From an uncultured Microbulbifer sp. (GTDB lineage: Bacteria > Pseudomonadota > Gammaproteobacteria > Pseudomonadales > Cellvibrionaceae), in the NCBI RefSeq assembly GCF_947504145.1, contig NZ_CANNGQ010000004.1, positions 124,001 through 188,000 on the forward strand: a stretch of DNA of 64,000 nt. The letters are read 5' to 3'. A program made the translations under genes and the position numbers. The notes under the pieces were generated by a model. That model worked only from the letters and a program-made list of their open reading frames with translations, was not told the origin of the DNA and did not search any database. This document shows, piece after piece, positions 1 through 64,000 of this stretch (position 1 is the stretch's first letter; each line of letters begins with the position of its first letter).

Positions 1-1
1 G

Positions 2-97
2 ACCGACAACTGGACTCTGGCGTTTCGGGTATACATGCCGGACCAATCGGTGCAGAACAATGAGTACAAACTGCCGGAGCCCAAACCTGCTCCCTAG
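2..97 (+). CDS. C-terminal end of a truncated gene, possibly DUF1254/DUF1214 family
   Basis: An open frame enters from the left edge and stops with TAG at 95-97, giving about 31 residues (it includes NWTLAFRVYMPD and ends KLPEPKPAP). The spacing of the aromatic, arginine and tyrosine residues and the proline-rich tail resemble the end of DUF1214, the C-terminal half of DUF1254 proteins. That resemblance is from memory on a very short stretch. The gene points toward xylB but is separated from it by about 480 bases, so a shared transcript is unlikely. A weak hairpin at 123-143 follows, without a clear T-tract. Confidence 0.4.
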   Translation, partial: TDNWTLAFRVYMPDQSVQNNEYKLPEPKPAP

Positions 98-201
98 CCC
101 GGTATCGATTTATTCTGGCGAAACGGGTGACGGAATCGCCCGTTCGCTTTGCCGCACCCGCGCTGACAAAGCGCCGAGTACGGCTGACGTCACCAGTGAT
201 G

Positions 202-297
202 TCAGGATTTTTTCAGCACACATACCTGATCACCGTAGTAATTGTCGTCGTAGTTGCACTCCGCACCGACAACCGCCTGCCTATTGAAAACCTTCAT
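202..297 (-). CDS. Possible 31-residue small protein
   Basis: On the minus strand an ATG at 297-295 is preceded by GGGAG with about seven bases of spacing and opens a 31-codon frame ending in TGA at 204-202. The peptide starts MKVFNRQAVVGAEC, has a Tyr/Asp/Asn-rich middle and ends in two lysines and a serine. It contains two cysteines and no signal peptide. I recognise no family. It lies alone in the 478-base gap between the truncated first gene and xylB. The ribosome-binding site and non-random composition make it worth listing, but a chance ORF of this size is quite possible. I see nothing else coding in the gap. Confidence 0.3.
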   Translation of the reverse strand: MKVFNRQAVVGAECNYDDNYYGDQVCVLKKS

Positions 298-425
298 ACG
301 TTTACTCCCTGACTGATTGTTGAAAACAGGTGCAGGATAACCAGCGCCATCAAATAGCTTAAATCAAATAAATCTTTCGCCCTGATTATCAATGGCTATA
401 CATCGAGGATACCCATGACCCGAAA

Positions 426-437
426 TGTAAACGTCAT
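426..437. promoter_or_regulatory. Upstream half-type LacI-family operator
   Basis: TGTAAACGTCAT resembles the central-CG operators of LacI-family regulators (AAACGTTT core) with one good arm. It is about 80 bases upstream of the better palindrome at 504-517, a distance at which a tetrameric or dimeric regulator could bind both. The assignment is by similarity to the second site only. Confidence 0.35.
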
Positions 438-503
438 CATTTTTAACGCGATTACCACCTAGCTCTAGAATTTATCATGCACGTTAGGCAAACTAAGACA
501 AAA

Positions 504-517
504 TGAAAACGTTTACA
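504..517. promoter_or_regulatory. LacI-family operator upstream of xylBA
   Basis: TGAAAACGTTTACA is a near-perfect palindrome around a central CG, the usual architecture of LacI-family operators. It ends about 58 bases before the xylB start, where it would overlap a promoter. The LacI-type regulator at 3652-4668, directly downstream of xylA, is the natural candidate to bind it. I did not find this motif upstream of the uronate genes. Binding is inferred. Confidence 0.6.
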
Positions 518-575
518 TAATAGTGGATAGACTCTCCACACCAGTAAAGCGACCGATGGGAAGCTGATAACAATC

Positions 576-2108
576 ATGGACAAATTCAGTCAGTCGCAGG
601 CAAAAGCCGGCGTGATGAGTAGCGAACAGAACGTCTACCTGGGTATCGACGCCGGCACCCAGAGTCTGAAACTGCTGGCCTACGATGCGGGGCAGAAAGA
701 AATCCTGCACGTGAGTGCCGCCCCGCTGGAGCTGATCAGCCGCGACGACGGCAGTCGCGAACAGATAGCGGATTGGTGGCTGCACGCGCTGCGCCAGTGC
801 ATGAACGAACTGCCGGCGGAAATCAAAAAGCGCGTACGCGGTATCGGCGTCTCCGGCCAGCAACATGGCTTTGTGCCTTTGAACAGCGCGGGCGAGGTCA
901 TCGCCCCGGTGAAACTCTGGTGCGATACCAGCACCATCCCGGAGTGCGATGAAATCACCGCGCGCTTTGGCGGTGCCGAACGCTGCATTGATGCGGTCGG
1001 CAATCCGATTCTGCCGGGCTATACCGCGCCAAAAATTTTGTGGCTGAAGAAAAACAGCCCCGAGGCTTACGCGGAGCTCGCGCATATTCTTCTGCCCCAC
1101 GACTACCTGAATTTTTTCCTCACAGGAAGAATCTACACCGAGTACGGCGATGCCTCCGGCACCGGCTACCTGAATATTCTGCGCCGGGAATACGACCGCG
1201 CAATGCTCGCCGCCATAGACCCGGATCGCGATTTGCTGCCGCTGCTGCCACCGATCTACGAAGCCGGCAGCACCGTTGCACTCTCCGCAAAAGTCGCCGG
1301 CGAATTCGACCTGCCGAACGAGGTACACGTCTCCACCGGCGGTGGCGACAATATGATGGCCGCATTCGGCACCGGCTCGATTGCGCCCGGGGTACTCACC
1401 ATGAGCCTCGGCACCTCCGGCACCCTGTTTGCTTACAGCGACAAACCGGCCATCGATCCCAACGGCGAGCTGGCCGCCTTCTGTTCGTCTAACGGCGGCT
1501 GGCTGCCCCTGCAGTGCACCATGAACTGCACCGTGGCCACGGAAACCACGCGCAGGATGCTGGGCAAATCCATCGCCGAGTGCGAACAACTGCTGGAAGA
1601 ATCCCGGCCCGGCGCCGATGGATTGATCAGCCTGCCGTTTTACAGCGGCGAACGCACCCCCAACTTGCCCCACGCCCGCGCCAGCCTGCACGGCATGACC
1701 GACAGCAATACCACCGCGGCCAACCTGTGCCGCGCCGCCATGGAGGGGGCCACCTTTACCCTGCGCCGCGGCTTGGATGCGCTCAATCGCGCGGGTCAGC
1801 AGTTTACTGCCATCCGTCTCACCGGCGGCGGCGCCAAGAGCCCGCACTGGCGGCAGATGATTGCCGACGTATTCAACCTGCCGGTGGAAGTGCCGGCCCA
1901 GCAGGAAGGCGCGGCCTTCGGTGCCGCGATGCAGGCACTGTGGAGCTGTGGCGGCGCCGGTGAAGATCTCTGTGCTCTGACCGTAGAGCATCTCACCCTG
2001 GACAAATCCCTCGGCTGCACCCCCGATCGCGATACAGCCGCGGCGTATCAAACCCACTACCAACAATTCCTGGATCTGCTCAGCCAGCAGTATCCCCAAA
2101 TCCACTAA
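576..2108 (+). CDS. xylB: Xylulokinase
   Basis: This is a 510-residue FGGY-family sugar kinase that phosphorylates D-xylulose with ATP to xylulose 5-phosphate for the pentose phosphate pathway. The N-terminal phosphate loop ([15 protein letters not shown]) is followed by the xylulokinase-type GQQHG motif near residue 100. The substrate-side GGGDN and SLGTSG motifs lie near residues 255-275, and [11 protein letters not shown] in the second ATPase subdomain near 415. The length is normal for the family. The start at 576 has a GGAAG sequence at fair distance; an internal ATG at 615 would remove 13 residues and sits closer to the conserved domain. xylA begins 25 bases after the stop, so the two form an operon, probably controlled by the palindromes at 426-517. 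Confidence 0.93.
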
Positions 2109-2133
2109 ATTCAGCACCAACTGGAGAACAATA

Positions 2134-3468
<1,335 letters not shown>

Positions 3469-3524
3469 TTGATATCACCTCAACGTCAGATGACTCTTGA
3501 AAGGCCCGCGAAGGGCTCTGGTTT

Positions 3525-3550
3525 GGGCCTGCATTTGCAGGCCCTTTTTT
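3525..3550 (+). terminator. Intrinsic terminator after xylA
   Basis: GGGCCTGC and GCAGGCCC pair perfectly around an ATTT loop and run into six T residues. It ends the xylBA transcript; the regulator gene has its own promoter region between here and 3652. Confidence 0.92.
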
Positions 3551-3651
3551 AGAGGGCGGATATCATTCAGATGGCGTAGACGCTAACATCTGGCCCTCCG
3601 CCTGCCGAGACGCGCTGGTATCCCCGGAACAACCATTCAGAGGACAAACCC

Positions 3652-4668
3652 GTGTCCATCAAGAAAGTCGCCAAACTCGCCGGTGTTTCCACCGCCACCG
3701 TCTCCCGCTATCTCAACAGCCCGGAGCAGGTAAAGGAGAAGACCCGCAACAAGGTGCAGGCGGCGATCAGGGAAACCGGCTACGCGCCCAACTCGCTGGC
3801 ACGCAACTTCCGCCGTGGCAAAACCAGCCTGATCGTGGTGGTGCTGCCGGCCGTTGGCGACCCGTTTCTCGACAAGGTGATGCGCGGTATCTGGCGGGTC
3901 GCGGACGAGCAGGGTTACAGCATCCTGATCCGCGATACCCAGGCAAACTCCCACGAATTTGATGAGTACACCGATCTGGTATTCTCCAAGCAGGCGGACG
4001 GCATCCTGCTGCTGGCGAGCATCTCGCCCTTTGACGAAGCAGCCAGCAACCGAGACAACGAGCGCGCGCACCCGCCGCTGGTGCTCGGCCTGGAGAGTGT
4101 GAGCGCGGAGCTCAGCCACTTCCCCAGCGTGCGCGTGGACAATATCGCCGCCGCCATGGACGGAACCGACTACCTGATCCAGCTGGGCCATCAGCGCATC
4201 GGCTTTATTGCCGGCAAGCGGGACTCACTGCTCACCAAGGATCGGGAAAAGGGCTACCGCAAGGCCATGCGCCAGGCCAAGCTCGCGGTGTCGAACGACT
4301 GGATTGTGGAGGGCGAGCAGACCATCGATGGCGCCCGCCGCGCGACCCGGCGCCTGCTGGATCTGGAGCAGCGCCCCACCGCCATCTTCTGTGCCAACGA
4401 TGAGATGGCCCTCGGCGCCATGCACGAAATCAAGAACGCGGGACTGAAAGTCCCCCGGGATATTTCGGTGATCGGCTTCGATGATATCCGCTACGCGGAG
4501 ATTGCCGACCCTCCCCTGACCACCATTTCACAACCGGCGGAAGAGATCGGTGAACGCAGCATGCGCCGCCTGTGTCAGGCCATCGACGGCAGCGATGGCG
4601 ACAGCGCACCGGAGATGCTTCCGCACAACCTGATCGTACGGAAATCCACGGGTAAGGCACCGGGCTGA
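3652..4668 (+). CDS. LacI-family regulator, probable xylose regulator
   Basis: This is a 338-residue repressor with a LacI helix-turn-helix at residues 4-25 (KVAKLAGVSTATVSRYLN), a hinge helix near 48-58 and a periplasmic-binding-protein-like effector domain to the end. The effector domain has the typical DNIAAAMDGTDYLIQLGH and FCANDEMALGA segments and the late IGFDDIRYAEIADPPLTTISQP strand. A GTG start is supported by AGAGGA about eight bases upstream. It lies immediately downstream of xylBA on the same strand but beyond a terminator. Its probable target is the CG-centred palindrome upstream of xylB, so a xylose-responsive XylR-like role is likely from context. Other pentose or glucoside effectors cannot be excluded. 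Confidence 0.85.
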   Translation: MSIKKVAKLAGVSTATVSRYLNSPEQVKEKTRNKVQAAIRETGYAPNSLARNFRRGKTSLIVVVLPAVGDPFLDKVMRGIWRVADEQGYSILIRDTQANSHEFDEYTDLVFSKQADGILLLASISPFDEAASNRDNERAHPPLVLGLESVSAELSHFPSVRVDNIAAAMDGTDYLIQLGHQRIGFIAGKRDSLLTKDREKGYRKAMRQAKLAVSNDWIVEGEQTIDGARRATRRLLDLEQRPTAIFCANDEMALGAMHEIKNAGLKVPRDISVIGFDDIRYAEIADPPLTTISQPAEEIGERSMRRLCQAIDGSDGDSAPEMLPHNLIVRKSTGKAPG

Positions 4669-4906
4669 ACCCTTCGCCCCGTCGGCGGTTCGGCCCTTCA
4701 TTTATCTGCAGATCACCGGAAATTTGCGCTGAGTCTCACGGCAGCTGGGATTTGCGCGCAAACTGCACTAAGAACGGCGAAACCAATCAGTTTTACACTA
4801 CAGTTAAAAGGTAGCTGCCCCGTCCGGTACCACATGGCTCGGGATGGTCAGACTACAGAGAGCAGCAAGACGAGCAGCAGCGTATAACGTAGTAGAGGTC
4901 GCCACC
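4669..4906 (+). other. Intergenic region without recognised features
   Basis: This is the gap between the LacI-type regulator and the small ORF at 4907. I see no hairpin with a T-tract, no GntR-type palindrome and no convincing coding frame. The stretch ACACTACAGTTAAAAGG near 4795-4811 is relatively AT-rich and could hold a promoter for the downstream genes. Confidence 0.4.
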
Positions 4907-5086
4907 ATGAATACGCCTTTGCCGGTAAAATCCCGGGGTTCACACAAATCCGCCACACTGACTGCACATCAGAAGTCAGATCAGGTTCAGCCGAGCGCAC
5001 AATCCAAAATCGGCAAAAGCGTCAGCAATCTGAGCCTGCGCTATCCAAAAGACCTGGAACGGTGTTTTGTACTTGGTAACAACTGA
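4907..5086 (+). CDS. Small hypothetical protein, 59 residues
   Basis: The frame starts at ATG 4907 and stops eight bases before the flavin reductase gene. AGAGG lies about ten bases upstream of the ATG. A longer frame opening at 4844 lacks such a site. The peptide is rich in Ser, Lys and Gln with no membrane segment. The second half (SNLSLRYPKDLERCF) looks more ordered than the first. I do not recognise a family. The tight spacing to the next gene suggests co-transcription with it or a leader role. Confidence 0.4.
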   Translation: MNTPLPVKSRGSHKSATLTAHQKSDQVQPSAQSKIGKSVSNLSLRYPKDLERCFVLGNN

Positions 5087-5094
5087 GCAATACC

Positions 5095-5667
5095 ATGGCA
5101 TCCAAGCCACTGAAGATCCTTGCCATCGCCGGTAGCCTGCGTAAAAGTTCCTTCAATCGCGCAGCCCTGCTGACCGCGGAGGAAATGGCCGGCGACAGCG
5201 CCCGGTTTACCTACGCCAACCTGGCCGGTATCCCGCTCTATGATCAGGACCTGCGGGATACGGGCGTGCCCGAAGCAGTGGAAACCCTCAGCCAGCAAGT
5301 TCTCGATGCAGACGCCATCCTGTTCTCCACCCCGGAGTACAACTACTCGGTGTCCGGCGTACTGAAAAATGCCATTGACTGGCTCTCCCGCGTCGATCCG
5401 CAACCCTTTGCCGACAAACCCGTGGCGGTGATGAGTGCCAGCATGAGCGCCTTTGGCGGCGCGCGGGCACAATATGACCTGCGCCGTATCCTGATTTATC
5501 TGGATGCGCATTTCGTGAATAAACCGGAAGTGATGATCAGCTTCGCCCACAAAAAATTTGATGAGAGCGGAAAGCTGACCGACGAAGTGACCAGGAAGTT
5601 TATTGGCGACCTGGTGAGCGCTCTCGGGACGTGGCAGCAGCGCCTGAACAGCGGAAGTAACTCGTAG
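5095..5667 (+). CDS. NADPH-dependent FMN reductase (ChrR/YieF-like quinone reductase)
   Basis: This is a 190-residue flavodoxin-fold oxidoreductase. The phosphate-binding loop for FMN is GSLRKSSFNRA at residues 13-23. The ring-side motif TPEYNYSVSGVLKNAIDWLSR is at 79-99, with another conserved loop, SMSAFGGARAQ, at 119-129. The length and motifs match soluble NAD(P)H:quinone or chromate reductases that protect against oxidative stress. The true electron acceptor is unknown. It is not obviously tied to the carbohydrate genes around it. Confidence 0.88.
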   Translation: MASKPLKILAIAGSLRKSSFNRAALLTAEEMAGDSARFTYANLAGIPLYDQDLRDTGVPEAVETLSQQVLDADAILFSTPEYNYSVSGVLKNAIDWLSRVDPQPFADKPVAVMSASMSAFGGARAQYDLRRILIYLDAHFVNKPEVMISFAHKKFDESGKLTDEVTRKFIGDLVSALGTWQQRLNSGSNS

Positions 5668-5730
5668 CGAATAGCAAAGGCTGTGCGCACCGCTCTGGCC
5701 ACAGAAGGTGACCAGAACGAGTGTGACTGA

Positions 5731-5955
5731 TCAGGCGGGAACCCGCTGGATATCCGCGGTTTCGGACTGGTCAGACTTACCCCGATTCCACCACTTCTCA
5801 TGGAAGTAGAACGCCACGGTATTGCAGGCGGGCTCCACCAGCGCCAGGGCACTGCCGACCCAGATATCACCCGTCATCAGATACCCTACCGCAAAGGCCA
5901 CGGCCATATGCACAGCGGCAAAACTACAGGTCTTGGTCATGGCTTGCTGTTTCAT
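5731..5955 (-). CDS. DUF2061 family small membrane protein
   Basis: This 74-residue protein has two hydrophobic stretches (FAAVHMAVAFAVGYLMTGD and WVGSALALVEPACNTVAFYF) and ends with a HEKWWNR segment. This is the pattern of DUF2061: a short two-helix membrane protein with a conserved Glu-Pro in the second helix and a HExxW after it. I chose the ATG at 5955 because GAGGG sits about eight bases upstream. A longer frame from 5988 adds 11 residues without a better site. Function unknown; it stands alone. Confidence 0.75.
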   Translation of the reverse strand: MKQQAMTKTCSFAAVHMAVAFAVGYLMTGDIWVGSALALVEPACNTVAFYFHEKWWNRGKSDQSETADIQRVPA

Positions 5956-6147
5956 GGAATCACCCTCTTGCACCTGCGCGCTCTTCACGAAACACGCAAC
6001 TGATCAAAAAACCACCAGATCACTATGCACATTATCGAGAATGGTTCCTATTTTTAAAAGCCAACCAAGTCGATCCCTTTAATTGAAACGACCAATGAGT
6101 CGGGCAGCCACCAGGGTGACCCGCCACTCCGGCCGAACCGGCGCGCT

Positions 6148-6903
6148 TCAGTCGTAACTGAAAGTCAGGTGTTTGGGCGTCGCCTCACGGACCTTTTCGA
6201 CAAGTGGGTGCTGCATCTTTTTCATTTCCCGGAGCACCAGCTGTGCCACTTCCCGTGCCCCAAGTTGATTCAGGTGGGTGTCATCGCGAACACCATTCGG
6301 GTAGTTCGGATGGGTAGCGGGTTTTATATGTAGAAAACGCAGTGTGGAATTTTCATCGCCTTGCTGCTGAAAGTAGTCCCGGGTGATCGCATCCATATCA
6401 ATGAAGTCTACCTTCTCCTCTTTGGCCACTTCCCGGCTCAGCGGTGCATAAGGGTGGGTATGCTTGATGGATCCATTTTCGTCAAAATAGCGCCGCGTGA
6501 TCGGGCTCATCAACAGGGGGAATGCGCCTTTTGCGCGCACTTCACCAATGAAACGCGCCAGATTGGCTTTGTATTGTTCCGGCGTGGTGTAGCGGTCTTT
6601 CTTGTGTTCTGACTCGTCATTATGCCCAAACTGGATAATGACAAAATCACCCGCCTGCAGCGCCTTCTCGATCCTGCCCCAGTGTCCTTCTTCAATAAAT
6701 GTCCGTGTACTCCGGCCATTCATTGCATAATTTTCGACGTTAATACGCTCATCAAAAAACAGCGCAAACGGCATTCCCCAGCCAGTTTCCGGAAAGTCCG
6801 CATCCGCCTTTATCGACATGGTGGAGTCGCCAGCCATATACAAAGTTTCGGCGCTGGCAGCCAAAGGCAGCAGCAGCGCAAGGGAAAAAAATATTCTTTT
6901 CAT
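6148..6903 (-). CDS. SGNH/GDSL esterase, rhamnogalacturonan acetylesterase type (CE12)
   Basis: The predicted role is to remove acetyl groups from pectin or rhamnogalacturonan so that lyases can act. The 251-residue protein starts with a Sec signal peptide (MKRIFFSLALLLPLAASA). Block I is MAGDSTMS with the nucleophile Ser27. Block II is GRSTRTF, block III is FGHND and block V is DDTHLN near residue 205 with the catalytic Asp and His. These are the four SGNH blocks in the RGAE-like arrangement. The start at 6903 is chosen over an upstream frame because the signal peptide begins there. It follows the PL10 lyase gene by 82 bases on the same strand and is probably co-transcribed. Confidence 0.87.
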   Translation of the reverse strand: MKRIFFSLALLLPLAASAETLYMAGDSTMSIKADADFPETGWGMPFALFFDERINVENYAMNGRSTRTFIEEGHWGRIEKALQAGDFVIIQFGHNDESEHKKDRYTTPEQYKANLARFIGEVRAKGAFPLLMSPITRRYFDENGSIKHTHPYAPLSREVAKEEKVDFIDMDAITRDYFQQQGDENSTLRFLHIKPATHPNYPNGVRDDTHLNQLGAREVAQLVLREMKKMQHPLVEKVREATPKHLTFSYD

Positions 6904-6985
6904 ACTATGTAATTGTTTACCTCTACTGTCAGAGCCCGGTACGCTGTTCACCAGTGTACGGGCTATCTGTTTGCAAGAAATCCGA

Positions 6986-8245
6986 TTAGAAGTAGCCCAC
7001 ACTCTCGGCATAGCCGATCAATTCACTACCGTAGTTTCCGCCCCACTCGTAGCCATAGCGGCGCTCGGGATCAATAGCCATGATGTTGTACTGTTTGATA
7101 CCGGAACGGTCGGCAAAGAAACCAACATCCTGCTCCAGGTCGTAGAAGCGGTACCACATGGTGCTTCCGGATTTTGTCTGAATCGGGTTGTGAGAGTCAT
7201 CGTCACTACCGCCTGAGCGCTTGACGTAGGCAGTATCTGCTTCCTGCACTACCGGGCTCCGGTACCACGCCAGGGCGGCGCGCACAGCGGCTTCCACTTC
7301 GACCGTTTGCCGCTGGGACATCAAGAAGGCAGTCACCAGCATGGATTCCTTACCGCTCTTGGATGGCAATTCGTAGTCGCGCGCTCCACGGGGTTCATAG
7401 CTTATCGGGTCGTGCTGCGCACACCAGACGGTTTTGGCATCGGCCTGTACGATCTGTGCGTTAAGGATAAATTCCACACCGTCATCTATGGCGGTCTCGA
7501 TACGCGCGCGCTGATCTTCGCTGAACAGATCGCCATCCAAGGGCGCTTCCTGACGCGCGGCGTGATCAAGCAAGATCAGCACCCGTGCCATGGCACCATC
7601 ATTAAAGGTCACATGGTTGGAATAAGTGGTGCCGGTGCGCTTGGGGTACACCTGCGGCCAGCCACCGGATTCGTATTGCATGGTGAGCAGAAATTCCAGC
7701 GCGTTGCGTGCCGCATCGCGGTAGCTGTTGTCGCCGCTGCGTTGGTACACATCCGCCAGGAACATTAGTTCGGTAACGGTCGCATCGTTGTCGATCGTGC
7801 CCAACTCCACACCGCCTTCACCGGTCCAGTCGGATCGCGCACTGCTGCCATTCCAGGTTGTGTCGTACTTGGATACATCGTATTTGTAAAAGCCACCGTG
7901 GGGCATCTGCCAAGTGATCATGTTGTCCGCACGGGTTTCGTCCGCCGAAAGACTGCCACCCAACCAGGATTTGTAATTATCCAACTCACCGTAAATCGGA
8001 TTGCCCGTCTGCGAGAGCATTGGCGCTTCACCGCCGGAAGAAGACGAGCTGGAACTGCTGCCGCCAGATGATGAGCTGCTGGAAGAGCTGGAGGAAGAGC
8101 TTGAGGATGAACTTGAGCTGGATGAACTGCTGGACGCGTCGAAGACCGGAGGGTTGGCATCGGAGCCACCACTGCCGCCACCACAAGCGGTCAGCAGTAC
8201 GGATACCGCAACAGCGGCGATGCTTGGAAATAGTTTGAACTGCAT
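6986..8245 (-). CDS. Pectate lyase, PL10 family, surface lipoprotein with poly-Ser linker
   Basis: It is predicted to cleave polygalacturonate by calcium-dependent beta-elimination. The 419-residue protein has a lipoprotein signal with lipobox LTAC (Cys21), a linker of mostly serines at about residues 38-72 and an (alpha/alpha)3 PL10 catalytic domain to the end. Family signatures are GTIDNDATVTEL, GGWPQVYP and VTFNDGAM. The PRGARDYELPSKSGKES segment near residue 285 contains the arginine expected to act as base. The C-terminus YEWGGNYGSELIGYA matches the end of the Cellvibrio Pel10A type as I recall it. It is downstream of a TBDR gene but separated from it by a terminator. Confidence 0.9.
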   Translation of the reverse strand: MQFKLFPSIAAVAVSVLLTACGGGSGGSDANPPVFDASSSSSSSSSSSSSSSSSSSSSSSGGSSSSSSSSGGEAPMLSQTGNPIYGELDNYKSWLGGSLSADETRADNMITWQMPHGGFYKYDVSKYDTTWNGSSARSDWTGEGGVELGTIDNDATVTELMFLADVYQRSGDNSYRDAARNALEFLLTMQYESGGWPQVYPKRTGTTYSNHVTFNDGAMARVLILLDHAARQEAPLDGDLFSEDQRARIETAIDDGVEFILNAQIVQADAKTVWCAQHDPISYEPRGARDYELPSKSGKESMLVTAFLMSQRQTVEVEAAVRAALAWYRSPVVQEADTAYVKRSGGSDDDSHNPIQTKSGSTMWYRFYDLEQDVGFFADRSGIKQYNIMAIDPERRYGYEWGGNYGSELIGYAESVGYF

Positions 8246-8280
8246 GGATTCACCTGGAACTCTAGTGATCGTCTACAACC

Positions 8281-8302
8281 AAAAAAGCCCCGCAAGCGGG
8301 GC
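8281..8302 (-). terminator. Intrinsic terminator after the first TBDR gene
   Basis: On the minus strand GCCCCGC and GCGGGGC pair around a two-base loop and are followed by six T residues. It lies between the TBDR stop (8409) and the PL10 start (8245), so the lyase probably has its own promoter in the short space left, or depends on readthrough. Confidence 0.85.
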
Positions 8303-8367
8303 AAAAATGGCGAAACAACAATGAACGTATTGTGACCAAAACCTAACCGATTGAGCCAGTCAGGCGT

Positions 8368-8398
8368 TGCGGGTGGGCACCCCGAGTGCCCACCCGCA
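8368..8398 (-). other. 13-bp perfect hairpin just after the TBDR stop
   Basis: TGCGGGTGGGCAC and GTGCCCACCCGCA form a perfect 13-bp stem with a five-base loop, starting about ten bases after the TBDR stop codon. There is no T-tract after it. It precedes the conventional terminator at 8281-8302 and could protect the mRNA 3' end or mark a differential-stability boundary. Confidence 0.7.
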
Positions 8399-8408
8399 CT
8401 TACACTTT

Positions 8409-11400
8409 TTAGAACTGTACGTTTACACCCATCTGATAGGTAGGCCCGTACGTCTCGCTCAGGTACATCATGTGCCCGCTGGAGTACTCGTTACCTTCAA
8501 AGTACTGGATGTTGCTTTGATCGGTGATATTCACCGCATCCAGGTACAGTTTTACGTTGTCGTTCACGCTGTAAGTGGCCTTGATGTCGAAGGTCACACC
8601 GGCATCCTGGTACACATCAGACCAGGCAGCACAGTCCTGGGAGTAGCCCAGGGCCGCGTCTGCTGCAATATCTGCTTCGGTGCAGGAACCGATGCGCTTG
8701 AGGATTTCGCTGCGGTAGTTGGTAATAAAACGTACGGAGAAATCGTTGTTTTCCCAACCCAGCGTGGTGTTCACCGTTACATCGGCCTGCTCCGGCAGAC
8801 GGATGGTTTCGGCGCGCACGCTTTCACCAACGTCCGCTTCCGAGTGCAGCAACGTGAAGTTGGATTGAATGAAGAAGTTCTTCAGCAGGCCTTCGACAAA
8901 GTACTGGTTGTAGGTCATTTCGAGACCGTAGACCTCAGCACCTTTACCGTTCAGGTAAGTCTGCGCGTTGGTCAGCTGCAGGTTCGACGGAATGTTGAAC
9001 ATGGTGACCTGATCCACCGGCAGGGTGTATGGCAGGTCGGCCAGCTTCAGATCGGCACCGGCGACTTCTACGATGAAATCGTCAATCTGCTTATAGAACG
9101 CCGCCCCCTGAATAAACAGGTTTTCACTGGCGTACCAACCCAGAGAAATATCGAAGTTGGTCGCAGTCATCGCGTCCAGCTTCGGGTTGCCGATTTCCAA
9201 TACATTGTCCGCAGACATTTCCAGATTCTGCGCTTTATACCCATCGGTGAAATCTTCTTCGGCAATTTCGCCCTGCAACTCAGCAGGCCGGTCGTTACAC
9301 TCCTTGCCTGCTTCCAAGTTTGCTGCTGGGTCATAGTTACAGAAGATCACCCGGTCGCGCACTTGCGCATAAGCACGAGCTTCGTCGAAAGACGGACGGG
9401 AGAATGAAGTCCACAGAGATGCACGCAGCAACAGGTCGTCGCGCAGCTCGTCTCGGTAGTGCAGGCTGGGGAAGAAACCACTGTAGGAGTTGGATGTATC
9501 GTCCAGTGGTACTGCAATATCGAAAGACTCCAGCTGGTCGGCACTCTCATCGCGATCGTTGCGGATCGAGAGATAACCGGTAGAGTTGAAGTCGGTCTGC
9601 TCATAGCGCACACCGGCAATCAGGGCACCGGTGTCGGTTACCTGGAACTCGCCCATGATGTAAGCAGCGGCGGTATCTTCGGTAATTTCGTAGTCGTTGC
9701 GGGTACTTTCCAGCTCACGCTGTTCCGGGTCGTAGCTGTCGGCAATTTGACGGGTGGCGGCAATCAGCCGCTCAGCTTCAGCTTGTGTGATAAACGCATG
9801 GTCGAACAACGGGTTATCCGGCATGAAGGTTTCGAAATCACCAAGACGCGCACCAGCGTTGTCGAGGCACTCTTGATCACCATCACAGCCAGCAACGCGC
9901 TTGTCATTGGGAATGATACTTACACGATTTTTATCGCGATTACGCTCGCGGTTTTTGATTTTGAAACCGGTTTTTACAAAGTTGACCGGGCCCATGTCAA
10001 AATCTTTGCGCAGGTTCGCCATCGCTTGGCTCAGACTGTCTTCGCGATAGCTGTCTTCCATAAACAGATTGTCGTACAGCATATACGGCTGCACGACCTC
10101 TCCGTACTGGTATCCGGAGGGGCCGAAACCGTTCGCACCTTCAACATTTTCAATGCCCGCAAGATCACCCAGCTGGTCCGGGTGAATTATCTGACCATTG
10201 AGAAAATCTTCGCCGGTGTGCCCCAGCGCAGTGATATCCCGCGAACGGAACTGTACCCGGCGGCCGTCAGGCGAATCCTGAGTGGCGCTTGAGTAAGTGA
10301 CTTCGTAATCCGCGGTCCAGTTGTTGCCGAACAGGTTCTCACCGCCGAGTGAGAACACTTTGGTGTCGCTTTCCGATTCCTGCATAAAGAACTGGTGCTG
10401 CAAGTCAATGCCACCGGAACCAAATACATTGTTCGCTGCATCCAGGTAGACCACTTCATCCGCGTCCGCCTGGCCCCAGCGATAGTACTCACGCAGGGCA
10501 GTATCTTCGTCGGTGTACACGGTGTTGCTGAAGCGTGCGTAGTACTTGCTGTTATCGGTCGGGCGGTATTCCAGGTCGAAGATACCGGCGATGCGCTCAC
10601 GTTCGGCATTTTCCTGACGGTTTTGCAGTTCAAACGGGATCAACATCGGGCTGTCAGCGCCATCCAGCGTCATGTAGCGCGGCAGGCTGCTATCGTGGGC
10701 GCGGGACTCGTAGCCCTCAGTAACGCGATTCTCGTAAGACAACGAGTAGCTGAAACCAATGGTTTCATCGGCAAAAATATTGGTGCCTTGCAGGGTCAGT
10801 TTGGGTGAGGTCTCCCCGCTCTGGTCCTGGAATGCGCCTTGGGCACGCACCTTGAACGTATCTTTTCCTCGATCCAGTGCGGATACGGTCGTCACATTGA
10901 CGCTACCACCGATGGAGTTGAGATCCATATCCGGCGTCAGTGATTTTAGCACTTCGATCGACGAAAGCACGTCGGCTGGCAGAGCATCCAAAGAGAAACC
11001 ACGGCTCTCACTATCAGCCGGGCCGCCGCCACTGTTTGCCATTTCCGAGCCGTTCATCTGTACCGAAACAAAACCCGGGCCAAGGCCGCGAAGATTGATG
11101 AACTTACCTTCACCTTCGGAGCTCTGCAGGGTAATGCCCGGAAGGCGCTGCAAGGATTCCGCCACATTCTGGTCAGCGAAGTTGCCGGAGTCATCCTGAG
11201 TAATCACGGAGCTGAACACATTTTTGTCGCGTTCGGCAGCGCGCGCGTTGAGCTCCGCACTTTTCACGCCTTCTACATATACTTCTTCAATAGAGTAATC
11301 GGAAGTTTCTTCTGAGGTATTTCCTGCTTGCTCAGTTGCTTCCTGAGCCATCAGGCTGGTGGAAGCGGCCATGGCGATGGCCACGGCGAGAATCTGTTTT

Positions 11401-11411
11401 TTATAAGTCAT
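8409..11411 (-). CDS. TonB-dependent receptor 1
   Basis: This is a 1,000-residue outer-membrane receptor, predicted to import oligosaccharides released from pectin using TonB energy. A Sec signal peptide (residues 1-22, ending MAQEAT) is followed by a TonB-box-like segment (EEVYVEGVK). The plug domain at about 60-180 has NVAESLQRLPGITLQ, INLRGLGPGFV and the GGSVNVTT end. A 22-strand barrel follows and ends in aromatic QMGVNVQF, the usual outer-membrane C-terminal signal. It is 112 bases downstream of a modular lipoprotein gene that may be its partner. No SusD-like gene is present, as expected for Gammaproteobacteria. The substrate is inferred from neighbours only. Confidence 0.92.
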   Translation of the reverse strand: MTYKKQILAVAIAMAASTSLMAQEATEQAGNTSEETSDYSIEEVYVEGVKSAELNARAAERDKNVFSSVITQDDSGNFADQNVAESLQRLPGITLQSSEGEGKFINLRGLGPGFVSVQMNGSEMANSGGGPADSESRGFSLDALPADVLSSIEVLKSLTPDMDLNSIGGSVNVTTVSALDRGKDTFKVRAQGAFQDQSGETSPKLTLQGTNIFADETIGFSYSLSYENRVTEGYESRAHDSSLPRYMTLDGADSPMLIPFELQNRQENAERERIAGIFDLEYRPTDNSKYYARFSNTVYTDEDTALREYYRWGQADADEVVYLDAANNVFGSGGIDLQHQFFMQESESDTKVFSLGGENLFGNNWTADYEVTYSSATQDSPDGRRVQFRSRDITALGHTGEDFLNGQIIHPDQLGDLAGIENVEGANGFGPSGYQYGEVVQPYMLYDNLFMEDSYREDSLSQAMANLRKDFDMGPVNFVKTGFKIKNRERNRDKNRVSIIPNDKRVAGCDGDQECLDNAGARLGDFETFMPDNPLFDHAFITQAEAERLIAATRQIADSYDPEQRELESTRNDYEITEDTAAAYIMGEFQVTDTGALIAGVRYEQTDFNSTGYLSIRNDRDESADQLESFDIAVPLDDTSNSYSGFFPSLHYRDELRDDLLLRASLWTSFSRPSFDEARAYAQVRDRVIFCNYDPAANLEAGKECNDRPAELQGEIAEEDFTDGYKAQNLEMSADNVLEIGNPKLDAMTATNFDISLGWYASENLFIQGAAFYKQIDDFIVEVAGADLKLADLPYTLPVDQVTMFNIPSNLQLTNAQTYLNGKGAEVYGLEMTYNQYFVEGLLKNFFIQSNFTLLHSEADVGESVRAETIRLPEQADVTVNTTLGWENNDFSVRFITNYRSEILKRIGSCTEADIAADAALGYSQDCAAWSDVYQDAGVTFDIKATYSVNDNVKLYLDAVNITDQSNIQYFEGNEYSSGHMMYLSETYGPTYQMGVNVQF

Positions 11412-11523
11412 TTCGACTCTCCCATCGGTTTTATGCGGCCTGTTGGTGTAACGGACTCAGGCCGTTCGATGTTTTTGTAGTCGCCGGCGGTACGTCTGAC
11501 TCCAGCCGGCGCCCCTCTGTGAA

Positions 11524-14061
11524 TTACTGGTAGCGCACCTTGAAGTTGTCAATCACCACCGGGTTATCCGCGGTTCCGCTGTCACAACGCAGTTGCAGGA
11601 AGGAGTTGGCGGTACCTATGTGTGCCTCCGGATCGCTCGTAACGGTGACCGTGCCGATTGGCTGCTCACCATCGGCCATAACCGCGGCATAACTTTCGAA
11701 TACTTTCGAGTCGCCACCGTGGATTGACTTGCTGGAACTGGAGGTGTTGTTGTCCACATACACCTGGCACTTGCCAGATTCGACAGAGGTGTTGGGATTT
11801 TCCACCACATCGAAGGTGATGACATAAGGCATACTCAGATCCAGATCTCCGCGACCGGTCGTATCCGTATCGGCGGTATCTGTGCCTTGCAGGGCGTCAC
11901 CAATACTGAAGCGCGCGTCGTGCAGTGACAGTTTGCCGTCAGCCACGGTAATGCGTGAGCTGCCGCCAGTAGCGAAGTACATGGGTTTACTGGCATCGCC
12001 AGATTGCGCTTTGTACGTAGCGTCGAAGAAATTACCGCTCTCTGCGTCCGTGTCTTCAACCAAACCAACGCCATTGAAGTTTTCATCAAATATCGCGGAG
12101 GTATCGGCGCCGGCGTAGACATCCAGCTCACCAATTCCTTCTGGCAGTTCGCCGACCAGCTGCTCGGCAGTAACATCTGCTGCTGCGTGATCACTCCATA
12201 CCAGCCAATCGAGATTGGCGTGGAAGGCGCTACCGGATCCTTCACCAATACGGAACAGGCTGGCGGAACCACCGGAGCGGCCGGGGCCGGTAAAGTTGCC
12301 CACTTCTGTTCCATCGCGGTAGACAACAGCCGTGATGTTGTCGGCACCTGCGGCCGGGTCATTTACGGTGAAGCTGATCTGGTAGGTGTGGTAGCCATCG
12401 GAGAAATCCAGATCTTCCACTTCGGCGGTGACTTCACCGGCGAGGAACTTCTCGATCTGAATTTTTCCAGAGTCGGGACGGAGTATGGCTTTCAGGCGAC
12501 GCTCATCGATGTGCGTCTCGATTTCGAAACCGCGCGCGCCTTGGGTTACGGCCTTGGCGTTGTCGATACGGGCAATCCAGGTGAAGTGCTTGGGATAGGC
12601 GCCGGCGGCAACGATGCCGTCGAGATCACCAACCGGCTTGGTATCGCTGGTACCGTCCAGGGTATCCAGCTCCATGACGCCTTGCGGGCTCACTTCAAAC
12701 CACTCCAGCTCATCGTCACCGAAGGAGAAGTTGGTCTGCTCACTGCCGTTGATGACAACCGCGCCCAGATCACCGGGGTGAGTACAGCCGTCGTAAACAC
12801 TCCAGATAATGCCATTGGTTGCAGACGGGTCGACGGTGGTGGTCGGGGTGCAGTTGTCGCCAACCGGCGCTTCCGGTGTACCGGTTGCGGATGCGCTCCA
12901 CTCGCCCGGGCCCACGTTGTTCACACCGCGCACCCAAACGTAGTAGGTGCTGCCGTTGTCCAGTTCGGTCAACGTAGTAGAGGTATCGGTAAGGCCGGCA
13001 ACCACTTCTGCAGCGCTCATGTCGTCGCTGGTGCTATACGCTAGGTCGTAAGTAGCGGCGCCCAGTACTGAGCCCCAGCTCACTGCCATCTGCGCGTCGG
13101 TCGCGAAGGTGGTCGGCGCTTCGGGCGCATCTGGTGGTGAAGCCGGTTGGAATGGCGTGCACTCGGGCAACGCGGACTGCCCATCTTCGCTCTGCTTCTC
13201 AATCAACAGGTCGTCGATGATCGCGGTACCGCCGCTGGATACACGGAAATGCAGAAATGATTTTTCGGTGCCGATCACTTCAGATTTGTTATCGACTACA
13301 TCTCCCCCCGCTTGCAGGTAGGTATCACCGGGCACATTGATTACAACGCGCTCACCTGCAACGAGAGAGCCGGTTTCCACATCAAACAGGCGAGAACCCA
13401 CAGAGCCACCGCCATGAATAGAGTTGGCCTCACCGGTGGTGTTGTTGTTCACATAGACCTGGGTTTTGGAGCTAGCGCCCGAGGCCGAGGCGACACAGAA
13501 AGAAATACGGTACGGCTCGGAAAGGTCCAGCTCACCCCAACCACTGCCGCCGTCATCACCGGGGGTGGAATCCTTTTTAGGATCCTTTACATCACCAGCG
13601 AGCTCAGACCTGGTTTGACCAATAGTGAAGCGGGCATCACTGATTAGCAGTGAAGGGTCGCCGTTATCAGAAACAATGCCCAGGCGCTCTTTGTTATCGA
13701 CCGTGACCTCCATATTGGGATCGTCCTGGTCGAAGAAGCAGCAGGTCGGATAGTAAAATGCGGGACGTGTATCTTCGTACTCACTGCTGTCCGCAGTGGC
13801 CAGTGCCCTGTAGTTGGGGCTGAAGAAATCGATGGTGTCGCTCTGGTCGAAACCGGTGTATTCACCAAAACTTTCCACGATGGGGAGTGGTGTATTGGTG
13901 ATGCCGCTCTCTTCCGGCGGTACAACCACGACGGGTGGCGGTTCAGGCAGATCGGCAATATCGCCCTCTCCTGCTGAACTGCTACCACCACCGCCACAAG
14001 CGGTCAGTGTCCCCATAACGCACAGTGCCAGTGCGGACTTTGCCCAAGGTAAAGGTTTCAT
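11524..14061 (-). CDS. Modular lipoprotein with duplicated module, FnIII and LamG-like domain
   Basis: I do not recognise an enzyme family in this 845-residue protein. It has a lipoprotein signal (lipobox LTAC, Cys22). A first module at about residues 50-300 contains ARFTIG, GELDLSEPYRISF, QVYVNNNTT and SIHGGGS. A fibronectin type III domain lies at about 310-395, and a concanavalin/LamG-like beta-rich region at about 410-630. A second copy of the first module at about 645-845 contains ARFSIG, GDLDLSMPYVITF, QVYVDNNTS and SIHGGDS. The two copies share order and spacing of motifs, so they arose by duplication. No catalytic motif is evident. The best inference is a surface glycan-binding protein serving the TBDR encoded 112 bases downstream. 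The ATG at 14061 has AAGGGGTG upstream. Confidence 0.75.
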   Translation of the reverse strand: MKPLPWAKSALALCVMGTLTACGGGGSSSAGEGDIADLPEPPPVVVVPPEESGITNTPLPIVESFGEYTGFDQSDTIDFFSPNYRALATADSSEYEDTRPAFYYPTCCFFDQDDPNMEVTVDNKERLGIVSDNGDPSLLISDARFTIGQTRSELAGDVKDPKKDSTPGDDGGSGWGELDLSEPYRISFCVASASGASSKTQVYVNNNTTGEANSIHGGGSVGSRLFDVETGSLVAGERVVINVPGDTYLQAGGDVVDNKSEVIGTEKSFLHFRVSSGGTAIIDDLLIEKQSEDGQSALPECTPFQPASPPDAPEAPTTFATDAQMAVSWGSVLGAATYDLAYSTSDDMSAAEVVAGLTDTSTTLTELDNGSTYYVWVRGVNNVGPGEWSASATGTPEAPVGDNCTPTTTVDPSATNGIIWSVYDGCTHPGDLGAVVINGSEQTNFSFGDDELEWFEVSPQGVMELDTLDGTSDTKPVGDLDGIVAAGAYPKHFTWIARIDNAKAVTQGARGFEIETHIDERRLKAILRPDSGKIQIEKFLAGEVTAEVEDLDFSDGYHTYQISFTVNDPAAGADNITAVVYRDGTEVGNFTGPGRSGGSASLFRIGEGSGSAFHANLDWLVWSDHAAADVTAEQLVGELPEGIGELDVYAGADTSAIFDENFNGVGLVEDTDAESGNFFDATYKAQSGDASKPMYFATGGSSRITVADGKLSLHDARFSIGDALQGTDTADTDTTGRGDLDLSMPYVITFDVVENPNTSVESGKCQVYVDNNTSSSSKSIHGGDSKVFESYAAVMADGEQPIGTVTVTSDPEAHIGTANSFLQLRCDSGTADNPVVIDNFKVRYQ

Positions 14062-14500
14062 GGTCACCCCTTCTCTCTCAATGTCAGTCATTATTTTTAT
14101 GAGCCTGGATACATCACCTGGAGTGCCGCACTTCTAACTATGCGGTCACCATGCAGGCCCAGCTGGAATTCTTATTGGCCAGACAATAGAAACAGATTGG
14201 TTTGGCATGTTCAACCAATTATGGCGGATGCCAGTCAAAATACTGCCATACGGGGTCAGGCCAGTTCATTTTTGAGGCAAAGCGAACAAAGAGTGGACAC
14301 CCTGGAGAGCTAAGGAAACTCAGGAGCGGCAGGGCGAAGGTGCTCCCGGACAGGTGCAGGGAAATCGGCCGGACCAAATTTGTGGTTCCAATCGCACTAC
14401 CACCAGAGTTCTGAGCGACGTTACCCACCACCACAAAAACCCATCTGCCCCGAGGAGCAGATGGGTTCAAGTCGAGAAACTGTCATCTCATCGAAATGAC
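14062..14500. promoter_or_regulatory. Promoter region of the modular lipoprotein-TBDR block
   Basis: This 439-base gap lies between the double-PL1 gene and the modular lipoprotein gene, both on the minus strand. It contains the terminator at 14435-14467 and an interrupted palindrome, ATTGGTT (14196-14202) and AACCAAT (14213-14219), with a ten-base spacer. This differs from the 11-base GntR-type site found elsewhere. Nothing coding was recognised. Confidence 0.45.
14435..14467 (-). terminator. Intrinsic terminator after the double-PL1 gene
   Basis: On the minus strand AACCCATCTGC and GCAGATGGGTT form an 11-bp stem followed by five T residues, 34 bases after the stop codon of the double pectate lyase gene. 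Confidence 0.88.
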
Positions 14501-17500
14501 TTACTGGCAGCCGGCCCCGCCAAGATCGATCACGTAACTCTGACTATTGGCCAGCGGTGAGTTGAACGGGATATGTCCGTCTTTACCCGCCGTGGCAATC
14601 ACATAGTCCGCGAGCTGCTGACCTGCCGGGCGGCGCTCGGCGGCGATCACATTGCGAGAATCTTGTGAGTAGTTCTGCGAGAGATCAGGCACAGAACCGG
14701 AACTGTCGCTGATGGTGTACACCAGGGAAGAATCCAGGTTACAGGCGGCGTCGGAGAACCATACCTTGCTGCCTTCGCTGCGGAAGTTACCGTCGTCCAC
14801 ATCGCGCGCCAGCTCTTCGCCGCGCTCGTTCAACGCCTGCACCACGTCATCCTTTTCCTGGAAGTCGCGATTCATCATGAAGGTGTTGTCTTCCCACAGC
14901 ACGGTTGCGCCCACACGCACGCTCAGGATGTCCTTGCGATAATTCATAAAGAAGTTATCGAACATGTGTGAGGTGCCGCGACGGATCAGCGGGATACGAC
15001 GCAGGGTGTTACCCAGGCTGTCGTAGTGGTCGTCGGTGGTGATAAACGCGTTGTGGTGCATGGTGGTGGTGATCTGCTCGTTGATGGTCCGAGAGTCACT
15101 GGAGCCGTGCAGGGAAGCGCGCTTCACGTTGATCAGTTTGTTGAAGGAAATGGTGATGTCGTAGGCACCCACTTTCACATCAAACGCCGCGTCACCGGTG
15201 GTGTCGAAGGTGTTTTTGTGAATCCAGATGTCGTGGGACGCACCGGTGTTGCGGATCATGTCCGGATCCAGGCCGTGGTCCTCAACGTGACCGGCACCGC
15301 GGAAATCCAGATGGGTCAGAATTACGCTCTGCTCGGTTTCCACCGGCTGACCACTGCTGTCGGAACCAATGGCAAAACCGTTAAAGCGGAAGTAGCCGTT
15401 GCTGAAACGTCCGTCGATGGTTTTGTGGGAACCGATCTTGGCGTTGCGGATCGGCAGGTCATTGTCGTCCAGTCGGTTGTTGAAAAACTCCGCCAGACAG
15501 GAATCACCAGACAGGCCATTGCTGGAACACCAGCTGCGGAAATCGCGACACTGGGCTTCGCTACCATTGATGGCAGATTGTACGGAAGAATCGCCACAGA
15601 AGTTGCGGTGCATGGAAATTTCGGTTTCCTCTCCACCAACAGAGGCGAAATCAAATTTGTCGAACACGATCCAGTTGTGCTCGTCGCCGGTGATGGCGTC
15701 GAGGATCTGCTGCTCAACCGGCACGCTGCTGTTTTTGGTGATCACGGTCAGCTTGCTGTTGCCATTGGGATCGTAACCGCCCATGGCGTTTTCACCGTAA
15801 CCCACCGGACGACCGAGGGTTTCATACAGGCACTGTACGATCTTCTGGTCAGTATCCAGTACGGAGGAATCGCGCCAGTTTACGTTCGGGTCGGTGGCCA
15901 GGGTTTCACAGGCGATTGGATTGCCGCCGGAGGAGGAACCGCCGGAGCCTGAGCCACTACCAGAACCACTACCAGAACTGCTACTGGAGCTACTGGACGA
16001 CGAGCTGCTGCCGCCAGAGGAACCGGAACCACTACCACCAGAGGAACTACTGGAAGAAGAACTGCTAGAGCTGCTGCCACCGGAGGAAGAACCGACGCCG
16101 CCATTACAGTCGCCAGCACTCGGGGCAGAACCGATCACAGACAGGCTGTCGATGTTTGCCAGACCGCTACTTCCCGTCGCTTCAAGTCGGATTTCGTTGT
16201 AACCCGCGTTCAACCACACGGTCACGGAACCGCTATCGGCATAGTTACCCCAGGCACCGGTGCCCGGCAGGCTGACGTTGGCTTGGGGGCCATCATCTAC
16301 CAGCACGGATCCGGGGCGGTCGCTGCTGCCGTTGGCGTAGCGCCACTGCAGGGTGTAATTACCCGCAGCCGGTACCACTACAGACCAGTCCACACCCAGT
16401 CCGCTTTCGTTCTCGGTATTGGCGTAACCGCTGCCGGTGTAGCCGCTGTGCTCGGATTCCAGCGCGCCGTCTACAGAACAGTAACCCGCTTCCGTTTCCT
16501 GGAGCACCAACGTGCTCGGTGCCGTGCTGATTACTGCATCGTCGCCATTGGAGTTGTACACCACCAGATTCTGGTCGGTGACTTTGACCCAGTAGTAGTA
16601 GGTGCCGTCCGCCAGATTGATATCGGTATAACTGTTACCGATCACACCAGTTGCAATACGCAGGCGGCCGGCCGGATCCGGATCGGTATCCCGGTAAACT
16701 TCCTGGTTGCGCACATCGATACCGTCGGTGTTCCAATTCAGCTGCGCATCGGTGCCGGAAGTTCCCACGCTCAGAGTCACGTCGCCACCACTGGAAGAAC
16801 CGCCGGAAGATCCACCAGAAGAGGAAGAGCTGGAGGAGGAAGACGAGCTGCTGCCGCCGGAGGAAGAGCCGCTGCCTGATGCATTGTAGATTTCAAACTC
16901 GGCAATCTGCGGCGCGCTGGAAGCGGAATCGATCATCAGATTGATCTTGCCCATGCTTACATCGCCAAGGTATACCTGCCGTTCAGAACCGATCCCGTTA
17001 CCGGAAGCCAGTTCATCGCCGTTGTCGTTGTTGACCAGGCGCCAGTTCTGCACGTTGCTGCCAATCTCACGAATGATCACGGTATTGAAAGAACCACCGA
17101 AATTTTTCGCAGAGATGCGCTCACCACTGGAAGAGCCCGGCTGCCAGTAGCTGCTGGTATCACCGTCGATAGCATTGCCGTAGCTGGAACCACTGCCTTT
17201 GCTGGAACCATCTGCATCGCCGGAGAGTGCGAGGTTCGAGCCCAGTTCGCCGCCGCCAGAGCCGCTGCCGCCAGAAGAACTGGACGAGCTGCTGGAAGAA
17301 CTGGAGGTAGAGCTGCCACCAGAGCTGGAGCTTGAACCAGAGCTACTGCCGCCCGACGAACTGGAACTGCTGGAACTGGAAGAACCCGCAACGCAGCCGC
17401 TGTCCGCGACCTGGTTGCCCTTGTTGGCACCCGCTGTTGCCGCGACGATCTGCGGCACCAGATTGCCGTTACACAACTGGTAGCTGTAGGGAATACTAAT

Positions 17501-18460
17501 GGACGTGGTGGATGTCGGGTTAGGGCCGGCGGGATGGTTGTCATCGTCATCCGCGGTCCAGGTAATGTTGGACCAGACGTTGCCACTCACCTCCCAGTAA
17601 CCCATGTCATTGGTGTAGAAGGTGCCGAGCGGATCCTTCGAGTTTTCGAAGTAATTGTTTTCCGCCTTCATGCGCCCGCCGATCCGCGGGTTCATGCCAG
17701 ATTTATTGATACCCGTGTAATGGTTGTTGAACGCGTGCGCCGTGGCGCCGCGCAACAGCGGGGTGCGGGAATCAATATTCTGGTAGAGGTTATGGTGGAA
17801 AGTGACTGGGCCATTGTTGGTGTCGCTATCACTGGAACCCACAAGACCGCCGCGGCCGGAGTTGCGCAGGATGCTGTAGGAAAGGGTTACGTATTTGGTG
17901 TCCGCCTTCATATCGAACAGCGCGTCGTAACCGTCGCTCTCACCGCCCTGCGCTTCCAGGGTCAGGTGGTCTGCCCACACGTTGTAAACGCCACTTTCCA
18001 TACCAATGGCATCACCGCCGTTGGAGGTGGGCGAGCCGGATTTTTTCACATTCCGCACATGCAGGTTCTGCAGAATGATGTTGGAAGCACTGCGCAGGTG
18101 AATCCCCAATTCATCGAACAGCGCGCCGTTGCCGACACCGATGATGGAGACGTTGCTCACTTCCTTTATTTCGATCACGCCGTCTGCGGTATTACAGCTG
18201 TCACCAGACACCTTGCTGGTGTTGCCGTGATTGATGGTGCCTTCGACGTGAATGATGACGGGGGTGTCGTCCGACGGGCGATTACACAATGCCGCGTGGA
18301 TTTCGGTGCCGGTAGTGGCGTACACCACGTTGCCGCCGGCGCCGCCAGTAGTGCCGCCATTTTGGGTGGCAAACCCCGTGGCCTGCGCGGAGACATCCGC
18401 GGCCGCGAAGGTGCCCAGCAATGCACTCAGCACCGCCGCTCTCTTCAACTTGATTTGCAT
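14501..18460 (-). CDS. Multimodular pectate lyase with two PL1 catalytic domains
   Basis: This is a 1,319-residue secreted enzyme. Signal peptide 1-25. The first PL1 beta-helix, about 27-350, has VWADHLTLE, the calcium-side DALFDMKAD segment and the catalytic-arginine motif RTPLLRG. Three poly-Ser/Gly linkers lie near 355-403, 527-557 and 787-845. Between the linkers are a discoidin (F5/8 C)-like module (about 405-525), an FnIII-like module (557-645) and a CBM35-like module (650-778, QETEAGYC to ANIDSLSV). A second PL1 domain fills about 847-1319, with DIWIHKNTFD, ASLHGSSDS and RRIPLIRRG, so it also keeps the arginine motif. The start at 18460 has GGAAGGT upstream; an in-frame extension to 18550 lacks a signal. 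Two active PL1 domains are likely but not proven. Confidence 0.9.
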   Translation of the reverse strand: MQIKLKRAAVLSALLGTFAAADVSAQATGFATQNGGTTGGAGGNVVYATTGTEIHAALCNRPSDDTPVIIHVEGTINHGNTSKVSGDSCNTADGVIEIKEVSNVSIIGVGNGALFDELGIHLRSASNIILQNLHVRNVKKSGSPTSNGGDAIGMESGVYNVWADHLTLEAQGGESDGYDALFDMKADTKYVTLSYSILRNSGRGGLVGSSDSDTNNGPVTFHHNLYQNIDSRTPLLRGATAHAFNNHYTGINKSGMNPRIGGRMKAENNYFENSKDPLGTFYTNDMGYWEVSGNVWSNITWTADDDDNHPAGPNPTSTTSISIPYSYQLCNGNLVPQIVAATAGANKGNQVADSGCVAGSSSSSSSSSSGGSSSGSSSSSGGSSTSSSSSSSSSSSGGSGSGGGELGSNLALSGDADGSSKGSGSSYGNAIDGDTSSYWQPGSSSGERISAKNFGGSFNTVIIREIGSNVQNWRLVNNDNGDELASGNGIGSERQVYLGDVSMGKINLMIDSASSAPQIAEFEIYNASGSGSSSGGSSSSSSSSSSSSGGSSGGSSSGGDVTLSVGTSGTDAQLNWNTDGIDVRNQEVYRDTDPDPAGRLRIATGVIGNSYTDINLADGTYYYWVKVTDQNLVVYNSNGDDAVISTAPSTLVLQETEAGYCSVDGALESEHSGYTGSGYANTENESGLGVDWSVVVPAAGNYTLQWRYANGSSDRPGSVLVDDGPQANVSLPGTGAWGNYADSGSVTVWLNAGYNEIRLEATGSSGLANIDSLSVIGSAPSAGDCNGGVGSSSGGSSSSSSSSSSSSGGSGSGSSGGSSSSSSSSSSSSGSGSGSGSGSGGSSSGGNPIACETLATDPNVNWRDSSVLDTDQKIVQCLYETLGRPVGYGENAMGGYDPNGNSKLTVITKNSSVPVEQQILDAITGDEHNWIVFDKFDFASVGGEETEISMHRNFCGDSSVQSAINGSEAQCRDFRSWCSSNGLSGDSCLAEFFNNRLDDNDLPIRNAKIGSHKTIDGRFSNGYFRFNGFAIGSDSSGQPVETEQSVILTHLDFRGAGHVEDHGLDPDMIRNTGASHDIWIHKNTFDTTGDAAFDVKVGAYDITISFNKLINVKRASLHGSSDSRTINEQITTTMHHNAFITTDDHYDSLGNTLRRIPLIRRGTSHMFDNFFMNYRKDILSVRVGATVLWEDNTFMMNRDFQEKDDVVQALNERGEELARDVDDGNFRSEGSKVWFSDAACNLDSSLVYTISDSSGSVPDLSQNYSQDSRNVIAAERRPAGQQLADYVIATAGKDGHIPFNSPLANSQSYVIDLGGAGCQ

Positions 18461-18641
18461 GTGACCTTCCGTATTTATTATTTGGGTCTGATCAAGACAA
18501 TCGGTCACGGAGTGGCTGCGAAATACTAAGCACAGGGAGATTCGGACCAATCATCATCGCTACGGGCGGCAGATACAGCGGGGTCCGCCCCGATATTTGG
18601 CCAAATTAGACTGTAAAACCAAAATGTTGTTTTCTTATAAA

Positions 18642-18654
18642 TTGGCAATACCAA
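18642..18654. promoter_or_regulatory. GntR-type operator upstream of the double-PL1 gene
   Basis: TTGGCAATACCAA is a near-perfect palindrome of the recurrent TGGTAANACCA type, about 180 bases before the PL1 start, in a region that also holds the 15-base palindrome GGTTACCAGATAACC at 18668-18682. The rest of the 18461-18941 gap holds the dctM terminator and no recognised gene. Confidence 0.6.
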
Positions 18655-18781
18655 ATATCGACACGGAGGTTACCAGATAACCCGGCGGTGTAAAGCCTAT
18701 TTGGCAAGCTGTAAAGCCAGTCAACCAGAAGTGTGAGACCGAGCAAAGGATTGGCACGAACGACCACGGCAAAAGGCAGGC

Positions 18782-18809
18782 AAAAAAAAGCCGGGCTAAA
18801 AAGCCCGGC
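18782..18809 (-). terminator. Intrinsic terminator after dctM
   Basis: On the minus strand GCCGGGCT and AGCCCGGC pair around a four-base loop and run into eight T residues. It ends the kdgK-dctPQM transcript. Confidence 0.9.
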
Positions 18810-18941
18810 AATGCCATCCTGATGATGATGCGAGGAAAACAATGAAAAAACGCCGCGCCTGGCGATACAACTACTGAGACGAATCCCAATCACCAATCAA
18901 CTGCGAGCAACCCTTTGGGGGTATCCGTGCAAAGGACAGAG

Positions 18942-20243
18942 TTACTCAATCAATCCCAGCGCGCGCGGCAGAAACTCGCTGATGGCCGGCACCAGAGTGA
19001 CCAGCCCCAGTACCACAAACATCATGAGGTACATGGGCATCAGCGGACGAATCAACGCAGTGATTGATGTTTTGGAAATACTCGCCCCCACAAACAGCAC
19101 GCTGCCCACCGGCGGCGTGCACAGGCCGATACACAGGTTCAGGATCATCACGATACCGAACTGCAGCGGCGACATTCCCAGCTCGGTCACCACCGGCAGG
19201 AAGATGGGGGTAAAAATCAGTACCGCCGGGGTCATGTCCATAAAGGCACCCACGGCGAGCAGAATCAGGTTGATGGTGAGCAGGATTAACAGCGGGTTGT
19301 CGCTGAGAGTGATCAGCGCCTGGCTGATGGTCTGCGGAATATTCTGGTAGGACATGATCCAGGACATGGCCGAAGACGCTGCGATCAGGAACATCACAAT
19401 CGCGGTGGTCTCGACGGACTTGGTCAGCAGCGCCGGCAACTGGGTCAGCTTCACTTCCTTGTACACCACACAGGACAGCAGCAGCGAGTAGAGCACCGCA
19501 ATAGCGCTGGCCTCGGTGGCAGTGAAGAAGCCGCTGATGATGCCGCCAATCACGATAAAGATCAGGAACAGGCTGGGCACCGCGTCCACAGTTTTCTGAA
19601 CCGCCTCTTTCAAGGTCGGCTTTTCACCCACCGGGTAGCCTTTCGCTTTCGCCCAGAGTCCACACACCATCATCAGGCCCAGCGCCAGCAGCAGGCCCGG
19701 CAGATAACCGGCGATAAACAGCGCGGCGATGGAAACACCACCGGAGGCGAGGGAGAAGACGATGAGAATATTGCTCGGCGGAATCAACAGACCGGTGGTG
19801 GACGATGCCACGGTCACCGCAGTGTTGAAGTTCTTGTCGTAACCCGCCTTGGTCATAGACGGAATCATAAAACCGCCGATGGCCGAAGTGGCGGCAACCG
19901 CAGAACCGGAGATGGAACCGAACAGGGTGCAGCTGATGATGTTCACGAATGCCAGGCCGCCGGGAAGCATACCCACCAGCACCTTGGCGAAGTCGATAAT
20001 GCGCCGGGCGATACCGCCGCTGCCCATCAACATGCCGGAGAAAATAAAGAACGGAATCGCCAGCAGTGCAAAACTGTCGATGCCGCTGGCCATCCGCTGG
20101 GCCATGGTGATCATGGCCGGGTCAAAATCGATGGTACACAACATGGTGAGCACGGTGGCCGCACCAATACTGATGGAAATGGGAACATTCAGAGCGAGCA
20201 GGATCAGAAAACTGACCAGTAATACCAGAACTGCGACTTCCAC
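18942..20243 (-). CDS. dctM: TRAP transporter large permease (DctM)
   Basis: This 433-residue protein consists of about a dozen hydrophobic segments throughout, with the TRAP large-subunit patterns GIARRIIDFAKVLVGMLPGGL, CTLFGSISGSAVAATSAIG and TGLLIPPSNILIVFSLASGG. It forms the ion-coupled channel of a tripartite ATP-independent periplasmic transporter. The start is GTG with GAGGAGA about eight bases upstream. It is the last gene of kdgK-dctP-dctQ-dctM, 15 bases after dctQ. The location in a uronate operon suggests transport of galacturonate or unsaturated/keto-deoxy uronates. The exact substrate is inferred. Confidence 0.93.
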   Translation of the reverse strand: MEVAVLVLLVSFLILLALNVPISISIGAATVLTMLCTIDFDPAMITMAQRMASGIDSFALLAIPFFIFSGMLMGSGGIARRIIDFAKVLVGMLPGGLAFVNIISCTLFGSISGSAVAATSAIGGFMIPSMTKAGYDKNFNTAVTVASSTTGLLIPPSNILIVFSLASGGVSIAALFIAGYLPGLLLALGLMMVCGLWAKAKGYPVGEKPTLKEAVQKTVDAVPSLFLIFIVIGGIISGFFTATEASAIAVLYSLLLSCVVYKEVKLTQLPALLTKSVETTAIVMFLIAASSAMSWIMSYQNIPQTISQALITLSDNPLLILLTINLILLAVGAFMDMTPAVLIFTPIFLPVVTELGMSPLQFGIVMILNLCIGLCTPPVGSVLFVGASISKTSITALIRPLMPMYLMMFVVLGLVTLVPAISEFLPRALGLIE

Positions 20244-20258
20244 GATGACTCTCCTCGC

Positions 20259-20852
20259 TTAGGCTTCGACAGCAGCTTTGGGCTGCTTTTGTTTTTGTTG
20301 GGGTTCCCGACCGGTCGCCGACGCTTCCGCATCGTCGTTGCTGTCCGTGTATGGATGCACTTCCGAATCCGATACCGGCGGCAACTCTTCCTTCGCCGTG
20401 ACCAGCTGGATCAGGTGATCCACAGAGAACAGACAGATCAGCAGGCCGGACAGCGGCAACACGCTGTACACAAACCCCATGGGCAGCCCCAGCGCAGCGG
20501 AGTACTGCTCGAGCTCGAAGGTGAGCAGCATCAGCTTGGCACCGCCGTAGACCATCGCCATGGCAGAAAAGGCGAAGCACACCAGCACCACAAAAATCTG
20601 CAGCGCGCGGCGCTTGGCGCCGTGCAGGGCATTCGTCAGCAGGTCGATACCCAGGTGGGATTTTTTACGATAGGCGTAGGCGCCACCCAGCAGACCAATC
20701 CACACCAGCAGGTAGCGCGCCACCTCTTCGGTATAGGAGCTTGGCTGCATGGGCAGGAAGCGGGTGAGTATCTGCCAGGTCACGTCCAGCACCATCAGCG
20801 CCAGCAGTGAACCGAGCACAAAGGCCAGGGCCTTTTCAATTTTCTGCATCAT
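20259..20852 (-). CDS. dctQ: TRAP transporter small permease (DctQ)
   Basis: This 197-residue protein has four membrane segments (near residues 10-30, 50-65, 85-110 and 130-150) and the DctQ-like QILTRFLPMQPSSYTEEVARYLLVWIG pattern. The C-terminal 40 residues are a charged, Gln/Lys-rich cytoplasmic tail, longer than is typical. It pairs with DctM to make the membrane part of the transporter. Two adjacent ATGs follow a GGAAGG site; the first is used here. Confidence 0.9.
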   Translation of the reverse strand: MMQKIEKALAFVLGSLLALMVLDVTWQILTRFLPMQPSSYTEEVARYLLVWIGLLGGAYAYRKKSHLGIDLLTNALHGAKRRALQIFVVLVCFAFSAMAMVYGGAKLMLLTFELEQYSAALGLPMGFVYSVLPLSGLLICLFSVDHLIQLVTAKEELPPVSDSEVHPYTDSNDDAEASATGREPQQKQKQPKAAVEA

Positions 20853-20893
20853 CTTTGCCTTCCACTTTTATTTTTTTAGTGGGCTTTTATGAA

Positions 20894-21886
20894 TTACATA
20901 ATCGCTTTGATTTGATCCAGCAGATCGCCGACTTCGGTGCCTTTGTAGCTGTCGTGCAACGGCTTGACCGCATCGATAAAGGGTTGCTTGTCCGGGTAGA
21001 TCACTTCCACACCGGCCGCCTTCACCGCCGCCAGAGATTCCTCGGTGGACTCCTGCCACAGCTTGCGCTGGTAGGTCACCGCTTCCGCAACTGCCTGCTC
21101 GAGCCACTCCTGCTGTTGTGGCGTGAGCTTGCCCCACACCTCGGTGCTGATCAGCAGCAGGTCCGGCACATAGGTGTGCTCGTCGAGGGTGTAGTACTTG
21201 GACACTTCGTAGTGTTTGGAGAGGTAGAAACTCGGCGGGTTGTTCTCGGCCCCATTGACCACACCCTGCTGCAGCGCGGTGTACAGCTCGCCCCAGCTCA
21301 CCGGAGTGGCGGCGCCGCCGAGGGTGTTGACCATTTTGATCGAGGTCTGGCTGTTCTGAACGCGAATTTTCTGACCGGCGAGATCCGCCGGCGACTGAAC
21401 GCCGATATCGTTCATGTAGAAGCTGCGGCTGCCGGCATCCAGGTAGCCCAGGCCGCGCAGGCGTGCGCGCTCACAGGCCACCAGCAGGTCTTTGCCGATG
21501 GGGCTCTGCAGCACATTCCAGAAATGCTCGGAATCGCGGAATACGTAGGGGAGATTGAAGATTTTCATCTCCGGCACGAAGCCCTCCATGGGGCTGGCGG
21601 AGACCTTGGTCATTGCCAGGCTGCCGATCTGCAGCAGCTCGATCAGCTCGCGCTCGCTACCCAGCTGGCCGCCGGAGTAGATGTCGATACGCATGGTATC
21701 GCCAGACAGCTCCCGCAGGCGCTCGTCCATAAACACCATGGCACGGTGCACGGAGTGTTGCTGGTCCAGGGTGTGGGCCAGCTTCAGGGCCACCTGGTCT
21801 TCCTGGAAACCACAGCTGGCCAGGAACAGGGTGGTGCCAGCCAGGGCCGCAGCGCGCAGCTGCCGCCAGAATCTTCTCATTATCAT
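20894..21886 (-). CDS. dctP: TRAP transporter substrate-binding protein (DctP), lipoprotein type
   Basis: This 330-residue solute-binding protein captures the substrate in the periplasm. The DctP fold is shown by the GGQLGSERELIELLQIGSLAM segment and the KIRVQNS segment near residue 150, whose arginine normally grips the substrate carboxylate. GVVNGAENNPPSFY is near 215. The N-terminus ends in a lipobox-like LASC (Cys25), so the protein may be membrane-anchored; most DctP proteins are soluble. The carboxylate arginine fits a uronic acid ligand. It lies 92 bases after kdgK, and a GntR-type palindrome sits in that space, so it may also start its own transcript. Confidence 0.9.
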   Translation of the reverse strand: MIMRRFWRQLRAAALAGTTLFLASCGFQEDQVALKLAHTLDQQHSVHRAMVFMDERLRELSGDTMRIDIYSGGQLGSERELIELLQIGSLAMTKVSASPMEGFVPEMKIFNLPYVFRDSEHFWNVLQSPIGKDLLVACERARLRGLGYLDAGSRSFYMNDIGVQSPADLAGQKIRVQNSQTSIKMVNTLGGAATPVSWGELYTALQQGVVNGAENNPPSFYLSKHYEVSKYYTLDEHTYVPDLLLISTEVWGKLTPQQQEWLEQAVAEAVTYQRKLWQESTEESLAAVKAAGVEVIYPDKQPFIDAVKPLHDSYKGTEVGDLLDQIKAIM

Positions 21887-21975
21887 CGTTGTGACCTGTT
21901 ATTTATTTCTTATCGAGTACAGGTTTGCTGGTTTGACGCTTTAAGGAGCACGACCTCCCGAACGGCAGACCAGAT

Positions 21976-21986
21976 TGGTCATACCA
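21976..21986. promoter_or_regulatory. GntR-type operator between kdgK and dctP
   Basis: TGGTCATACCA matches TGGTNNNACCA exactly and overlaps the kdgK stop codon, about 90 bases upstream of dctP. It suggests a second, regulated promoter for dctPQM inside the operon. Confidence 0.55.
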
Positions 21987-22965
21987 TCGTAACAACTTGT
22001 GCACCGCTTGTGCAATCCTGCACTTGCTGCGTCGCCAAAAAATCGGCGCGTGGAATAATGGCGCCGCGGTGACCGATCACCCTGGCCGCACAGCGGTTGC
22101 CGGCGGCAATCGACGCCTCCGGGCTGGCCCCCTGCAGGCGCGCAGCCAGATAGCCCGCATTGAAGGAGTCGCCGGCGCCGGTGGTATCCACCACACTGCT
22201 GACCGGCGGCACATCGATGGCCGTCAGCTCACCTTCGTACTGCAACAGAACCGGTTCCGCACCGCGCTTGATCACCAGCTCAGACACACCGAAGTCGGAG
22301 TTGCGCTTGGCACACTCACCGGCGCGCTCGTCGCCCCATAGGGCCTGCTCATCCTCAAAGGTCAGCAGGGCCATATCGGTCTGCTGCAGGAACTCCGCCA
22401 CCGCTTCTCGTGCCGCCTCGGCGGAACCCCACAGACGCGGACGGTAGTTGCTGTCGAAGGACACACGGCCGCCCGCAGCGCGGTACTCCTTGAGGAATGC
22501 CAGCAGCTCGGCGCGGGCTTCCGCACTCATGATCGCGAGAGTGATACCAGACAAGTACAGGCAGTCCTGGGTGCGCAGGTGGGCCTTCAGCGCCTCGCGG
22601 CGATCGGCATCCGCAAACAGCTCCCGCGCCGGCGCCTGACCGCGCCAGTAGGTAAAATAACGCTCGCCATCCGGGGTGTTCTGGATCATGTAGAGACCGG
22701 GGCAGCGGCCCGGCAGACGCGCAATGGCGCTGGTATCGATGGATTCGCCGGCCAGGCGAGTGAGCACTTCCTCACTGTAGGGGTCATCGCCCAGCAGGGT
22801 TACATAACTGACCTGCACACCGCCGCGGGCGATATACACCGCCGTGTTGTAGGTATCCCCCGCATACGACTGCGCCAGCAGCGGCTTGTCGCCACCCACC
22901 TGCCCCTGAACCGACGCCTGCGGCGCCAGTTCCACCATTACTTCTCCCAGTGCTGCCAGCTTCAC
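21979..22965 (-). CDS. kdgK: 2-keto-3-deoxygluconate kinase (PfkB family)
   Basis: KdgK phosphorylates KDG, the common end product of the galacturonate, glucuronate and unsaturated-uronate branches encoded here, to KDPG. The 328-residue ribokinase-fold protein starts KLAALGEVMVEL. It carries the sugar-side YAGDTYNTAVYIARGG segment and ends with the PfkB signature DTTGAGDSFNAGYLA, which includes the catalytic Asp. The start is GTG at 22965 with GAGGTGG seven bases upstream. A longer frame to 23133 adds 56 residues unlike any PfkB protein and is rejected. It is the first gene of the operon with dctPQM. No KDPG aldolase gene is in the window. Confidence 0.9.
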   Translation of the reverse strand: MKLAALGEVMVELAPQASVQGQVGGDKPLLAQSYAGDTYNTAVYIARGGVQVSYVTLLGDDPYSEEVLTRLAGESIDTSAIARLPGRCPGLYMIQNTPDGERYFTYWRGQAPARELFADADRREALKAHLRTQDCLYLSGITLAIMSAEARAELLAFLKEYRAAGGRVSFDSNYRPRLWGSAEAAREAVAEFLQQTDMALLTFEDEQALWGDERAGECAKRNSDFGVSELVIKRGAEPVLLQYEGELTAIDVPPVSSVVDTTGAGDSFNAGYLAARLQGASPEASIAAGNRCAARVIGHRGAIIPRADFLATQQVQDCTSGAQVVTMV

Positions 22966-23062
22966 GGCGTCCACCTCTGTATTTCCAACATCGTTGTATT
23001 TATCGTCGTCAGCCCAGCGGATTGCGCCACTTGCGCAGCAAGGCCTTACCAAAATCCAGCAC

Positions 23063-23073
23063 AGGTATAACCA
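23063..23073. promoter_or_regulatory. GntR-type operator, kdgK proximal
   Basis: AGGTATAACCA has the GGTNNNACC core of the recurrent palindrome with one outer mismatch. It lies about 100 bases upstream of kdgK in the 454-base divergent region between kdgK and the GntR gene. Confidence 0.45.
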
Positions 23074-23144
23074 ATTTACCCCCCCAAGGCAACTGTCGCC
23101 GCGCCGTGCGACGCGTGTGAGGCCAAATTTCACCCAACACCAAC

Positions 23145-23155
23145 TGGTAATGCCA
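23145..23155. promoter_or_regulatory. GntR-type operator in the kdgK/gntR divergent region
   Basis: TGGTAATGCCA fits the recurrent TGGTAANNCCA palindrome, and a further reverse half-site (CTTACCAG, 23157-23164) directly follows. Placed between kdgK and the GntR-family gene, it could serve both regulation of the operon and autoregulation. I see no coding frame in the rest of 22966-23419. Confidence 0.6.
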
Positions 23156-23419
23156 CCTTACCAGATTATTCAGCTTTTCCACGGAATTGCAACTGGATTA
23201 CGCCTCGAGAGACAATCCTTTTGCTCCAAACAATGGGAACAACTTCTCTGGTTGGCAGGAATTCGCTAGAATCGTCAGGATATTGGGACTGGTGGTCAGA
23301 CAGGTTGTGCTCTCAACGCTTTCTGACCGCGACAGCAACCACCCTGGCCGGCATGTGACAATGCGCACAGCAGCCCGAAACAAACACAGAACTTATTCAC
23401 ATACAGGGGCGCGATACGC

Positions 23420-24127
23420 GTGGAACTGCAAGCAGTAAAAGCCGAAAGACTCTATCTAAAAGTTGCCGAGCAGCTCTCGGGGCTGATCACCGGTGGGTCG
23501 ATCAAGCCCGGCGAGCGCCTGCCCTCGGAGCGGGTGCTGGCGGAAAAGCTCGGGGTCAGCCGTCCCACTATTCGCGAAGCGATGATTGCCCTGGAAATTT
23601 CCGGCGTGATCGAGATCCGCACTGGCTCCGGTATCTACGCTACACAGAAGCAGTACCAACAGACACAACCGGAAATTGGCGACAAAGGTGTAGGCCCATT
23701 TGAGATTCTGGAAACCCGCTTCATTATTGAATCGGAAGCGTGCGCACTGGCCGCGGCCCGCATCAGCAGCGAACAAATTCGTGAACTGAAGCAGGCAGTC
23801 AAGGAAATGGAAGAAGAAGAAACCCGCGCGGACGCGTCTGAACAGGCGGACTGGAAATTCCACAGCATTATTGCCGAGGCTTCCCAGAACACTGCGATCA
23901 TCGGCATCGTCAACTGGCTGTGGGAACTGCGCAATCAGTCGGAACTCAGCACCGGCTTTATGGAGCGACTGCGCGCGGAGGGTGTCCACCCGTCTATCGA
24001 AGACCACCGCAAAATTATTCTGGCACTGGAACAGCGCAATCCGGAGAAGGCCCGCGCGGCCATGCGCAACCATATCGATAACGCCACCGCAGCGGCGGCG
24101 ACCTACTTTGAGCAGGACCCGGCGTAA
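23420..24127 (+). CDS. GntR/FadR-family regulator (FCD domain), uronate regulator 1
   Basis: This is a 235-residue transcription factor. The winged helix-turn-helix at residues 8-75 has LPSERVLAEKLGVSRPTIREA as its core and a wing ending TGSGIYAT. The all-helical FCD ligand domain follows (about 95-225), with metal-type positions typified by FHSIIAEASQN and EDHRKIILALEQRNPEKARAAMRNH. This is the subfamily of ExuR and UxuR. It starts with GTG at 23420. It is divergent from kdgK-dctPQM and convergent with uxuAB, and both operons carry TGGTAANACCA-type sites. It is the most natural repressor for these, but the paralogue at 61065 has a similar recognition helix and could share targets. Confidence 0.88.
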   Translation: MELQAVKAERLYLKVAEQLSGLITGGSIKPGERLPSERVLAEKLGVSRPTIREAMIALEISGVIEIRTGSGIYATQKQYQQTQPEIGDKGVGPFEILETRFIIESEACALAAARISSEQIRELKQAVKEMEEEETRADASEQADWKFHSIIAEASQNTAIIGIVNWLWELRNQSELSTGFMERLRAEGVHPSIEDHRKIILALEQRNPEKARAAMRNHIDNATAAAATYFEQDPA

Positions 24128-24142
24128 GCTGGGAATGCACCC

Positions 24143-24172
24143 GGTGGCGCGCCCTGAAAAGGGTGCGCTACC
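24143..24172. terminator. Convergent hairpin between gntR and uxuB
   Basis: GGTGGCGCGCCCT and AGGGTGCGCTACC pair over 13 positions (two G-U pairs) around a GAAA loop. The stem overlaps the uxuB stop codon. It lies between two convergent genes and probably ends both, although T-tracts are weak. Confidence 0.6.
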
Positions 24173-25718
24173 GCTCCCCTCTCAAAAGCACAGCCAATGC
24201 AGACTTGGCTCCATCCTCAATCATCAGCGCCAGCTGATTTCGCACCCCATCTACAAAATATTCGCTTTGAAGCAACGCCCCAGGCACGATACCTGAGTGC
24301 GTCAATAGCGCTGTAACATGATCGCGCGCGGGAAAACCCCGCTGATTTTTCTGGCGCTTGAGCATCGCCACCAGCGGCTGTGCCGCGGGGTCCTGAAGTG
24401 GGAAGCTCCGCTCCGAAAATGTCCCGAGAAATACGTACGCCAGCCAGGCCGCCACAACAGCGGTGAGCAGCGGACTCTGCTCGCCCTCGCGGAGACGCTC
24501 CACCATAGGCTCTAGGATACGTTGGGGTAATTTCTGGCTGCTGTCGGAGGCCACCTGCTGGCAGGTATAAGGCACCGAGGGATTGGAGAACCGGCCTATG
24601 AGATTGGCGCAGTAGTGCTCGAAATCGATATCAGGTAATTCTTCCAGGGTCGGCAACACCTCTTTCTGCATCAGAGCCAGTGCAAACTTGCGAATTTGCA
24701 GGTCGGATGCCGCTTCATAAATACAGGTGTAACCACTCAGTGCGCCGAAGAATGCCAATGCCGAATGGGTGCCGTTCAGCAGGCGCAGCTTCATTCGCTC
24801 ATAGGGTGCAACATCGGCCACCACACTGACGCCGACCGAACGCCAGTCCGGGGTGGGTGCAATAAAGTTCCCCTCTATCACCCACTGGCGAAAATTTTCA
24901 CTCAACAAGCAGGCGGTATCGCGGTAGCCCGCGCGCTGCTGAATGCTCTCGGCAATGGGCTCACTGGTGGCGGGCACCATACAGTCCACCACAGTGCTGC
25001 AAAAACCGATTTCCCGCAGTATCCAGGTGGCAAGGCCGCTGTCCTGCAGGCGCGCTGCAGTGAGCAGGCAATCCCGCAATAAAGCGCCGTTGTCCGGCAG
25101 ATTGTCGCAGCTCAACAGGTTAAAACCCGGCAACCCTCGCTCGCGGCGCAGACGGCAGGCCGCGAGCAAAAAGCCCACCAGGGTTTTTGGCGCAGCCGGG
25201 TGCAGCACATCGTGTTCAATATCCGGATGGGAGAGATCCAGTGCGCGTCCACCGGGCTTCAGGCAATAGCCCTTCTCGGTCACTGTCACTGTTACCACGT
25301 GAGTGGAATCCGCAGCCAGCGCCGCAATCACCGCAGCGGGGCTCTCCGGTGCAACCAGAACATTTGCCACGGAGCCGACCACCCGCAACCGCTCGGTGTC
25401 CGCACTCCGTTCACACAGAGTGTAGAGACAATTCTGCGATTGCATTCGGTCGCGCACATCCGGGTTGCGCAGGCTCACCGCGGTAATCCGCCAGTCACCG
25501 CCGGACTTGCGCAGAAGGTCATCGACATACACCGCCTGGTGCGCGCGATGAAAGTTGCCGATGCCGATATGCACAATACCGCAACCCAACTCCGCAGGGT
25601 TGTAGCCCGGCATGGCCACTCCACTGCCGAGGGTAGCCCGCTTCTCAGAAACGGACTTGAGAAACTGAAGGTACAGTTTTGAAGTCTGAGCCGACGATCG
25701 CTGCGCTAACGCGGGCAT
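24168..25718 (-). CDS. uxuB: Fructuronate reductase, mannitol dehydrogenase family
   Basis: It is predicted to reduce D-fructuronate to D-mannonate with NADH in the cytoplasm. The 516-residue protein has the family's N-terminal Rossmann motif (GIVHIGIGNFHRAHQ at about 48-62), VTVTEKGYC and FNLLSCDNLPDNG. The catalytic KLRLLNGTHSALAF segment carries the Lys-Asn-His set. It is some 30 residues longer at the N-terminus than Escherichia coli UxuB. It starts eight bases after the uxuA stop, with GAGGTAG upstream, so it is translationally close to uxuA. A second UxuB-like gene lies at 45613; the two have diverged noticeably. Confidence 0.88.
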   Translation of the reverse strand: MPALAQRSSAQTSKLYLQFLKSVSEKRATLGSGVAMPGYNPAELGCGIVHIGIGNFHRAHQAVYVDDLLRKSGGDWRITAVSLRNPDVRDRMQSQNCLYTLCERSADTERLRVVGSVANVLVAPESPAAVIAALAADSTHVVTVTVTEKGYCLKPGGRALDLSHPDIEHDVLHPAAPKTLVGFLLAACRLRRERGLPGFNLLSCDNLPDNGALLRDCLLTAARLQDSGLATWILREIGFCSTVVDCMVPATSEPIAESIQQRAGYRDTACLLSENFRQWVIEGNFIAPTPDWRSVGVSVVADVAPYERMKLRLLNGTHSALAFFGALSGYTCIYEAASDLQIRKFALALMQKEVLPTLEELPDIDFEHYCANLIGRFSNPSVPYTCQQVASDSSQKLPQRILEPMVERLREGEQSPLLTAVVAAWLAYVFLGTFSERSFPLQDPAAQPLVAMLKRQKNQRGFPARDHVTALLTHSGIVPGALLQSEYFVDGVRNQLALMIEDGAKSALAVLLRGER

Positions 25719-25726
25719 AAGCTACC

Positions 25727-26902
25727 TCAACCGAGCGCTTTCAGGGCATGGATGACCCCACGCAACTCCGCCAACCCTTTGAGACGCCCGACATAGGAGT
25801 ATCCGGGTTTTGCGGAACCAATCTGTAGTTCATCGGCCATCAGGTGGCCGTGATCCGGGCGCATGGGAATATCACGGCCAGAGCCGGCACTGCGGCGACG
25901 CCCCTCCTCCTCCAACAATGCGCGGATCAATCCGACCATGTCGTTGTCACCGGCGAGGTGATCGGACTCATAAAACGACCCGTCGGCTTCGCGGATTACA
26001 TTGCGCAGGTGCACAAAGTAAATACGCTCGGCAAATTCCCGCGTCATCGACACCAGATCATTGTCCGCGCGCGCGCCAAACGAACCCGCACACATGGTCA
26101 GTCCGTTGGAGGGGCTGGGATAGGCGCCCAGCAGAGCGCGCGCGTCTTCCGCCGTCGATACCACCCGCGGCAGGCCGAACAGGGAGAAGGGCGGATCGTC
26201 CGGGTGGATACACATTTTCACACCCACAGATTCCGCCGCGGGAATAACCTCCTGCAAAAACAGGAACAGATTTTCCCGATAGCGATCGGTACCCAGAGCG
26301 TTGAACAGCTCGATGGACTGCCGAATACTGTCGCGATCGTGGGAGCCCTCACCGCCGGGCAGACCGGCAATAATGTTGCGCTCCAGTTGCGCGAGCTCGT
26401 CGCTGCTTTTGGTTTGCAGGTAGGTTTCTGCACGCGCCAGTACTTCCGGCGGGTAGTCGCCCTCGGCGCCTGCGCGCTTCAGCACATGGATATCGTAGGC
26501 TGCAAAGTCGGCCATTTCGAAGCGCAGGGCCTGGCTGCCATTTGGCAGGGTGTAATTCAAATTGGTACGGGTCCAGTCCACCACCGGCATAAAGTTGTAA
26601 CAGACAGTGGTCACCCCGGCCTTGCCCGCATTGATCACGGACTGGCGGTAGTTCTCGATCATCCGGTCAAAATCGCCGGTGCGCGCCTTGATATCGTTGT
26701 GCACCGGTATGCTTTCAATAACCGACCAGCTGAGCCCCTCGGCCTCGATCAATGCCTTGCGCTGTTGTATTGCCTCTTCCAGCCACACTTCGCCGGCGGG
26801 GATATCGTGCAGTGCACTCACAATTCCCGTCGCTCCTGCCTGGGCGATGTGCCGCAGGGTAATTCCGTCATCTGGTCCAAACCAGCGCCATGTCTCTTGC
26901 AT
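25727..26902 (-). CDS. uxuA: Mannonate dehydratase
   Basis: UxuA dehydrates D-mannonate to KDG. The 391-residue TIM-barrel protein begins QETWRWFGPDDGI and contains SVIESIPVHNDIK and CYNFMPVVDWTRTN. Metal-ligand segments are MCIHPDDPPFSLFGLPR (Cys/His/Asp region), FVHLRNV and the late MRPDHGH motif. The length equals the usual bacterial enzyme. It is the first gene of uxuAB. A perfect TGGTAAGACCA palindrome lies about 90 bases upstream, shared with the divergent beta-helix gene. Confidence 0.95.
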   Translation of the reverse strand: MQETWRWFGPDDGITLRHIAQAGATGIVSALHDIPAGEVWLEEAIQQRKALIEAEGLSWSVIESIPVHNDIKARTGDFDRMIENYRQSVINAGKAGVTTVCYNFMPVVDWTRTNLNYTLPNGSQALRFEMADFAAYDIHVLKRAGAEGDYPPEVLARAETYLQTKSSDELAQLERNIIAGLPGGEGSHDRDSIRQSIELFNALGTDRYRENLFLFLQEVIPAAESVGVKMCIHPDDPPFSLFGLPRVVSTAEDARALLGAYPSPSNGLTMCAGSFGARADNDLVSMTREFAERIYFVHLRNVIREADGSFYESDHLAGDNDMVGLIRALLEEEGRRRSAGSGRDIPMRPDHGHLMADELQIGSAKPGYSYVGRLKGLAELRGVIHALKALG

Positions 26903-26993
26903 CGGACTTTTCCTGTTCTTTCCACTTCCGGGTCTTGTATCCGCGAGCCTCAGCTCCAGCGGGCTGCCATGTATTCATTGTGAAACATGCAAC

Positions 26994-27004
26994 TGGTAAG
27001 ACCA
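26994..27004. promoter_or_regulatory. GntR-type operator in the uxuA/beta-helix divergent region
   Basis: TGGTAAGACCA matches TGGTNNNACCA exactly, about 92 bases upstream of uxuA. The 455-base divergent region (26903-27357) also holds a degenerate copy TTGTAAGGCCA at 27185-27195, nearer the beta-helix gene, and no recognised coding frame. Confidence 0.65.
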
Positions 27005-27357
27005 CCGGACCAATTAAACTCAGTTTTGCAGTCAATGACAAGTGCCACCTCCTCGAAAGCCTGAATTTAGTGCAAAACGCGCAGCCAGGCGTCGAATTTT
27101 TAATCATATCAACGCGAATACGATGTTTTTTACGCCACGCATGAGTGATTTATTGCGATTTGATTAAAAAGCCTAGTGGCTAGATTGTAAGGCCAGAGAA
27201 AGCCACTTACCTTTTCCTTTCCGGCGTCGCGGTATTCAAACGCCGGACATGACCGGCAGCGCGGTAATGGTTGTATGGCTGCCGGCCTGTGAACGCCCTG
27301 GCACCGCCACCGCGGTGTGCCAGACACACAAACCTGGAATCATTTCCGGAGATAATA

Positions 27358-29508
27358 ATGAATAAGCAACATCAACCGCCGAAACAGCGATTATTGAGAA
27401 AAACAGCCACACGCAACGGAGTCCGACTCCCGGTTGCGCTGGCAGTAACCACCGCCCTGTGCGCTTCGTTCAGTGGCCCACTGCTGGCAGCACCGGGCTA
27501 CAAGAGCGGCCAGCCACTGCCATCCAATTTCAGTCAAACCATCAATGCCGCCGCCCACGGGGTTATTGCCAATGATGGGATGGACGATGCGGTCGCCCTG
27601 CAAAATATCATCGATACCATGATTCCCCTGGGGAACTCACCTTCCAACCGTGTGACGATTCAGTTGCCTGCCGGAGAAATACACCTGGACGATGAGGTGC
27701 ACGTGGACCGCTCCGGTGTGGTGATTATCGGTGCCGGCAACAACCCCGCGAGCGGTACCAAAATCACCGTGCGCAGCTGGCAGCCTTATGGAGCAGACTC
27801 CAGCGGCGCGCCGGACTTCGATAAAAAGTATTGGCCCGGTTTTGGCGCCTTCCGTGTGGAGACCCGTATCAAGCACTCCGGCGAACAGAACTACGAGGGC
27901 AGTATCAACTTCCACTGGAAGCACAGTATCGAGTTTGATCAGACGGCATCTCTTGGCGATACGGTTTTGCACCTGGAAAATAACGGCGCGAGTAAGTTTT
28001 CTGTCGGTGATCTGATCTATGTGGGCGCCGCAACGGATACCGCCTTCCTGGATCTCGGCCAAGTGCCCAGCAGCAAGCGCTCAAAATCCCACCTGCAAAC
28101 CGGGCACATGCGCACGCAGATATTTACCGTGACGGCTCGCAATATCAGTAACGATACCGTCACCCTCGACGCGCCGCTCGAGTTCGATATTCCGATCAAC
28201 AACAACAGCGGTTACAAGAGCCGGGTAATGCCAGTCACTGCGGTGAAAGATGTGGGCTTTCGCGATTTCTATCTGCAGATGTCTACCACCGGCACCAACT
28301 GCGTGGGCTACAACGGCAACGACTACTCCGCATCTAATCCATCCGGCGTTGGCCACAAGTACGTGAACCTGTGCCCAGAGGATGCGATTCACGGCATCAT
28401 TTTTAAGTGGGCTGCCGATGGCTGGGTGGAGAATGTGCGCATGGACATGATGGGCTCGCACCCACTGGTCACCGAGTTCGCCCGCCATATGACGTTTAAG
28501 GACAATAGTTTTAACGGTTCCTGGAACAAGGGTGCCGGTGGCAATGGTTACTTCCGCGGCTCCAAACTCTATGACAGCCTGATTCAGGGCAACACCCTGT
28601 CGCGCCTGCGCCACCTCACTCTTCAGTGGTCCGCCACCGGCAATATCGTCGAGAACAATACTCTCGATAGCGATATCAACCTGCACGGTGGCTGGGAGCG
28701 CAACAACCTGATTCGCAACAATATGGTGGCAGTACCTTTCGAGCACCGCAACTGGACCAACGGCGCACCGGACAGCGGTACCTGGCAACCGATCTGGTAC
28801 GGCTCCGGGGATCACGCCAGTAACTGGTCCGGCCCCACCGGCCCCAACAACGTATTTCTTAACAACACCCTCAAAAAGGCGACCAGTGTCGGTGCACCCA
28901 TTGCCTCCTGGGGCCTATTCGATGCCCCAGGGGTCAGCTATGCGTTTGCCTGGGATGGCAGTCAGTTTGTGCACCTGAATGTCAGCGGCACACCGGTAAG
29001 TACCTGGGATCAGAGCTACGCGGAAGATGTACATGCGCAGATGCCGCTGTCCGGGGTCTATACCGGGGGAAGTTCTGGCAGTGGATCCAGTTCTTCCAGT
29101 AGCTCTTCGAGCAGTTCCTCCAGCAGCTCGTCCAGTAGTTCCAGTTCCGGTGGCAGCAGTTCATCATCGAGCAGCTCTTCGTCCAGCAGTTCTGGCAGTG
29201 GCAGCTCCAGCGGTGGCAGTGGTAGCTGCGGTAGCTATATCGATTTGCCGTGGGACAGCCGCCAGGAAATTACTTTGGGCAGTGGTAGCTGCGTGCGCTT
29301 CGACCGGAGTCTGTCCGGCGAGAACCTGCAGGTGTGGGACAGCAACGACAATCCCAGTTGCGATTTCCGCGGCACCATCACGGCAGTGGATGGCAGCGGC
29401 TCACTGGTAGTGGATTCGAACTACGAGTCTTCCGGTGGATTTAGCGGAACCACCCTCAAGTTCCAGGCGAGTAATGGCTGCGCTTACGTAAAAGTTCGCG
29501 CTTACTGA
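27358..29508 (+). CDS. Secreted right-handed beta-helix protein with poly-Ser linker and Cys-rich C-terminal module
   Basis: This 716-residue protein has a Sec signal peptide with a long positive N-terminus (cleavage near residue 46). Residues about 55-570 form a right-handed beta-helix that opens like the pectate_lyase_3 superfamily (ANDGMDDAVALQNIID, then VTIQLPAGEIHLD) and continues with N-rich coils (NSFNGSWNKG, VENNTLDSDINLHGGWERNN). A nearly pure serine linker occupies about 575-620. The last 95 residues form a small domain with four cysteines and Gly/Ser-rich strands, which I do not recognise and which may bind glycan. The family suggests a polysaccharide lyase or glycosidase. The substrate cannot be read from the sequence. 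The start has GGAGAT nine bases upstream. Confidence 0.75.
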   Translation: MNKQHQPPKQRLLRKTATRNGVRLPVALAVTTALCASFSGPLLAAPGYKSGQPLPSNFSQTINAAAHGVIANDGMDDAVALQNIIDTMIPLGNSPSNRVTIQLPAGEIHLDDEVHVDRSGVVIIGAGNNPASGTKITVRSWQPYGADSSGAPDFDKKYWPGFGAFRVETRIKHSGEQNYEGSINFHWKHSIEFDQTASLGDTVLHLENNGASKFSVGDLIYVGAATDTAFLDLGQVPSSKRSKSHLQTGHMRTQIFTVTARNISNDTVTLDAPLEFDIPINNNSGYKSRVMPVTAVKDVGFRDFYLQMSTTGTNCVGYNGNDYSASNPSGVGHKYVNLCPEDAIHGIIFKWAADGWVENVRMDMMGSHPLVTEFARHMTFKDNSFNGSWNKGAGGNGYFRGSKLYDSLIQGNTLSRLRHLTLQWSATGNIVENNTLDSDINLHGGWERNNLIRNNMVAVPFEHRNWTNGAPDSGTWQPIWYGSGDHASNWSGPTGPNNVFLNNTLKKATSVGAPIASWGLFDAPGVSYAFAWDGSQFVHLNVSGTPVSTWDQSYAEDVHAQMPLSGVYTGGSSGSGSSSSSSSSSSSSSSSSSSSSSGGSSSSSSSSSSSSSGSGSSSGGSGSCGSYIDLPWDSRQEITLGSGSCVRFDRSLSGENLQVWDSNDNPSCDFRGTITAVDGSGSLVVDSNYESSGGFSGTTLKFQASNGCAYVKVRAY

Positions 29509-29547
29509 TTTGTATAGGGCGGCACTCTGTGCTGCCGATTTACTCAC

Positions 29548-29573
29548 AAAAAAGCCCCACTCGAGGTGGGGCT
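29548..29573 (-). terminator. Intrinsic terminator after kduI (first copy)
   Basis: On the minus strand AGCCCCAC and GTGGGGCT pair around a five-base loop and run into six T residues, 40 bases after the kduI stop. It may also stop the convergent beta-helix gene, which has a weaker hairpin (GGCGGCAC/GTGCTGCC) at about 29519-29538. Confidence 0.88.
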
Positions 29574-29611
29574 GCAATGTTGGCGGAGAGAGAAAGACTG
29601 AAAAAAGACGG

Positions 29612-30445
29612 CTAGCCTAAATCACCGAGCTTGAGGTGATCCATATCGTCAAACTGCTGATTTTCACCACCCATAGCCCACACAAAGCTGTAATTGCAGC
29701 TGCCCGCACCACTGTGGATGGACCAGTGCGGTGAGGCAATCGCGGTCTTTGGCGCAAGGGGCAGAGAGCGGGTTTCGTGGGGCTGGCCCATAAAATGGAA
29801 TACACGCTCGTCCTGGGGAAAATCAAAATACAGATAGACTTCTGTACGGCGGCGGTGGGTATGGGGCGGCTTGGTATTCCACACACTACCGCTGGCTAGG
29901 CGGGTAATGCCCATCACCAACTGACAACTATCCACCACTCCGGGGCAGATAGACTGACATATAACCCGCTCGTTACTGCCATCGATGCTGCCGAGCTCCA
30001 CCCGGTTGGCTTTGTCCAGCGGGATATGCACGGTTTCGGTCACCCGGTGCGCCGGGTAGCTGACCAGATAGAATTCCGCCGGTGCGCTGTCGTCTGCGCT
30101 GGTGAAGGTTACCGCCTGGCTTCCGCGAGTGACATACAGGCTATCAAATTTTTCCATCGGATATTCTTTGCCGTCCACCACGACAACACCGACACCGCCG
30201 ATATTCACCACACCCAGCTCGCGTCGCTCACAAAAATACGCACTGGCGAGCTCTTTGTGGGTGGGTAGTGAAAGCGGCTTCTGAACGGTAGGTACTGCGG
30301 CACCCACTACTGCGCGGTCCACATCGGTATAGGTGAGATTCAGAGTGCCGCGCTCAAACAGCGACTCCATGCAAAAAGATTCGCGTAACTCTGCATTGGT
30401 CATGCGCTGATAGCGCACACTGTCGGCGCTGTGAAGAAATTGCAT
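29612..30445 (-). CDS. kduI: 5-keto-4-deoxyuronate isomerase, copy 1
   Basis: KduI isomerises 5-keto-4-deoxyuronate (from unsaturated galacturonate or glucuronate) to 2,5-diketo-3-deoxygluconate. The 277-residue cupin-type enzyme has ERGTLNLTYTDVDRAVVG at the N-terminus, FCERRELGVVNIGG, and the zinc site PPHTHRRRTEVYLYF near residues 193-207 with His-x-His and Glu. The fourth histidine lies in the SPHWSIHSGAG region near 240. It ends a run of minus-strand genes beginning with the DUF4861 lipoprotein and is 66 bases after the BNR-type protein. A second copy lies at 52899 with clearly different sequence. Confidence 0.95.
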   Translation of the reverse strand: MQFLHSADSVRYQRMTNAELRESFCMESLFERGTLNLTYTDVDRAVVGAAVPTVQKPLSLPTHKELASAYFCERRELGVVNIGGVGVVVVDGKEYPMEKFDSLYVTRGSQAVTFTSADDSAPAEFYLVSYPAHRVTETVHIPLDKANRVELGSIDGSNERVICQSICPGVVDSCQLVMGITRLASGSVWNTKPPHTHRRRTEVYLYFDFPQDERVFHFMGQPHETRSLPLAPKTAIASPHWSIHSGAGSCNYSFVWAMGGENQQFDDMDHLKLGDLG

Positions 30446-30511
30446 TTTGGCTCCTTAACACGTGGATGTTTATCTTGACGCTTTCGCGCTTTTCACAAAA
30501 AACGAATAGTT

Positions 30512-33127
30512 TCACAGGGAGTTAGACCTGCACCGCCACTGGGCACGGCGATATACAAAGAGGATCATGGCCAAAAGAATGAGAATTTGCGGCTCAATCG
30601 CGCCACCCTTACTACCCGCTTCCCCGGTATTCTGATTACTTGAAGCATCGGAATTATCAATTATCTCGTCCGCCCCCCCAGAATCCCCTGAATCCCCTGA
30701 ATCCCCGGAATCCCCGGAATCCCCGGAATCCCCTGAATCCCCGGAATCCCCTGAGTCCCCGGAACCCCCGGATTCCCCAGAATCTACAGAGTCCCCGACG
30801 CCGGTAGTTTCCTGATATTCGAGAGAGAACCAGTTCAGGTTCAAATCATTGCTAAACTGCAGAGTGAGGACCTGCGAGCCAGTTTCGAGGTGACCCAGTT
30901 CGATATCGAATGTCGTGAAGCTGCCTTCGCTTCCAGTACTCGCAAGCGCCTGTTCGGCTACCACAAGCTGATCGTCGACTCGAACATCCAGGGTGATGTC
31001 GTCCAGCGGAATCGCTGCGCGCATCTGCATACGGTAAGGGCCCGCCTGGGTAATAAGAATGTCGTAGTGCAGAAGATCCTCACTGGAAATCCAGCCCACA
31101 TGAAAATCCCCGTCGCTGTCGGTGGTGACTTCTATATCCACAACACCGGAACGGTAATCTCCACCTTTGTTAACCGGGGAGGCATCGCTGGCTCTGGAGT
31201 AGTCCTCGGCTTCGACCCGGGTTTTCTGACTACCATTGACCACCGGTAGAATATCCAAAGTGTTCGTGACGCTACTGCAGATCACCCACTGCACCGAATC
31301 CACAGTGATGGCCTCGCACCGTTCAAAGGCAAAATCCACACACGCATCGGCAAACTTTTCCTGCGCGGCGGAAAAGGTGTGATCCGCCACCGCACAGTAT
31401 TCGTCATCCGGATCAACTTCTGCGGCGTCGCTGGCGGCCCTTACATAGCAGTTCTTGACAACCCCCGGCTGTGGATCACCGAAAACCTCGGTAGCGCACT
31501 GCAAATCGGCGGACTGGTTGTACAGATAGAAGAAGCTACCCGCTGCGCCAAAGGCGATATCCTGTACTCCCACAACGTGAACGATCTCTCCTTCCCTGGA
31601 GTCGAAAGTAAATCCATCCGGCCCTCTGTCCGTCTTCGGTAAGTCGAGATCGATCACCTGTACGTGCAGCGGCAGGCTGGTGCTATCGCCCTTTTCCTGA
31701 AGGTAGTAGTAGAGCTTTTCGTCATAAATATGCGGAACCCCGTGGCCAAAGGCCGAGCCGCTACCAGTTTCATATACCGTCTGAAAATCATTGGTACCAC
31801 CGTCGGTGGCCTGAACCCAAGGGCGACCACTTTTCAGTCCGATGATGTAAACCTTGTCGCCGGAGGTGTACAGCTTGTCGGCACCGGCAAACTCCGTAGA
31901 GTGAATAAATTCACTGCTTCCGGAGGGCTTATAGGAGTGCAGATAGACGGTTTTATTGATGACCTGATCTTTGACTTTGCTGATGATATGCACATCACCA
32001 CGATCCGTTACGGTAAAATCAAAACCGCTGACGATATACACCTCGTCTTTTCCGGTCGCCTCAACCAGGTCACCGGGTTCATAGACTTTTAATGACTGTG
32101 GATCCACCAGGGGGATCGCGAATTCTTCCCCCCGGTGGGTTTTCCACTGATTTTTTCCGTTCTGGTCATCAGAATAGGCGTAGAAGATGCCGTTCTGATA
32201 CAGAAACTTGTCATTCTTGTTGCCGCTACGTATCTGGAAAGCCGTTCTCAGCTTTCCATTCACAAACTTCATGTCGCCATACAGTCCCCAGTTGTGATCG
32301 AGGTCCGGGCTTTTTGCTGCCTGATTCAGGTGATTGAACTGGGTGAATCTATTCCAGGTCTCTGTTGATGCATCGTATTTCGTAAATACGTAGCCACCGT
32401 TGTCGTTTCCTCCTGTGCGCATGAAGAACATCAGGTCATTGTTCTCATTCAGAAAGAATGTCGGGTAGGTAAGATCCTGAAACTGGGCAGGGTCGGCCAC
32501 ACCATTCAGACTGACATGGCCGTAATCGCCCGGTTGGTCTTCCACAAATAGATCGAGCGTAAACTCGTCATCAGGAACGGTTGCGGCATCTACAGTTGTG
32601 AAGGCATAACGAAAATAGTCATCAGGAAATTGACTACTCGAATAGGAATGCATGTCGTAAAGAATGTGCAGCTTGCCATCCTTTGGGCTGATGCCAATAG
32701 CCGCAGTATTATGCGATTCACCGATCCACCAGTCCCCCCGCAGTCCGGTATGCCGATGGGGAAACTCAACGGTTTTTATCACCTCAGTCTGCATGTTATA
32801 GCGGGACAACATCAGATTTCGTGCGTTTTTACCGCCTTTATACCAGGTAGTAAAAATGAACTGATCATAGACTTTTATCGCATCGCCATGGGCGGAAATT
32901 CTCGGACCGAACTTGTAGTCGTATACGTCACTATTGCCGTTGTCCGGTGATTCATAGCCGACCTGTTCCCCATTAAAGTAGAGACCGTTGTCGGCCACCT
33001 TATACTGGGATTCAAATTCAACCTCCGCATAAACAGCCGAGGAAAGTAGACTCGCCAGACCAACAACCCACTTGAAACCCAGATTGAATCTGGGCTTCTC
33101 GCGGGCAATGCGATTGGTGCAATGCAT
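30512..33127 (-). CDS. BNR_4-type putative polysaccharide lyase with CBM6 and GlyGly-CTERM-like tail
   Basis: This 871-residue exported protein has a signal peptide (cleavage near residue 34, SSAVYA). A seven-bladed beta-propeller-like BNR_4 region spans about 40-540, with GESHNTAAIGISPKDGKLH and YDMHS, the pattern seen in PL24/PL25 ulvan lyases and relatives. A Cys-containing stretch (about 550-635) and a CBM6-like module (about 642-765, VEAEDYSRAS to FSNDLNLNWFSLEY) follow. Next comes a Ser-Gly-Asp tandem-repeat linker, then a Gly-Gly motif, a hydrophobic helix (LILLAMILFVY) and basic residues at the end, as in GlyGly-CTERM proteins processed by rhombosortase. Lyase activity is inferred from family resemblance. 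AAGGAG precedes the start at 33127. Confidence 0.72.
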   Translation of the reverse strand: MHCTNRIAREKPRFNLGFKWVVGLASLLSSAVYAEVEFESQYKVADNGLYFNGEQVGYESPDNGNSDVYDYKFGPRISAHGDAIKVYDQFIFTTWYKGGKNARNLMLSRYNMQTEVIKTVEFPHRHTGLRGDWWIGESHNTAAIGISPKDGKLHILYDMHSYSSSQFPDDYFRYAFTTVDAATVPDDEFTLDLFVEDQPGDYGHVSLNGVADPAQFQDLTYPTFFLNENNDLMFFMRTGGNDNGGYVFTKYDASTETWNRFTQFNHLNQAAKSPDLDHNWGLYGDMKFVNGKLRTAFQIRSGNKNDKFLYQNGIFYAYSDDQNGKNQWKTHRGEEFAIPLVDPQSLKVYEPGDLVEATGKDEVYIVSGFDFTVTDRGDVHIISKVKDQVINKTVYLHSYKPSGSSEFIHSTEFAGADKLYTSGDKVYIIGLKSGRPWVQATDGGTNDFQTVYETGSGSAFGHGVPHIYDEKLYYYLQEKGDSTSLPLHVQVIDLDLPKTDRGPDGFTFDSREGEIVHVVGVQDIAFGAAGSFFYLYNQSADLQCATEVFGDPQPGVVKNCYVRAASDAAEVDPDDEYCAVADHTFSAAQEKFADACVDFAFERCEAITVDSVQWVICSSVTNTLDILPVVNGSQKTRVEAEDYSRASDASPVNKGGDYRSGVVDIEVTTDSDGDFHVGWISSEDLLHYDILITQAGPYRMQMRAAIPLDDITLDVRVDDQLVVAEQALASTGSEGSFTTFDIELGHLETGSQVLTLQFSNDLNLNWFSLEYQETTGVGDSVDSGESGGSGDSGDSGDSGDSGDSGDSGDSGDSGDSGGADEIIDNSDASSNQNTGEAGSKGGAIEPQILILLAMILFVYRRAQWRCRSNSL
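30681..30790 (-). repeat. Nine-base tandem repeat encoding the Ser-Gly-Asp linker
   Basis: About eleven head-to-tail copies of GAATCCCC(G/T), the last few degenerate, encode alternating Ser-Gly-Asp triplets between CBM6 and the C-terminal anchor. The near-identity of copies at the DNA level suggests recent slippage expansion, unlike the poly-Ser linkers, which mix serine codons. Confidence 0.85.
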
Positions 33128-33252
33128 GAAAAAACTCCTTGGAAAAGCGTGTGAAAGTGATTCCAAAGCTGGCTCGCTCTGTATTACTTTCTCAGAGATA
33201 CGGTATACAGGCACGCATCAAAAGTGCGATGTAGTTTCACCTTCTCACTCGA

Positions 33253-34329
33253 CTATTCTCCCGCACCACCAACGATGCTACTGCTTCCCAGTGCTGTTGC
33301 CGTCGCGTTCAGGTATTCGACGAACTGCGCGCGGTTTTGGACATCCTCATCGCGCCATACCGCGGCAAATTGATACTGCGCTTCAGTGCCCCCCTTCAGC
33401 AGCACCAGATGGTTGTATTCATCGTCGGTGATCTGTTGCAGATCTGCGTTGCGGAAAAAGATCGCCATACCCAGGTTGTCGTCCGCCAGACTCTGAGGAC
33501 CCCAGGTAGCGAGATAACCCCACTCGCCACCGTCTTTGGCAGATACCAGCGGCTCCAGGCCGTGACGCACGATTCCGGTGGCCCAGCTTTCCGCGGGGAT
33601 TTCCGTTTTGGTGTGAACCTGAGTAAGCCGGGAGCCGGGCTCGATACGCAGGGTCATCTCGAGATTCCGTTCGCCGCCGCCAGATTTCCAGCCGGTGTAT
33701 TGCACGCGCACAGCGGAGGCTTCGGTTTCGTTAGACACGTTTACCGAGGCACCGGTGAATTGCCGAACCCCTTCCAACTTCCCCTGGTGCCAGACACCAA
33801 CACCGCCAATGCCGAGCGACGGGCCCACTTTCAGAACGTCCATTCCCCAGTCAGACAGCGCGTGATAGTCGGTTCCGTCCTGCCCTACCTCTGGTAGCAC
33901 CAGCTGCGGTTTCGTTTTGCCGAAAATATCGATCGCCGCACGCTCATCGAAATAGAGCCGGTAGGCCACCTTCTCCGATTCCCAACCCGGGCCTTCATAT
34001 TTGAACAGGCGGTTGCCGATCTGGTGGTCTTCCGGCAGCTGCATAAATTCCACCGGCACATATTCACCGCCCTGCAGCTTGCCGTCGTCTCCCGGTACGC
34101 CGCCACGGCGCACGGCCAGTTCCGCGTAGGCACCCGTTACCTCGGCGTCCACATTGCTATCGCCATGTTTCGCTTCTTTCGCTTCTGTGGATGCGCTCTG
34201 CACGGCAGTCTGAACAGGCGCCACTTCCGTTTGCGCCGCCGACTGTGCGTTACGGCTGTCCGAGCAGCCACTCGTAGAGATCAGGGCAACGGCCGCCGCG
34301 AGCGCCGCTTTATGCGTGAAATCCAACAT
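33253..34329 (-). CDS. DUF4861 family lipoprotein
   Basis: This 358-residue lipoprotein (lipobox STSGC, Cys22) has a low-complexity Ala/Gln/Glu segment to about residue 70, then one DUF4861 domain. Segments such as RLFKYEGPGWESEKVAYRLY, DIFGKTKPQLVLPEVGQDG and DWGMDVLKVG closely match the N-terminal half of the protein at 53770, where this domain is fused to GH105. The domain's function is not established to my knowledge. Its repeated link with unsaturated-uronyl hydrolases suggests handling of pectic oligosaccharides. It is divergent from a GH105 gene and heads the run that includes the BNR protein and kduI. Confidence 0.82.
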   Translation of the reverse strand: MLDFTHKAALAAAVALISTSGCSDSRNAQSAAQTEVAPVQTAVQSASTEAKEAKHGDSNVDAEVTGAYAELAVRRGGVPGDDGKLQGGEYVPVEFMQLPEDHQIGNRLFKYEGPGWESEKVAYRLYFDERAAIDIFGKTKPQLVLPEVGQDGTDYHALSDWGMDVLKVGPSLGIGGVGVWHQGKLEGVRQFTGASVNVSNETEASAVRVQYTGWKSGGGERNLEMTLRIEPGSRLTQVHTKTEIPAESWATGIVRHGLEPLVSAKDGGEWGYLATWGPQSLADDNLGMAIFFRNADLQQITDDEYNHLVLLKGGTEAQYQFAAVWRDEDVQNRAQFVEYLNATATALGSSSIVGGAGE

Positions 34330-34353
34330 TATTATTTCCCCACCTAGACTTTA

Positions 34354-34364
34354 TGGTAAGGCCA
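34354..34364. promoter_or_regulatory. GntR-type operator, DUF4861 proximal
   Basis: TGGTAAGGCCA, identical to the site at 39382-39392, lies 25 bases upstream of the DUF4861 start codon and pairs with the perfect site centred 28 bases away. Confidence 0.6.
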
Positions 34365-34381
34365 ACATACACTACTGCAAC

Positions 34382-34392
34382 TGGTATTACCA
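34382..34392. promoter_or_regulatory. GntR-type operator, perfect palindrome
   Basis: TGGTATTACCA is a perfect odd palindrome (TGGTA, T, TACCA). It lies in the 199-base divergent region between the DUF4861 lipoprotein and GH105 genes and could control both directions. Confidence 0.7.
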
Positions 34393-34528
34393 CATGACCA
34401 AATCAAAACGGTGGCAATGCGGGAATAGCGACCCGCATCAACGCTCGGCCCCTGCGCGCATCTGATACGATCGTGCGATGTAGCTGAAAGCACCAAGAAA
34501 TACAAATAACAGTAATAAAGGTGGCATC

Positions 34529-35821
34529 ATGACTCTGAACCGAAGCCTGCAACTCGGGCTGGGACTGCTGATCGGCGGTCTCTGCACCAGCATCCACACT
34601 TCCGCCAATGCCTTCGCCAGCGCCAGTGGTGCGGCGCAGGCAGAGTACTGGCCAGAGCCAGTTGCCTGGCAGGCACCTGCGGCCGAGATTCCGGCCTACG
34701 CCGACAAGCTCTCTCCCGCACTCACCCAGGCAGACATCACCGCTGCCGCCAACCGCGTGGCGGACTGGCAGCTGAGCCAGTACGACCTGCGCAGCAACAT
34801 GATGCGCGCAGAAGGCCGCGCTAGCGGTATTCCCCAGGGCTGGATGTATGCCACCTGGCAGATCGGCCTGCTGGAATGGGCCAAAGTGAGCAAGCAGCTG
34901 CCCTACGAACAGGCGGTAATCAACAACGCTTTCACCAATCAATGGCTGTTGGGTCCGCGGGTACACCACGCTGACGACCATGCAATGGGTACCGTATATC
35001 TGGACCTGTACGAGCGCATGGGTGGCGAGGAAAAAATCGCACACCTGAAACAGCAGTTCGACAAGGTGCTGGCAGATCAGCCGGACACCAGCCTCTATTT
35101 TGATGACGATGACAAGTTCCACCAGGACCTTGCCCATCGTAATTTCGACGATCCCTCCTGCACCATTCGCTGGTGCTGGGCCGATGCCATTTTTATGGCA
35201 CCACCGGTATGGGCGGAGCTGGCTCGCATTACCGGCTCGCAGAAGTACCTGGACTTTATGGATAAAGAGTTCTGGGTGACTACCGACTATCTCTACAACA
35301 CCGACGAAAAGCTTTACCTGCGCGACAGCCGCTATTTCGAGCGCAAAGACAGCAAGGGCCGCCTGATTTACTGGGGCCGCGGCAACGGCTGGGTACTCGC
35401 CGGTATCGCACGCACACTGAAAGAACTGCCGGATCACTTCGCGGAAAAAGAGCGCTACGAAACCCTGTTCCAGGAAATGAGCGCGCGACTGGTCGACCTG
35501 CAACAAAAGGACGGCAGCTGGCCCTCTTCACTGCTGGAGATCGAGGAACAGTCACCACCGGAATCCAGCGGTACCGGCCTGCTGGTGTACGCGCTGGCCT
35601 GGGGTGTAAACAGTGGTCTGCTAAAAGATGAGAAGTACGTGGACGCGGTACACAAAGGCTGGGCGTCACTGGTAGACAGCGTGCAGCCAAACGGCAAACT
35701 GGGCTGGGTTCAACAGGTCGCCTTTGCACCAGGTTCCGCTACCGCGGAAGACACCCAGCTTTACGGCACCGGCGCATTGTTGCTGGCCGCCTCGGAAGTC
35801 ATCCAGCTCGATCACAAGTAA
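34529..35821 (+). CDS. Unsaturated rhamnogalacturonyl/glucuronyl hydrolase, GH105
   Basis: It is predicted to release 4-deoxy unsaturated uronic acid from the ends of lyase-generated oligosaccharides in the periplasm. The 430-residue protein has a signal peptide (residues 1-27) and an (alpha/alpha)6 barrel. The VHHADDHAMGTVYLDLYE segment and the catalytic-Asp segment WCWADAIFMAPP near residue 215 are typical, as is GRGNGWVLAGIARTL near 285. AAGGTGG precedes the start. kduD follows 36 bases later, so the product's next enzymes are co-expressed. Confidence 0.92.
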   Translation: MTLNRSLQLGLGLLIGGLCTSIHTSANAFASASGAAQAEYWPEPVAWQAPAAEIPAYADKLSPALTQADITAAANRVADWQLSQYDLRSNMMRAEGRASGIPQGWMYATWQIGLLEWAKVSKQLPYEQAVINNAFTNQWLLGPRVHHADDHAMGTVYLDLYERMGGEEKIAHLKQQFDKVLADQPDTSLYFDDDDKFHQDLAHRNFDDPSCTIRWCWADAIFMAPPVWAELARITGSQKYLDFMDKEFWVTTDYLYNTDEKLYLRDSRYFERKDSKGRLIYWGRGNGWVLAGIARTLKELPDHFAEKERYETLFQEMSARLVDLQQKDGSWPSSLLEIEEQSPPESSGTGLLVYALAWGVNSGLLKDEKYVDAVHKGWASLVDSVQPNGKLGWVQQVAFAPGSATAEDTQLYGTGALLLAASEVIQLDHK

Positions 35822-35857
35822 ACGCTCTTACGCAGTAAATTGAGGAGAGATCGCACC

Positions 35858-36631
35858 ATGCGCGATTACCTGCAGAAACAATTTGGCCTTGAGGGCAAGG
35901 TCGCCATGGTCACCGGTGCGAGCCGCGGACTCGGCAAGGCGATGGCACTGGCTCTTGGCCGCGCCGGTGCGCGGGTGGTGGTGGTGGGTTCCACCTCCGC
36001 CAGTGCCGAGAATGCACAACAGGAACTGAGCGCCGAAGGCATCGACACCATTGCACTGGGTTGCGATCAGTCCCAGCCGGAGCAGATCAATGCGCTGTTC
36101 CAGGAAGTGGAATCCCGCTTTGGCCGTCTGGACGTTCTGATCAATAACGCCGGCACCATCCGCCGCGCACCCGCGGTGGATTATTCCGATGACGATTGGA
36201 ACGCGGTGATGGACACCAACATCAACGGCGTATTCAGAATGTGCCGCGCCGCCGGCGCGATGATGCTGAAACAGGGCTCGGGCAAGATTATCAATATTGC
36301 CTCCCTGCTCAGTTTCTCCGGCGGTATTACCGTGCCCGCTTACGCGGCCAGTAAAGGGGCAGTATCCCAGCTTACCAAGGCGCTGGCCAACGAGTGGGCG
36401 GCAAACAATATTCAGGTCAATGCCATTGCACCGGGCTATTTCGCCACCGACAACACCGCCAACCTGCGCGCGGATGCCGAGCGCAATGCGGCGATCAGCG
36501 CGCGTATTCCCGCCGGGCGCTGGGGTAATCCGGAAGATCTGGCCGGTGCCGCGGTGTTCTTGGCCTCTCCCGCGGCCGACTACATGAATGGTCACATCAT
36601 GCTGGTAGATGGCGGCTGGATGGCACGCTAG
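35858..36631 (+). CDS. kduD: 2-keto-3-deoxygluconate dehydrogenase, SDR, copy 1
   Basis: It is predicted to reduce 2,5-diketo-3-deoxygluconate to KDG. The 257-residue short-chain dehydrogenase has the cofactor motif TGASRGLGKA (about 21-30), NNAG, the catalytic YAASK (about 160-164) and the KduD-like INAGTIRR and APGYFATDNTANLR segments. ATG at 35858 is favoured over 35840 because GAGGAGA lies about eight bases upstream. It is downstream of GH105 and followed by an intrinsic terminator that overlaps the next gene's start. Confidence 0.9.
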   Translation: MRDYLQKQFGLEGKVAMVTGASRGLGKAMALALGRAGARVVVVGSTSASAENAQQELSAEGIDTIALGCDQSQPEQINALFQEVESRFGRLDVLINNAGTIRRAPAVDYSDDDWNAVMDTNINGVFRMCRAAGAMMLKQGSGKIINIASLLSFSGGITVPAYAASKGAVSQLTKALANEWAANNIQVNAIAPGYFATDNTANLRADAERNAAISARIPAGRWGNPEDLAGAAVFLASPAADYMNGHIMLVDGGWMAR

Positions 36632-36693
36632 GAACGTCAAAAAAATTAGGCAAATCCGAGAAACTATTTCGATAAAAATTTACGGAGCCAACC

Positions 36694-39156
36694 ATGCAAC
36701 GCGCAGAGGAATTATCCTCACCCTCAGGCACCGCACTGTTTTTTTGCGGTGCTTTTTTTTACCTGTTGTTTTCCACAGCCTGGGCTTCAGCGCTACAGGA
36801 AAAGCAGTTGTTTAATAGCGACTGGGAATACCTGCAGGACGAACGGCTATCGCCACCGTCGCTGGATGCGGCGGGCGCAACGGATGTGACGCTGCCGCAC
36901 ACCTGGAACGCCACCGATACCGTGGATGCACAGCCCGGTTACCGGCGCGGTGCGGGCTGGTACAGCAAGCGTTTTCGTATCGCGGAGAATCTGCCCACTG
37001 GCACCCGCCACAAACTCTATTTTGAGGGCGCCAATCAGAAGGCGCAGGTTTACCTGAACGGGCGCGAGATCGGCGAACATATTGGCGGCTACCTGGGCTT
37101 TACCGTCGAGCTTACCGAACACCTGCAGCCCGATGCCGACAACCTGGTGCAGGTGCGCGTATCCAACGAATACGATCGCAACTTGATCCCTTCACAAAAG
37201 GCCGACTTTTTTATTCACGGCGGCCTGACCCGCGATGTGTGGCTGCAGCAACTGCCTGCGGAACACATCCAGTCTGTGACGATCACCACCCCCAATGTCA
37301 GCCGTGAATCGGCGCAGACAAAGGTGCAGATCACTCTGGATAAATCGTCCGCAGCCCGCACCAGCGGCAAGGCAGCGCGGCTGCAGTTGACACTGCTGGA
37401 CCCTGCGGGAAAAACCGTAAGCAGCAGCGAAACCGAGATTGACGGCGAGCAGGGGGAGGCCGAGCTCCCACCGCTGCAGCAACCGCAACTCTGGTCCCCG
37501 GATTCACCGGCACTCTACACACTGGTTACCGAGCTGCAGGACACTGACGGTAAAACCCTGCATCAGCATCGCGAGCGTTTCGGCTACCGCTGGTTTGAGA
37601 TGCGTCCCAACCAGGGTTTCTTCGTCAACGGGAAACGGGTGCTGATTCGCGGCACCCATCGCCATGAAGAGCACGCGGGTATCGGTGCCGCCATGAGCAA
37701 TGACCAGCACCGCGCGGATATGCTGCAAATGAAGCGGATGGGGGCCAACTTTGTGCGTCTCGCGCACTATCCTCAAGACCCGGAAATCTACCGCGCCGCA
37801 GACGAACTCGGGCTGATACTGTGGGATGAATTACCCTGGTGTCGCGGCGGTATGGGCGGCGAGGAGTGGAAAGAGAATACCGAACGACTGCTGCGGCAGC
37901 AGATCGCGCAGAACTTCAATCACCCGAGCATCGCCTTCTGGTCTCTGGGCAACGAGATTTACTGGGAAGAGGACTTCCCGGGTGGTGGCGATGATGCGGT
38001 GGTGCTGCCCTACCTCAAGCACTTAAACAAGGTCGCCAAGGAACTGGATCCGCAGCGCATGACGACCATCCGCAAGTACTACCCAGGCGCGGAAGTGGTG
38101 GATGCCTTCTCCCCCTCTGTCTGGGCGGGATGGTATGGCGGTGCCTACGGTCAATACGAGGCAGCGCTTGAAGACGCGATGGGTAAGTACCCCGCCTTCC
38201 TGCATATGGAATACGGTGGTTCCAGCCACCGCGGCAGGCATACGGAAACGCCCATCGACAAAAACGGCATCCCCGACGCCCAAGTATCCGTTACCGAAGC
38301 CATGAACCAGGCGGTAGTGAAAAGCGTGGCCAAGGACAGCGACTGGAACGAAAACTACATGGTGAACCTGTTTGACTGGCACCTGTCGGTAAGCGAAGGC
38401 ACCGAGCATTTCGCCGGTAATGCACAGTGGGCGTTCAAGGATTTCGGCACACCGCTGCGCCCGGAGAATCCCGTGCCCTATATCAACCAGAAGGGGCTGG
38501 TGGACCGCGCGGGCAATCCCAAGGATGCCTACTACGTTTTCGCGAGTTACTGGGCCGATACACCGTTTTGCTGGATTGAATCCCACACCTGGACCGTGCG
38601 CTTTGGGCCGGAGAGCGGGCGGCCCGTCAAGGTGTACTGCAATACCGATTCCGCCGAGCTCTTCCTGAACGGCAAAAGCCTCGGCAAGAAAAAGCGCAAG
38701 CCGGGGCAGTTTCCCGCCCATGGACTGGTGTGGCAGGTGCCGTTTAAGGAAGGAGAAAATCAGCTGCGCGCGGTGGGCAGAAATGCCGCCGGCAAGCAGA
38801 TCGCCGAAGACGGCTACGACCTTACCTACCACCTGGGAGAGCCCGACAAGACGGAGAAGGTGGTGCTTAATGCGATACGCACCGCCAGCGGTGATTACCT
38901 GATCACCGCGGAAGCCCGGGACAAGCAGGGCAGACGCGCGATCAATTTCAGCGAGCGCGCCTATTTCTCGGTACTCAATGGCGGCGGAGAACTGGTGGAG
39001 AATCAGGGCACCTATTCCGGTTCATCCAGTATAGAAATGGCCAATGGCCTTGCCACCATACAGTTCAAGCCTGGAAATCGACCGGCCGTTGTAGAGTTTC
39101 GTACCCAGAACATCAAGGGCGCCTATATCGAGCTGCCGGCGGCGCGATCTCACTAA
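36694..39156 (+). CDS. GH2 family glycosidase (beta-galactosidase or beta-glucuronidase type)
   Basis: This 820-residue exported enzyme has a jelly-roll N-domain (GAGWYSKRFRIAE to IHGGLTRDVWL), an Ig-like domain and a TIM barrel. The acid/base Glu lies in SLGNEIYW near residue 425 and the nucleophile Glu in HMEYGG near residue 507. A C-terminal DUF4982-like region (YCNTDSAELFLNGKSLG) and an Ig-like tail follow. It probably trims galactose or uronic acid from oligosaccharides. Start and signal peptide are odd: GGAG supports ATG 36694, but codons 12-23 are written by a terminator hairpin and T-tract that encode the hydrophobic core. The n-region is net negative. No alternative start keeps a signal peptide. 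Confidence 0.9.
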   Translation: MQRAEELSSPSGTALFFCGAFFYLLFSTAWASALQEKQLFNSDWEYLQDERLSPPSLDAAGATDVTLPHTWNATDTVDAQPGYRRGAGWYSKRFRIAENLPTGTRHKLYFEGANQKAQVYLNGREIGEHIGGYLGFTVELTEHLQPDADNLVQVRVSNEYDRNLIPSQKADFFIHGGLTRDVWLQQLPAEHIQSVTITTPNVSRESAQTKVQITLDKSSAARTSGKAARLQLTLLDPAGKTVSSSETEIDGEQGEAELPPLQQPQLWSPDSPALYTLVTELQDTDGKTLHQHRERFGYRWFEMRPNQGFFVNGKRVLIRGTHRHEEHAGIGAAMSNDQHRADMLQMKRMGANFVRLAHYPQDPEIYRAADELGLILWDELPWCRGGMGGEEWKENTERLLRQQIAQNFNHPSIAFWSLGNEIYWEEDFPGGGDDAVVLPYLKHLNKVAKELDPQRMTTIRKYYPGAEVVDAFSPSVWAGWYGGAYGQYEAALEDAMGKYPAFLHMEYGGSSHRGRHTETPIDKNGIPDAQVSVTEAMNQAVVKSVAKDSDWNENYMVNLFDWHLSVSEGTEHFAGNAQWAFKDFGTPLRPENPVPYINQKGLVDRAGNPKDAYYVFASYWADTPFCWIESHTWTVRFGPESGRPVKVYCNTDSAELFLNGKSLGKKKRKPGQFPAHGLVWQVPFKEGENQLRAVGRNAAGKQIAEDGYDLTYHLGEPDKTEKVVLNAIRTASGDYLITAEARDKQGRRAINFSERAYFSVLNGGGELVENQGTYSGSSSIEMANGLATIQFKPGNRPAVVEFRTQNIKGAYIELPAARSH
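36728..36760 (+). terminator. Intrinsic terminator overlapping the GH2 signal-peptide codons
   Basis: GCACCGCA and TGCGGTGC pair perfectly around a nine-base loop and are followed by eight T residues. It lies 97-129 bases after the kduD stop and ends 67 bases into the GH2 reading frame. Position and strength fit the end of the GH105-kduD transcript, yet the same bases encode part of the GH2 leader. Transcripts from kduD would reach GH2 only if the hairpin fails to form. Confidence 0.85.
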
Positions 39157-39518
39157 ACCGAACCAAACTGCCACACCCATCTAACCCCACCTACCTCATA
39201 CAAACCCTACCAAGACCTTGCGTAATCCCCCTTGCGCAAGGTGTTGGCGCCTACAGCCAGCCTGATCACACACGCCTCCACACTTTTGCCTGTAATCTCC
39301 CGTCGACCTCAATGGACTGCCACAGGGGCGCGAAAAGCTTCACAATGAGGCCTCAGACACCTCAATTAACGACTGGATAGATGGTAAGGCCACTTGACGA
39401 TCTGTCATTTTTCCGTGACCATTGCCCAACCTGTCCAAGATTTAGCGATGGTAGGTTCTGACAGCGGCACCGTCAGACAACACATGAAAATAACAAACAG
39501 ACCTCTGAGGGCCTGATC
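39157..39518. promoter_or_regulatory. Promoter region of TBDR 2 with GntR-type operator
   Basis: This 362-base gap holds a GntR-type site TGGTAAGGCCA at 39382-39392, about 127 bases upstream of the TBDR start, and a stem CCTTGCG/CGCAAGG at 39216-39241 that may end the GH2 transcript although it lacks a T-tract. No coding frame was recognised. Confidence 0.55.
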
Positions 39519-42467
39519 ATGACAAGCAATCGAATTCGTCCGACGTTCACCAAAACCCTGCTGAGCACCGTAATCGCCCTGTCCGCGGCACCGGCCCTGG
39601 CGCAGGAAGGTGACACCCTGGAAGAAGTGGTCGTTACCGCGCAATTCCAGCGCAACCTGGATAACGCGCTCGACGTTAAACGCAATGCTTCCACCATTGT
39701 CGACGGTATTTCCGCCGACGATATCGGCACCCTGCCGGCACTGGATATGGGTGAAGCCCTGCAAGCGGTGGCCGGCGTGCAGCTCAATCGCGAAGGCGAG
39801 CGCCGCGAATCCAGTATCAACCTGCGCGGTATGCCGTCTGGCTTTGTGCAGACCACCGCCAACGGCCAGACCTTTGCCAGCCCGGCGCGCAGCACCAAGG
39901 CGTTCGGCGCACCGAACCCCTTCGGCGCTTTTGATCCAGCGGTATTCAACGGCACCAATGTGATCAAGACCCAGACCGCGGCCATGCAGGAAGGCGGTAT
40001 TGCCGGCACCGTGGATCTGGTACTGCCGCGCGCACTGGACAAAGATGACGGCAAGCTGAGCCTCTCTATTGCCGGCCGCAGCGAACAGCTGGCCGACGCG
40101 CTGGACAGCGAGATGGTACTGTCTGGCTCCAAGCACCTGATCACTGACCAGCTCGCGGTGACCGCCACCCTGGCGACCTCCGAGCAGACCTTCCGCCGCG
40201 ATACGGTGAAGATCAACCGCTACGACAATATTCCCAGCAACGGCAATTTTGTCGGTGCCAGCGGTGAGGACTATGCCACCTGGGCTGCCGCCAACAATCT
40301 GCCGGACAACGCCGTGGTGAAAATGCCCGGCGAACTGCGCCAGGGCTCCGAGATCAACGAAGGCACCCGTACCTCCTTCTCTGGCGGTATCGAATTCCAG
40401 GCCAACGACAACCTGACCCTCGGCCTGAACGTGCTCTACACCGAGCGCGACATGAACGAAAACGGCCAGCAGGAGCTCGACCTGCGAACCCGCAGCGGTG
40501 GCACCATCATTACCCCGAACAGCGCACCCCGTGACACCGGTACCGTAGACGCCAACGGCAACCCGATTTTCACCGTGTCCGACATCCTGTTTGACCAAGT
40601 GGACTACCGCAACACCTCGCGTATCTGGGACACCTACGAACAATCCCAAGCGGTACTGATGGATGCGGAGTGGGCCAACGACGACTGGACCATCGACGGA
40701 CTGGTATCCCTGTCTTCTGCGGAAAACAACTGGAGCGAACTCTTCTACACCCCGATCTTTACTGCAGGCACCAGCGGAATTTCCGGGCGTCTCTATACCG
40801 GTGATGGCGATGTAGGCAACTTCGTTACCGAGTTCGACGGGCTGGAAAACGTCAACCTGGACGGTGAGTGGCTGGTAAAAGACACCCTAAGCGGTTCTGG
40901 TATCACAACCCTGGTGGACAACCCCAATGTACAGGCACTGATTACCGGTACCTCTGAGATTCTGGAAACCGAAGCCAACTCGTTTGAGTTCAACGCCAAA
41001 CGCGCGCTGGAACTGCCGGCGGTCTCCGCGGTGTCCTTTGGCTACCGCTTCTCCAGCCAGACTCAGGATTCCGACCGTCTGCGCAGCTCGCCCACCGGCA
41101 TCGACCTGAACGGCATCCTCAACAACGCCGCTATCGGCGATCCGGCCTACGTCAACGAAGGCAACTTCTTCGGCGGCGACGCACCGGGCTTTGCCGGCGC
41201 TGGCGAAGGCTGGTATGCACTGAATGTAGATGCGCTCAACGCCCTGGCCGCCGCCTCCATCGGCAACGTAGCACCCGACCCCGTTACCGGTGAAATCCCC
41301 GTGCGCGTGCCCTCCACCGGCTTGATCGCCCGCGGTGGCCAGCAGAGTGCCGGCCTGGTGTACGACGTGGAACTAGATACCTCGGCGCTCTACCTGATGA
41401 CCGACCTGGACTTCACCGTGGCCGACCTGCCGGTTTCCGGTAACGCCGGCGTGCGCTATGTGAACTCCGAACAGACCGCGGCCTCGCCGTACTACGCCTT
41501 CGGTGCCACCGACATCAACAACCCGGAAAAGCGCGCCGTCGACAGCGACTACGACTTCCTGCTGCCGAGCCTGAACCTGGCGGTGGAACTGAGTGAAGAT
41601 CTGATGCTGCGTTTCGGCTACGGCGAATCCATCTCCCGCCCGAACGTGCGCGCCGCCACACCAGCCACCACCATTTCTTCGGTGCCGGGTGCAGTCAGCG
41701 TGAAATTGCCGGGCGCGGATGTCGAGCCCTTCTCCGCGACGTCCTACGATGTGTCGCTGGAGTGGTATAACCGCGAAGGCAGCGCCATTACCTTTGCCGC
41801 CTTCCAAAAGAATATCGACAACTTCTTCACCGGCGTTGCCAGCTGTGACGGCAGCCTGCTGGCGGATTACGACCTGGATGTGGGCGCGTTGTCGCTCGAC
41901 GGCGACAACTGTGTCACCAACGGTGTAGATGCCTACGATGTGATCGACGCGGACTACATCATGGCCGGCGATCAGGTCAGCATTACCAAGATCCAGAACG
42001 TGGACGAGCAGATTCAGGTGCAGGGTTACGAGCTGTCCATTCAGCAAAACCTGAGCTTCCTGCCGTACCCTTGGAATGGCCTGGGCGGCATCGTCAACTA
42101 CTCCCACACCGAGCAGGACTCCCCGCTGGAAGCGCGCATTCCTGGCATCTCTGATGACACCTACAACGTGATCGGCTACTGGGAAGACGGTCCCTTCGGT
42201 GTGCGCCTGGCCTACAACTACCGCAGTGAATACGAGCTGGAAAGTGTCGGTACCTTTAATGGTGAAGGGAACAAGAACGTGAAGGCCGCAGGCCGCCTGG
42301 ACCTGTCGGCTTACTACAACGTCACCGACAACTTCAGCCTGTCCATGAAAGGTTACAACCTCACCGAAGCGCTGTACGAGGAATATCAGGATAACGAATT
42401 CCAGCCTCGCGCCACCCACTTCGACGGTCGTATTTTTGTGCTGCAGGCGAAGTACAACTTCTTCTGA
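39519..42467 (+). CDS. TonB-dependent receptor 2
   Basis: This 982-residue outer-membrane receptor has a signal peptide to residue 28 (ALAQEGD). TonB-box-like EEVVVTAQF follows, then a plug with LPALDMGEALQAVAGVQLNRE, INLRGMPSGFVQ and GGIAGTVDL, and a beta-barrel ending VLQAKYNFF. It is one of three TBDRs in the window and differs from the other two in plug and length. A PL38-like lyase gene follows after a terminator, and a GH2 gene precedes it, so a uronic-acid oligosaccharide is the likely cargo. This is inferred from neighbours. Confidence 0.92.
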   Translation: MTSNRIRPTFTKTLLSTVIALSAAPALAQEGDTLEEVVVTAQFQRNLDNALDVKRNASTIVDGISADDIGTLPALDMGEALQAVAGVQLNREGERRESSINLRGMPSGFVQTTANGQTFASPARSTKAFGAPNPFGAFDPAVFNGTNVIKTQTAAMQEGGIAGTVDLVLPRALDKDDGKLSLSIAGRSEQLADALDSEMVLSGSKHLITDQLAVTATLATSEQTFRRDTVKINRYDNIPSNGNFVGASGEDYATWAAANNLPDNAVVKMPGELRQGSEINEGTRTSFSGGIEFQANDNLTLGLNVLYTERDMNENGQQELDLRTRSGGTIITPNSAPRDTGTVDANGNPIFTVSDILFDQVDYRNTSRIWDTYEQSQAVLMDAEWANDDWTIDGLVSLSSAENNWSELFYTPIFTAGTSGISGRLYTGDGDVGNFVTEFDGLENVNLDGEWLVKDTLSGSGITTLVDNPNVQALITGTSEILETEANSFEFNAKRALELPAVSAVSFGYRFSSQTQDSDRLRSSPTGIDLNGILNNAAIGDPAYVNEGNFFGGDAPGFAGAGEGWYALNVDALNALAAASIGNVAPDPVTGEIPVRVPSTGLIARGGQQSAGLVYDVELDTSALYLMTDLDFTVADLPVSGNAGVRYVNSEQTAASPYYAFGATDINNPEKRAVDSDYDFLLPSLNLAVELSEDLMLRFGYGESISRPNVRAATPATTISSVPGAVSVKLPGADVEPFSATSYDVSLEWYNREGSAITFAAFQKNIDNFFTGVASCDGSLLADYDLDVGALSLDGDNCVTNGVDAYDVIDADYIMAGDQVSITKIQNVDEQIQVQGYELSIQQNLSFLPYPWNGLGGIVNYSHTEQDSPLEARIPGISDDTYNVIGYWEDGPFGVRLAYNYRSEYELESVGTFNGEGNKNVKAAGRLDLSAYYNVTDNFSLSMKGYNLTEALYEEYQDNEFQPRATHFDGRIFVLQAKYNFF

Positions 42468-42495
42468 GTTGTCGGCACATAGACCACTGACTAAA

Positions 42496-42522
42496 GGGGA
42501 CTCCAAATGGAGTCCCTTTTTT
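42496..42522 (+). terminator. Intrinsic terminator after TBDR 2
   Basis: GGGACTCC and GGAGTCCC pair around AAAT and run into six T residues, 30 bases after the TBDR stop. The ATG at 42507 in its loop is therefore not taken as the start of the next gene. Confidence 0.9.
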
Positions 42523-42563
42523 CTCCCCTTAGCGGTTTGCAATTTGAAGAGGTGTGGTACGCG

Positions 42564-43742
42564 ATGCCCAGATTGACACCTATACTCATCGTCATTTTTA
42601 CTGCGCTGCTCTCCCAAGTTGGCTGGGCCGCGGCCAGCGAGAAATTAGCAGTATTCGATGCAGAGCTGTTTGATGCACTGGAGCGAGAACCGGAAACCCT
42701 CGCCGAAATTACGGAAAGTGCGTGGCAAGCACTGAACAACCCGCTCTATTCCGTCGTCGACAAAAAATCCGCACCCGCCAGTGGCGACCGGCACGACTAC
42801 TACAGCCTGGGGCCTTACTGGTGGCCGAATCCGGATACCGAAAACGGACTGCCCTATATCCGCCGGGACGGCAAACGCAACCCGGAGATTAACCAGCAGG
42901 CCGGCGACAATCGCCGCCTGGTAGCACTGAGCCGCGATGTCACCGCACTCGCGCTCGTCTACCGCGCCACCGGCGACACGCGCTACGCCGACAAGGCCCG
43001 CGCACAATTGCACAACTGGTTTATCCACCCGGACACGCGGATGAACCCCAATTTTCAGCACGCGCAGGCCATCCCCGGGATAAACGACGGCCGCGGTATT
43101 GGCATCATTGAAGCGCGCTTTTTTATTCCGCTGATTGATGCGGTCGAATTACTCGGCACGCACCTGAGTACAGAAGAAACTCAGTATATTCAGCAGTGGT
43201 TTCGGCAGTTCAATCACTGGCTTCTGACCAGTGACAACGGCTTTGAAGAGGATAACTGGCACAACAACCACGGCACCTGGTTCGATGCTCAGGTAGTGGC
43301 CTTTGCACTCTTCACCGGCGACCTGGATACCGCCAAGCGGCGCCTGCGCATCACCCAGATGCGGCGTATCGGCGCTCAGTTCGATCGCCACGGTAACCAG
43401 CACGCAGAGTTCGAACGCACCCGCCCCTGGCACTACGCCAACTTCAATCTGGAGGCGTACAACCTGCTGGGGCGCTTTGGCGAAAAGGTGGGCGTGGATA
43501 TCTGGAACTACTCGGTAGACGGTCACGCTCTGAAAAAGGGCTACGCGCTCATCGCAGAAACCGTGTTGGCCCCAGAGAATTGGCCTTACAAAGAGATGTA
43601 CGGGCTGGACCTGCAGGTGGCCCGCAGCACCCTGTACCACGCCCAGCGGGCCTACCCCGACGCCCTGTTCACACAGGCTTGGGACAAACTTGCCAACTTA
43701 TCTACAGCGGCACCAGACCCACGCTTGGTGCCGGTAGAATAG
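42564..43742 (+). CDS. PL38-like (alginate_lyase superfamily) polysaccharide lyase
   Basis: This 392-residue exported protein has a signal peptide (residues 1-23, ending GWAAA) and an (alpha/alpha) toroid of the alginate_lyase superfamily. The DYYSLGPYWWPNP motif near residue 75, the YIRRDGKRNPE segment and NNHGTWFDAQVVA near residue 235 are the family hallmarks I associate with PL38, whose known members cleave glucuronan or related uronans. Activity on this organism's substrate is inferred. A longer frame from 42507 is rejected because its ATG lies in a terminator loop. It follows TBDR 2 on the same strand. Confidence 0.8.
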   Translation: MPRLTPILIVIFTALLSQVGWAAASEKLAVFDAELFDALEREPETLAEITESAWQALNNPLYSVVDKKSAPASGDRHDYYSLGPYWWPNPDTENGLPYIRRDGKRNPEINQQAGDNRRLVALSRDVTALALVYRATGDTRYADKARAQLHNWFIHPDTRMNPNFQHAQAIPGINDGRGIGIIEARFFIPLIDAVELLGTHLSTEETQYIQQWFRQFNHWLLTSDNGFEEDNWHNNHGTWFDAQVVAFALFTGDLDTAKRRLRITQMRRIGAQFDRHGNQHAEFERTRPWHYANFNLEAYNLLGRFGEKVGVDIWNYSVDGHALKKGYALIAETVLAPENWPYKEMYGLDLQVARSTLYHAQRAYPDALFTQAWDKLANLSTAAPDPRLVPVE

Positions 43743-43819
43743 GTCCTAGCCCACTGGCAACACAGAAATGACCGGCCAACAGCGGTAAATTCTGCGGCCG
43801 GGAACCCAAATCAGGACAA

Positions 43820-43830
43820 ATGCCTTACCA
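43820..43830. promoter_or_regulatory. GntR-type operator, uxaC distal
   Basis: ATGCCTTACCA reads TGGTAAGGCAT on the minus strand, a 9/11 match to TGGTAAGGCCA. Its centre is 22 bases (two helical turns) from the next site, favouring cooperative binding on one DNA face. Confidence 0.5.
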
Positions 43831-43841
43831 GAACCGTTGAC

Positions 43842-43852
43842 TGGTAAAGCCA
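43842..43852. promoter_or_regulatory. GntR-type operator, uxaC proximal
   Basis: TGGTAAAGCCA fits the recurrent palindrome. It lies about 330 bases upstream of the uxaC start, implying a long leader or a promoter close to the preceding gene. Confidence 0.6.
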
Positions 43853-44182
43853 ATTTTGACAGTATGGCGGCAATCGCTGCTCAATACACACTCTCGTACC
43901 GAGTATCGAGGTTTTCTCCATCGCCTGGCGCACCGGGCACAAGGGGGCTGGTTTGGACCCCTTCTGCTACTGATTCGCGCATACCGCCCGCTCCCGCCGC
44001 AGCCCTTGCTGCGCGGTGAGCCGGGCTCTTTTCTTTTTCGAGCCTGACTCGGCCGATATAAGTTTCCGGCGCTGGCAAAACCACACAACAATAAACGGAT
44101 TCGGCCTCCAACGACTTCCATCTACACGAGAAGCGCGAGCCGCCGGTTCCCAATGGCAAACCCGAAATCTGGAAGCATCCAC

Positions 44183-45598
44183 ATGACACGCCCTCTGATT
44201 CTGCACCCCGACCGTCTGTTTCCGGCTGACCAAGTAAGCCGGGATATCGCGCGCAATCTTTACCAGAGCGTGAAAGATCTGCCGATCATCAGCCCCCACG
44301 GTCATACCGACCCATCCTGGTTCGCCGACAACCAGCCCTTCGGCAACCCGGCCGACCTGCTGATCCGCCCGGACCACTATGTGTTCCGCATGCTCTATTC
44401 CCAGGGCATCCCCCTGGAGAGCCTGGGCATCCGCACCCAGGACGGCACTCCGGTAGAGCAGGATCCACGCAAGATCTGGCAACTGCTGGCGGACAACTAC
44501 CACCTGTTCCGCGGCACTCCATCGCGCACCTGGCTGGATACGGTTTTCCACGATGTATTTGGGCTGGATGTTCAGCTCAACAGCGACACCGCCGAGCTGT
44601 ACTACGACCGCATCGACAGCGCATTGAAAACACCGGAGTTCCTGCCGCGGGCGCTGTTCGAGCGCTTCAATATCGAGGTGATTGCCACCACTGAGTCCCC
44701 GCTGGACGATCTGCGTCATCACCAGAAGATTCTGGACAGCGGCTGGAAAGGCCGTGTGATCACTGCCTTCCGCCCGGACCCGGTGCTGGATCCGGATTTC
44801 GAAGGCTTTACCGATAACCTGGCGCAGCTGGCCGAGATCACCGGTGAAGACACGTCCACCTGGTCCGGCTACCTGGCGGCACTGCGCAACCGTCGCGAAT
44901 TCTTCAAGCAGATGGGCGCGACCTCCACCGACCACGGTCACCCGACGGCGACCACAGCGAACCTGTCTGCGGCGGAAGCCGAGGCGCTGTTCCTGAAGGT
45001 AGTTACCGGTAATGGCAGTGCGGCAGATGCGGAGCTGTTCCGCGGCCAGATGCTGACCGAGATGGCACGCATGAGTATCGAGGATGGCCTGGTGATGCAG
45101 ATTCACCCGGGCTCTTTCCGCAATCACAACAAGTTGGTGTTCGAGCGCTTCGGCCGCGACAAGGGCTGCGATATTCCGTCCCCGACCGAGTACGTCAGCG
45201 CGCTGCAACCGCTGCTGGAAGCAGTGGGTAACGAGCCTGAGCTGAGCATTATTCTGTTCACCCTGGACGAGACTAGCTACAGCCGCGAACTGGCGCCGCT
45301 GGCGGGCCACTACCCAGCGCTGAAACTGGGCCCGAGCTGGTGGTTCCACGACAGCCCGGAAGGTATGCGTCGTTTCCGCGAGCAGGTAACCGAGACTGCC
45401 GGCTTCTACAACACCGTCGGCTTTAACGATGACACCCGCGCATTCCTGTCCATCCCCGCCCGTCACGATGTGGCGCGCCGCATGGATTGTGTGTGGCTGG
45501 CGCAGCTGGTCTCCGACCACCGCCTGCAGGAAGACGAAGCCTTCGAACTGGCCGCGGACCTCGCCTACAACCTGGCGAAAAAAGCTTACAAGCTTTGA
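44183..45598 (+). CDS. uxaC: Glucuronate/galacturonate isomerase
   Basis: UxaC isomerises D-galacturonate to tagaturonate and D-glucuronate to fructuronate. The 471-residue amidohydrolase-superfamily enzyme shows LPIISPHGHTDPSWF near residue 35 (metal-site His-x-His), EVIATTESPLDDLRHH, GLVMQIHPGSFRNHN, and the C-terminal GFNDDTRAFLSIPARHDVARR segment with the conserved Asp. The ATG at 44183 is preferred to 44153 because GGAAG precedes it and homologues start near TRPLILHPDRLF. It is followed 14 bases later by a UxuB-family reductase, forming an operon. Confidence 0.95.
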   Translation: MTRPLILHPDRLFPADQVSRDIARNLYQSVKDLPIISPHGHTDPSWFADNQPFGNPADLLIRPDHYVFRMLYSQGIPLESLGIRTQDGTPVEQDPRKIWQLLADNYHLFRGTPSRTWLDTVFHDVFGLDVQLNSDTAELYYDRIDSALKTPEFLPRALFERFNIEVIATTESPLDDLRHHQKILDSGWKGRVITAFRPDPVLDPDFEGFTDNLAQLAEITGEDTSTWSGYLAALRNRREFFKQMGATSTDHGHPTATTANLSAAEAEALFLKVVTGNGSAADAELFRGQMLTEMARMSIEDGLVMQIHPGSFRNHNKLVFERFGRDKGCDIPSPTEYVSALQPLLEAVGNEPELSIILFTLDETSYSRELAPLAGHYPALKLGPSWWFHDSPEGMRRFREQVTETAGFYNTVGFNDDTRAFLSIPARHDVARRMDCVWLAQLVSDHRLQEDEAFELAADLAYNLAKKAYKL

Positions 45599-45612
45599 TA
45601 GGTGGAAAAGAA

Positions 45613-47103
45613 ATGAGCCAAGAACGACTCAACAACAATATTCTGGAAAGCCTCCCCGCTGAGGTGATCAAGCCGGCCTACGACCGCAACGAAGTCACCA
45701 CCGGCATCGTGCACCTGGGTATCGGGGCCTTCCACCGCGCGCACCAGGCTTGGTTCACGGAAAACCGTATTGCCGCCGGCGAAAAGGACTGGGGTATTGT
45801 GGGTGCTAGCCTGCGTTCTGCCGGCGTGCGCGATCAGCTGGTGCCGCAGAATGGCCTTTATTCCGTGGTGGAAAAATCCAACGCGGGCACCAAGGTGCAG
45901 ATCGTCGGTGCGGTGAGCGATGTGCTGGTGGGCCCGGAAAGCCCGCAACAATTACTGGAGCTTCTGGCCCAGGAAAGTGTGCGTATCGTTTCCCTGACCA
46001 TCACCGAGAAAGGCTACTGCCACGATCCGGCGAGCGGCGACCTGAACCCGCAGCACCCGGACGTGATTCACGATCTGGCCAACCCGCAGGCTCCCAGGTC
46101 TGCTCTGGGTTACATCGTCGGTGCCCTGGCTCTGCGTAAGGCGCGCGGCCTACCGGGCTTTACCGTGCTGACCTGCGACAACCTGCCGTCCAACGGCAAG
46201 CTGCTGGGCAATGTGCTGGGGCAGTTTGCGGAGAAAGTCGACAGTGAACTGGCGGTGTGGATTGCGGAAAACACCACCACGCCATCCACCATGGTGGACC
46301 GTATTGTGCCGGCCACGACCGACGCGGACCGCGAAGAGCTGGAAGCGCTGATCGGCTGTCGCGATGAGGCGGCGGTAATGGCGGAGCCCTTCGCCCAGTG
46401 GGTGGTGGAAGATAACTTCCTGCGCGGCCGCCCAGCTTGGGACAAGGCCGGTGCCACTCTGGTTGACGATGTGGAAGTTTACGAGCTGATCAAGCTGCGC
46501 CTGTTAAATGGCAGCCATTCCATGCTCGCCTACAGTGGTTACCTGGCCGGCTGTGAGACGGTGGCGGATGTGATGGCGGTACCGGCGTTTAACAAGCTGG
46601 CACTGCACTTTATACAGTCCGAGGCCACCAGCTCCATCGAGGTGCCGGCAGAGTTTGATATTGCCGCTTACCAGGCAGAACTGATCGATCGTTTCGAGAA
46701 CCGCGCTCTGCGCCACCGCACCTGGCAGATCGCCATGGACGGGTCGCAGAAGATTCCGCAGCGCTGGCTGGGCACCCTGCGTCATCATCTCGCGAACAAT
46801 GGCCCCATAGAAGTGCTGAGCTTTGCCCTGGCCAACTGGATCCGTTATGTATCCGCCGTGGACGAGCAAGGCAATGCTATCGAGGTTTCCGACCCGCTGG
46901 CGGTGGAGCTGAAAGCGATCTGCGATCAGTACAAGCCTGCCGGTAACGAAGCACTGGCCGCGAACTTCCTCGCGTTCACTCCGGTGTTCGGTGACGACCT
47001 GAAACAGAGCGCGCAGCTGCAAAAAGCAGTGGTGAACTGGCTGAACAAACTCGATGCGCAGGGTACTCTGGCGTGTGTGGAACAAGCGTTTGGCGACTTG
47101 TAA
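45613..47103 (+). CDS. UxuB-family hexuronate reductase, possible tagaturonate reductase role
   Basis: This 496-residue mannitol dehydrogenase family protein has GIVHLGIGAFHRAHQAWF near residues 34-51, SLTITEKGYC, TVLTCDNLPSNGK and the catalytic KLRLLNGSHSMLAY segment. It also has the RHRTWQIAMDGSQKIPQR region, which resembles E. coli UxuB closely. By sequence it is a fructuronate reductase. By position, directly after uxaC in a genome segment with uxaA but no recognisable UxaB, it may instead or also reduce tagaturonate. The start at 45613 has a GGAAAAG site; a frame from 45487 overlaps uxaC and is rejected. Confidence is high for the family, low for the substrate. Confidence 0.85.
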   Translation: MSQERLNNNILESLPAEVIKPAYDRNEVTTGIVHLGIGAFHRAHQAWFTENRIAAGEKDWGIVGASLRSAGVRDQLVPQNGLYSVVEKSNAGTKVQIVGAVSDVLVGPESPQQLLELLAQESVRIVSLTITEKGYCHDPASGDLNPQHPDVIHDLANPQAPRSALGYIVGALALRKARGLPGFTVLTCDNLPSNGKLLGNVLGQFAEKVDSELAVWIAENTTTPSTMVDRIVPATTDADREELEALIGCRDEAAVMAEPFAQWVVEDNFLRGRPAWDKAGATLVDDVEVYELIKLRLLNGSHSMLAYSGYLAGCETVADVMAVPAFNKLALHFIQSEATSSIEVPAEFDIAAYQAELIDRFENRALRHRTWQIAMDGSQKIPQRWLGTLRHHLANNGPIEVLSFALANWIRYVSAVDEQGNAIEVSDPLAVELKAICDQYKPAGNEALAANFLAFTPVFGDDLKQSAQLQKAVVNWLNKLDAQGTLACVEQAFGDL

Positions 47104-47186
47104 GTTTTTATGTTTGTTTACAGTGTGCTCATCCGCCGATGGTAACTACGGTCTTCCATTCGGAAATCCATAGTTTGTAGATTTGA

Positions 47187-47217
47187 ATCCCGCAGCCTGT
47201 GCTGCGGGATTTTTTTA
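47187..47217 (+). terminator. Intrinsic terminator after the uxaC operon
   Basis: AATCCCGCAG and CTGCGGGATT pair around a short loop and lead into a T run to 47217, ending the uxaC operon before the convergent nap genes. Confidence 0.9.
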
Positions 47218-47242
47218 TGCCATGCATGGGGGCCTGCTGCGA

Positions 47243-47929
47243 TCAGTTCACCTTATTCGGCGTGCCTGACTTTTTGTCTTTATCCAAATCCAGCGGATTA
47301 TCCTCACCAAAACGGCTGTCATCATGCGCGGGGTTATCCGGCCCCCAGGCATCTTCGTTTTCCATATTCGGCAGATGGTGGGCGATACCCCGGTGGCAAT
47401 CGATGCAAGTGGCCTTGCCCGAGGCCAGCTCAGTGGAGTGCAGTTTACGCGCGCGCTCGCTCTGCACGCTGAAATCCATGTATTCGAAGTCGTGACAGTT
47501 GCGGCACTCCAGGGAGTCGTTGGCTTTCAGGCGTGCCCATTCATGCCGCGCCAGCTCCAGGCGCTTTTCCAAAAACTTTTCACGAGTATTGATAGTCCCG
47601 AAGATCTTGCCCCACACCTCTTTTGACGCCTGCATCTTGCGTGCAATTTTGTGGGTCCATTCGTGGGGGACATGGCAGTCCGGGCAGGTAGCGCGCACCC
47701 CCGAGCGATTGGTCCAGTGAATGGTGCCCTTGAGCTCTTGATAGACGTTGTCCCGCATCTCATGACAACTGATGCAGAACTTTTCCGTATTCGACACTTC
47801 TAGGGCTGTGTTGAAGCCACCCCAGAAAACAATCCCGGCAACAAACCCACTCAACAGCAGAAAGCCGAGGCTGAATGCCGTGGCCGGACGGCTCAGTGTG
47901 CGCCAATAGCCTTTAATCCAGTCAATCAT
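47243..47929 (-). CDS. napC: Tetrahaem quinol dehydrogenase NapC
   Basis: NapC takes electrons from menaquinol or ubiquinol and passes them to NapAB. The 228-residue protein has one N-terminal membrane anchor (about 18-38) and four haem-binding CxxCH motifs: CISCH near 52, CPDCH near 82, CRNCH near 142 and CIDCH near 172. The C-terminal tail of about 35 residues is highly acidic ([10 protein letters not shown]). It is the last gene of napEDABC, 19 bases after napB. Confidence 0.96.
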
Positions 47930-47948
47930 TACTCAGGCCCCGGATCCG

Positions 47949-48437
47949 TTACTGGGAGGATTTCTGTTTCTGATTGCGCAACAAAATATCCACATCCTTG
48001 AAGGTATTACCCACCGAGGATTTGGCATTGGTTTGCGGCACATGGCACTGCAGGCAAAAGTACCGACGCGGTGCCACATCGGCGAGAACCTGAAAATCCC
48101 GATCCATGAAATGGGTGACACTGATCATCGGTGCACCACTCACGGCAGTCTGAATGCGGTTGTGGCACTCCAGGCAGCGATTGGTGTTTTTGTTGATCTG
48201 ATAATCGCGAATGGTATGGGGAATGGTGGGCGGCTGCTCCGGGTAAGCGCGTACCCGCTTGCCGTCTGTGTTCACCGGGTCCGCCAGCTGTGGTGCCGGA
48301 CTCTCTTCAAACAACGTGCCGCCCTTGCGAATACCATCCGGCGCCGGTGCATCCGGGAACTGTTCCGCAACAGTGGCCAGTCCGCATACAAATACAATAA
48401 CGGCGACGGCGATAGTAAATACCTGCTTTCCGGTCAT
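47949..48437 (-). CDS. napB: Periplasmic nitrate reductase dihaem cytochrome NapB
   Basis: This is the 162-residue small subunit. It has a signal peptide or anchor at residues 5-22 and a proline-rich linker with the NapB hallmark PPTIPHTI. Two CxxCH haem motifs are CLECH near residue 88 and CLQCH near 128, with the distal-ligand histidines in SVTHFM and upstream. It passes electrons from NapC to NapA in the periplasm. It lies 41 bases after napA. Confidence 0.95.
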   Translation of the reverse strand: MTGKQVFTIAVAVIVFVCGLATVAEQFPDAPAPDGIRKGGTLFEESPAPQLADPVNTDGKRVRAYPEQPPTIPHTIRDYQINKNTNRCLECHNRIQTAVSGAPMISVTHFMDRDFQVLADVAPRRYFCLQCHVPQTNAKSSVGNTFKDVDILLRNQKQKSSQ

Positions 48438-48478
48438 GATCGCTACTCGACTCTCATTGGGTTACGTTGCTGCCAGCT

Positions 48479-50980
48479 TCAGGCCAGTGAGACCAACTCC
48501 AGCTTTACCGCACACTTTTTAAAATCCGTCTGCTTTGAGATTGGATCAGTGGCATCCAGAGTCACCTTGTTGATCAGGCGCTGCGCATCAAAGAAAGGCA
48601 CATACACCAGGCCTTTCGGCGGCCGCGCCCGCCCGCGGGTTTCCACACGCCCGATCATTTCCCCGCGCCGGCTAATCACCTTGATATCACTGCCGCGACG
48701 GAAACCCTGTGCTTGAGCATCGTCCGGGTGCATATACACCACTGCATAGGGTACCGCGCTAAACAACTCCGGTACTCGCTGGGTCATGGAGCCCGTGTGC
48801 CAGTGCTCCAGTACCCGCCCGGTACACAACCAGAAAGGAAAAGCCTGATCCGGTGATTCCGCCGGCGGCTCATAGGGCAAAGCGAAGATCCGCGCGCGGC
48901 CATCTTCATTGCCGTAGAACTCAATACCAGCACCTTTCTTCACGTAGGGGTCGGAGCCTTCGCGGAAACGCCACAGGGTTTCCTTGCCATCTACCACAGG
49001 CCAACGCAGGCCGCGCACTTGGTGGTAGCGGTCAAACGGTGCCAGGTCATGGGCGTGGCCACGGCCAAATTCCGCATATTCCTCGAACAATCCTTTCTGG
49101 ATGTAGAACCCGAACGCATCCGCTTCGTCGTTGGAAAATTTCTTGTCGCGGTCTTCGGTGGGAAAACGGTTGGTATGCCCGTTGGCATACAGCACGTCGT
49201 ACAGGGTCTTGCCACGATAGCCGCGCTGCTTGCTCAATTCCTCGGGCCAGACTTCATCGGTTTTGAAGCGTTTGGAAAACTCCACCAGTTGCCAGAGGTC
49301 TGACTTGCTTTCCCCGGGTGCTTTTACCTGCTGATGCCAGAACTGAGTGCGACGTTCGGCATTGCCGTAAGCGCCCTCTTTCTCCACCCACATGGCGGTG
49401 GGCAAAATCAGGTCCGCCGCCTGTGCCGAAGTGGTCGGGTACACATCGGAGACAATCACGAACGCATCCGGATTGCGCCAACCGGGCAGTAACTCCTGCA
49501 TTAAGTTGGGGCCGGCCTGGGCGTTGTTGGAGGCCTGGGTCCAGTAGACTTTGAGCTTGCCGTCTTTCAGCGCACGGCTCTGCGCCACCGCATCAAGGCC
49601 TGGCTTCGGAGGAATGGTGCCCTTCGGTAACCGCCAGATTTTTTCGGCCTTTTCCCGGTGCTTCGGATTCGCGACCACCATGTCCGCTGGCAGGCGGTGA
49701 GAGAAGGTGCCGACTTCCCGGGCAGTACCGCAGGCGGAGGGCTGGCCAGTGAGAGAGAAAGGACTGTTACCCGGAGTAGAAATCTTCCCGGTAAGCAGGT
49801 GAATGTTGTAGGCCATGTTATTCGCCCAGACACCGCGGGTGTGCTGATTGAAACCCATGGTCCAGAGAGACATCACCTTGGTGTTCGGATCCGCGTAGAG
49901 TTCAGCCAGCTCGGTGAGGCGAGCTTTCGATACCCCGCTTTCTTTCGCCGCGCGCTCCAGCGTGTACGGCTCGAGGAATTCTGCGAATTCCTTGAAGCTC
50001 ATATCTGTCCACGCATTTACCTTGTCCCGCCCGGTGGCCTTCTGTTCGCGTGGATCTTCATCGCGCAGGCCATAACCAATATTGGTTTCACCACGCACGA
50101 AGCGCGTATGTTTTTTGACGAAGTCTTTGTTCACCTTGTTGTTCTGAATAATGTAATTGGCAATAAAATTCAGAATTAACAGGTCCGAATGGGGCGTGAA
50201 CACCATCGGTATATCGGCGAGCTCGAAACTGCGATGCTCGTAGGTAGAAAGTACCGCAACCTTACACCCCGGGTGCGACAGGCGACGGTCCGTAACCCGC
50301 GACCAGAGAATGGGGTGCATCTCCGCCATATTGGAACCCCACAGCACAAATGCATCCGCGTGTTCAAAATCGTCGTAACAGCCCATGGGCTCGTCGATGC
50401 CGAAGGTACGCATGAAGCCCGCCACCGCAGAGGCCATACAGTGACGTGCATTGGGGTCGATATTGTTGGTGCGGAAGCCAGCCTTCATCAGTTTACTGGC
50501 GGCATACCCTTCCCATACGGTCCACTGGCCCGAGCCGAACATACCCACAGAATCGGAACCGTGGTTTTTGATCGCCGCTTTAAACTTTTGCTCCATGATG
50601 TCGAAGGCCTGATCCCACGACACTGCCACAAAATCGCCATTTTTGTCGTATTTGCCATTGCGCATACGCAGTAATGGCTTGGTCAGACGGTCGCTGCCGT
50701 ACATGATTTTTGACAGGAAGTAGCCTTTCACACAGTTGAGGCCGCGGTTCACTTCCGCCTTGATATCCCCATGGGTTGCGACCACGCGGTTGTCTTTGGT
50801 GGCGACCATCACACTACAGCCGGTACCACAAAAACGGCACGGGGCTTTGTTCCAGGTCAGCTCGTTGGCGCCGCCTTTACTGACCAGGTTCTGGGTCTTT
50901 GCTGGTACTGCCAGGCCGGCGGCGGCAGCAGCGGCAACTACCGCGCTCGCTTTGGTGAAATCCCGTCGGGTAATGGCCAT
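48479..50980 (-). CDS. napA: Periplasmic nitrate reductase catalytic subunit NapA
   Basis: NapA reduces nitrate to nitrite using a bis-molybdopterin cofactor and one 4Fe-4S cluster. The 833-residue protein starts with a Tat signal (RRDFTKAS). The cluster motif CRFCGTGC, with its fourth cysteine in RGLNCVKGY, is near residues 50-85. The Mo-ligand Cys is in [13 protein letters not shown] near 145. The C-terminal molybdopterin-binding domain ([18 protein letters not shown]) is intact. It starts two bases after the napD stop codon, indicating coupling. GGGAGA precedes the ATG at 50980. Confidence 0.97.
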
Positions 50981-50981
50981 G

Positions 50982-51371
50982 TCACAGTTCTCCCACAATT
51001 TTTACCGGTTGTTCACCGTCGGCTGCTGCGCCTTGCTCGTTCAGAACATCGTCCATATCAGACACTGCCATTTCCTCGTGGTACACCATGGCCACGTTCA
51101 GAACACCTGACTGATCCTTGGTGACTTCAATCAGTTCATTGACCCGATGGTGGTCGGCGGTTTCCATCACCACCACCAGTTTTCCATTGTCATCACCGAG
51201 GTGGATTTCCAGCTCGGGCTGCTCATCCACCCACTGGGAGAACCCAGAAATACTCACCGGCCGCACATGCACAATAAGGCTGACAATATGTACCGTGCCG
51301 CCGTGTGACTTTTCACCGTTATCCGCTGCAGAGGCGGTGTAATCCCGGTTTCGGTAGTGGTGCTCTCTCAT
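50982..51371 (-). CDS. napD: Tat-proofreading chaperone NapD
   Basis: NapD binds the Tat signal of NapA and delays export until the cofactor is inserted. The 129-residue protein has the ferredoxin-like NapD core ([11 protein letters not shown], then [24 protein letters not shown] and NVAMVYHEE). It carries about 25 extra residues at the N-terminus and an acidic C-terminal tail. Its stop lies two bases before napA. Confidence 0.9.
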
Positions 51372-51550
51372 AGTGATCCAGTTGTTTTTGCTAAGATTCG
51401 TCTCATTGTCGCCACTTGCACCACTGGTACGGTTTCCAGCTTGTGGCGATGGCGGTCAGCGTACGAGACGGGATAGCAGCGCCTTCGCCGTTGAAGACAC
51501 TGCCATTGGTGCAGCGCCCTACAGGGCGCTCCGGAAGTGCGGCGGCGAAT
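51372..51550. repeat. napE-napD gap with hairpin, possible intergenic repeat
   Basis: A 179-base gap interrupts an otherwise tight operon. It contains a perfect hairpin AGCGCCCT/AGGGCGCT (51513-51530, two-base loop). It also has an open minus-strand frame of more than 40 codons with no start (reading TAIATSWKPYQWCKWRQ at its end), of a kind I associate with short dispersed repeats rather than genes. A search of the genome for further copies would decide. Confidence 0.35.
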
Positions 51551-51724
51551 TCAGGCCGGTGGGCCCGGCGGCCCGAAAATCATTTGCAGAATCCAGACGG
51601 CAAACCCGTAGCCCCCAACAATGGCGACCGCCAGAATCGGAAACAGAAATACGAGAATAAACAGTACCAGGCGTCCTTCTCTGCGGCGCTGTTCTTTGCT
51701 CGAAGGAAGTTGCTCTTCAGTCAA
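51551..51724 (-). CDS. napE: Periplasmic nitrate reductase small membrane protein NapE
   Basis: This 57-residue protein has a basic stretch (KEQRRREG) followed by one long membrane helix (LVLFILVFLFPILAVAIVGG) and a Gly-Pro-rich end (FGPPGPPA), as in NapE. Its role is not firmly known. I place the start at TTG 51724 because GAGGG lies eight bases upstream and this gives the usual length. The frame is open to an ATG at 51793, which would add 23 residues that NapE proteins lack. It is the first gene of napEDABC. Confidence 0.8.
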   Translation of the reverse strand: MTEEQLPSSKEQRRREGRLVLFILVFLFPILAVAIVGGYGFAVWILQMIFGPPGPPA

Positions 51725-51954
51725 GAGACGCACCCTCAATTGATTGGGTTTATTCCCATGAGAAATAAAAAAGTTGGCCTTTATTAAAACCAATGACTTC
51801 TCATGGATCAGGGGGAAAGCGCTTTACTGGCATAGCGCGACGCCATTCTTACCCACATAGTTTGAGTCTAGGAAGGGATACCGTTAGGGCAAGAAAGAAG
51901 GGAGCGAAAACAGCGGAAATTACCACGGATAGGGAAAACACCTTTGCCCGGGCA

Positions 51955-51980
51955 CAAAAAAAGCCGGGCAAGGCCCGGCT
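51955..51980 (-). terminator. Intrinsic terminator after kduD copy 2
   Basis: On the minus strand AGCCGGGC and GCCCGGCT pair around a three-base loop and run into seven T residues, 82 bases after the kduD stop. It ends the GH105-kduI-kduD run before napE. I see nothing coding between 51725 and 52061 other than this. Confidence 0.9.
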
Positions 51981-52061
51981 GAAAAACAATCAATCTCATT
52001 TAAATCATGCCTTCGCCCAGTTTTGAAATCCAGGCTGACGGCGGCGTGAATAACTCAGCAT

Positions 52062-52853
52062 TCACTCATTACTGGGTTTACCGATGGTGGCGAGAATACC
52101 GCCATCCACATAGACCACCTGACCGTTGACGAAATTACTCGCATCACTGGACAGGAATACCGCAGTGCCCTGCAGGTCTTCAGGGTTGCCCCAACGGCCA
52201 GCGGGGGTGCGTCCGATAATGAAATCATTGAACGGATGGCCATCTACGCGGATCGGCGCGGTCTGCGCCGTGGCAAAATAGCCCGGTCCAATTCCGTTCA
52301 CCTGGATGTTGTGGCGCGCCCATTCCGTGGCCATATTCTGGGTCAGCATTTTCAGGCCTCCTTTGGAGGCCGCGTAGGCGGAAACGCTATCGCGCCCCAG
52401 CTCGCTCATCATCGAGCAGATATTGATGATCTTGCCAGCGCCGCGTTCAATCATACGGCGCACGACCGGACGGCTCATCACCATCACACCGGTGAGGTTG
52501 GTTTCCAGCACTTTGTTCCACTCTGACAGTTCCATGTCCAGTAGCGGTACGCGACGAATGATGCCGGCGTTGTTGACCAGCACATCGATCGGACTCTGTT
52601 CTTTTTCAATCACCGGTACCATCTCGTTTACCTGATCTTCGTCGCTGACATCGAACAGATACCCGTGCGCGTTGTGGCCTTTTTCGCGCAGCTCGGAAAC
52701 GGCGTTGTCGAGTTTTGCCTGAGAGGAGTGGCCAGTAATAACCAGCTTTGCACCCGCGTTGCCGAGGCCTTCTGCCATGGCCATACCGAGGCCGTGGGTG
52801 GCGCCGGTTACCAGGGCGAGCTTTCCGGTTAAATCAAACAGTGAGTTGGACAT
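52062..52853 (-). CDS. kduD: 2-keto-3-deoxygluconate dehydrogenase-like SDR, copy 2
   Basis: This 263-residue short-chain dehydrogenase has the cofactor loop TGATHGLGMA (about 16-25), NNAGIIRR, catalytic Ser and YAASK near 160 and the C-terminal YVDGG motif. It belongs to the KduD/gluconate 5-dehydrogenase group. Its position 45 bases after kduI in the same operon supports reduction of 2,5-diketo-3-deoxygluconate to KDG. Copy 1 at 35858 is only moderately similar, so the two may differ in cofactor or substrate. GGAG precedes the ATG. Confidence 0.88.
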   Translation of the reverse strand: MSNSLFDLTGKLALVTGATHGLGMAMAEGLGNAGAKLVITGHSSQAKLDNAVSELREKGHNAHGYLFDVSDEDQVNEMVPVIEKEQSPIDVLVNNAGIIRRVPLLDMELSEWNKVLETNLTGVMVMSRPVVRRMIERGAGKIINICSMMSELGRDSVSAYAASKGGLKMLTQNMATEWARHNIQVNGIGPGYFATAQTAPIRVDGHPFNDFIIGRTPAGRWGNPEDLQGTAVFLSSDASNFVNGQVVYVDGGILATIGKPSNE

Positions 52854-52898
52854 TCTTTTACTCCAGATTTTTCGCGATTACTCAGGTTTCGATCAAGA

Positions 52899-53741
52899 TC
52901 AACGCAGCTCGGTGGGCTGCACCTTATCCATATCGTCGTAATCGTGGTTCTCGCCCGCCATTCCCCAGATAAAGGTGTAATTGCTGGTACCCACACCTGA
53001 GTGTAGAGACCAGGTGGGAGAGATCACTGCCTGCTCGTTGTGCATCCAGATGGTACGGGTCTGCTGCGGCGGGCCCATGAAGTGGCATACGGCCTGCTCC
53101 TCGGGCAGATTGAAGTACATATACACTTCCATACGGCGGCTGTGGGTGTGGCACGGCATGGTGTTCCAGCAGCTGCCGGGAGCCAGCTCGGTCATGCCCA
53201 TTTGCAGCTGGCAGGTTTGCAACACGTCTTTTACCAGCAGCTTGCGCAGGGTGCGCTTGTTACAGGTTTCTGCGGCACCCAGTTCGATCACCTGGGCATC
53301 GCCCTGGCCCACTTTGGTGGTGGGGAATTCGCGGTGCGCGGGGGTGGACAGAATGTAAAATTTCGACGGAGAAGTTTTTACATTGCTGCTGAACACCACG
53401 CTCTCGGACCCGCGGCTCACATACAGTGCTTCCTTGGTGCCGATTTCATACACGGCACCATCCACTTCCACCACACCGGGGGCACCGATATTGATGATGC
53501 CCAGCTCCCGGCGCTCGAGAAAATAGTCGGATTTTAGTGCGTCTACGGTTTCCAGCTTTACGCTGCTTTCTACCGGCATCACACCACCGACAATTACGCG
53601 ATCCACGTGGGTGTAGGTCAGATTGACGGTATCGGCAGTAAACAGGTTCGGCACCAGATACTCGTCGCGCAGTCGATCGGTATCGTAATTGACATAGTCA
53701 CCCGGGTGACTGGCGTGGCGCTCTTCAAATACAGTGGTCAT
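52899..53741 (-). CDS. kduI: 5-keto-4-deoxyuronate isomerase, copy 2
   Basis: This 280-residue cupin isomerase catalyses the same reaction as copy 1 at 29612. It shows TVNLTYTHVDRVIVGGVMP, FLERRELGIINIG and the zinc-site MPCHTHSRRMEVYMYF near residue 195, with the fourth ligand in the SPTWSLHSGVG region. It ends YDDMDKVQP like other KduI proteins. It lies between the DUF4861-GH105 fusion (28 bases upstream) and kduD (45 bases downstream), a compact operon for unsaturated uronate. Confidence 0.95.
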   Translation of the reverse strand: MTTVFEERHASHPGDYVNYDTDRLRDEYLVPNLFTADTVNLTYTHVDRVIVGGVMPVESSVKLETVDALKSDYFLERRELGIINIGAPGVVEVDGAVYEIGTKEALYVSRGSESVVFSSNVKTSPSKFYILSTPAHREFPTTKVGQGDAQVIELGAAETCNKRTLRKLLVKDVLQTCQLQMGMTELAPGSCWNTMPCHTHSRRMEVYMYFNLPEEQAVCHFMGPPQQTRTIWMHNEQAVISPTWSLHSGVGTSNYTFIWGMAGENHDYDDMDKVQPTELR

Positions 53742-53769
53742 AACTCTACCCAGTTAATTCGGTGACGAC

Positions 53770-56289
53770 TTAAGATTCGGATTTCAGCAGCTTGTACATC
53801 TCAACGCCGGAAGTAATAAACGGCGCGGTGCCTTTGGGGTCGTCGTCGTAGATTGGCTCGCTCATGTAGTACTCGTAGCTGCCATCGCGGCCGTAGCCCA
53901 GGCCAGCCACCTGACACATATCGGTGATGCTGATGGTGCCGTCCGCGTGCACCTGTACAAATTCGTCCAGCAGGCCCTGGTAGGCTTTTTTCGCCGTGGC
54001 CAGATACTGGTCTTTTGGCAGGTAGCCCTGGTTCAGAGCCTTAGCGAAGAAGTAAGTGAACATGGTGCTGGCCGTGGACTCCCGGTAATTGCCGCGCGCA
54101 CCCGGCTTGTCCATAATCTGCCACCAGGTACCGGTTTGCGCATCCTGGAATGTTTCAATCACCGGTGCGATTTCGGCAATCATGTCCAACAGGTACCGCC
54201 GCTCTTCGGTATTTTCTTCCGGAATAAAGTCCAATACATCTACCAGAGCCATTGCCAGCCATCCCATCCCGCGGCCCCAGTGATAGGCGGAAAGACCGGT
54301 TTCCTTATCGGCCCACACCTGCTCGCGCTTTTCGTCCCAGGCGTGATAGAAAAGGCCGGTTTCGGGGTCTTTGAGAATCTGGTTGACGACTTTGAACTCC
54401 GCCAGCACTTCTTCCACGTCCGGCTCTTCGTGCATCAACTGTTCATAGTGGGCGAGGAAGGGAATACCCATGTATACGCCGTCCAGCCACACCTGATAGG
54501 GGTAGCGCTTCTTGTGCCAGAAGGCGCCCTGGGAAGTGCGTGGGTGGTGTTCTAGCTGTTCGAACAGGGTGTCGACGGCTTTTTTGTACGCGGGATCTGC
54601 GTTGCGCTCGTACATCCGTAGAAGCATGGTGCCGGCGCGGATGCTGTCGATATTGTATTTCTCCTGCACGTAACCGTTGATGCTGCCGTCTTCATTCACG
54701 AAGGAGCCCATCACGGTTTGCACGGCGTCGGCGTAACGGGCTTCCGGCGCAACCTGATTCAGTTCGTCGTAGGCCTGCAGCACCATACCGGTGGTGTATT
54801 CAAAATAGGATGGACGTTTGCGGATATGGTCGTAACCACCGAAGCGGTAATCGAGTGTTTTGCGTTCCAGCTCAGAATCCGCCAGGCGCTTACTCCAGTC
54901 CAGGGCCACATCGGCTGTCAGCGGCTGCTCGGTTGCCGCTTCACTCGCGGCGGTGGTGAGGCGCTGCCGCAGAGGTTTGGTGAGCTTTTCCGCTTCCTGC
55001 TTGAGGTAGGCTTCAAATTCAGCCCTGGTGGTAATCGGGCCGTGCTCAGTCTCCACTTCGTTGGCCCAGGCCGCGACAAAGTAGTACTGAACTTCGTTGC
55101 CGGCAGGCTTGAGCACCGCAACCTGGTTGTGTTCATCTTTGGTGACTTCATCGATGGCCTTGCGCTTGGCGATCACCGCCATGCCCAGATTGGCGCCATC
55201 CAGGCTTTGCGCACCGTAAGTGCCGATATAGGTGTAAGCGTGGCCGGTAATGTCCATGTTACCAACAATCAAGTCAGTGCCTTCGTGATTCACGATGCCA
55301 GCAACCAGGTTGTCCAGCTCTTCGCTGGTTTTCGCATTCACTTCCACCAGACGGGATCCGGCGTGTATGGACAGCACAGCAGTCAGGTCGGTCTGCAGAG
55401 TTTCGGTGGGTTTCCAGTCTTTGTACTGAATTTTGAATGCAGAATAGATGTCCCCGTTCTCGGCAATATCCACTTGCCAATCTTGTACATCGCTCACGCG
55501 GATGGTTTTTTCGCCGTCCCAGTAACCGTAGCCACCAACACCGACAGCGCTGCCTACTTTGAGGATATCCATGCCCCAATCGGCGGGTTCGTGGTAGGAA
55601 TCAAATCCATCCTGGCCCACACCCTGTAATACCGGCTCGCGAGTTTTCTTACCAAAAATATCAAAGCCGTTGCGCCAGTCCAGATATACACGGTAGCCCA
55701 CCAGATCGGATTCGATGCCTGGGCCTTCATAGCGAATGAAGTAGGAGTGGTCGGTGTGCTCTTGGGGCACATCGAGAGAGCTTACACGCTGGAAGCTACC
55801 GCCCCTGTATTCGCGCTCAACCCATTCGCCACCCACTTTGTGGGATATTTCTGCCTGGGTCCGTTTGGCAACAGGCGAGACAGCAGCATCGGCTTTGGCG
55901 ATGCGCAGCTTGAGGGTCTCATCGACAGCCACATCCACAGTGAAGAGGATGCCATCTTTTCTGCCATCGGCGTCTTTGTCGATGGCCTGCACGGGAATCT
56001 GGTCAGCCTGGTTCCACACAGCAACAGGTGCGGCAAAACCGGCCTCTAATCCGAGCTCGTAAAAACTGAGGTAAACCGCTTCGTCCAGGCGCGGGAAGTC
56101 AGAGGGATTGGCGAGTTCAAGGCTTGCAATCGCGCCGGGTTTTTCTGCGTTGGCTTCCGGCGTGGCGGCTTCTTCCGGCGACTGCATCGCCTTATCGCCA
56201 CAAGCGGTTAGAGTGGCCGCGATGAACGCAAAGGCGAGGGCATTCAGGCCCAGTTTGCTTTTGGGCGGATTAAACGGTTTCACAGACAT
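53770..56289 (-). CDS. DUF4861-GH105 fusion lipoprotein
   Basis: This is an 839-residue lipoprotein (lipobox LTAC, Cys30). DUF4861 occupies about residues 50-420 (YEGPGIESDLVGYRVYLDWR, DIFGKKTREPVLQGVGQDG, DWGMDILKVGSAVGVGGYGYW). A short linker leads to a GH105 unsaturated-uronyl hydrolase (about 455-835), with YPYQVWLDGVYMGIPF and HWGRGMGWLAMAL carrying the catalytic region. It probably acts at the periplasmic face of a membrane on lyase products. The fusion links DUF4861 directly with GH105, matching the divergent pair at 33253/34529. The start is uncertain: ATGs at 56289 and 56325 and a GTG at 56394 are in frame; 56289 gives the most normal lipoprotein signal. Confidence 0.85.
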   Translation of the reverse strand: MSVKPFNPPKSKLGLNALAFAFIAATLTACGDKAMQSPEEAATPEANAEKPGAIASLELANPSDFPRLDEAVYLSFYELGLEAGFAAPVAVWNQADQIPVQAIDKDADGRKDGILFTVDVAVDETLKLRIAKADAAVSPVAKRTQAEISHKVGGEWVEREYRGGSFQRVSSLDVPQEHTDHSYFIRYEGPGIESDLVGYRVYLDWRNGFDIFGKKTREPVLQGVGQDGFDSYHEPADWGMDILKVGSAVGVGGYGYWDGEKTIRVSDVQDWQVDIAENGDIYSAFKIQYKDWKPTETLQTDLTAVLSIHAGSRLVEVNAKTSEELDNLVAGIVNHEGTDLIVGNMDITGHAYTYIGTYGAQSLDGANLGMAVIAKRKAIDEVTKDEHNQVAVLKPAGNEVQYYFVAAWANEVETEHGPITTRAEFEAYLKQEAEKLTKPLRQRLTTAASEAATEQPLTADVALDWSKRLADSELERKTLDYRFGGYDHIRKRPSYFEYTTGMVLQAYDELNQVAPEARYADAVQTVMGSFVNEDGSINGYVQEKYNIDSIRAGTMLLRMYERNADPAYKKAVDTLFEQLEHHPRTSQGAFWHKKRYPYQVWLDGVYMGIPFLAHYEQLMHEEPDVEEVLAEFKVVNQILKDPETGLFYHAWDEKREQVWADKETGLSAYHWGRGMGWLAMALVDVLDFIPEENTEERRYLLDMIAEIAPVIETFQDAQTGTWWQIMDKPGARGNYRESTASTMFTYFFAKALNQGYLPKDQYLATAKKAYQGLLDEFVQVHADGTISITDMCQVAGLGYGRDGSYEYYMSEPIYDDDPKGTAPFITSGVEMYKLLKSES

Positions 56290-56380
56290 CTCCACAAATT
56301 CGGGTTTTATTCTGTTATTTGCCATTAAAAAAGAACGGCGGTAAATCGAAAAACGGCCAGGTGCGACTTCGAATCCTGAC

Positions 56381-56398
56381 GCTGGTGTTTCCACCAGC
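56381..56398. other. Hairpin between TBDR 3 and the DUF4861-GH105 gene
   Basis: GCTGGTG and CACCAGC pair around TTTC. There is no T-tract, so it is not a clear terminator. It could be an mRNA processing or stability element within a transcript running from the TBDR gene into the kdu genes. The arms also resemble the GntR half-site TGGT but with wrong spacing. Confidence 0.4.
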
Positions 56399-56473
56399 AG
56401 AATCCCTGCACCCGGCCGCTCTGTTCAGTACTAAATCGAGCTCTTAATCTCTACTTCTTATCAAAATATTGGA

Positions 56474-59116
56474 TTAGAACTTGTACTGAGCACCTACGTA
56501 ATACTGACGACCGTAAGTGTGGTCGACCACGATACGGCCCGCGCTGTCGATCATCTGACGGTTTGGTTCGTTGGTGAGGTTGATCGCTTCCAGGCTCAGC
56601 TTCCAGTTATCGTTCAGGCTGTAGCCGGCTACGAAGTCCACGTTGGAGGTACCTTCGGTGTATTCGAAGTCGTTGCCATCGCGACCGTTGCCCATTTCGC
56701 GCGTGTTGTAGTCACTACGCGCCGCGTAAGAGATACGTGCATTCCAGTCTTCGTTTTCGTAGTAAACAGTTGCGTTGTACGAATTCTTGGACTGGTTGTT
56801 CAGTGGGCCATAGTTTGGTTCTTCCGCGGTGCCATAGTTCATTTCAGAATCTACATAGGTGTAGTTCAGGATGAGGCCATAGTTGTCGAAGAATGCCTGC
56901 TGGTACTGCAGCTCAACACCAGAAATCTCACCGCCTTCACCATTGAAGTAACGGTTGATACTCCAGTCATCGCTCGCATCGTACTCGCCTTCGTCACGCA
57001 GCACGGATTCGTCGAATCCGGTATCAGCCCAGGACTGATTTTCGAAGGTGTCCTTCTTGATAAAAGACTCAACGTCTTTGTAGAAGTACGCAGCCGCGAA
57101 TACGGCATCGTCGGAGAAGTACCACTCATAGGAAATGTCGTAGGCGCGAGCACGGAACGGATCCAGTTTCGGGTTGCCGTAGCTGACCTCGCCCAGAAAC
57201 TGAGAAATGCTACCGCCGGGAGTCAGCTGGCCCAGTGCAGGACGAGACATCACATCGGCCACGGAGAAGCGCACAACCATGTCTTCGTGTACATCCACAG
57301 CCAAGTTCAACGATGGCAGGGTGTCGGTATATTCGTTCGTCGCTACCACCTGGATAAGGTCACCGTTCAGGTCGGTGAAACCGGTCGATTCAACTTCGGT
57401 GGTAACGTGACGAACCCCGAAATTGCCTCGCACTGGCAAGCCTGCGACCTCAGTACCCCAACCGAGCTGGGCGTAATAGCCGGTATCGTCTTCCTTAACG
57501 TTGCGAACATCTGAAGCGCGAGGGGCCATACTTGCGGCAACTTCGGCAGAATACGTCTTCAACGTGGAGTGCACATCGGGAGAGAACCAGGTAATACCGT
57601 TCATGCTGGTAGAACCGCCCTGCAGTGCAGTAGCGGGAATGCCACTAAACTTCGGCCCCGCGCGGTTTTCTTCCACATCGAACTCAAAGCTTTTCTTGGA
57701 CGCGCCGGCCTTCAGACTCAAGGTATCGGTCAAGTCGAACTCGAGATTGAACGCGGCGGTATCGAAGGTGTTATCGACCGTGTTCGGACGATGGCGCAGC
57801 TCTACAAAGTCAAAATTTTCCGGATTAGAAGTATCGAAGTCAGCGAAATCGATGCTACCGCCAGAGGTAGTAGCATTGTAGGAAAACTCATTCTGCACAT
57901 TGATGGCATCAACGATCGCAGTAGTTTGCATCGGGTTGCTGAAGTTGGACTCTGACGCCCCCCAAACCATATCGCCACGCAGGCGATCAGTGAATTCGTG
58001 TGAAGCGCGTATAGAGAGCTGGTCGAACTTGGTTTCCAGCTCGTCGAAGCGGTGCTCTACGCGCAGGTCGTAGTTGTCTACGGTCATTGAGGTGATGGTG
58101 CCATTACCATCCATGGTGTAGTCGGTTACGTCGTATTCCGGAAAGTTGCCGCCGTCTTTCAGGCTGACGGAAACGAACTCTTCTTCACGCGTCGCATCGT
58201 AAGTGGACGTGAGGTAGTCCACCAGGATTTCGGTGCTGTCGGTTGGGCGGAATTGCAGCGTACCGGTAAAGCCCTGGCGCTCCTGTTCGTGAGTAAACTT
58301 GCCGTAGCGGGGAATACGCGGGAAGAAACCTTCGTTCAGATCCGCCAGCTCGGCATCGTCGGCACACGCGGAGCAGTTGGCGATCTCTTCTTTAGCAGTC
58401 CAGCGTACGGTGGAAAAACCCTGCTCAAGCACATTGCGCTTGGACTGAGAATAGGTTGCAAGCCAACCAATGGTGCCCGCTTCATTCTGACCGGCAACCA
58501 GGAAGGAGGTGCGGGGGTCAGCCTCTTTAGACTCACTGTTGTAGCCCGCCTGCACGTTCGCCGCAAAAGTGAAGCTCTCATCCATATCCAGCGGTCTGCC
58601 GGTATTCAGGTCAACAGTGGCACCCAGAGAACCTTCGTCCAGATCCGCAGATGAGGTCTTGTGAACAGTGAGGTTCGAAAACAATTCAGAAGCAAAGGTA
58701 TTGAAGTCGAACGTACGTGCGCGGTTGGTACTACCAGAGGAATCTGCACCACCAGTAGTGGACACCGCCTCCAGGCCATTGATGCGAACGCGGGTGAACT
58801 GTGCACCGAGGCCGCGTACTGAAATGTTACGACCTTCACCGGCATCACGGGTAATCGCAACACCCGGGATACGTTGCAGGGATTCTGCCAGGTTGAGGTC
58901 GGGGAAGTCGGCAATGTCTTCCGCCAGGATCGCGTCCTTGGAACCTACCGCGTCGCGCTTCTGGTCCAGAGCCTTGGACAGGCTGTCGCGGTAACTACCG
59001 GTTACCGTGATCTCTTCCAGAGTGGCATCGCCGGAGGTATTCGCTTCTTGTGCAAAGGCCGGCACCGCAACAATGGCCATCGCAAGGGTGAGTGGTTTCA
59101 GCTCGAAGGTCTTCAT
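56474..59116 (-). CDS. TonB-dependent receptor 3
   Basis: This 880-residue outer-membrane receptor has a signal peptide (MKTFELKPLTLAMAIVAVPAFA) and a TonB-box-like LEEITVTGSY. The plug has LNLAESLQRIPGVAITRD, ISVRGLGAQFTRVRINGLEA and LGATVDLNTG. The barrel ends in the aromatic QYYVGAQYKF. This plug type (GLGAQFTRVRING) is common among oligosaccharide TBDRs of marine Gammaproteobacteria. The start at 59116 is chosen because GGAGA lies about nine bases upstream. Its promoter carries two GntR-type palindromes. It leads a run into the DUF4861-GH105, kduI and kduD genes. Confidence 0.92.
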   Translation of the reverse strand: MKTFELKPLTLAMAIVAVPAFAQEANTSGDATLEEITVTGSYRDSLSKALDQKRDAVGSKDAILAEDIADFPDLNLAESLQRIPGVAITRDAGEGRNISVRGLGAQFTRVRINGLEAVSTTGGADSSGSTNRARTFDFNTFASELFSNLTVHKTSSADLDEGSLGATVDLNTGRPLDMDESFTFAANVQAGYNSESKEADPRTSFLVAGQNEAGTIGWLATYSQSKRNVLEQGFSTVRWTAKEEIANCSACADDAELADLNEGFFPRIPRYGKFTHEQERQGFTGTLQFRPTDSTEILVDYLTSTYDATREEEFVSVSLKDGGNFPEYDVTDYTMDGNGTITSMTVDNYDLRVEHRFDELETKFDQLSIRASHEFTDRLRGDMVWGASESNFSNPMQTTAIVDAINVQNEFSYNATTSGGSIDFADFDTSNPENFDFVELRHRPNTVDNTFDTAAFNLEFDLTDTLSLKAGASKKSFEFDVEENRAGPKFSGIPATALQGGSTSMNGITWFSPDVHSTLKTYSAEVAASMAPRASDVRNVKEDDTGYYAQLGWGTEVAGLPVRGNFGVRHVTTEVESTGFTDLNGDLIQVVATNEYTDTLPSLNLAVDVHEDMVVRFSVADVMSRPALGQLTPGGSISQFLGEVSYGNPKLDPFRARAYDISYEWYFSDDAVFAAAYFYKDVESFIKKDTFENQSWADTGFDESVLRDEGEYDASDDWSINRYFNGEGGEISGVELQYQQAFFDNYGLILNYTYVDSEMNYGTAEEPNYGPLNNQSKNSYNATVYYENEDWNARISYAARSDYNTREMGNGRDGNDFEYTEGTSNVDFVAGYSLNDNWKLSLEAINLTNEPNRQMIDSAGRIVVDHTYGRQYYVGAQYKF

Positions 59117-59146
59117 GACTCTCATCTCCGCTTATCGTCGTTATTT

Positions 59147-59157
59147 TGGTAAAACCT
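59147..59157. promoter_or_regulatory. GntR-type operator, TBDR 3 proximal
   Basis: TGGTAAAACCT is a 10/11 match to TGGTNNNACCA, 30 bases upstream of the TBDR start, close enough to block RNA polymerase or the transcription start. Confidence 0.55.
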
Positions 59158-59161
59158 TTTT

Positions 59162-59172
59162 TGGTAATACCG
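59162..59172. promoter_or_regulatory. GntR-type operator, TBDR 3 distal
   Basis: TGGTAATACCG is a 10/11 match, centred 15 bases from the proximal site. A further inverted pair TTGG/CCAA at 59225-59236 lies upstream. Confidence 0.6.
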
Positions 59173-59356
59173 CTTATTATTAAAGCGTGTTGATAGTCTC
59201 ACATGGATTACCAACTATCAACTTTTGGCAGACCAATTTTTTACTTATTTCCGTGCGATTTTCGGTCAAAAAGTAGAATAGCGCGCCACCATGCCCAAAT
59301 CTAGTGGGATTCGGGCGGCGCTGGCGGCGGCTTTACTCGCTAAGCCGGCCAACTGA

Positions 59357-60796
59357 TCAGCCTGGTTTGAACAGCTCACCGTTGATGGATACGTTATTAA
59401 CGGTCAGGCCAGTAACCTCTTCGATCACACCAAGTGAGTCAGCGTGGTCAATACGGCTGTTGGTAATTTGCAGGTCGCGGATTGGGGCGCGCTCAAAGCC
59501 CCGGATCTGGAAGGCGCGCTTGGCGTCTTTGCACACCAGGTTTTCCACCTGAATGTTGTATACGCTGGGGTCAAAGTCACCCTTATCCCCCTCTTCGTAG
59601 TAGAAGTTGATGACGATGACGTCTTTCACTTCGCCGATGGTGAGATTGCGTACGTAGATGTCGTGTATCTTTCCGCCGCGCACGGAATTGGTCTTGATAC
59701 GCAATCCGCGCTCCAGATGAGGACTGCTCATCACACAGTCTTCCATAAACACGTTGCGCACCCCACCGGAGATCTCGCTGCCAAGCACCAGGCCACCGTG
59801 ACCGTCGCGCATCTGGCAGTTCCGCACCACCACGTTTTCCGTGGGGACATTCACCCGACGGCCATCGGCGTTGCGGCCGGACTTGATCGCGATACAGTCG
59901 TCGCCGTTGTCGAACAGACAGTCTTCAATCAATACGTTGCGGCAGGATTCCGGGTCGCAACCGTCGGAATTGGGGCCGTGGCTTCTGGTGGTAATACCGC
60001 GCACGGTCAGACTGTTACACAGCACCGGGTGCACCACCCAGAATGGGGAGTTCTCCAGGGTTACGCCTTCGATCAGTACCCTGTTGCACTCGTAGAACTG
60101 CACCAGCGGCGGACGCAGGAAGGAGCCTTCAGCGTATTCCCGCTCACTCACCGGCACGCCTGCTTCCACTTCCTTCATCAGCTCCGTCCGCGGCCCGTGC
60201 TGGGTATCTCCCGCGTTGGTGCTGTTGTCGCACTTGGTATTCTGGCCTTTCCACGGCCACCAGGTATCGCAGTCGGCACCGCCATCAATCAGGCCTTTTC
60301 CGGTCAGGGCAATGTTTTCGCATTGATACGCATAGATCAGTGGTGAGTAGCCCATCATCTCCATGCCTTCCCAGCGCGTTTTGACTGCCGGCAAGTAGCG
60401 CTCAGGTTCGGGGATAAAGTGAACCTCCGCACCCTCTTGCAGGTGCAATTCGGTATTGGATACCAGATGAATAGGGCCAGTGCGGTATTTACCTGCAGGC
60501 ACCACGATGCGGCCACCACCCGCTTTGCGGCTGGCCTCTACGGCCGCGGCGAAAGCGGCACTGGCATCCTCACCTTCGCCCCGGGCACCCAGCTCGCGCA
60601 GGTTGAAGTCCCGCGCGGGGATTGCCGGGAGCTTGATATCCGAGAGTATCTGGGGAACCCGTGCCCAGGGGCCTTTGTACTGCGCCCGGGGCGGGCGACT
60701 CATGGCCGCCGCCTGTGGCAAAAGCCCCGGAACGACGGGCAGTGCGGCGGTGGCCGCCAGTGATTGCAGAAAGACTCGACGATTGAGTCCGGTCAT
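59357..60796 (-). CDS. GH28 polygalacturonase-type glycosidase with Tat signal
   Basis: It is predicted to hydrolyse galacturonosyl linkages, probably as an exo- or oligogalacturonate enzyme in the periplasm. The 479-residue protein has a twin-arginine signal (NRRVFLQSLA) with cleavage near residue 31. A GH28 beta-helix follows, with the catalytic segments SHGPNSDGCDPESC (first Asp), FDNGDDCIAIKSG (Asp pair) and GHGGLVLGSEISGG (His), then GLRIKTN (the Arg-Ile-Lys motif). All four active-site motifs are intact. GGAGGT precedes the ATG at 60796; the frame upstream to 60904 lacks a signal and is rejected. The Tat route implies folding before export. Confidence 0.93.
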   Translation of the reverse strand: MTGLNRRVFLQSLAATAALPVVPGLLPQAAAMSRPPRAQYKGPWARVPQILSDIKLPAIPARDFNLRELGARGEGEDASAAFAAAVEASRKAGGGRIVVPAGKYRTGPIHLVSNTELHLQEGAEVHFIPEPERYLPAVKTRWEGMEMMGYSPLIYAYQCENIALTGKGLIDGGADCDTWWPWKGQNTKCDNSTNAGDTQHGPRTELMKEVEAGVPVSEREYAEGSFLRPPLVQFYECNRVLIEGVTLENSPFWVVHPVLCNSLTVRGITTRSHGPNSDGCDPESCRNVLIEDCLFDNGDDCIAIKSGRNADGRRVNVPTENVVVRNCQMRDGHGGLVLGSEISGGVRNVFMEDCVMSSPHLERGLRIKTNSVRGGKIHDIYVRNLTIGEVKDVIVINFYYEEGDKGDFDPSVYNIQVENLVCKDAKRAFQIRGFERAPIRDLQITNSRIDHADSLGVIEEVTGLTVNNVSINGELFKPG

Positions 60797-60866
60797 AAAT
60801 ACCTCCCGGGCTTTATTGTTGTACCAGCGCAATGACGGCTGATCATCGCTGCCTGCCCCGCCGAAA

Positions 60867-60877
60867 TGGCAAGACCA
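60867..60877. promoter_or_regulatory. GntR-type operator upstream of GH28
   Basis: TGGCAAGACCA is a 10/11 match, about 70 bases upstream of the GH28 start. A second half-like site CTGTCATACCA (60898-60908) has its centre 31 bases away, three helical turns. Confidence 0.55.
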
Positions 60878-61003
60878 GTATAAAAATTGCATTAATACTG
60901 TCATACCAATTTAGGTGAGGCAACAACCAGACGGTCACGCCGCCTACCGGGAGAGGGTGACTTTGGGAGCAAATAAAGCTGCGGGAGGCAGGGGAACAGG
61001 CAG

Positions 61004-61031
61004 AAAAAAAGCCGGCGCGAGGCCGGCTTTT
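61004..61031. terminator. Intrinsic terminator after the second GntR gene
   Basis: AGCCGGC and GCCGGCT pair around GCGAG. On the minus strand the stem runs into seven T residues, 34 bases after the GntR stop codon. The plus strand has a weaker T-tract. Confidence 0.85.
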
Positions 61032-61064
61032 CAGGATATAGCGAAGCGTGCAGAGGTGGGGCGA

Positions 61065-61802
61065 TCAGGGCAGCGCAAACCGCTGACGGGCGGCACTCAT
61101 TTCACGGCGTGCCTGCTCCAGCGCTTCGGCTTCGGTGGCATCCAGCAGCTGCTGTACCACGCGCTGCAAGTGATCACGCATAGCATTGCGGGCTGCTTCC
61201 GGATCGCGTTTTTTGATCGCCTCAAGGATGCGACTGTGCTCCTCAATGCGGGGCTTGGAGCCGGCCTGACGTACCTTTTCCAGGATCCGGGCGGAAACAG
61301 AAGAGTTATTACGCAGCTTCCACAGGTGCTCACACACCGATACCACGGCGTCATTGTGCGTACACTGGGCAATGTGCAGGTGGAACTTTTCGTCCGCGAC
61401 TTCGGCGTTGGACTCGGAGGCGTTTTCCGCCACCATCTCTTCGAGAATGCTTTCCAGCTGCGCCACTTCTTCGTCGGACATTTCCCGCGCGGCAAGGCCT
61501 GCGGCCTCGCCCTCAAACATCATCCGCGCCTGCAGAATCTCGAATGCCCCGATATCGCTCTCACCGGCAGAGAAGGCGCTGGCTTCGGTATCGGTCACAT
61601 ACACACCTGAGCCGCCTTTTACCTCAACGCAGCCCGCCAGCTCCAGCGCGATAATCGCTTCGCGCACGGTGGGGCGGCTGACTTCAAAGCGTTCGGCCAG
61701 CTTGCGCTCAGCAGGAAGACGCGTGCCGGCCGGATAGTCACCGGCGGCAATAGCGGCGGCCAACTTCTCAGCCACCTGTTGGTAAAGTCTGGCACCCTGC
61801 AT
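61065..61802 (-). CDS. GntR/FadR-family regulator (FCD domain), uronate regulator 2
   Basis: This 245-residue transcription factor has a winged helix at about residues 5-72 (LPAERKLAERFEVSRPTVREA, wing GGSGVYVTD) and an FCD ligand domain to about 220 (FHLHIAQCTHND, EEHSRILEAIKKRDPEAARNAMRDHL). The recognition helix is nearly the same as in the regulator at 23420, so both may bind TGGTAANACCA sites. It is divergent from uxaA, whose shared promoter region contains three such sites, one of them near this gene's start, suggesting autoregulation. Likely an ExuR/UxuR-type sensor of a uronate intermediate. Confidence 0.88.
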   Translation of the reverse strand: MQGARLYQQVAEKLAAAIAAGDYPAGTRLPAERKLAERFEVSRPTVREAIIALELAGCVEVKGGSGVYVTDTEASAFSAGESDIGAFEILQARMMFEGEAAGLAAREMSDEEVAQLESILEEMVAENASESNAEVADEKFHLHIAQCTHNDAVVSVCEHLWKLRNNSSVSARILEKVRQAGSKPRIEEHSRILEAIKKRDPEAARNAMRDHLQRVVQQLLDATEAEALEQARREMSAARQRFALP

Positions 61803-61917
61803 TTAACTACTCCCCTGCAAATTCTGTTGCATCTGTTTTTCTTCGAATCGCGATTCGGGCGCACAATCCAGTGCTGCGACGCAATATCAATCAAGCAATG
61901 TCAATCAGCCAGCACTA

Positions 61918-61928
61918 TGGTAATCCCG
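61918..61928. promoter_or_regulatory. GntR-type operator, regulator-2 proximal
   Basis: TGGTAATCCCG matches the left arm fully and the right arm partly, 116 bases upstream of the GntR gene. The remaining 406-base divergent gap has AT-rich stretches near 62020-62045 and no recognised coding frame. Confidence 0.4.
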
Positions 61929-62093
61929 ATTGAGCCGACAACGAACTAACCTGCCTGACCTATCCCAGTTCCGCTGACCGTACGGTTTCTGCCCTAATGG
62001 CCAGTCACAATCGCTACTTATATATAGCTGCGGAAATATTGCACGGATTCTAGCAGATGGGGTTTAGCCACCACAATACGAGAATCACCAACA

Positions 62094-62104
62094 CAGTCTT
62101 ACCA
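62094..62104. promoter_or_regulatory. GntR-type operator, uxaA distal
   Basis: CAGTCTTACCA reads TGGTAAGACTG on the minus strand, a 9/11 match to TGGTAAGACCA found upstream of uxuA. Confidence 0.5.
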
Positions 62105-62126
62105 AATTGTACTAACCTACCGATTG

Positions 62127-62137
62127 CGGCCTTACCA
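62127..62137. promoter_or_regulatory. GntR-type operator, uxaA proximal
   Basis: CGGCCTTACCA reads TGGTAAGGCCG on the minus strand, a 10/11 match to the 11-mer present at 34354 and 39382. Its centre is 33 bases from the distal site and about 77 bases upstream of uxaA. Confidence 0.6.
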
Positions 62138-62208
62138 ATATAGTGTTAGATTGCAACCAATCATAACGACAACTGACCGCAAGTCCTTATTAGCGGAGTC
62201 AGGACAAG

Positions 62209-63732
62209 ATGGATCTGATACATATACATTCCGACGATAACGTCGCCGTCAGTAAGGCCCCCCTGCCAGCTGGCACCCTGGTGAACTGGAACGGCAGCAT
62301 GATGCCCCTGGTTACCGACGTGCCTGCCATGCACAAGGTCTGCGTACGCCCGATTGCCGCCGGTGAAGCGGTCATCAAGTACGGCCAAGTTATCGGCTTT
62401 GCACGGGCGGACATTGCGCCCGGCAACCACGTACACGAATTCAATATGGGAGCGGGCACCCACCAGGTGGAGCACGCTTTCTGTGAAGACTATGTGCCCA
62501 CGGAGTTTATCGCCCCAGAAGCGCGTGCAACCTTTATGGGTTACCGCCGCTCCAGTGGTAAATCCGGCACCCGCAATTACCTCGCGGTGGTGTCTACCGT
62601 TAACTGTTCAGTTACCGTTTCCCGTGCGATTGCGGCGCACTTCCGCGACAGCGGGAAGCTGCGCGATTTCCCCAACGTAAATGGCGTTGTTGCCCTGGGC
62701 CACGACAGCGGCTGCGGTATGTCCACGTCAGGCGAAGGCTACCAGACACTGCTGCGTACGTTGCACGGGTATATTGCCCATCCCAATTTCGCCGGTGTTT
62801 TGCTGATTGGCCTCGGCTGCGAAGCGATGCAAATTACCAAACTGATGCGGGAAACAGGCCTTCAGGAGGGTGATGCATTTCAGGTAATGACGATTCAGCA
62901 GCAGGGCGGTACCCGCGCGGCAATCGAATCGGGCATTGAGCGCCTGACCGACATGTTACCCGCGGCGAATGCATGCGAGCGCGAAGCAATCCCGGCTTCC
63001 GAGCTGACCCTTGCGGTGCAATGTGGCGGCAGCGATGCATATTCCGGCATTACAGCAAACGCGGGCCTGGGTGCAGCTGCGGATATTCTGGTGCGCCAGG
63101 GCGGCACCGTCATTTATTCGGAGACGCCAGAAATTTACGGTGCTGAGCATTTACTTACCCGGCGCGCCTGCTCTACGGAAGTGGCACAGAAGCTGGTTGA
63201 CCGCATTACATGGTGGGAACAATACACGCAGATGCATGGCGTAGAGCTGAACAACAACCCTTCCCCTGGAAACAAAGCAGGTGGCCTGACGACCATTGCA
63301 GAGAAGTCGCTGGGTGCACAGGCCAAGGGTGGCACCACAGCGTTACAGGATGTTTACCTGTACGCGGAGCCGGTGCACAAGAAGGGGCTGGTGTTTATGG
63401 ACAGCCCGGGCTTCGATCCGGTTTCTGTTACAGGCCAGGTGGCGAGCGGTGCAAATGTGGTGTGCTTCACCACGGGCCGGGGCTCAGCCTTCGGCGGCAA
63501 GCCGGTACCCAGTATCAAGTTAGCCAGTAATTCGAATCTGTTTGAGCGCATGCGCGAGGATATGGATATCGATTGCGGTGGTATTCTGGACAAGCGCTAC
63601 ACCGTTGCCGAATGTGGCGAGATGATTTTCCAACACATTCTGTCGATTGCTTCTGGTGAGCAGAGTGCCAGCGAGAAGCTCGACTACGGTGATAACGAGT
63701 TTGTACCCTGGCATATTGGGGCGGTGGTTTAA
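62209..63732 (+). CDS. uxaA: Altronate dehydratase
   Basis: UxaA dehydrates D-altronate to KDG, completing the galacturonate branch. The 507-residue protein has an N-terminal SAF domain (about residues 1-90, LPAGTLVNWNGSMMPL) and the large UxaA domain. The latter has GYRRSSGKSGTRNYLAVV, VALGHDSGCGMS and LLIGLGCEAMQITKLM with likely metal-binding cysteines, then VQCGGSDAYSGITANAGLG and FTTGRGSAFGGKPVPSIKLA. The length is normal. AGGAC precedes the ATG. It stands alone between two terminators, divergent from GntR regulator 2. Confidence 0.96.
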   Translation: MDLIHIHSDDNVAVSKAPLPAGTLVNWNGSMMPLVTDVPAMHKVCVRPIAAGEAVIKYGQVIGFARADIAPGNHVHEFNMGAGTHQVEHAFCEDYVPTEFIAPEARATFMGYRRSSGKSGTRNYLAVVSTVNCSVTVSRAIAAHFRDSGKLRDFPNVNGVVALGHDSGCGMSTSGEGYQTLLRTLHGYIAHPNFAGVLLIGLGCEAMQITKLMRETGLQEGDAFQVMTIQQQGGTRAAIESGIERLTDMLPAANACEREAIPASELTLAVQCGGSDAYSGITANAGLGAAADILVRQGGTVIYSETPEIYGAEHLLTRRACSTEVAQKLVDRITWWEQYTQMHGVELNNNPSPGNKAGGLTTIAEKSLGAQAKGGTTALQDVYLYAEPVHKKGLVFMDSPGFDPVSVTGQVASGANVVCFTTGRGSAFGGKPVPSIKLASNSNLFERMREDMDIDCGGILDKRYTVAECGEMIFQHILSIASGEQSASEKLDYGDNEFVPWHIGAVV

Positions 63733-63755
63733 CCTTTCTCCCTCTCTCGTTTCGC

Positions 63756-63782
63756 AAAAAACCGGACTTGTGCCGGTTTTTT
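63756..63782 (+). terminator. Intrinsic terminator after uxaA
   Basis: AAAAACCGG and CCGGTTTTT form a stem around a seven-base loop with a T-tract at its end, 24 bases after the uxaA stop. Confidence 0.9.
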
Positions 63783-63840
63783 GTTTTTGGGTTTCTGTGA
63801 TGGTTCAGTGGTGTAGGTGCTTTGAAGCGGGTCCTGTGGC

Positions 63841-63964
63841 GGCGAGGCACCGGGTATTCATTTTTGAAACCGAGCTGGGCGCCCCCCTGTTAACCCATCC
63901 CTGGGCGCTGCGGCGCAAACATCCTGTTTGCGACGCTTTCAAAAATGAATCCCCGCCACCTCAC
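63841..63964. repeat. Intergenic inverted-repeat element
   Basis: ATTCATTTTTGAAA (63856-63869) and TTTCAAAAATGAAT (63937-63950) are perfect inverted repeats. Similarity extends outward with mismatches (GGCGAGGCACCGGG against GGTGAGGTGGCGGG on the opposite strand). A hairpin GCAAAC/GTTTGC (63915-63931) is nested inside. The arrangement looks like a short dispersed, non-coding repeat. I see no gene from 63783 to the window end. Confidence 0.6.
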
Positions 63965-64000
63965 CTTAGCTTCTGAGCAAGAGCTTCGTAAGCAAGCACT

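Follow-up and report, generated by a model that had tools for sequence, protein, structure and literature searches.

The minus-strand gene at 11524..14061 of the window (the whole 64,000-nucleotide stretch of DNA that was analyzed) encodes a lipoprotein that we regard, with a probability of roughly 0.6, as a putative surface glycan-binding partner of a pectin TonB-dependent receptor (TBDR). This partner would be SusD/SGBP-like in function, without being a SusD homolog, and would combine a receptor-matched membrane-proximal domain with exchangeable distal pectin binders. We infer that it binds pectin, is exposed at the surface, and physically contacts the receptor. In the proposed mechanism, the outer-membrane lipoprotein would catch pectin (homogalacturonan or oligomers) at the cell surface and present it to the TBDR encoded beside it. 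Its module M1, membrane-proximal and receptor-matched, would probably dock on the TBDR or hand the glycan over, and the fibronectin type III (FnIII) domain, the LamG-like domain, and module M2 would form an extended, exchangeable substrate-capturing arm.

For the SusD role in a lineage from which SusD is not known, the window locus offers a concrete candidate whose proposed docking domain can be tested. Excerpts of two papers describe SusD-like proteins as known from Bacteroidetes only (PMC8319329) and as unique to Bacteroidetes (PMC5698469). Excerpts of a third report no susD in Microbulbifer sp. HZ11, and call susD unique to "the order Alteromonadales" (PMC11678492), which contradicts the other two. 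No SusD-like partner in Gammaproteobacteria was evident from the titles and abstract openings surveyed. During a North Sea spring bloom, Gammaproteobacteria and Bacteroidetes contributed roughly equal shares of the TonB-dependent transporter proteins, and a polysaccharide substrate was predictable for fewer of the gammaproteobacterial transporters (excerpts of PMC8319329).

The lipoprotein and its pectin locus

Features of the locus are:
6148..7011, minus: GDSL esterase similar to the pectin acetylesterase PaeY, scoring far under the cut-off of the PaeY model
6986..8245, minus: PL10 pectate lyase downstream of the TBDR (PF09492, E 8e-116), with a lipobox-like N-terminus
8409..11411, minus: TBDR of the TIGR01782 subfamily (NCBIfam), 1000 aa
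11412..11523, no strand: gap of 112 bases from lipoprotein stop to TBDR start
11524..14061, minus: lipoprotein CDS, 845 aa, order M1-FnIII-LamG/ConA-like-M2
11527..12105, minus: module M2, residues 653-845, predicted β-jelly-roll
12106..12855, minus: LamG/ConA-like domain, about residues 403-652 (weak Laminin_G_3 match, structural alignment with BT_1020)
12856..13152, minus: FnIII domain, about residues 304-402 (PF00041, structural matches)
13153..13884, minus: module M1, residues 60-303, N-terminal copy, receptor-matched (module comparison, co-divergence)
13885..13995, minus: acidic, proline-rich linker, residues 23-59 (from sequence)
13996..14061, minus: signal peptide and lipobox, residues 1-22, LTA-C22 (from sequence)
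14501..18460, minus: two-domain PL1 pectate lyase with a CBM35-like domain, next gene upstream (PF00544 twice, PF18099)
18942..23133, minus: TRAP transporter genes and PfkB sugar kinase (DctQ, DctP, and PfkB matches)

The lipoprotein is read from the ATG at 14061; a further in-frame ATG at 14091 would lengthen the ORF. Its lipobox (LTA-C, residues 19-22) has Gly at position +2, and C22 is invariant across 18 aligned rows. The receptor gene starts at 11411, 112 bases downstream, as an earlier note on this DNA had stated. The TBDR scores 487.8 bits against TIGR01782 (cut-off 310), and a SusC-type model is absent from its four NCBIfam matches (E≤1). The scanned neighbors of the lipoprotein gene serve pectin or uronate use. 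The TRAP transporter and PfkB genes would serve uptake and catabolism of the products; the large TRAP permease (18942-20243) was called by reading its translation rather than by a family scan.

Scans of the whole lipoprotein against Pfam and NCBIfam (both E≤1) found no catalytic family, on which grounds a catalytic function was rejected. NCBIfam gave no match to it at all; the Pfam matches are fn3, Ig_J_second, and Pur_ac_phosph_N, each of them over the FnIII region, which two weak PHROG tail-protein matches at residues 273-395 also cover.

A duplicated module and its predicted fold

The earlier note had described two copies of a module of about 200 residues, separated by FnIII and LamG-like regions, which it could not assign to a known CBM. 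The duplication is clear from local alignment of M1 with M2, which scores 181 (500 shuffles of M2: mean 38.6, SD 7.1, maximum 75), and the four motifs listed in that note recur in both copies: ARFxIG (ARFTIG at 143, ARFSIG at 716), G(E/D)LDLSxPYxI(S/T)F (GELDLSEPYRISF at 176, GDLDLSMPYVITF at 738), QVYVxNNT (QVYVNNNT at 201, QVYVDNNT at 766), and SIHGGxS (SIHGGGS at 214, SIHGGDS at 779). The proposed size fits M2 (about 193 aa), whereas M1 is longer (about 244 aa). Between the copies, FnIII is confirmed by PF00041 (E 3.4e-7, residues 319-394) and by structural matches over residues 306-401. The LamG-like assignment is supported by the predicted structure, with residues 421-626 aligning to residues 417-614 of the sialidase BT_1020 (Z 13.5, 165 residues), but is weak by sequence: Laminin_G_3 has an E-value of 0.025 in the window protein and, under a limit of E≤10, was matched by 6 of 17 family members, with a best E-value of 0.0046. 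The full-length model behind these structural matches, of moderate confidence (mean pLDDT 67), was used solely for the FnIII and LamG-like parts.

When Pfam, NCBIfam, and PDB sequences were searched, neither M1 nor M2 of the window protein reached a cut-off, in agreement with the lack of a CBM assignment. CBM models matched neither of them (Pfam, E≤1) nor any of 21 M2-type modules scanned singly (Pfam, E≤10); M1-type modules were scanned against Pfam within whole proteins. Profile searches against PDB sequences gave no plausible relative (best E 0.3 for M1, 0.023 for the LamG-like domain, and 0.83 for M2-type modules). Matches below cut-off were seen in modules of three relatives: CBM_4_9 (19.4 bits, cut-off 25.9) and CBM_6 (18.2, 28.9) in L107, NPCBM (20.3, 23.9) in L083, and F5_F8_type_C_2 (21.3, 27.8) in L082. 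CBM96, described in excerpts of PMC9971899 as a recent polyuronate-binding family, was rejected as the identity of the module, with no CBM96-type match in Pfam or NCBIfam scans. No name for the module was evident from the titles and abstract openings surveyed; an earlier description is possible in Hehemann et al. (2017), on marine gammaproteobacterial pectin degradation.

The predicted fold of M2 is nevertheless common to many CBMs. The M2 model (pLDDT 93.8, pTM 0.90) is a CBM-type β-jelly-roll; this high-confidence prediction covers M2 alone. Among the 50 structural matches listed, many CBM families and non-CBM folds tie (Z 9.2-11.5, 8-18% identity). Solved structures near the model include CBM4-2 (Z 10.0), CBM29 (9.7), CBM61 (9.6), and CBM16 (9.4), and reelin, meprin, and Eph domains are also among the top matches. 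Foldseek gave the same kinds of fold. The jelly-roll CBM families compared with the model were 4, 16, 27, 29, 61, and 86.

Module relatives in pectinases and beside receptors

The module occurs beyond the window lipoprotein (183 modules covering nearly the full profile, drawn from 65 loci; 77 representatives at <70% identity) and is fused elsewhere to pectinases. Its conserved polar residues include R65, D118, N119, H129, and R173 in M2 numbering. It is joined to PL1 in 7 of 17 relatives' loci, to PL9 in L076 and L147, to PL10 in L077, and to CE8 plus PL1 in giant proteins of Alteromonadales, and once (L145) lies beside CBM77 within one ORF. In the named-genome scan, which took the best 80 of 89 relatives and covers 66 distinct loci, 45 of 78 module ORFs carry PL1, PL9, PL10, or CE8 domains. 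Because of these fusions and the adjacent CBM77, homogalacturonan is the likely ligand. As a non-catalytic module contiguous with PL1, PL9, PL10, and CE8 domains, M1/M2 resembles a CBM in the CAZy sense and is comparable to the pectin-binding CBM77, CBM35, and CBM13, which are likewise non-catalytic and appended to pectinases, but it does not match their Pfam models. M1/M2 is a candidate for a new pectin-binding CBM family. The ligand or role may vary, since an M1-type lipoprotein in L079 adjoins amylase and pullulanase genes, in a 20-kb stretch with no match to the window's TBDRs. The Bacillota carriers L148 and L150 are lipoproteins, either small or with a FIVAR domain, in which no pectinase domain was recognized.

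In 55 of the 66 named loci (again from the best 80 of 89 relatives), no more than 400 bp separates a module ORF from a same-strand TBDR, in either gene order. Such pairing applies to 31 of 45 module ORFs with a pectinase domain and to 24 of 33 without one, the latter including the fragments L101, L123, L125, and L136. Of the 11 loci in which no neighboring TBDR was counted, L117 and L125 run off their contigs, and in L128 the module ORF adjoins a truncated TBDR that was too short to be included.

The CE8-PL1 lipoprotein WP_108605272.1 of Saccharobesus litoralis shares with the window protein the module, the lipobox, and TBDR adjacency. The Alteromonadales giants are single chains of about 2000-2570 aa that join enzyme and binding modules and carry a different N-terminal domain, whereas no catalytic domain was found in the window lipoprotein. 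In excerpts of PMC7953866, a CAZy-based table gives just PL1 and CE8 for WP_108605272.1, so that the candidate pectin-binding family appears to have been overlooked by published CAZyme annotation in at least one protein.

These relatives also bear on the face of the membrane that the lipoprotein occupies. A lipobox with a residue other than Asp at +2 indicates the outer membrane and leaves the face undefined, and this would suit a periplasm-facing lipoprotein that binds imported oligogalacturonides. Such a location is very improbable, as related TBDR-neighbor lipoproteins bear CE8 and PL1, which would be expected to act on polymeric pectin outside; the genome encodes a GspD secretin that scores above the model's cut-off; and WP_108605272.1 is annotated as cell-surface on the strength of its lipobox (excerpts of PMC7953866).

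Co-divergence with the receptor and comparison with SusD systems

Co-conservation with the receptor, proposed as a check in the earlier note, was found throughout the genus: lipoprotein (M1 at E≤1e-8) and TBDR ortholog (E≤1e-180) were found in one and the same set of 24 genomes out of 48 and are adjacent in all 24 (17/17 first genomes, 6/6 later genomes, and the window). Divergence of M1 follows that of the TBDR, with r of 0.74 in 18 genomes and 0.82 in the 13 of these having all parts; the partial correlations given gyrB are 0.73 and 0.81 (permutation p 0.0002). The corresponding values are 0.33 and 0.52 for the LamG-like domain (partial 0.30 and 0.49, p 0.0016 and 0.0006) and 0.25 in both sets for M2 (partial 0.17 and 0.18, p 0.05; raw Mantel p 0.02). 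Since the LamG-like domain significantly and M2 weakly also correlate with the receptor, the difference between M1 and M2 is one of degree. Bootstrapping over 19 genomes puts it at 0.54 (95% 0.29-0.76). Pairs with at least one held-out genome gave r of 0.75 for M1, 0.27 for the LamG-like domain, and 0.23 for M2; within the six held-out genomes alone (15 pairs) all three correlate with the receptor (0.95, 0.87, and 0.85), so the contrast rests on deeper splits. In a sliding scan of the receptor, r with M1 was 0.63-0.83 in all 24 windows, and no single stretch is responsible. The C-terminal arm varies, M1 being present in 18/18 genomes and M2 in 14/18. Physical linkage as the cause was rejected for the genus, because M2 rather than M1 adjoins the receptor gene and linkage predicts the opposite pattern.

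Neighboring pectinases served as controls (10, 11, and 13 of the 18 genomes; >50% identity and 80% coverage required). PL10 correlates with the receptor at r 0.25 (M1 0.92 on the same 11 genomes), and the PL1 domains at 0.57 in 10 genomes and 0.33 in 13 (M1 0.88 and 0.84 on the same sets). These controls weigh on the alternative that the lipoprotein is a standard cell-anchored CBM protein, tethering the cell to pectin, and adjoins the receptor only by sharing a pectin locus. A pectin-tethering lipoprotein would look alike among such neighbors, yet we consider it unlikely, as M1 follows the receptor more closely than the pectinases do, and receptor adjacency recurs across the genus and the named loci in either gene order.

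The co-divergence of M1 would also fit if the modules bound protein instead of glycan, as docking domains gathering module-bearing pectinases and the lipoprotein on the receptor. In 7/17 loci the lipoprotein shares the module with PL1 lyases encoded nearby in that locus, which fits this idea, and jelly-rolls such as the reelin, meprin, and Eph domains matched by M2 also mediate protein contacts. Nevertheless, protein docking seems improbable: a search of the window's genome (E≤0.001) returned M1 and M2 themselves only, leaving no homotypic partner protein, and up to six module copies in one polypeptide (L095, L096) would fit polymer avidity better.

The partner reading can be set against known systems. 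The earlier suggestion of a SusD/SGBP counterpart stands as a functional comparison, given the lipid anchor, the failure to find a catalytic domain, TBDR pairing, pectinase fusions, and M1 co-divergence, and fails as homology to SusD, which was rejected by sequence because the whole protein matches no SusD/RagB-type family in Pfam or NCBIfam (both E≤1). As in the SusCD pair of Bacteroidota, a lipoprotein (lipobox, 112-bp gap) is encoded directly beside a TBDR in a polysaccharide locus and co-inherited with it (24/24 genus genomes). The SusD fold is helical, whereas the window lipoprotein has predicted β-sandwich modules, and its partner scores as TIGR01782 rather than as a SusC/RagA type. SGBPs of Bacteroides (SusE/SusF type) are lipid-anchored, non-catalytic proteins with several β-sandwich modules, encoded beside the receptor. 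The window protein, from a TBDR-bearing polysaccharide locus, shares these traits (the fold being confident for M2 only), but its modules belong to a sequence family unnamed in the searched libraries and are also found fused to pectinases.

A broader proposal, which we hold tentatively and at less than even odds, is a convergent SusD system in Gammaproteobacteria, in which an unnamed jelly-roll module that binds pectin would form the basis of TBDR-partner lipoproteins. The membrane-proximal N-terminal domain would dock on and co-evolve with the receptor, distal modules would be swapped by recombination, and Alteromonadales would have fused pectin esterase and lyase into the partner, allowing one chain to capture, cut, and deliver. 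If true, this would account for the multi-module pectinases that many Alteromonadales encode immediately next to a receptor gene. Among the giants (29 with receptor, 24 with C-terminal module, 22 once near-identical receptors were removed), the N-terminal domain of about 315 aa, which differs from the module, tracks the receptor best (r 0.94; first module 0.81), in a gene order that also permits linkage. This domain is also present in two Cellvibrio proteins away from TBDRs (L107).

Predicted fold and duplication of the module

The ORF at 11524-14061 on the minus strand of the window encodes an 845-residue lipoprotein, and the gene for a TonB-dependent receptor (TBDR; 8409..11411, minus strand) starts 112 bases downstream, as stated in the earlier note. 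The lipoprotein is composed as follows:

Residues 19-22 (minus-strand lipoprotein): lipobox
Between the lipobox and M1: acidic, proline-rich linker
Residues 60-303: module M1
Between M1 and the LamG/ConA-like domain: FnIII domain
Between FnIII and M2: LamG/ConA-like domain (LAM)
Residues 653-845: module M2

The local alignment score of M1 and M2, 181, is far above the maximum of 75 obtained in 500 shuffles. Therefore, the two modules are homologous, confirming the duplication first read from the sequence; the motifs listed for both modules were all found in the lipoprotein. That the module could not be assigned to a known CBM was also borne out. Pfam matches of the lipoprotein (E<=1) were confined to the FnIII region (fn3, Ig_J_second, Pur_ac_phosph_N), NCBIfam gave no match, and profiles of M1, the M2-type module and LAM found nothing convincing among PDB sequences. 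When 21 M2-type modules were each searched alone against Pfam, the matches were scattered over eight unrelated families, each hit by at most two of the modules (best E 0.003). A few relatives' modules gave sub-cut-off matches to jelly-roll CBM models (CBM_4_9, CBM_6, NPCBM, F5_F8). The AlphaFold2 model of M2 (pLDDT 93.8, 78-row alignment) was placed by the proposed Foldseek check, and by VIA-align, among beta-jelly-rolls of several CBM and non-CBM kinds (reelin, meprin and Eph domains, CBM4, 16, 27, 29, 61 and others), with Z of 9.2-11.5 among the matches listed and no single family outstanding. Because many jelly-rolls match equally well and no sequence match is convincing, the predicted fold is a common one and the sequence family has no name in the libraries searched. 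R65, D118, N119, N120, T121, S127, H129, S133, Q171 and R173 of M2 are among the polar residues that are invariant or nearly so in 78 modules.

Distribution and pairing with receptor genes

With its own genome counted, the module occurs in 10 of 390 genomes (6 of 142 genera) in the order scan and in 4 of 398 genomes (3 of 212 genera) in the phylum scan. A named scan, seeded by one peptide pattern, gave at least 66 distinct module loci among the best 80 of 89 relatives, a sample to which the locus counts below refer. By record title, sixty-one are gammaproteobacterial (Microbulbifer, Gilvimarinus, Cellvibrio, Marinimicrobium, Alteromonas, Paraglaciecola, Pseudoalteromonas, Colwellia and others), and five come from Evansella, three Bacillota MAGs and one MAG labelled Acholeplasmatales. 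The architectures are:

Lipoproteins adjoining TBDRs, no catalytic domain found
Alteromonadales giants (~2000-2570 aa) that combine 2-5 modules with CE8 and PL1 and frequently bear C-terminal modules too
PL1, PL9 and PL10 enzymes bearing the module
One ORF with the module and CBM77

A search for PL1, PL9, PL10 and CE8 only found a pectinase domain in 45 of the 78 module ORFs. In a Pfam scan of 26 module-bearing proteins, the single other enzyme-named model above its cut-off was 3keto-disac_hyd (29.7 bits, cut-off 26.8, in L084), a match that appears to be a LamG-like region. This pectinase-associated module of CBM type is unclassified, and the lipoprotein, a candidate receptor partner, carries two copies of it.

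Two TBDR neighbours (L095:6095-10546 and L096:6623-11035) carry six modules, no catalytic domain found, with a separate PL1 gene downstream; they are possibly intermediate between binding-only and fused-enzyme forms. In two assemblies (L101:4322-10486, L123:3675-10486), two ORFs stand in place of the single giant CE8-PL1 gene, through either a real break or an assembly error. A 453-aa lipoprotein (L079:8486-9847, genome G125), with an M1-type module 43% identical and an N-terminal 200 residues without assigned domain, adjoins cyclomaltodextrinase, pullulanase and amylase genes, not pectin genes. In two Bacillota MAGs (L148, L150), FIVAR-domain proteins carry the module at their C-terminus, and it also occurs in small ORFs that stand alone and resemble lipoproteins; none of the scanned ORFs had a recognised pectinase domain.

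In 55 of the 66 loci, no more than 400 bp separate a module ORF from a same-strand TBDR, with the two genes in either order. Receptor orthologues (E<=1e-180) were found in 24 of 48 genomes of the genus and M1 lipoproteins (E<=1e-8) in the same 24, and the two genes are adjacent in 17/17 genomes fetched first, 6/6 fetched later and the window, so the co-conservation proposed as a check holds. The pair is also borne on two plasmids, of a Pseudoalteromonas and of Saccharobesus litoralis, where TBDR WP_108605273.1 adjoins WP_108605272.1.

Co-divergence with the receptor

Correlation of pairwise identities, receptor versus lipoprotein part
Comparison: M1; LAM; M2
18 genomes, r: 0.74; 0.33; 0.25
13 genomes with all parts, r: 0.82; 0.52; 0.25
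Jackknife range: 0.77-0.87; 0.42-0.59; 0.16-0.34
Partial on gyrB, 13 genomes: 0.81; 0.49; 0.18
Permutation p of the partial correlation, 13 genomes: 0.0002; 0.0006; 0.05
Joint regression: 0.87; about zero; about zero
Pairs including one of six previously unused genomes: 0.75; 0.27; 0.23
Inside these six genomes alone: 0.95; 0.87; 0.85

M1 is the part that follows the receptor most closely, LAM does so less and the correlation of M2 is weak; inside the six previously unused genomes alone, all parts correlate. Bootstrap differences over 19 genomes were 0.54 (0.29-0.76) for M1 minus M2 and 0.41 (0.22-0.59) for M1 minus LAM. Two relatives illustrate this: L029 is 88% identical to the window in the receptor, 86% in M1 and 41% in LAM, and L024 is 57% identical in the receptor, 54% in M1 and 76% in M2. 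Linkage would favour M2, since M2 is the part nearest the receptor gene in this genus. The N-terminal module was ahead again in 12 Gilvimarinus/Cellvibrio-type pairs (0.94 vs 0.82). In 22 Alteromonadales giants, an N-terminal domain different from the module was highest (0.94), followed by the first module (0.81), CE8 (0.76), PL1 (0.68) and the C-terminal module (0.68); here, gene order is compatible with linkage as the cause. Across these groups, the membrane-proximal domain is the part best matched to the receptor.

The N-terminal domain of the giants, the part of these pectinases co-diverging most with the receptor (r 0.94), is conserved over ~315 aa (L104:7298-8320 and the N-termini of others in a set of 34 proteins). 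It had no Pfam match in 4/4 scanned and also occurs in two Cellvibrio proteins away from TBDRs.

Proposed working and the probable pectin locus

Judging from sequence, the jelly-roll modules probably capture homogalacturonan and the lipoprotein would hand oligomers on to the receptor, with M1 probably beside the receptor and M2 at the tip of a flexible arm. Type II secretion is a possible, speculative route to the surface because GspD is present in the genome. The suggested SusD/SGBP counterpart stands in outline and in a sharper form: the lipoprotein is not itself a SusD, but its role is probably like that of SusD/SGBP.

Two papers describe SusD-like partners as known only from, or unique to, Bacteroidetes (PMC8319329; PMC5698469); contrary to these, a third terms susD unique to the order Alteromonadales, and reports that none was found in Microbulbifer sp. 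HZ11 (PMC11678492). The HZ11 genome (L087) has the same PL1-lipoprotein-TBDR-PL10 order as the window. In the third paper gene0313 is listed as PL1 and gene0316 as PL10, a numbering that would fit two unlisted genes between them. WP_108605272.1, a module-bearing protein adjoining its receptor, is catalogued in PMC7953866 as PL1, CE8 and lipobox, with no CBM.

The scanned neighbours in the window include genes for a PL1 lyase with two domains, a PL10 lyase, a GDSL esterase, a TRAP transporter, a PfkB kinase, mannitol-dehydrogenase-type reductases and UxuA, a KduI-like gene, GH88-family genes and two further TBDRs. The locus appears to serve the use of pectin and uronates. Because a search of the own genome found no module copy besides M1 and M2, these two TBDRs have no partner bearing this module. 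The one at 39519-42467 adjoins an alginate-lyase-family gene (42507-43742), the one at 56474-59125 a DUF4861-GH88 fusion gene (53770-56394).
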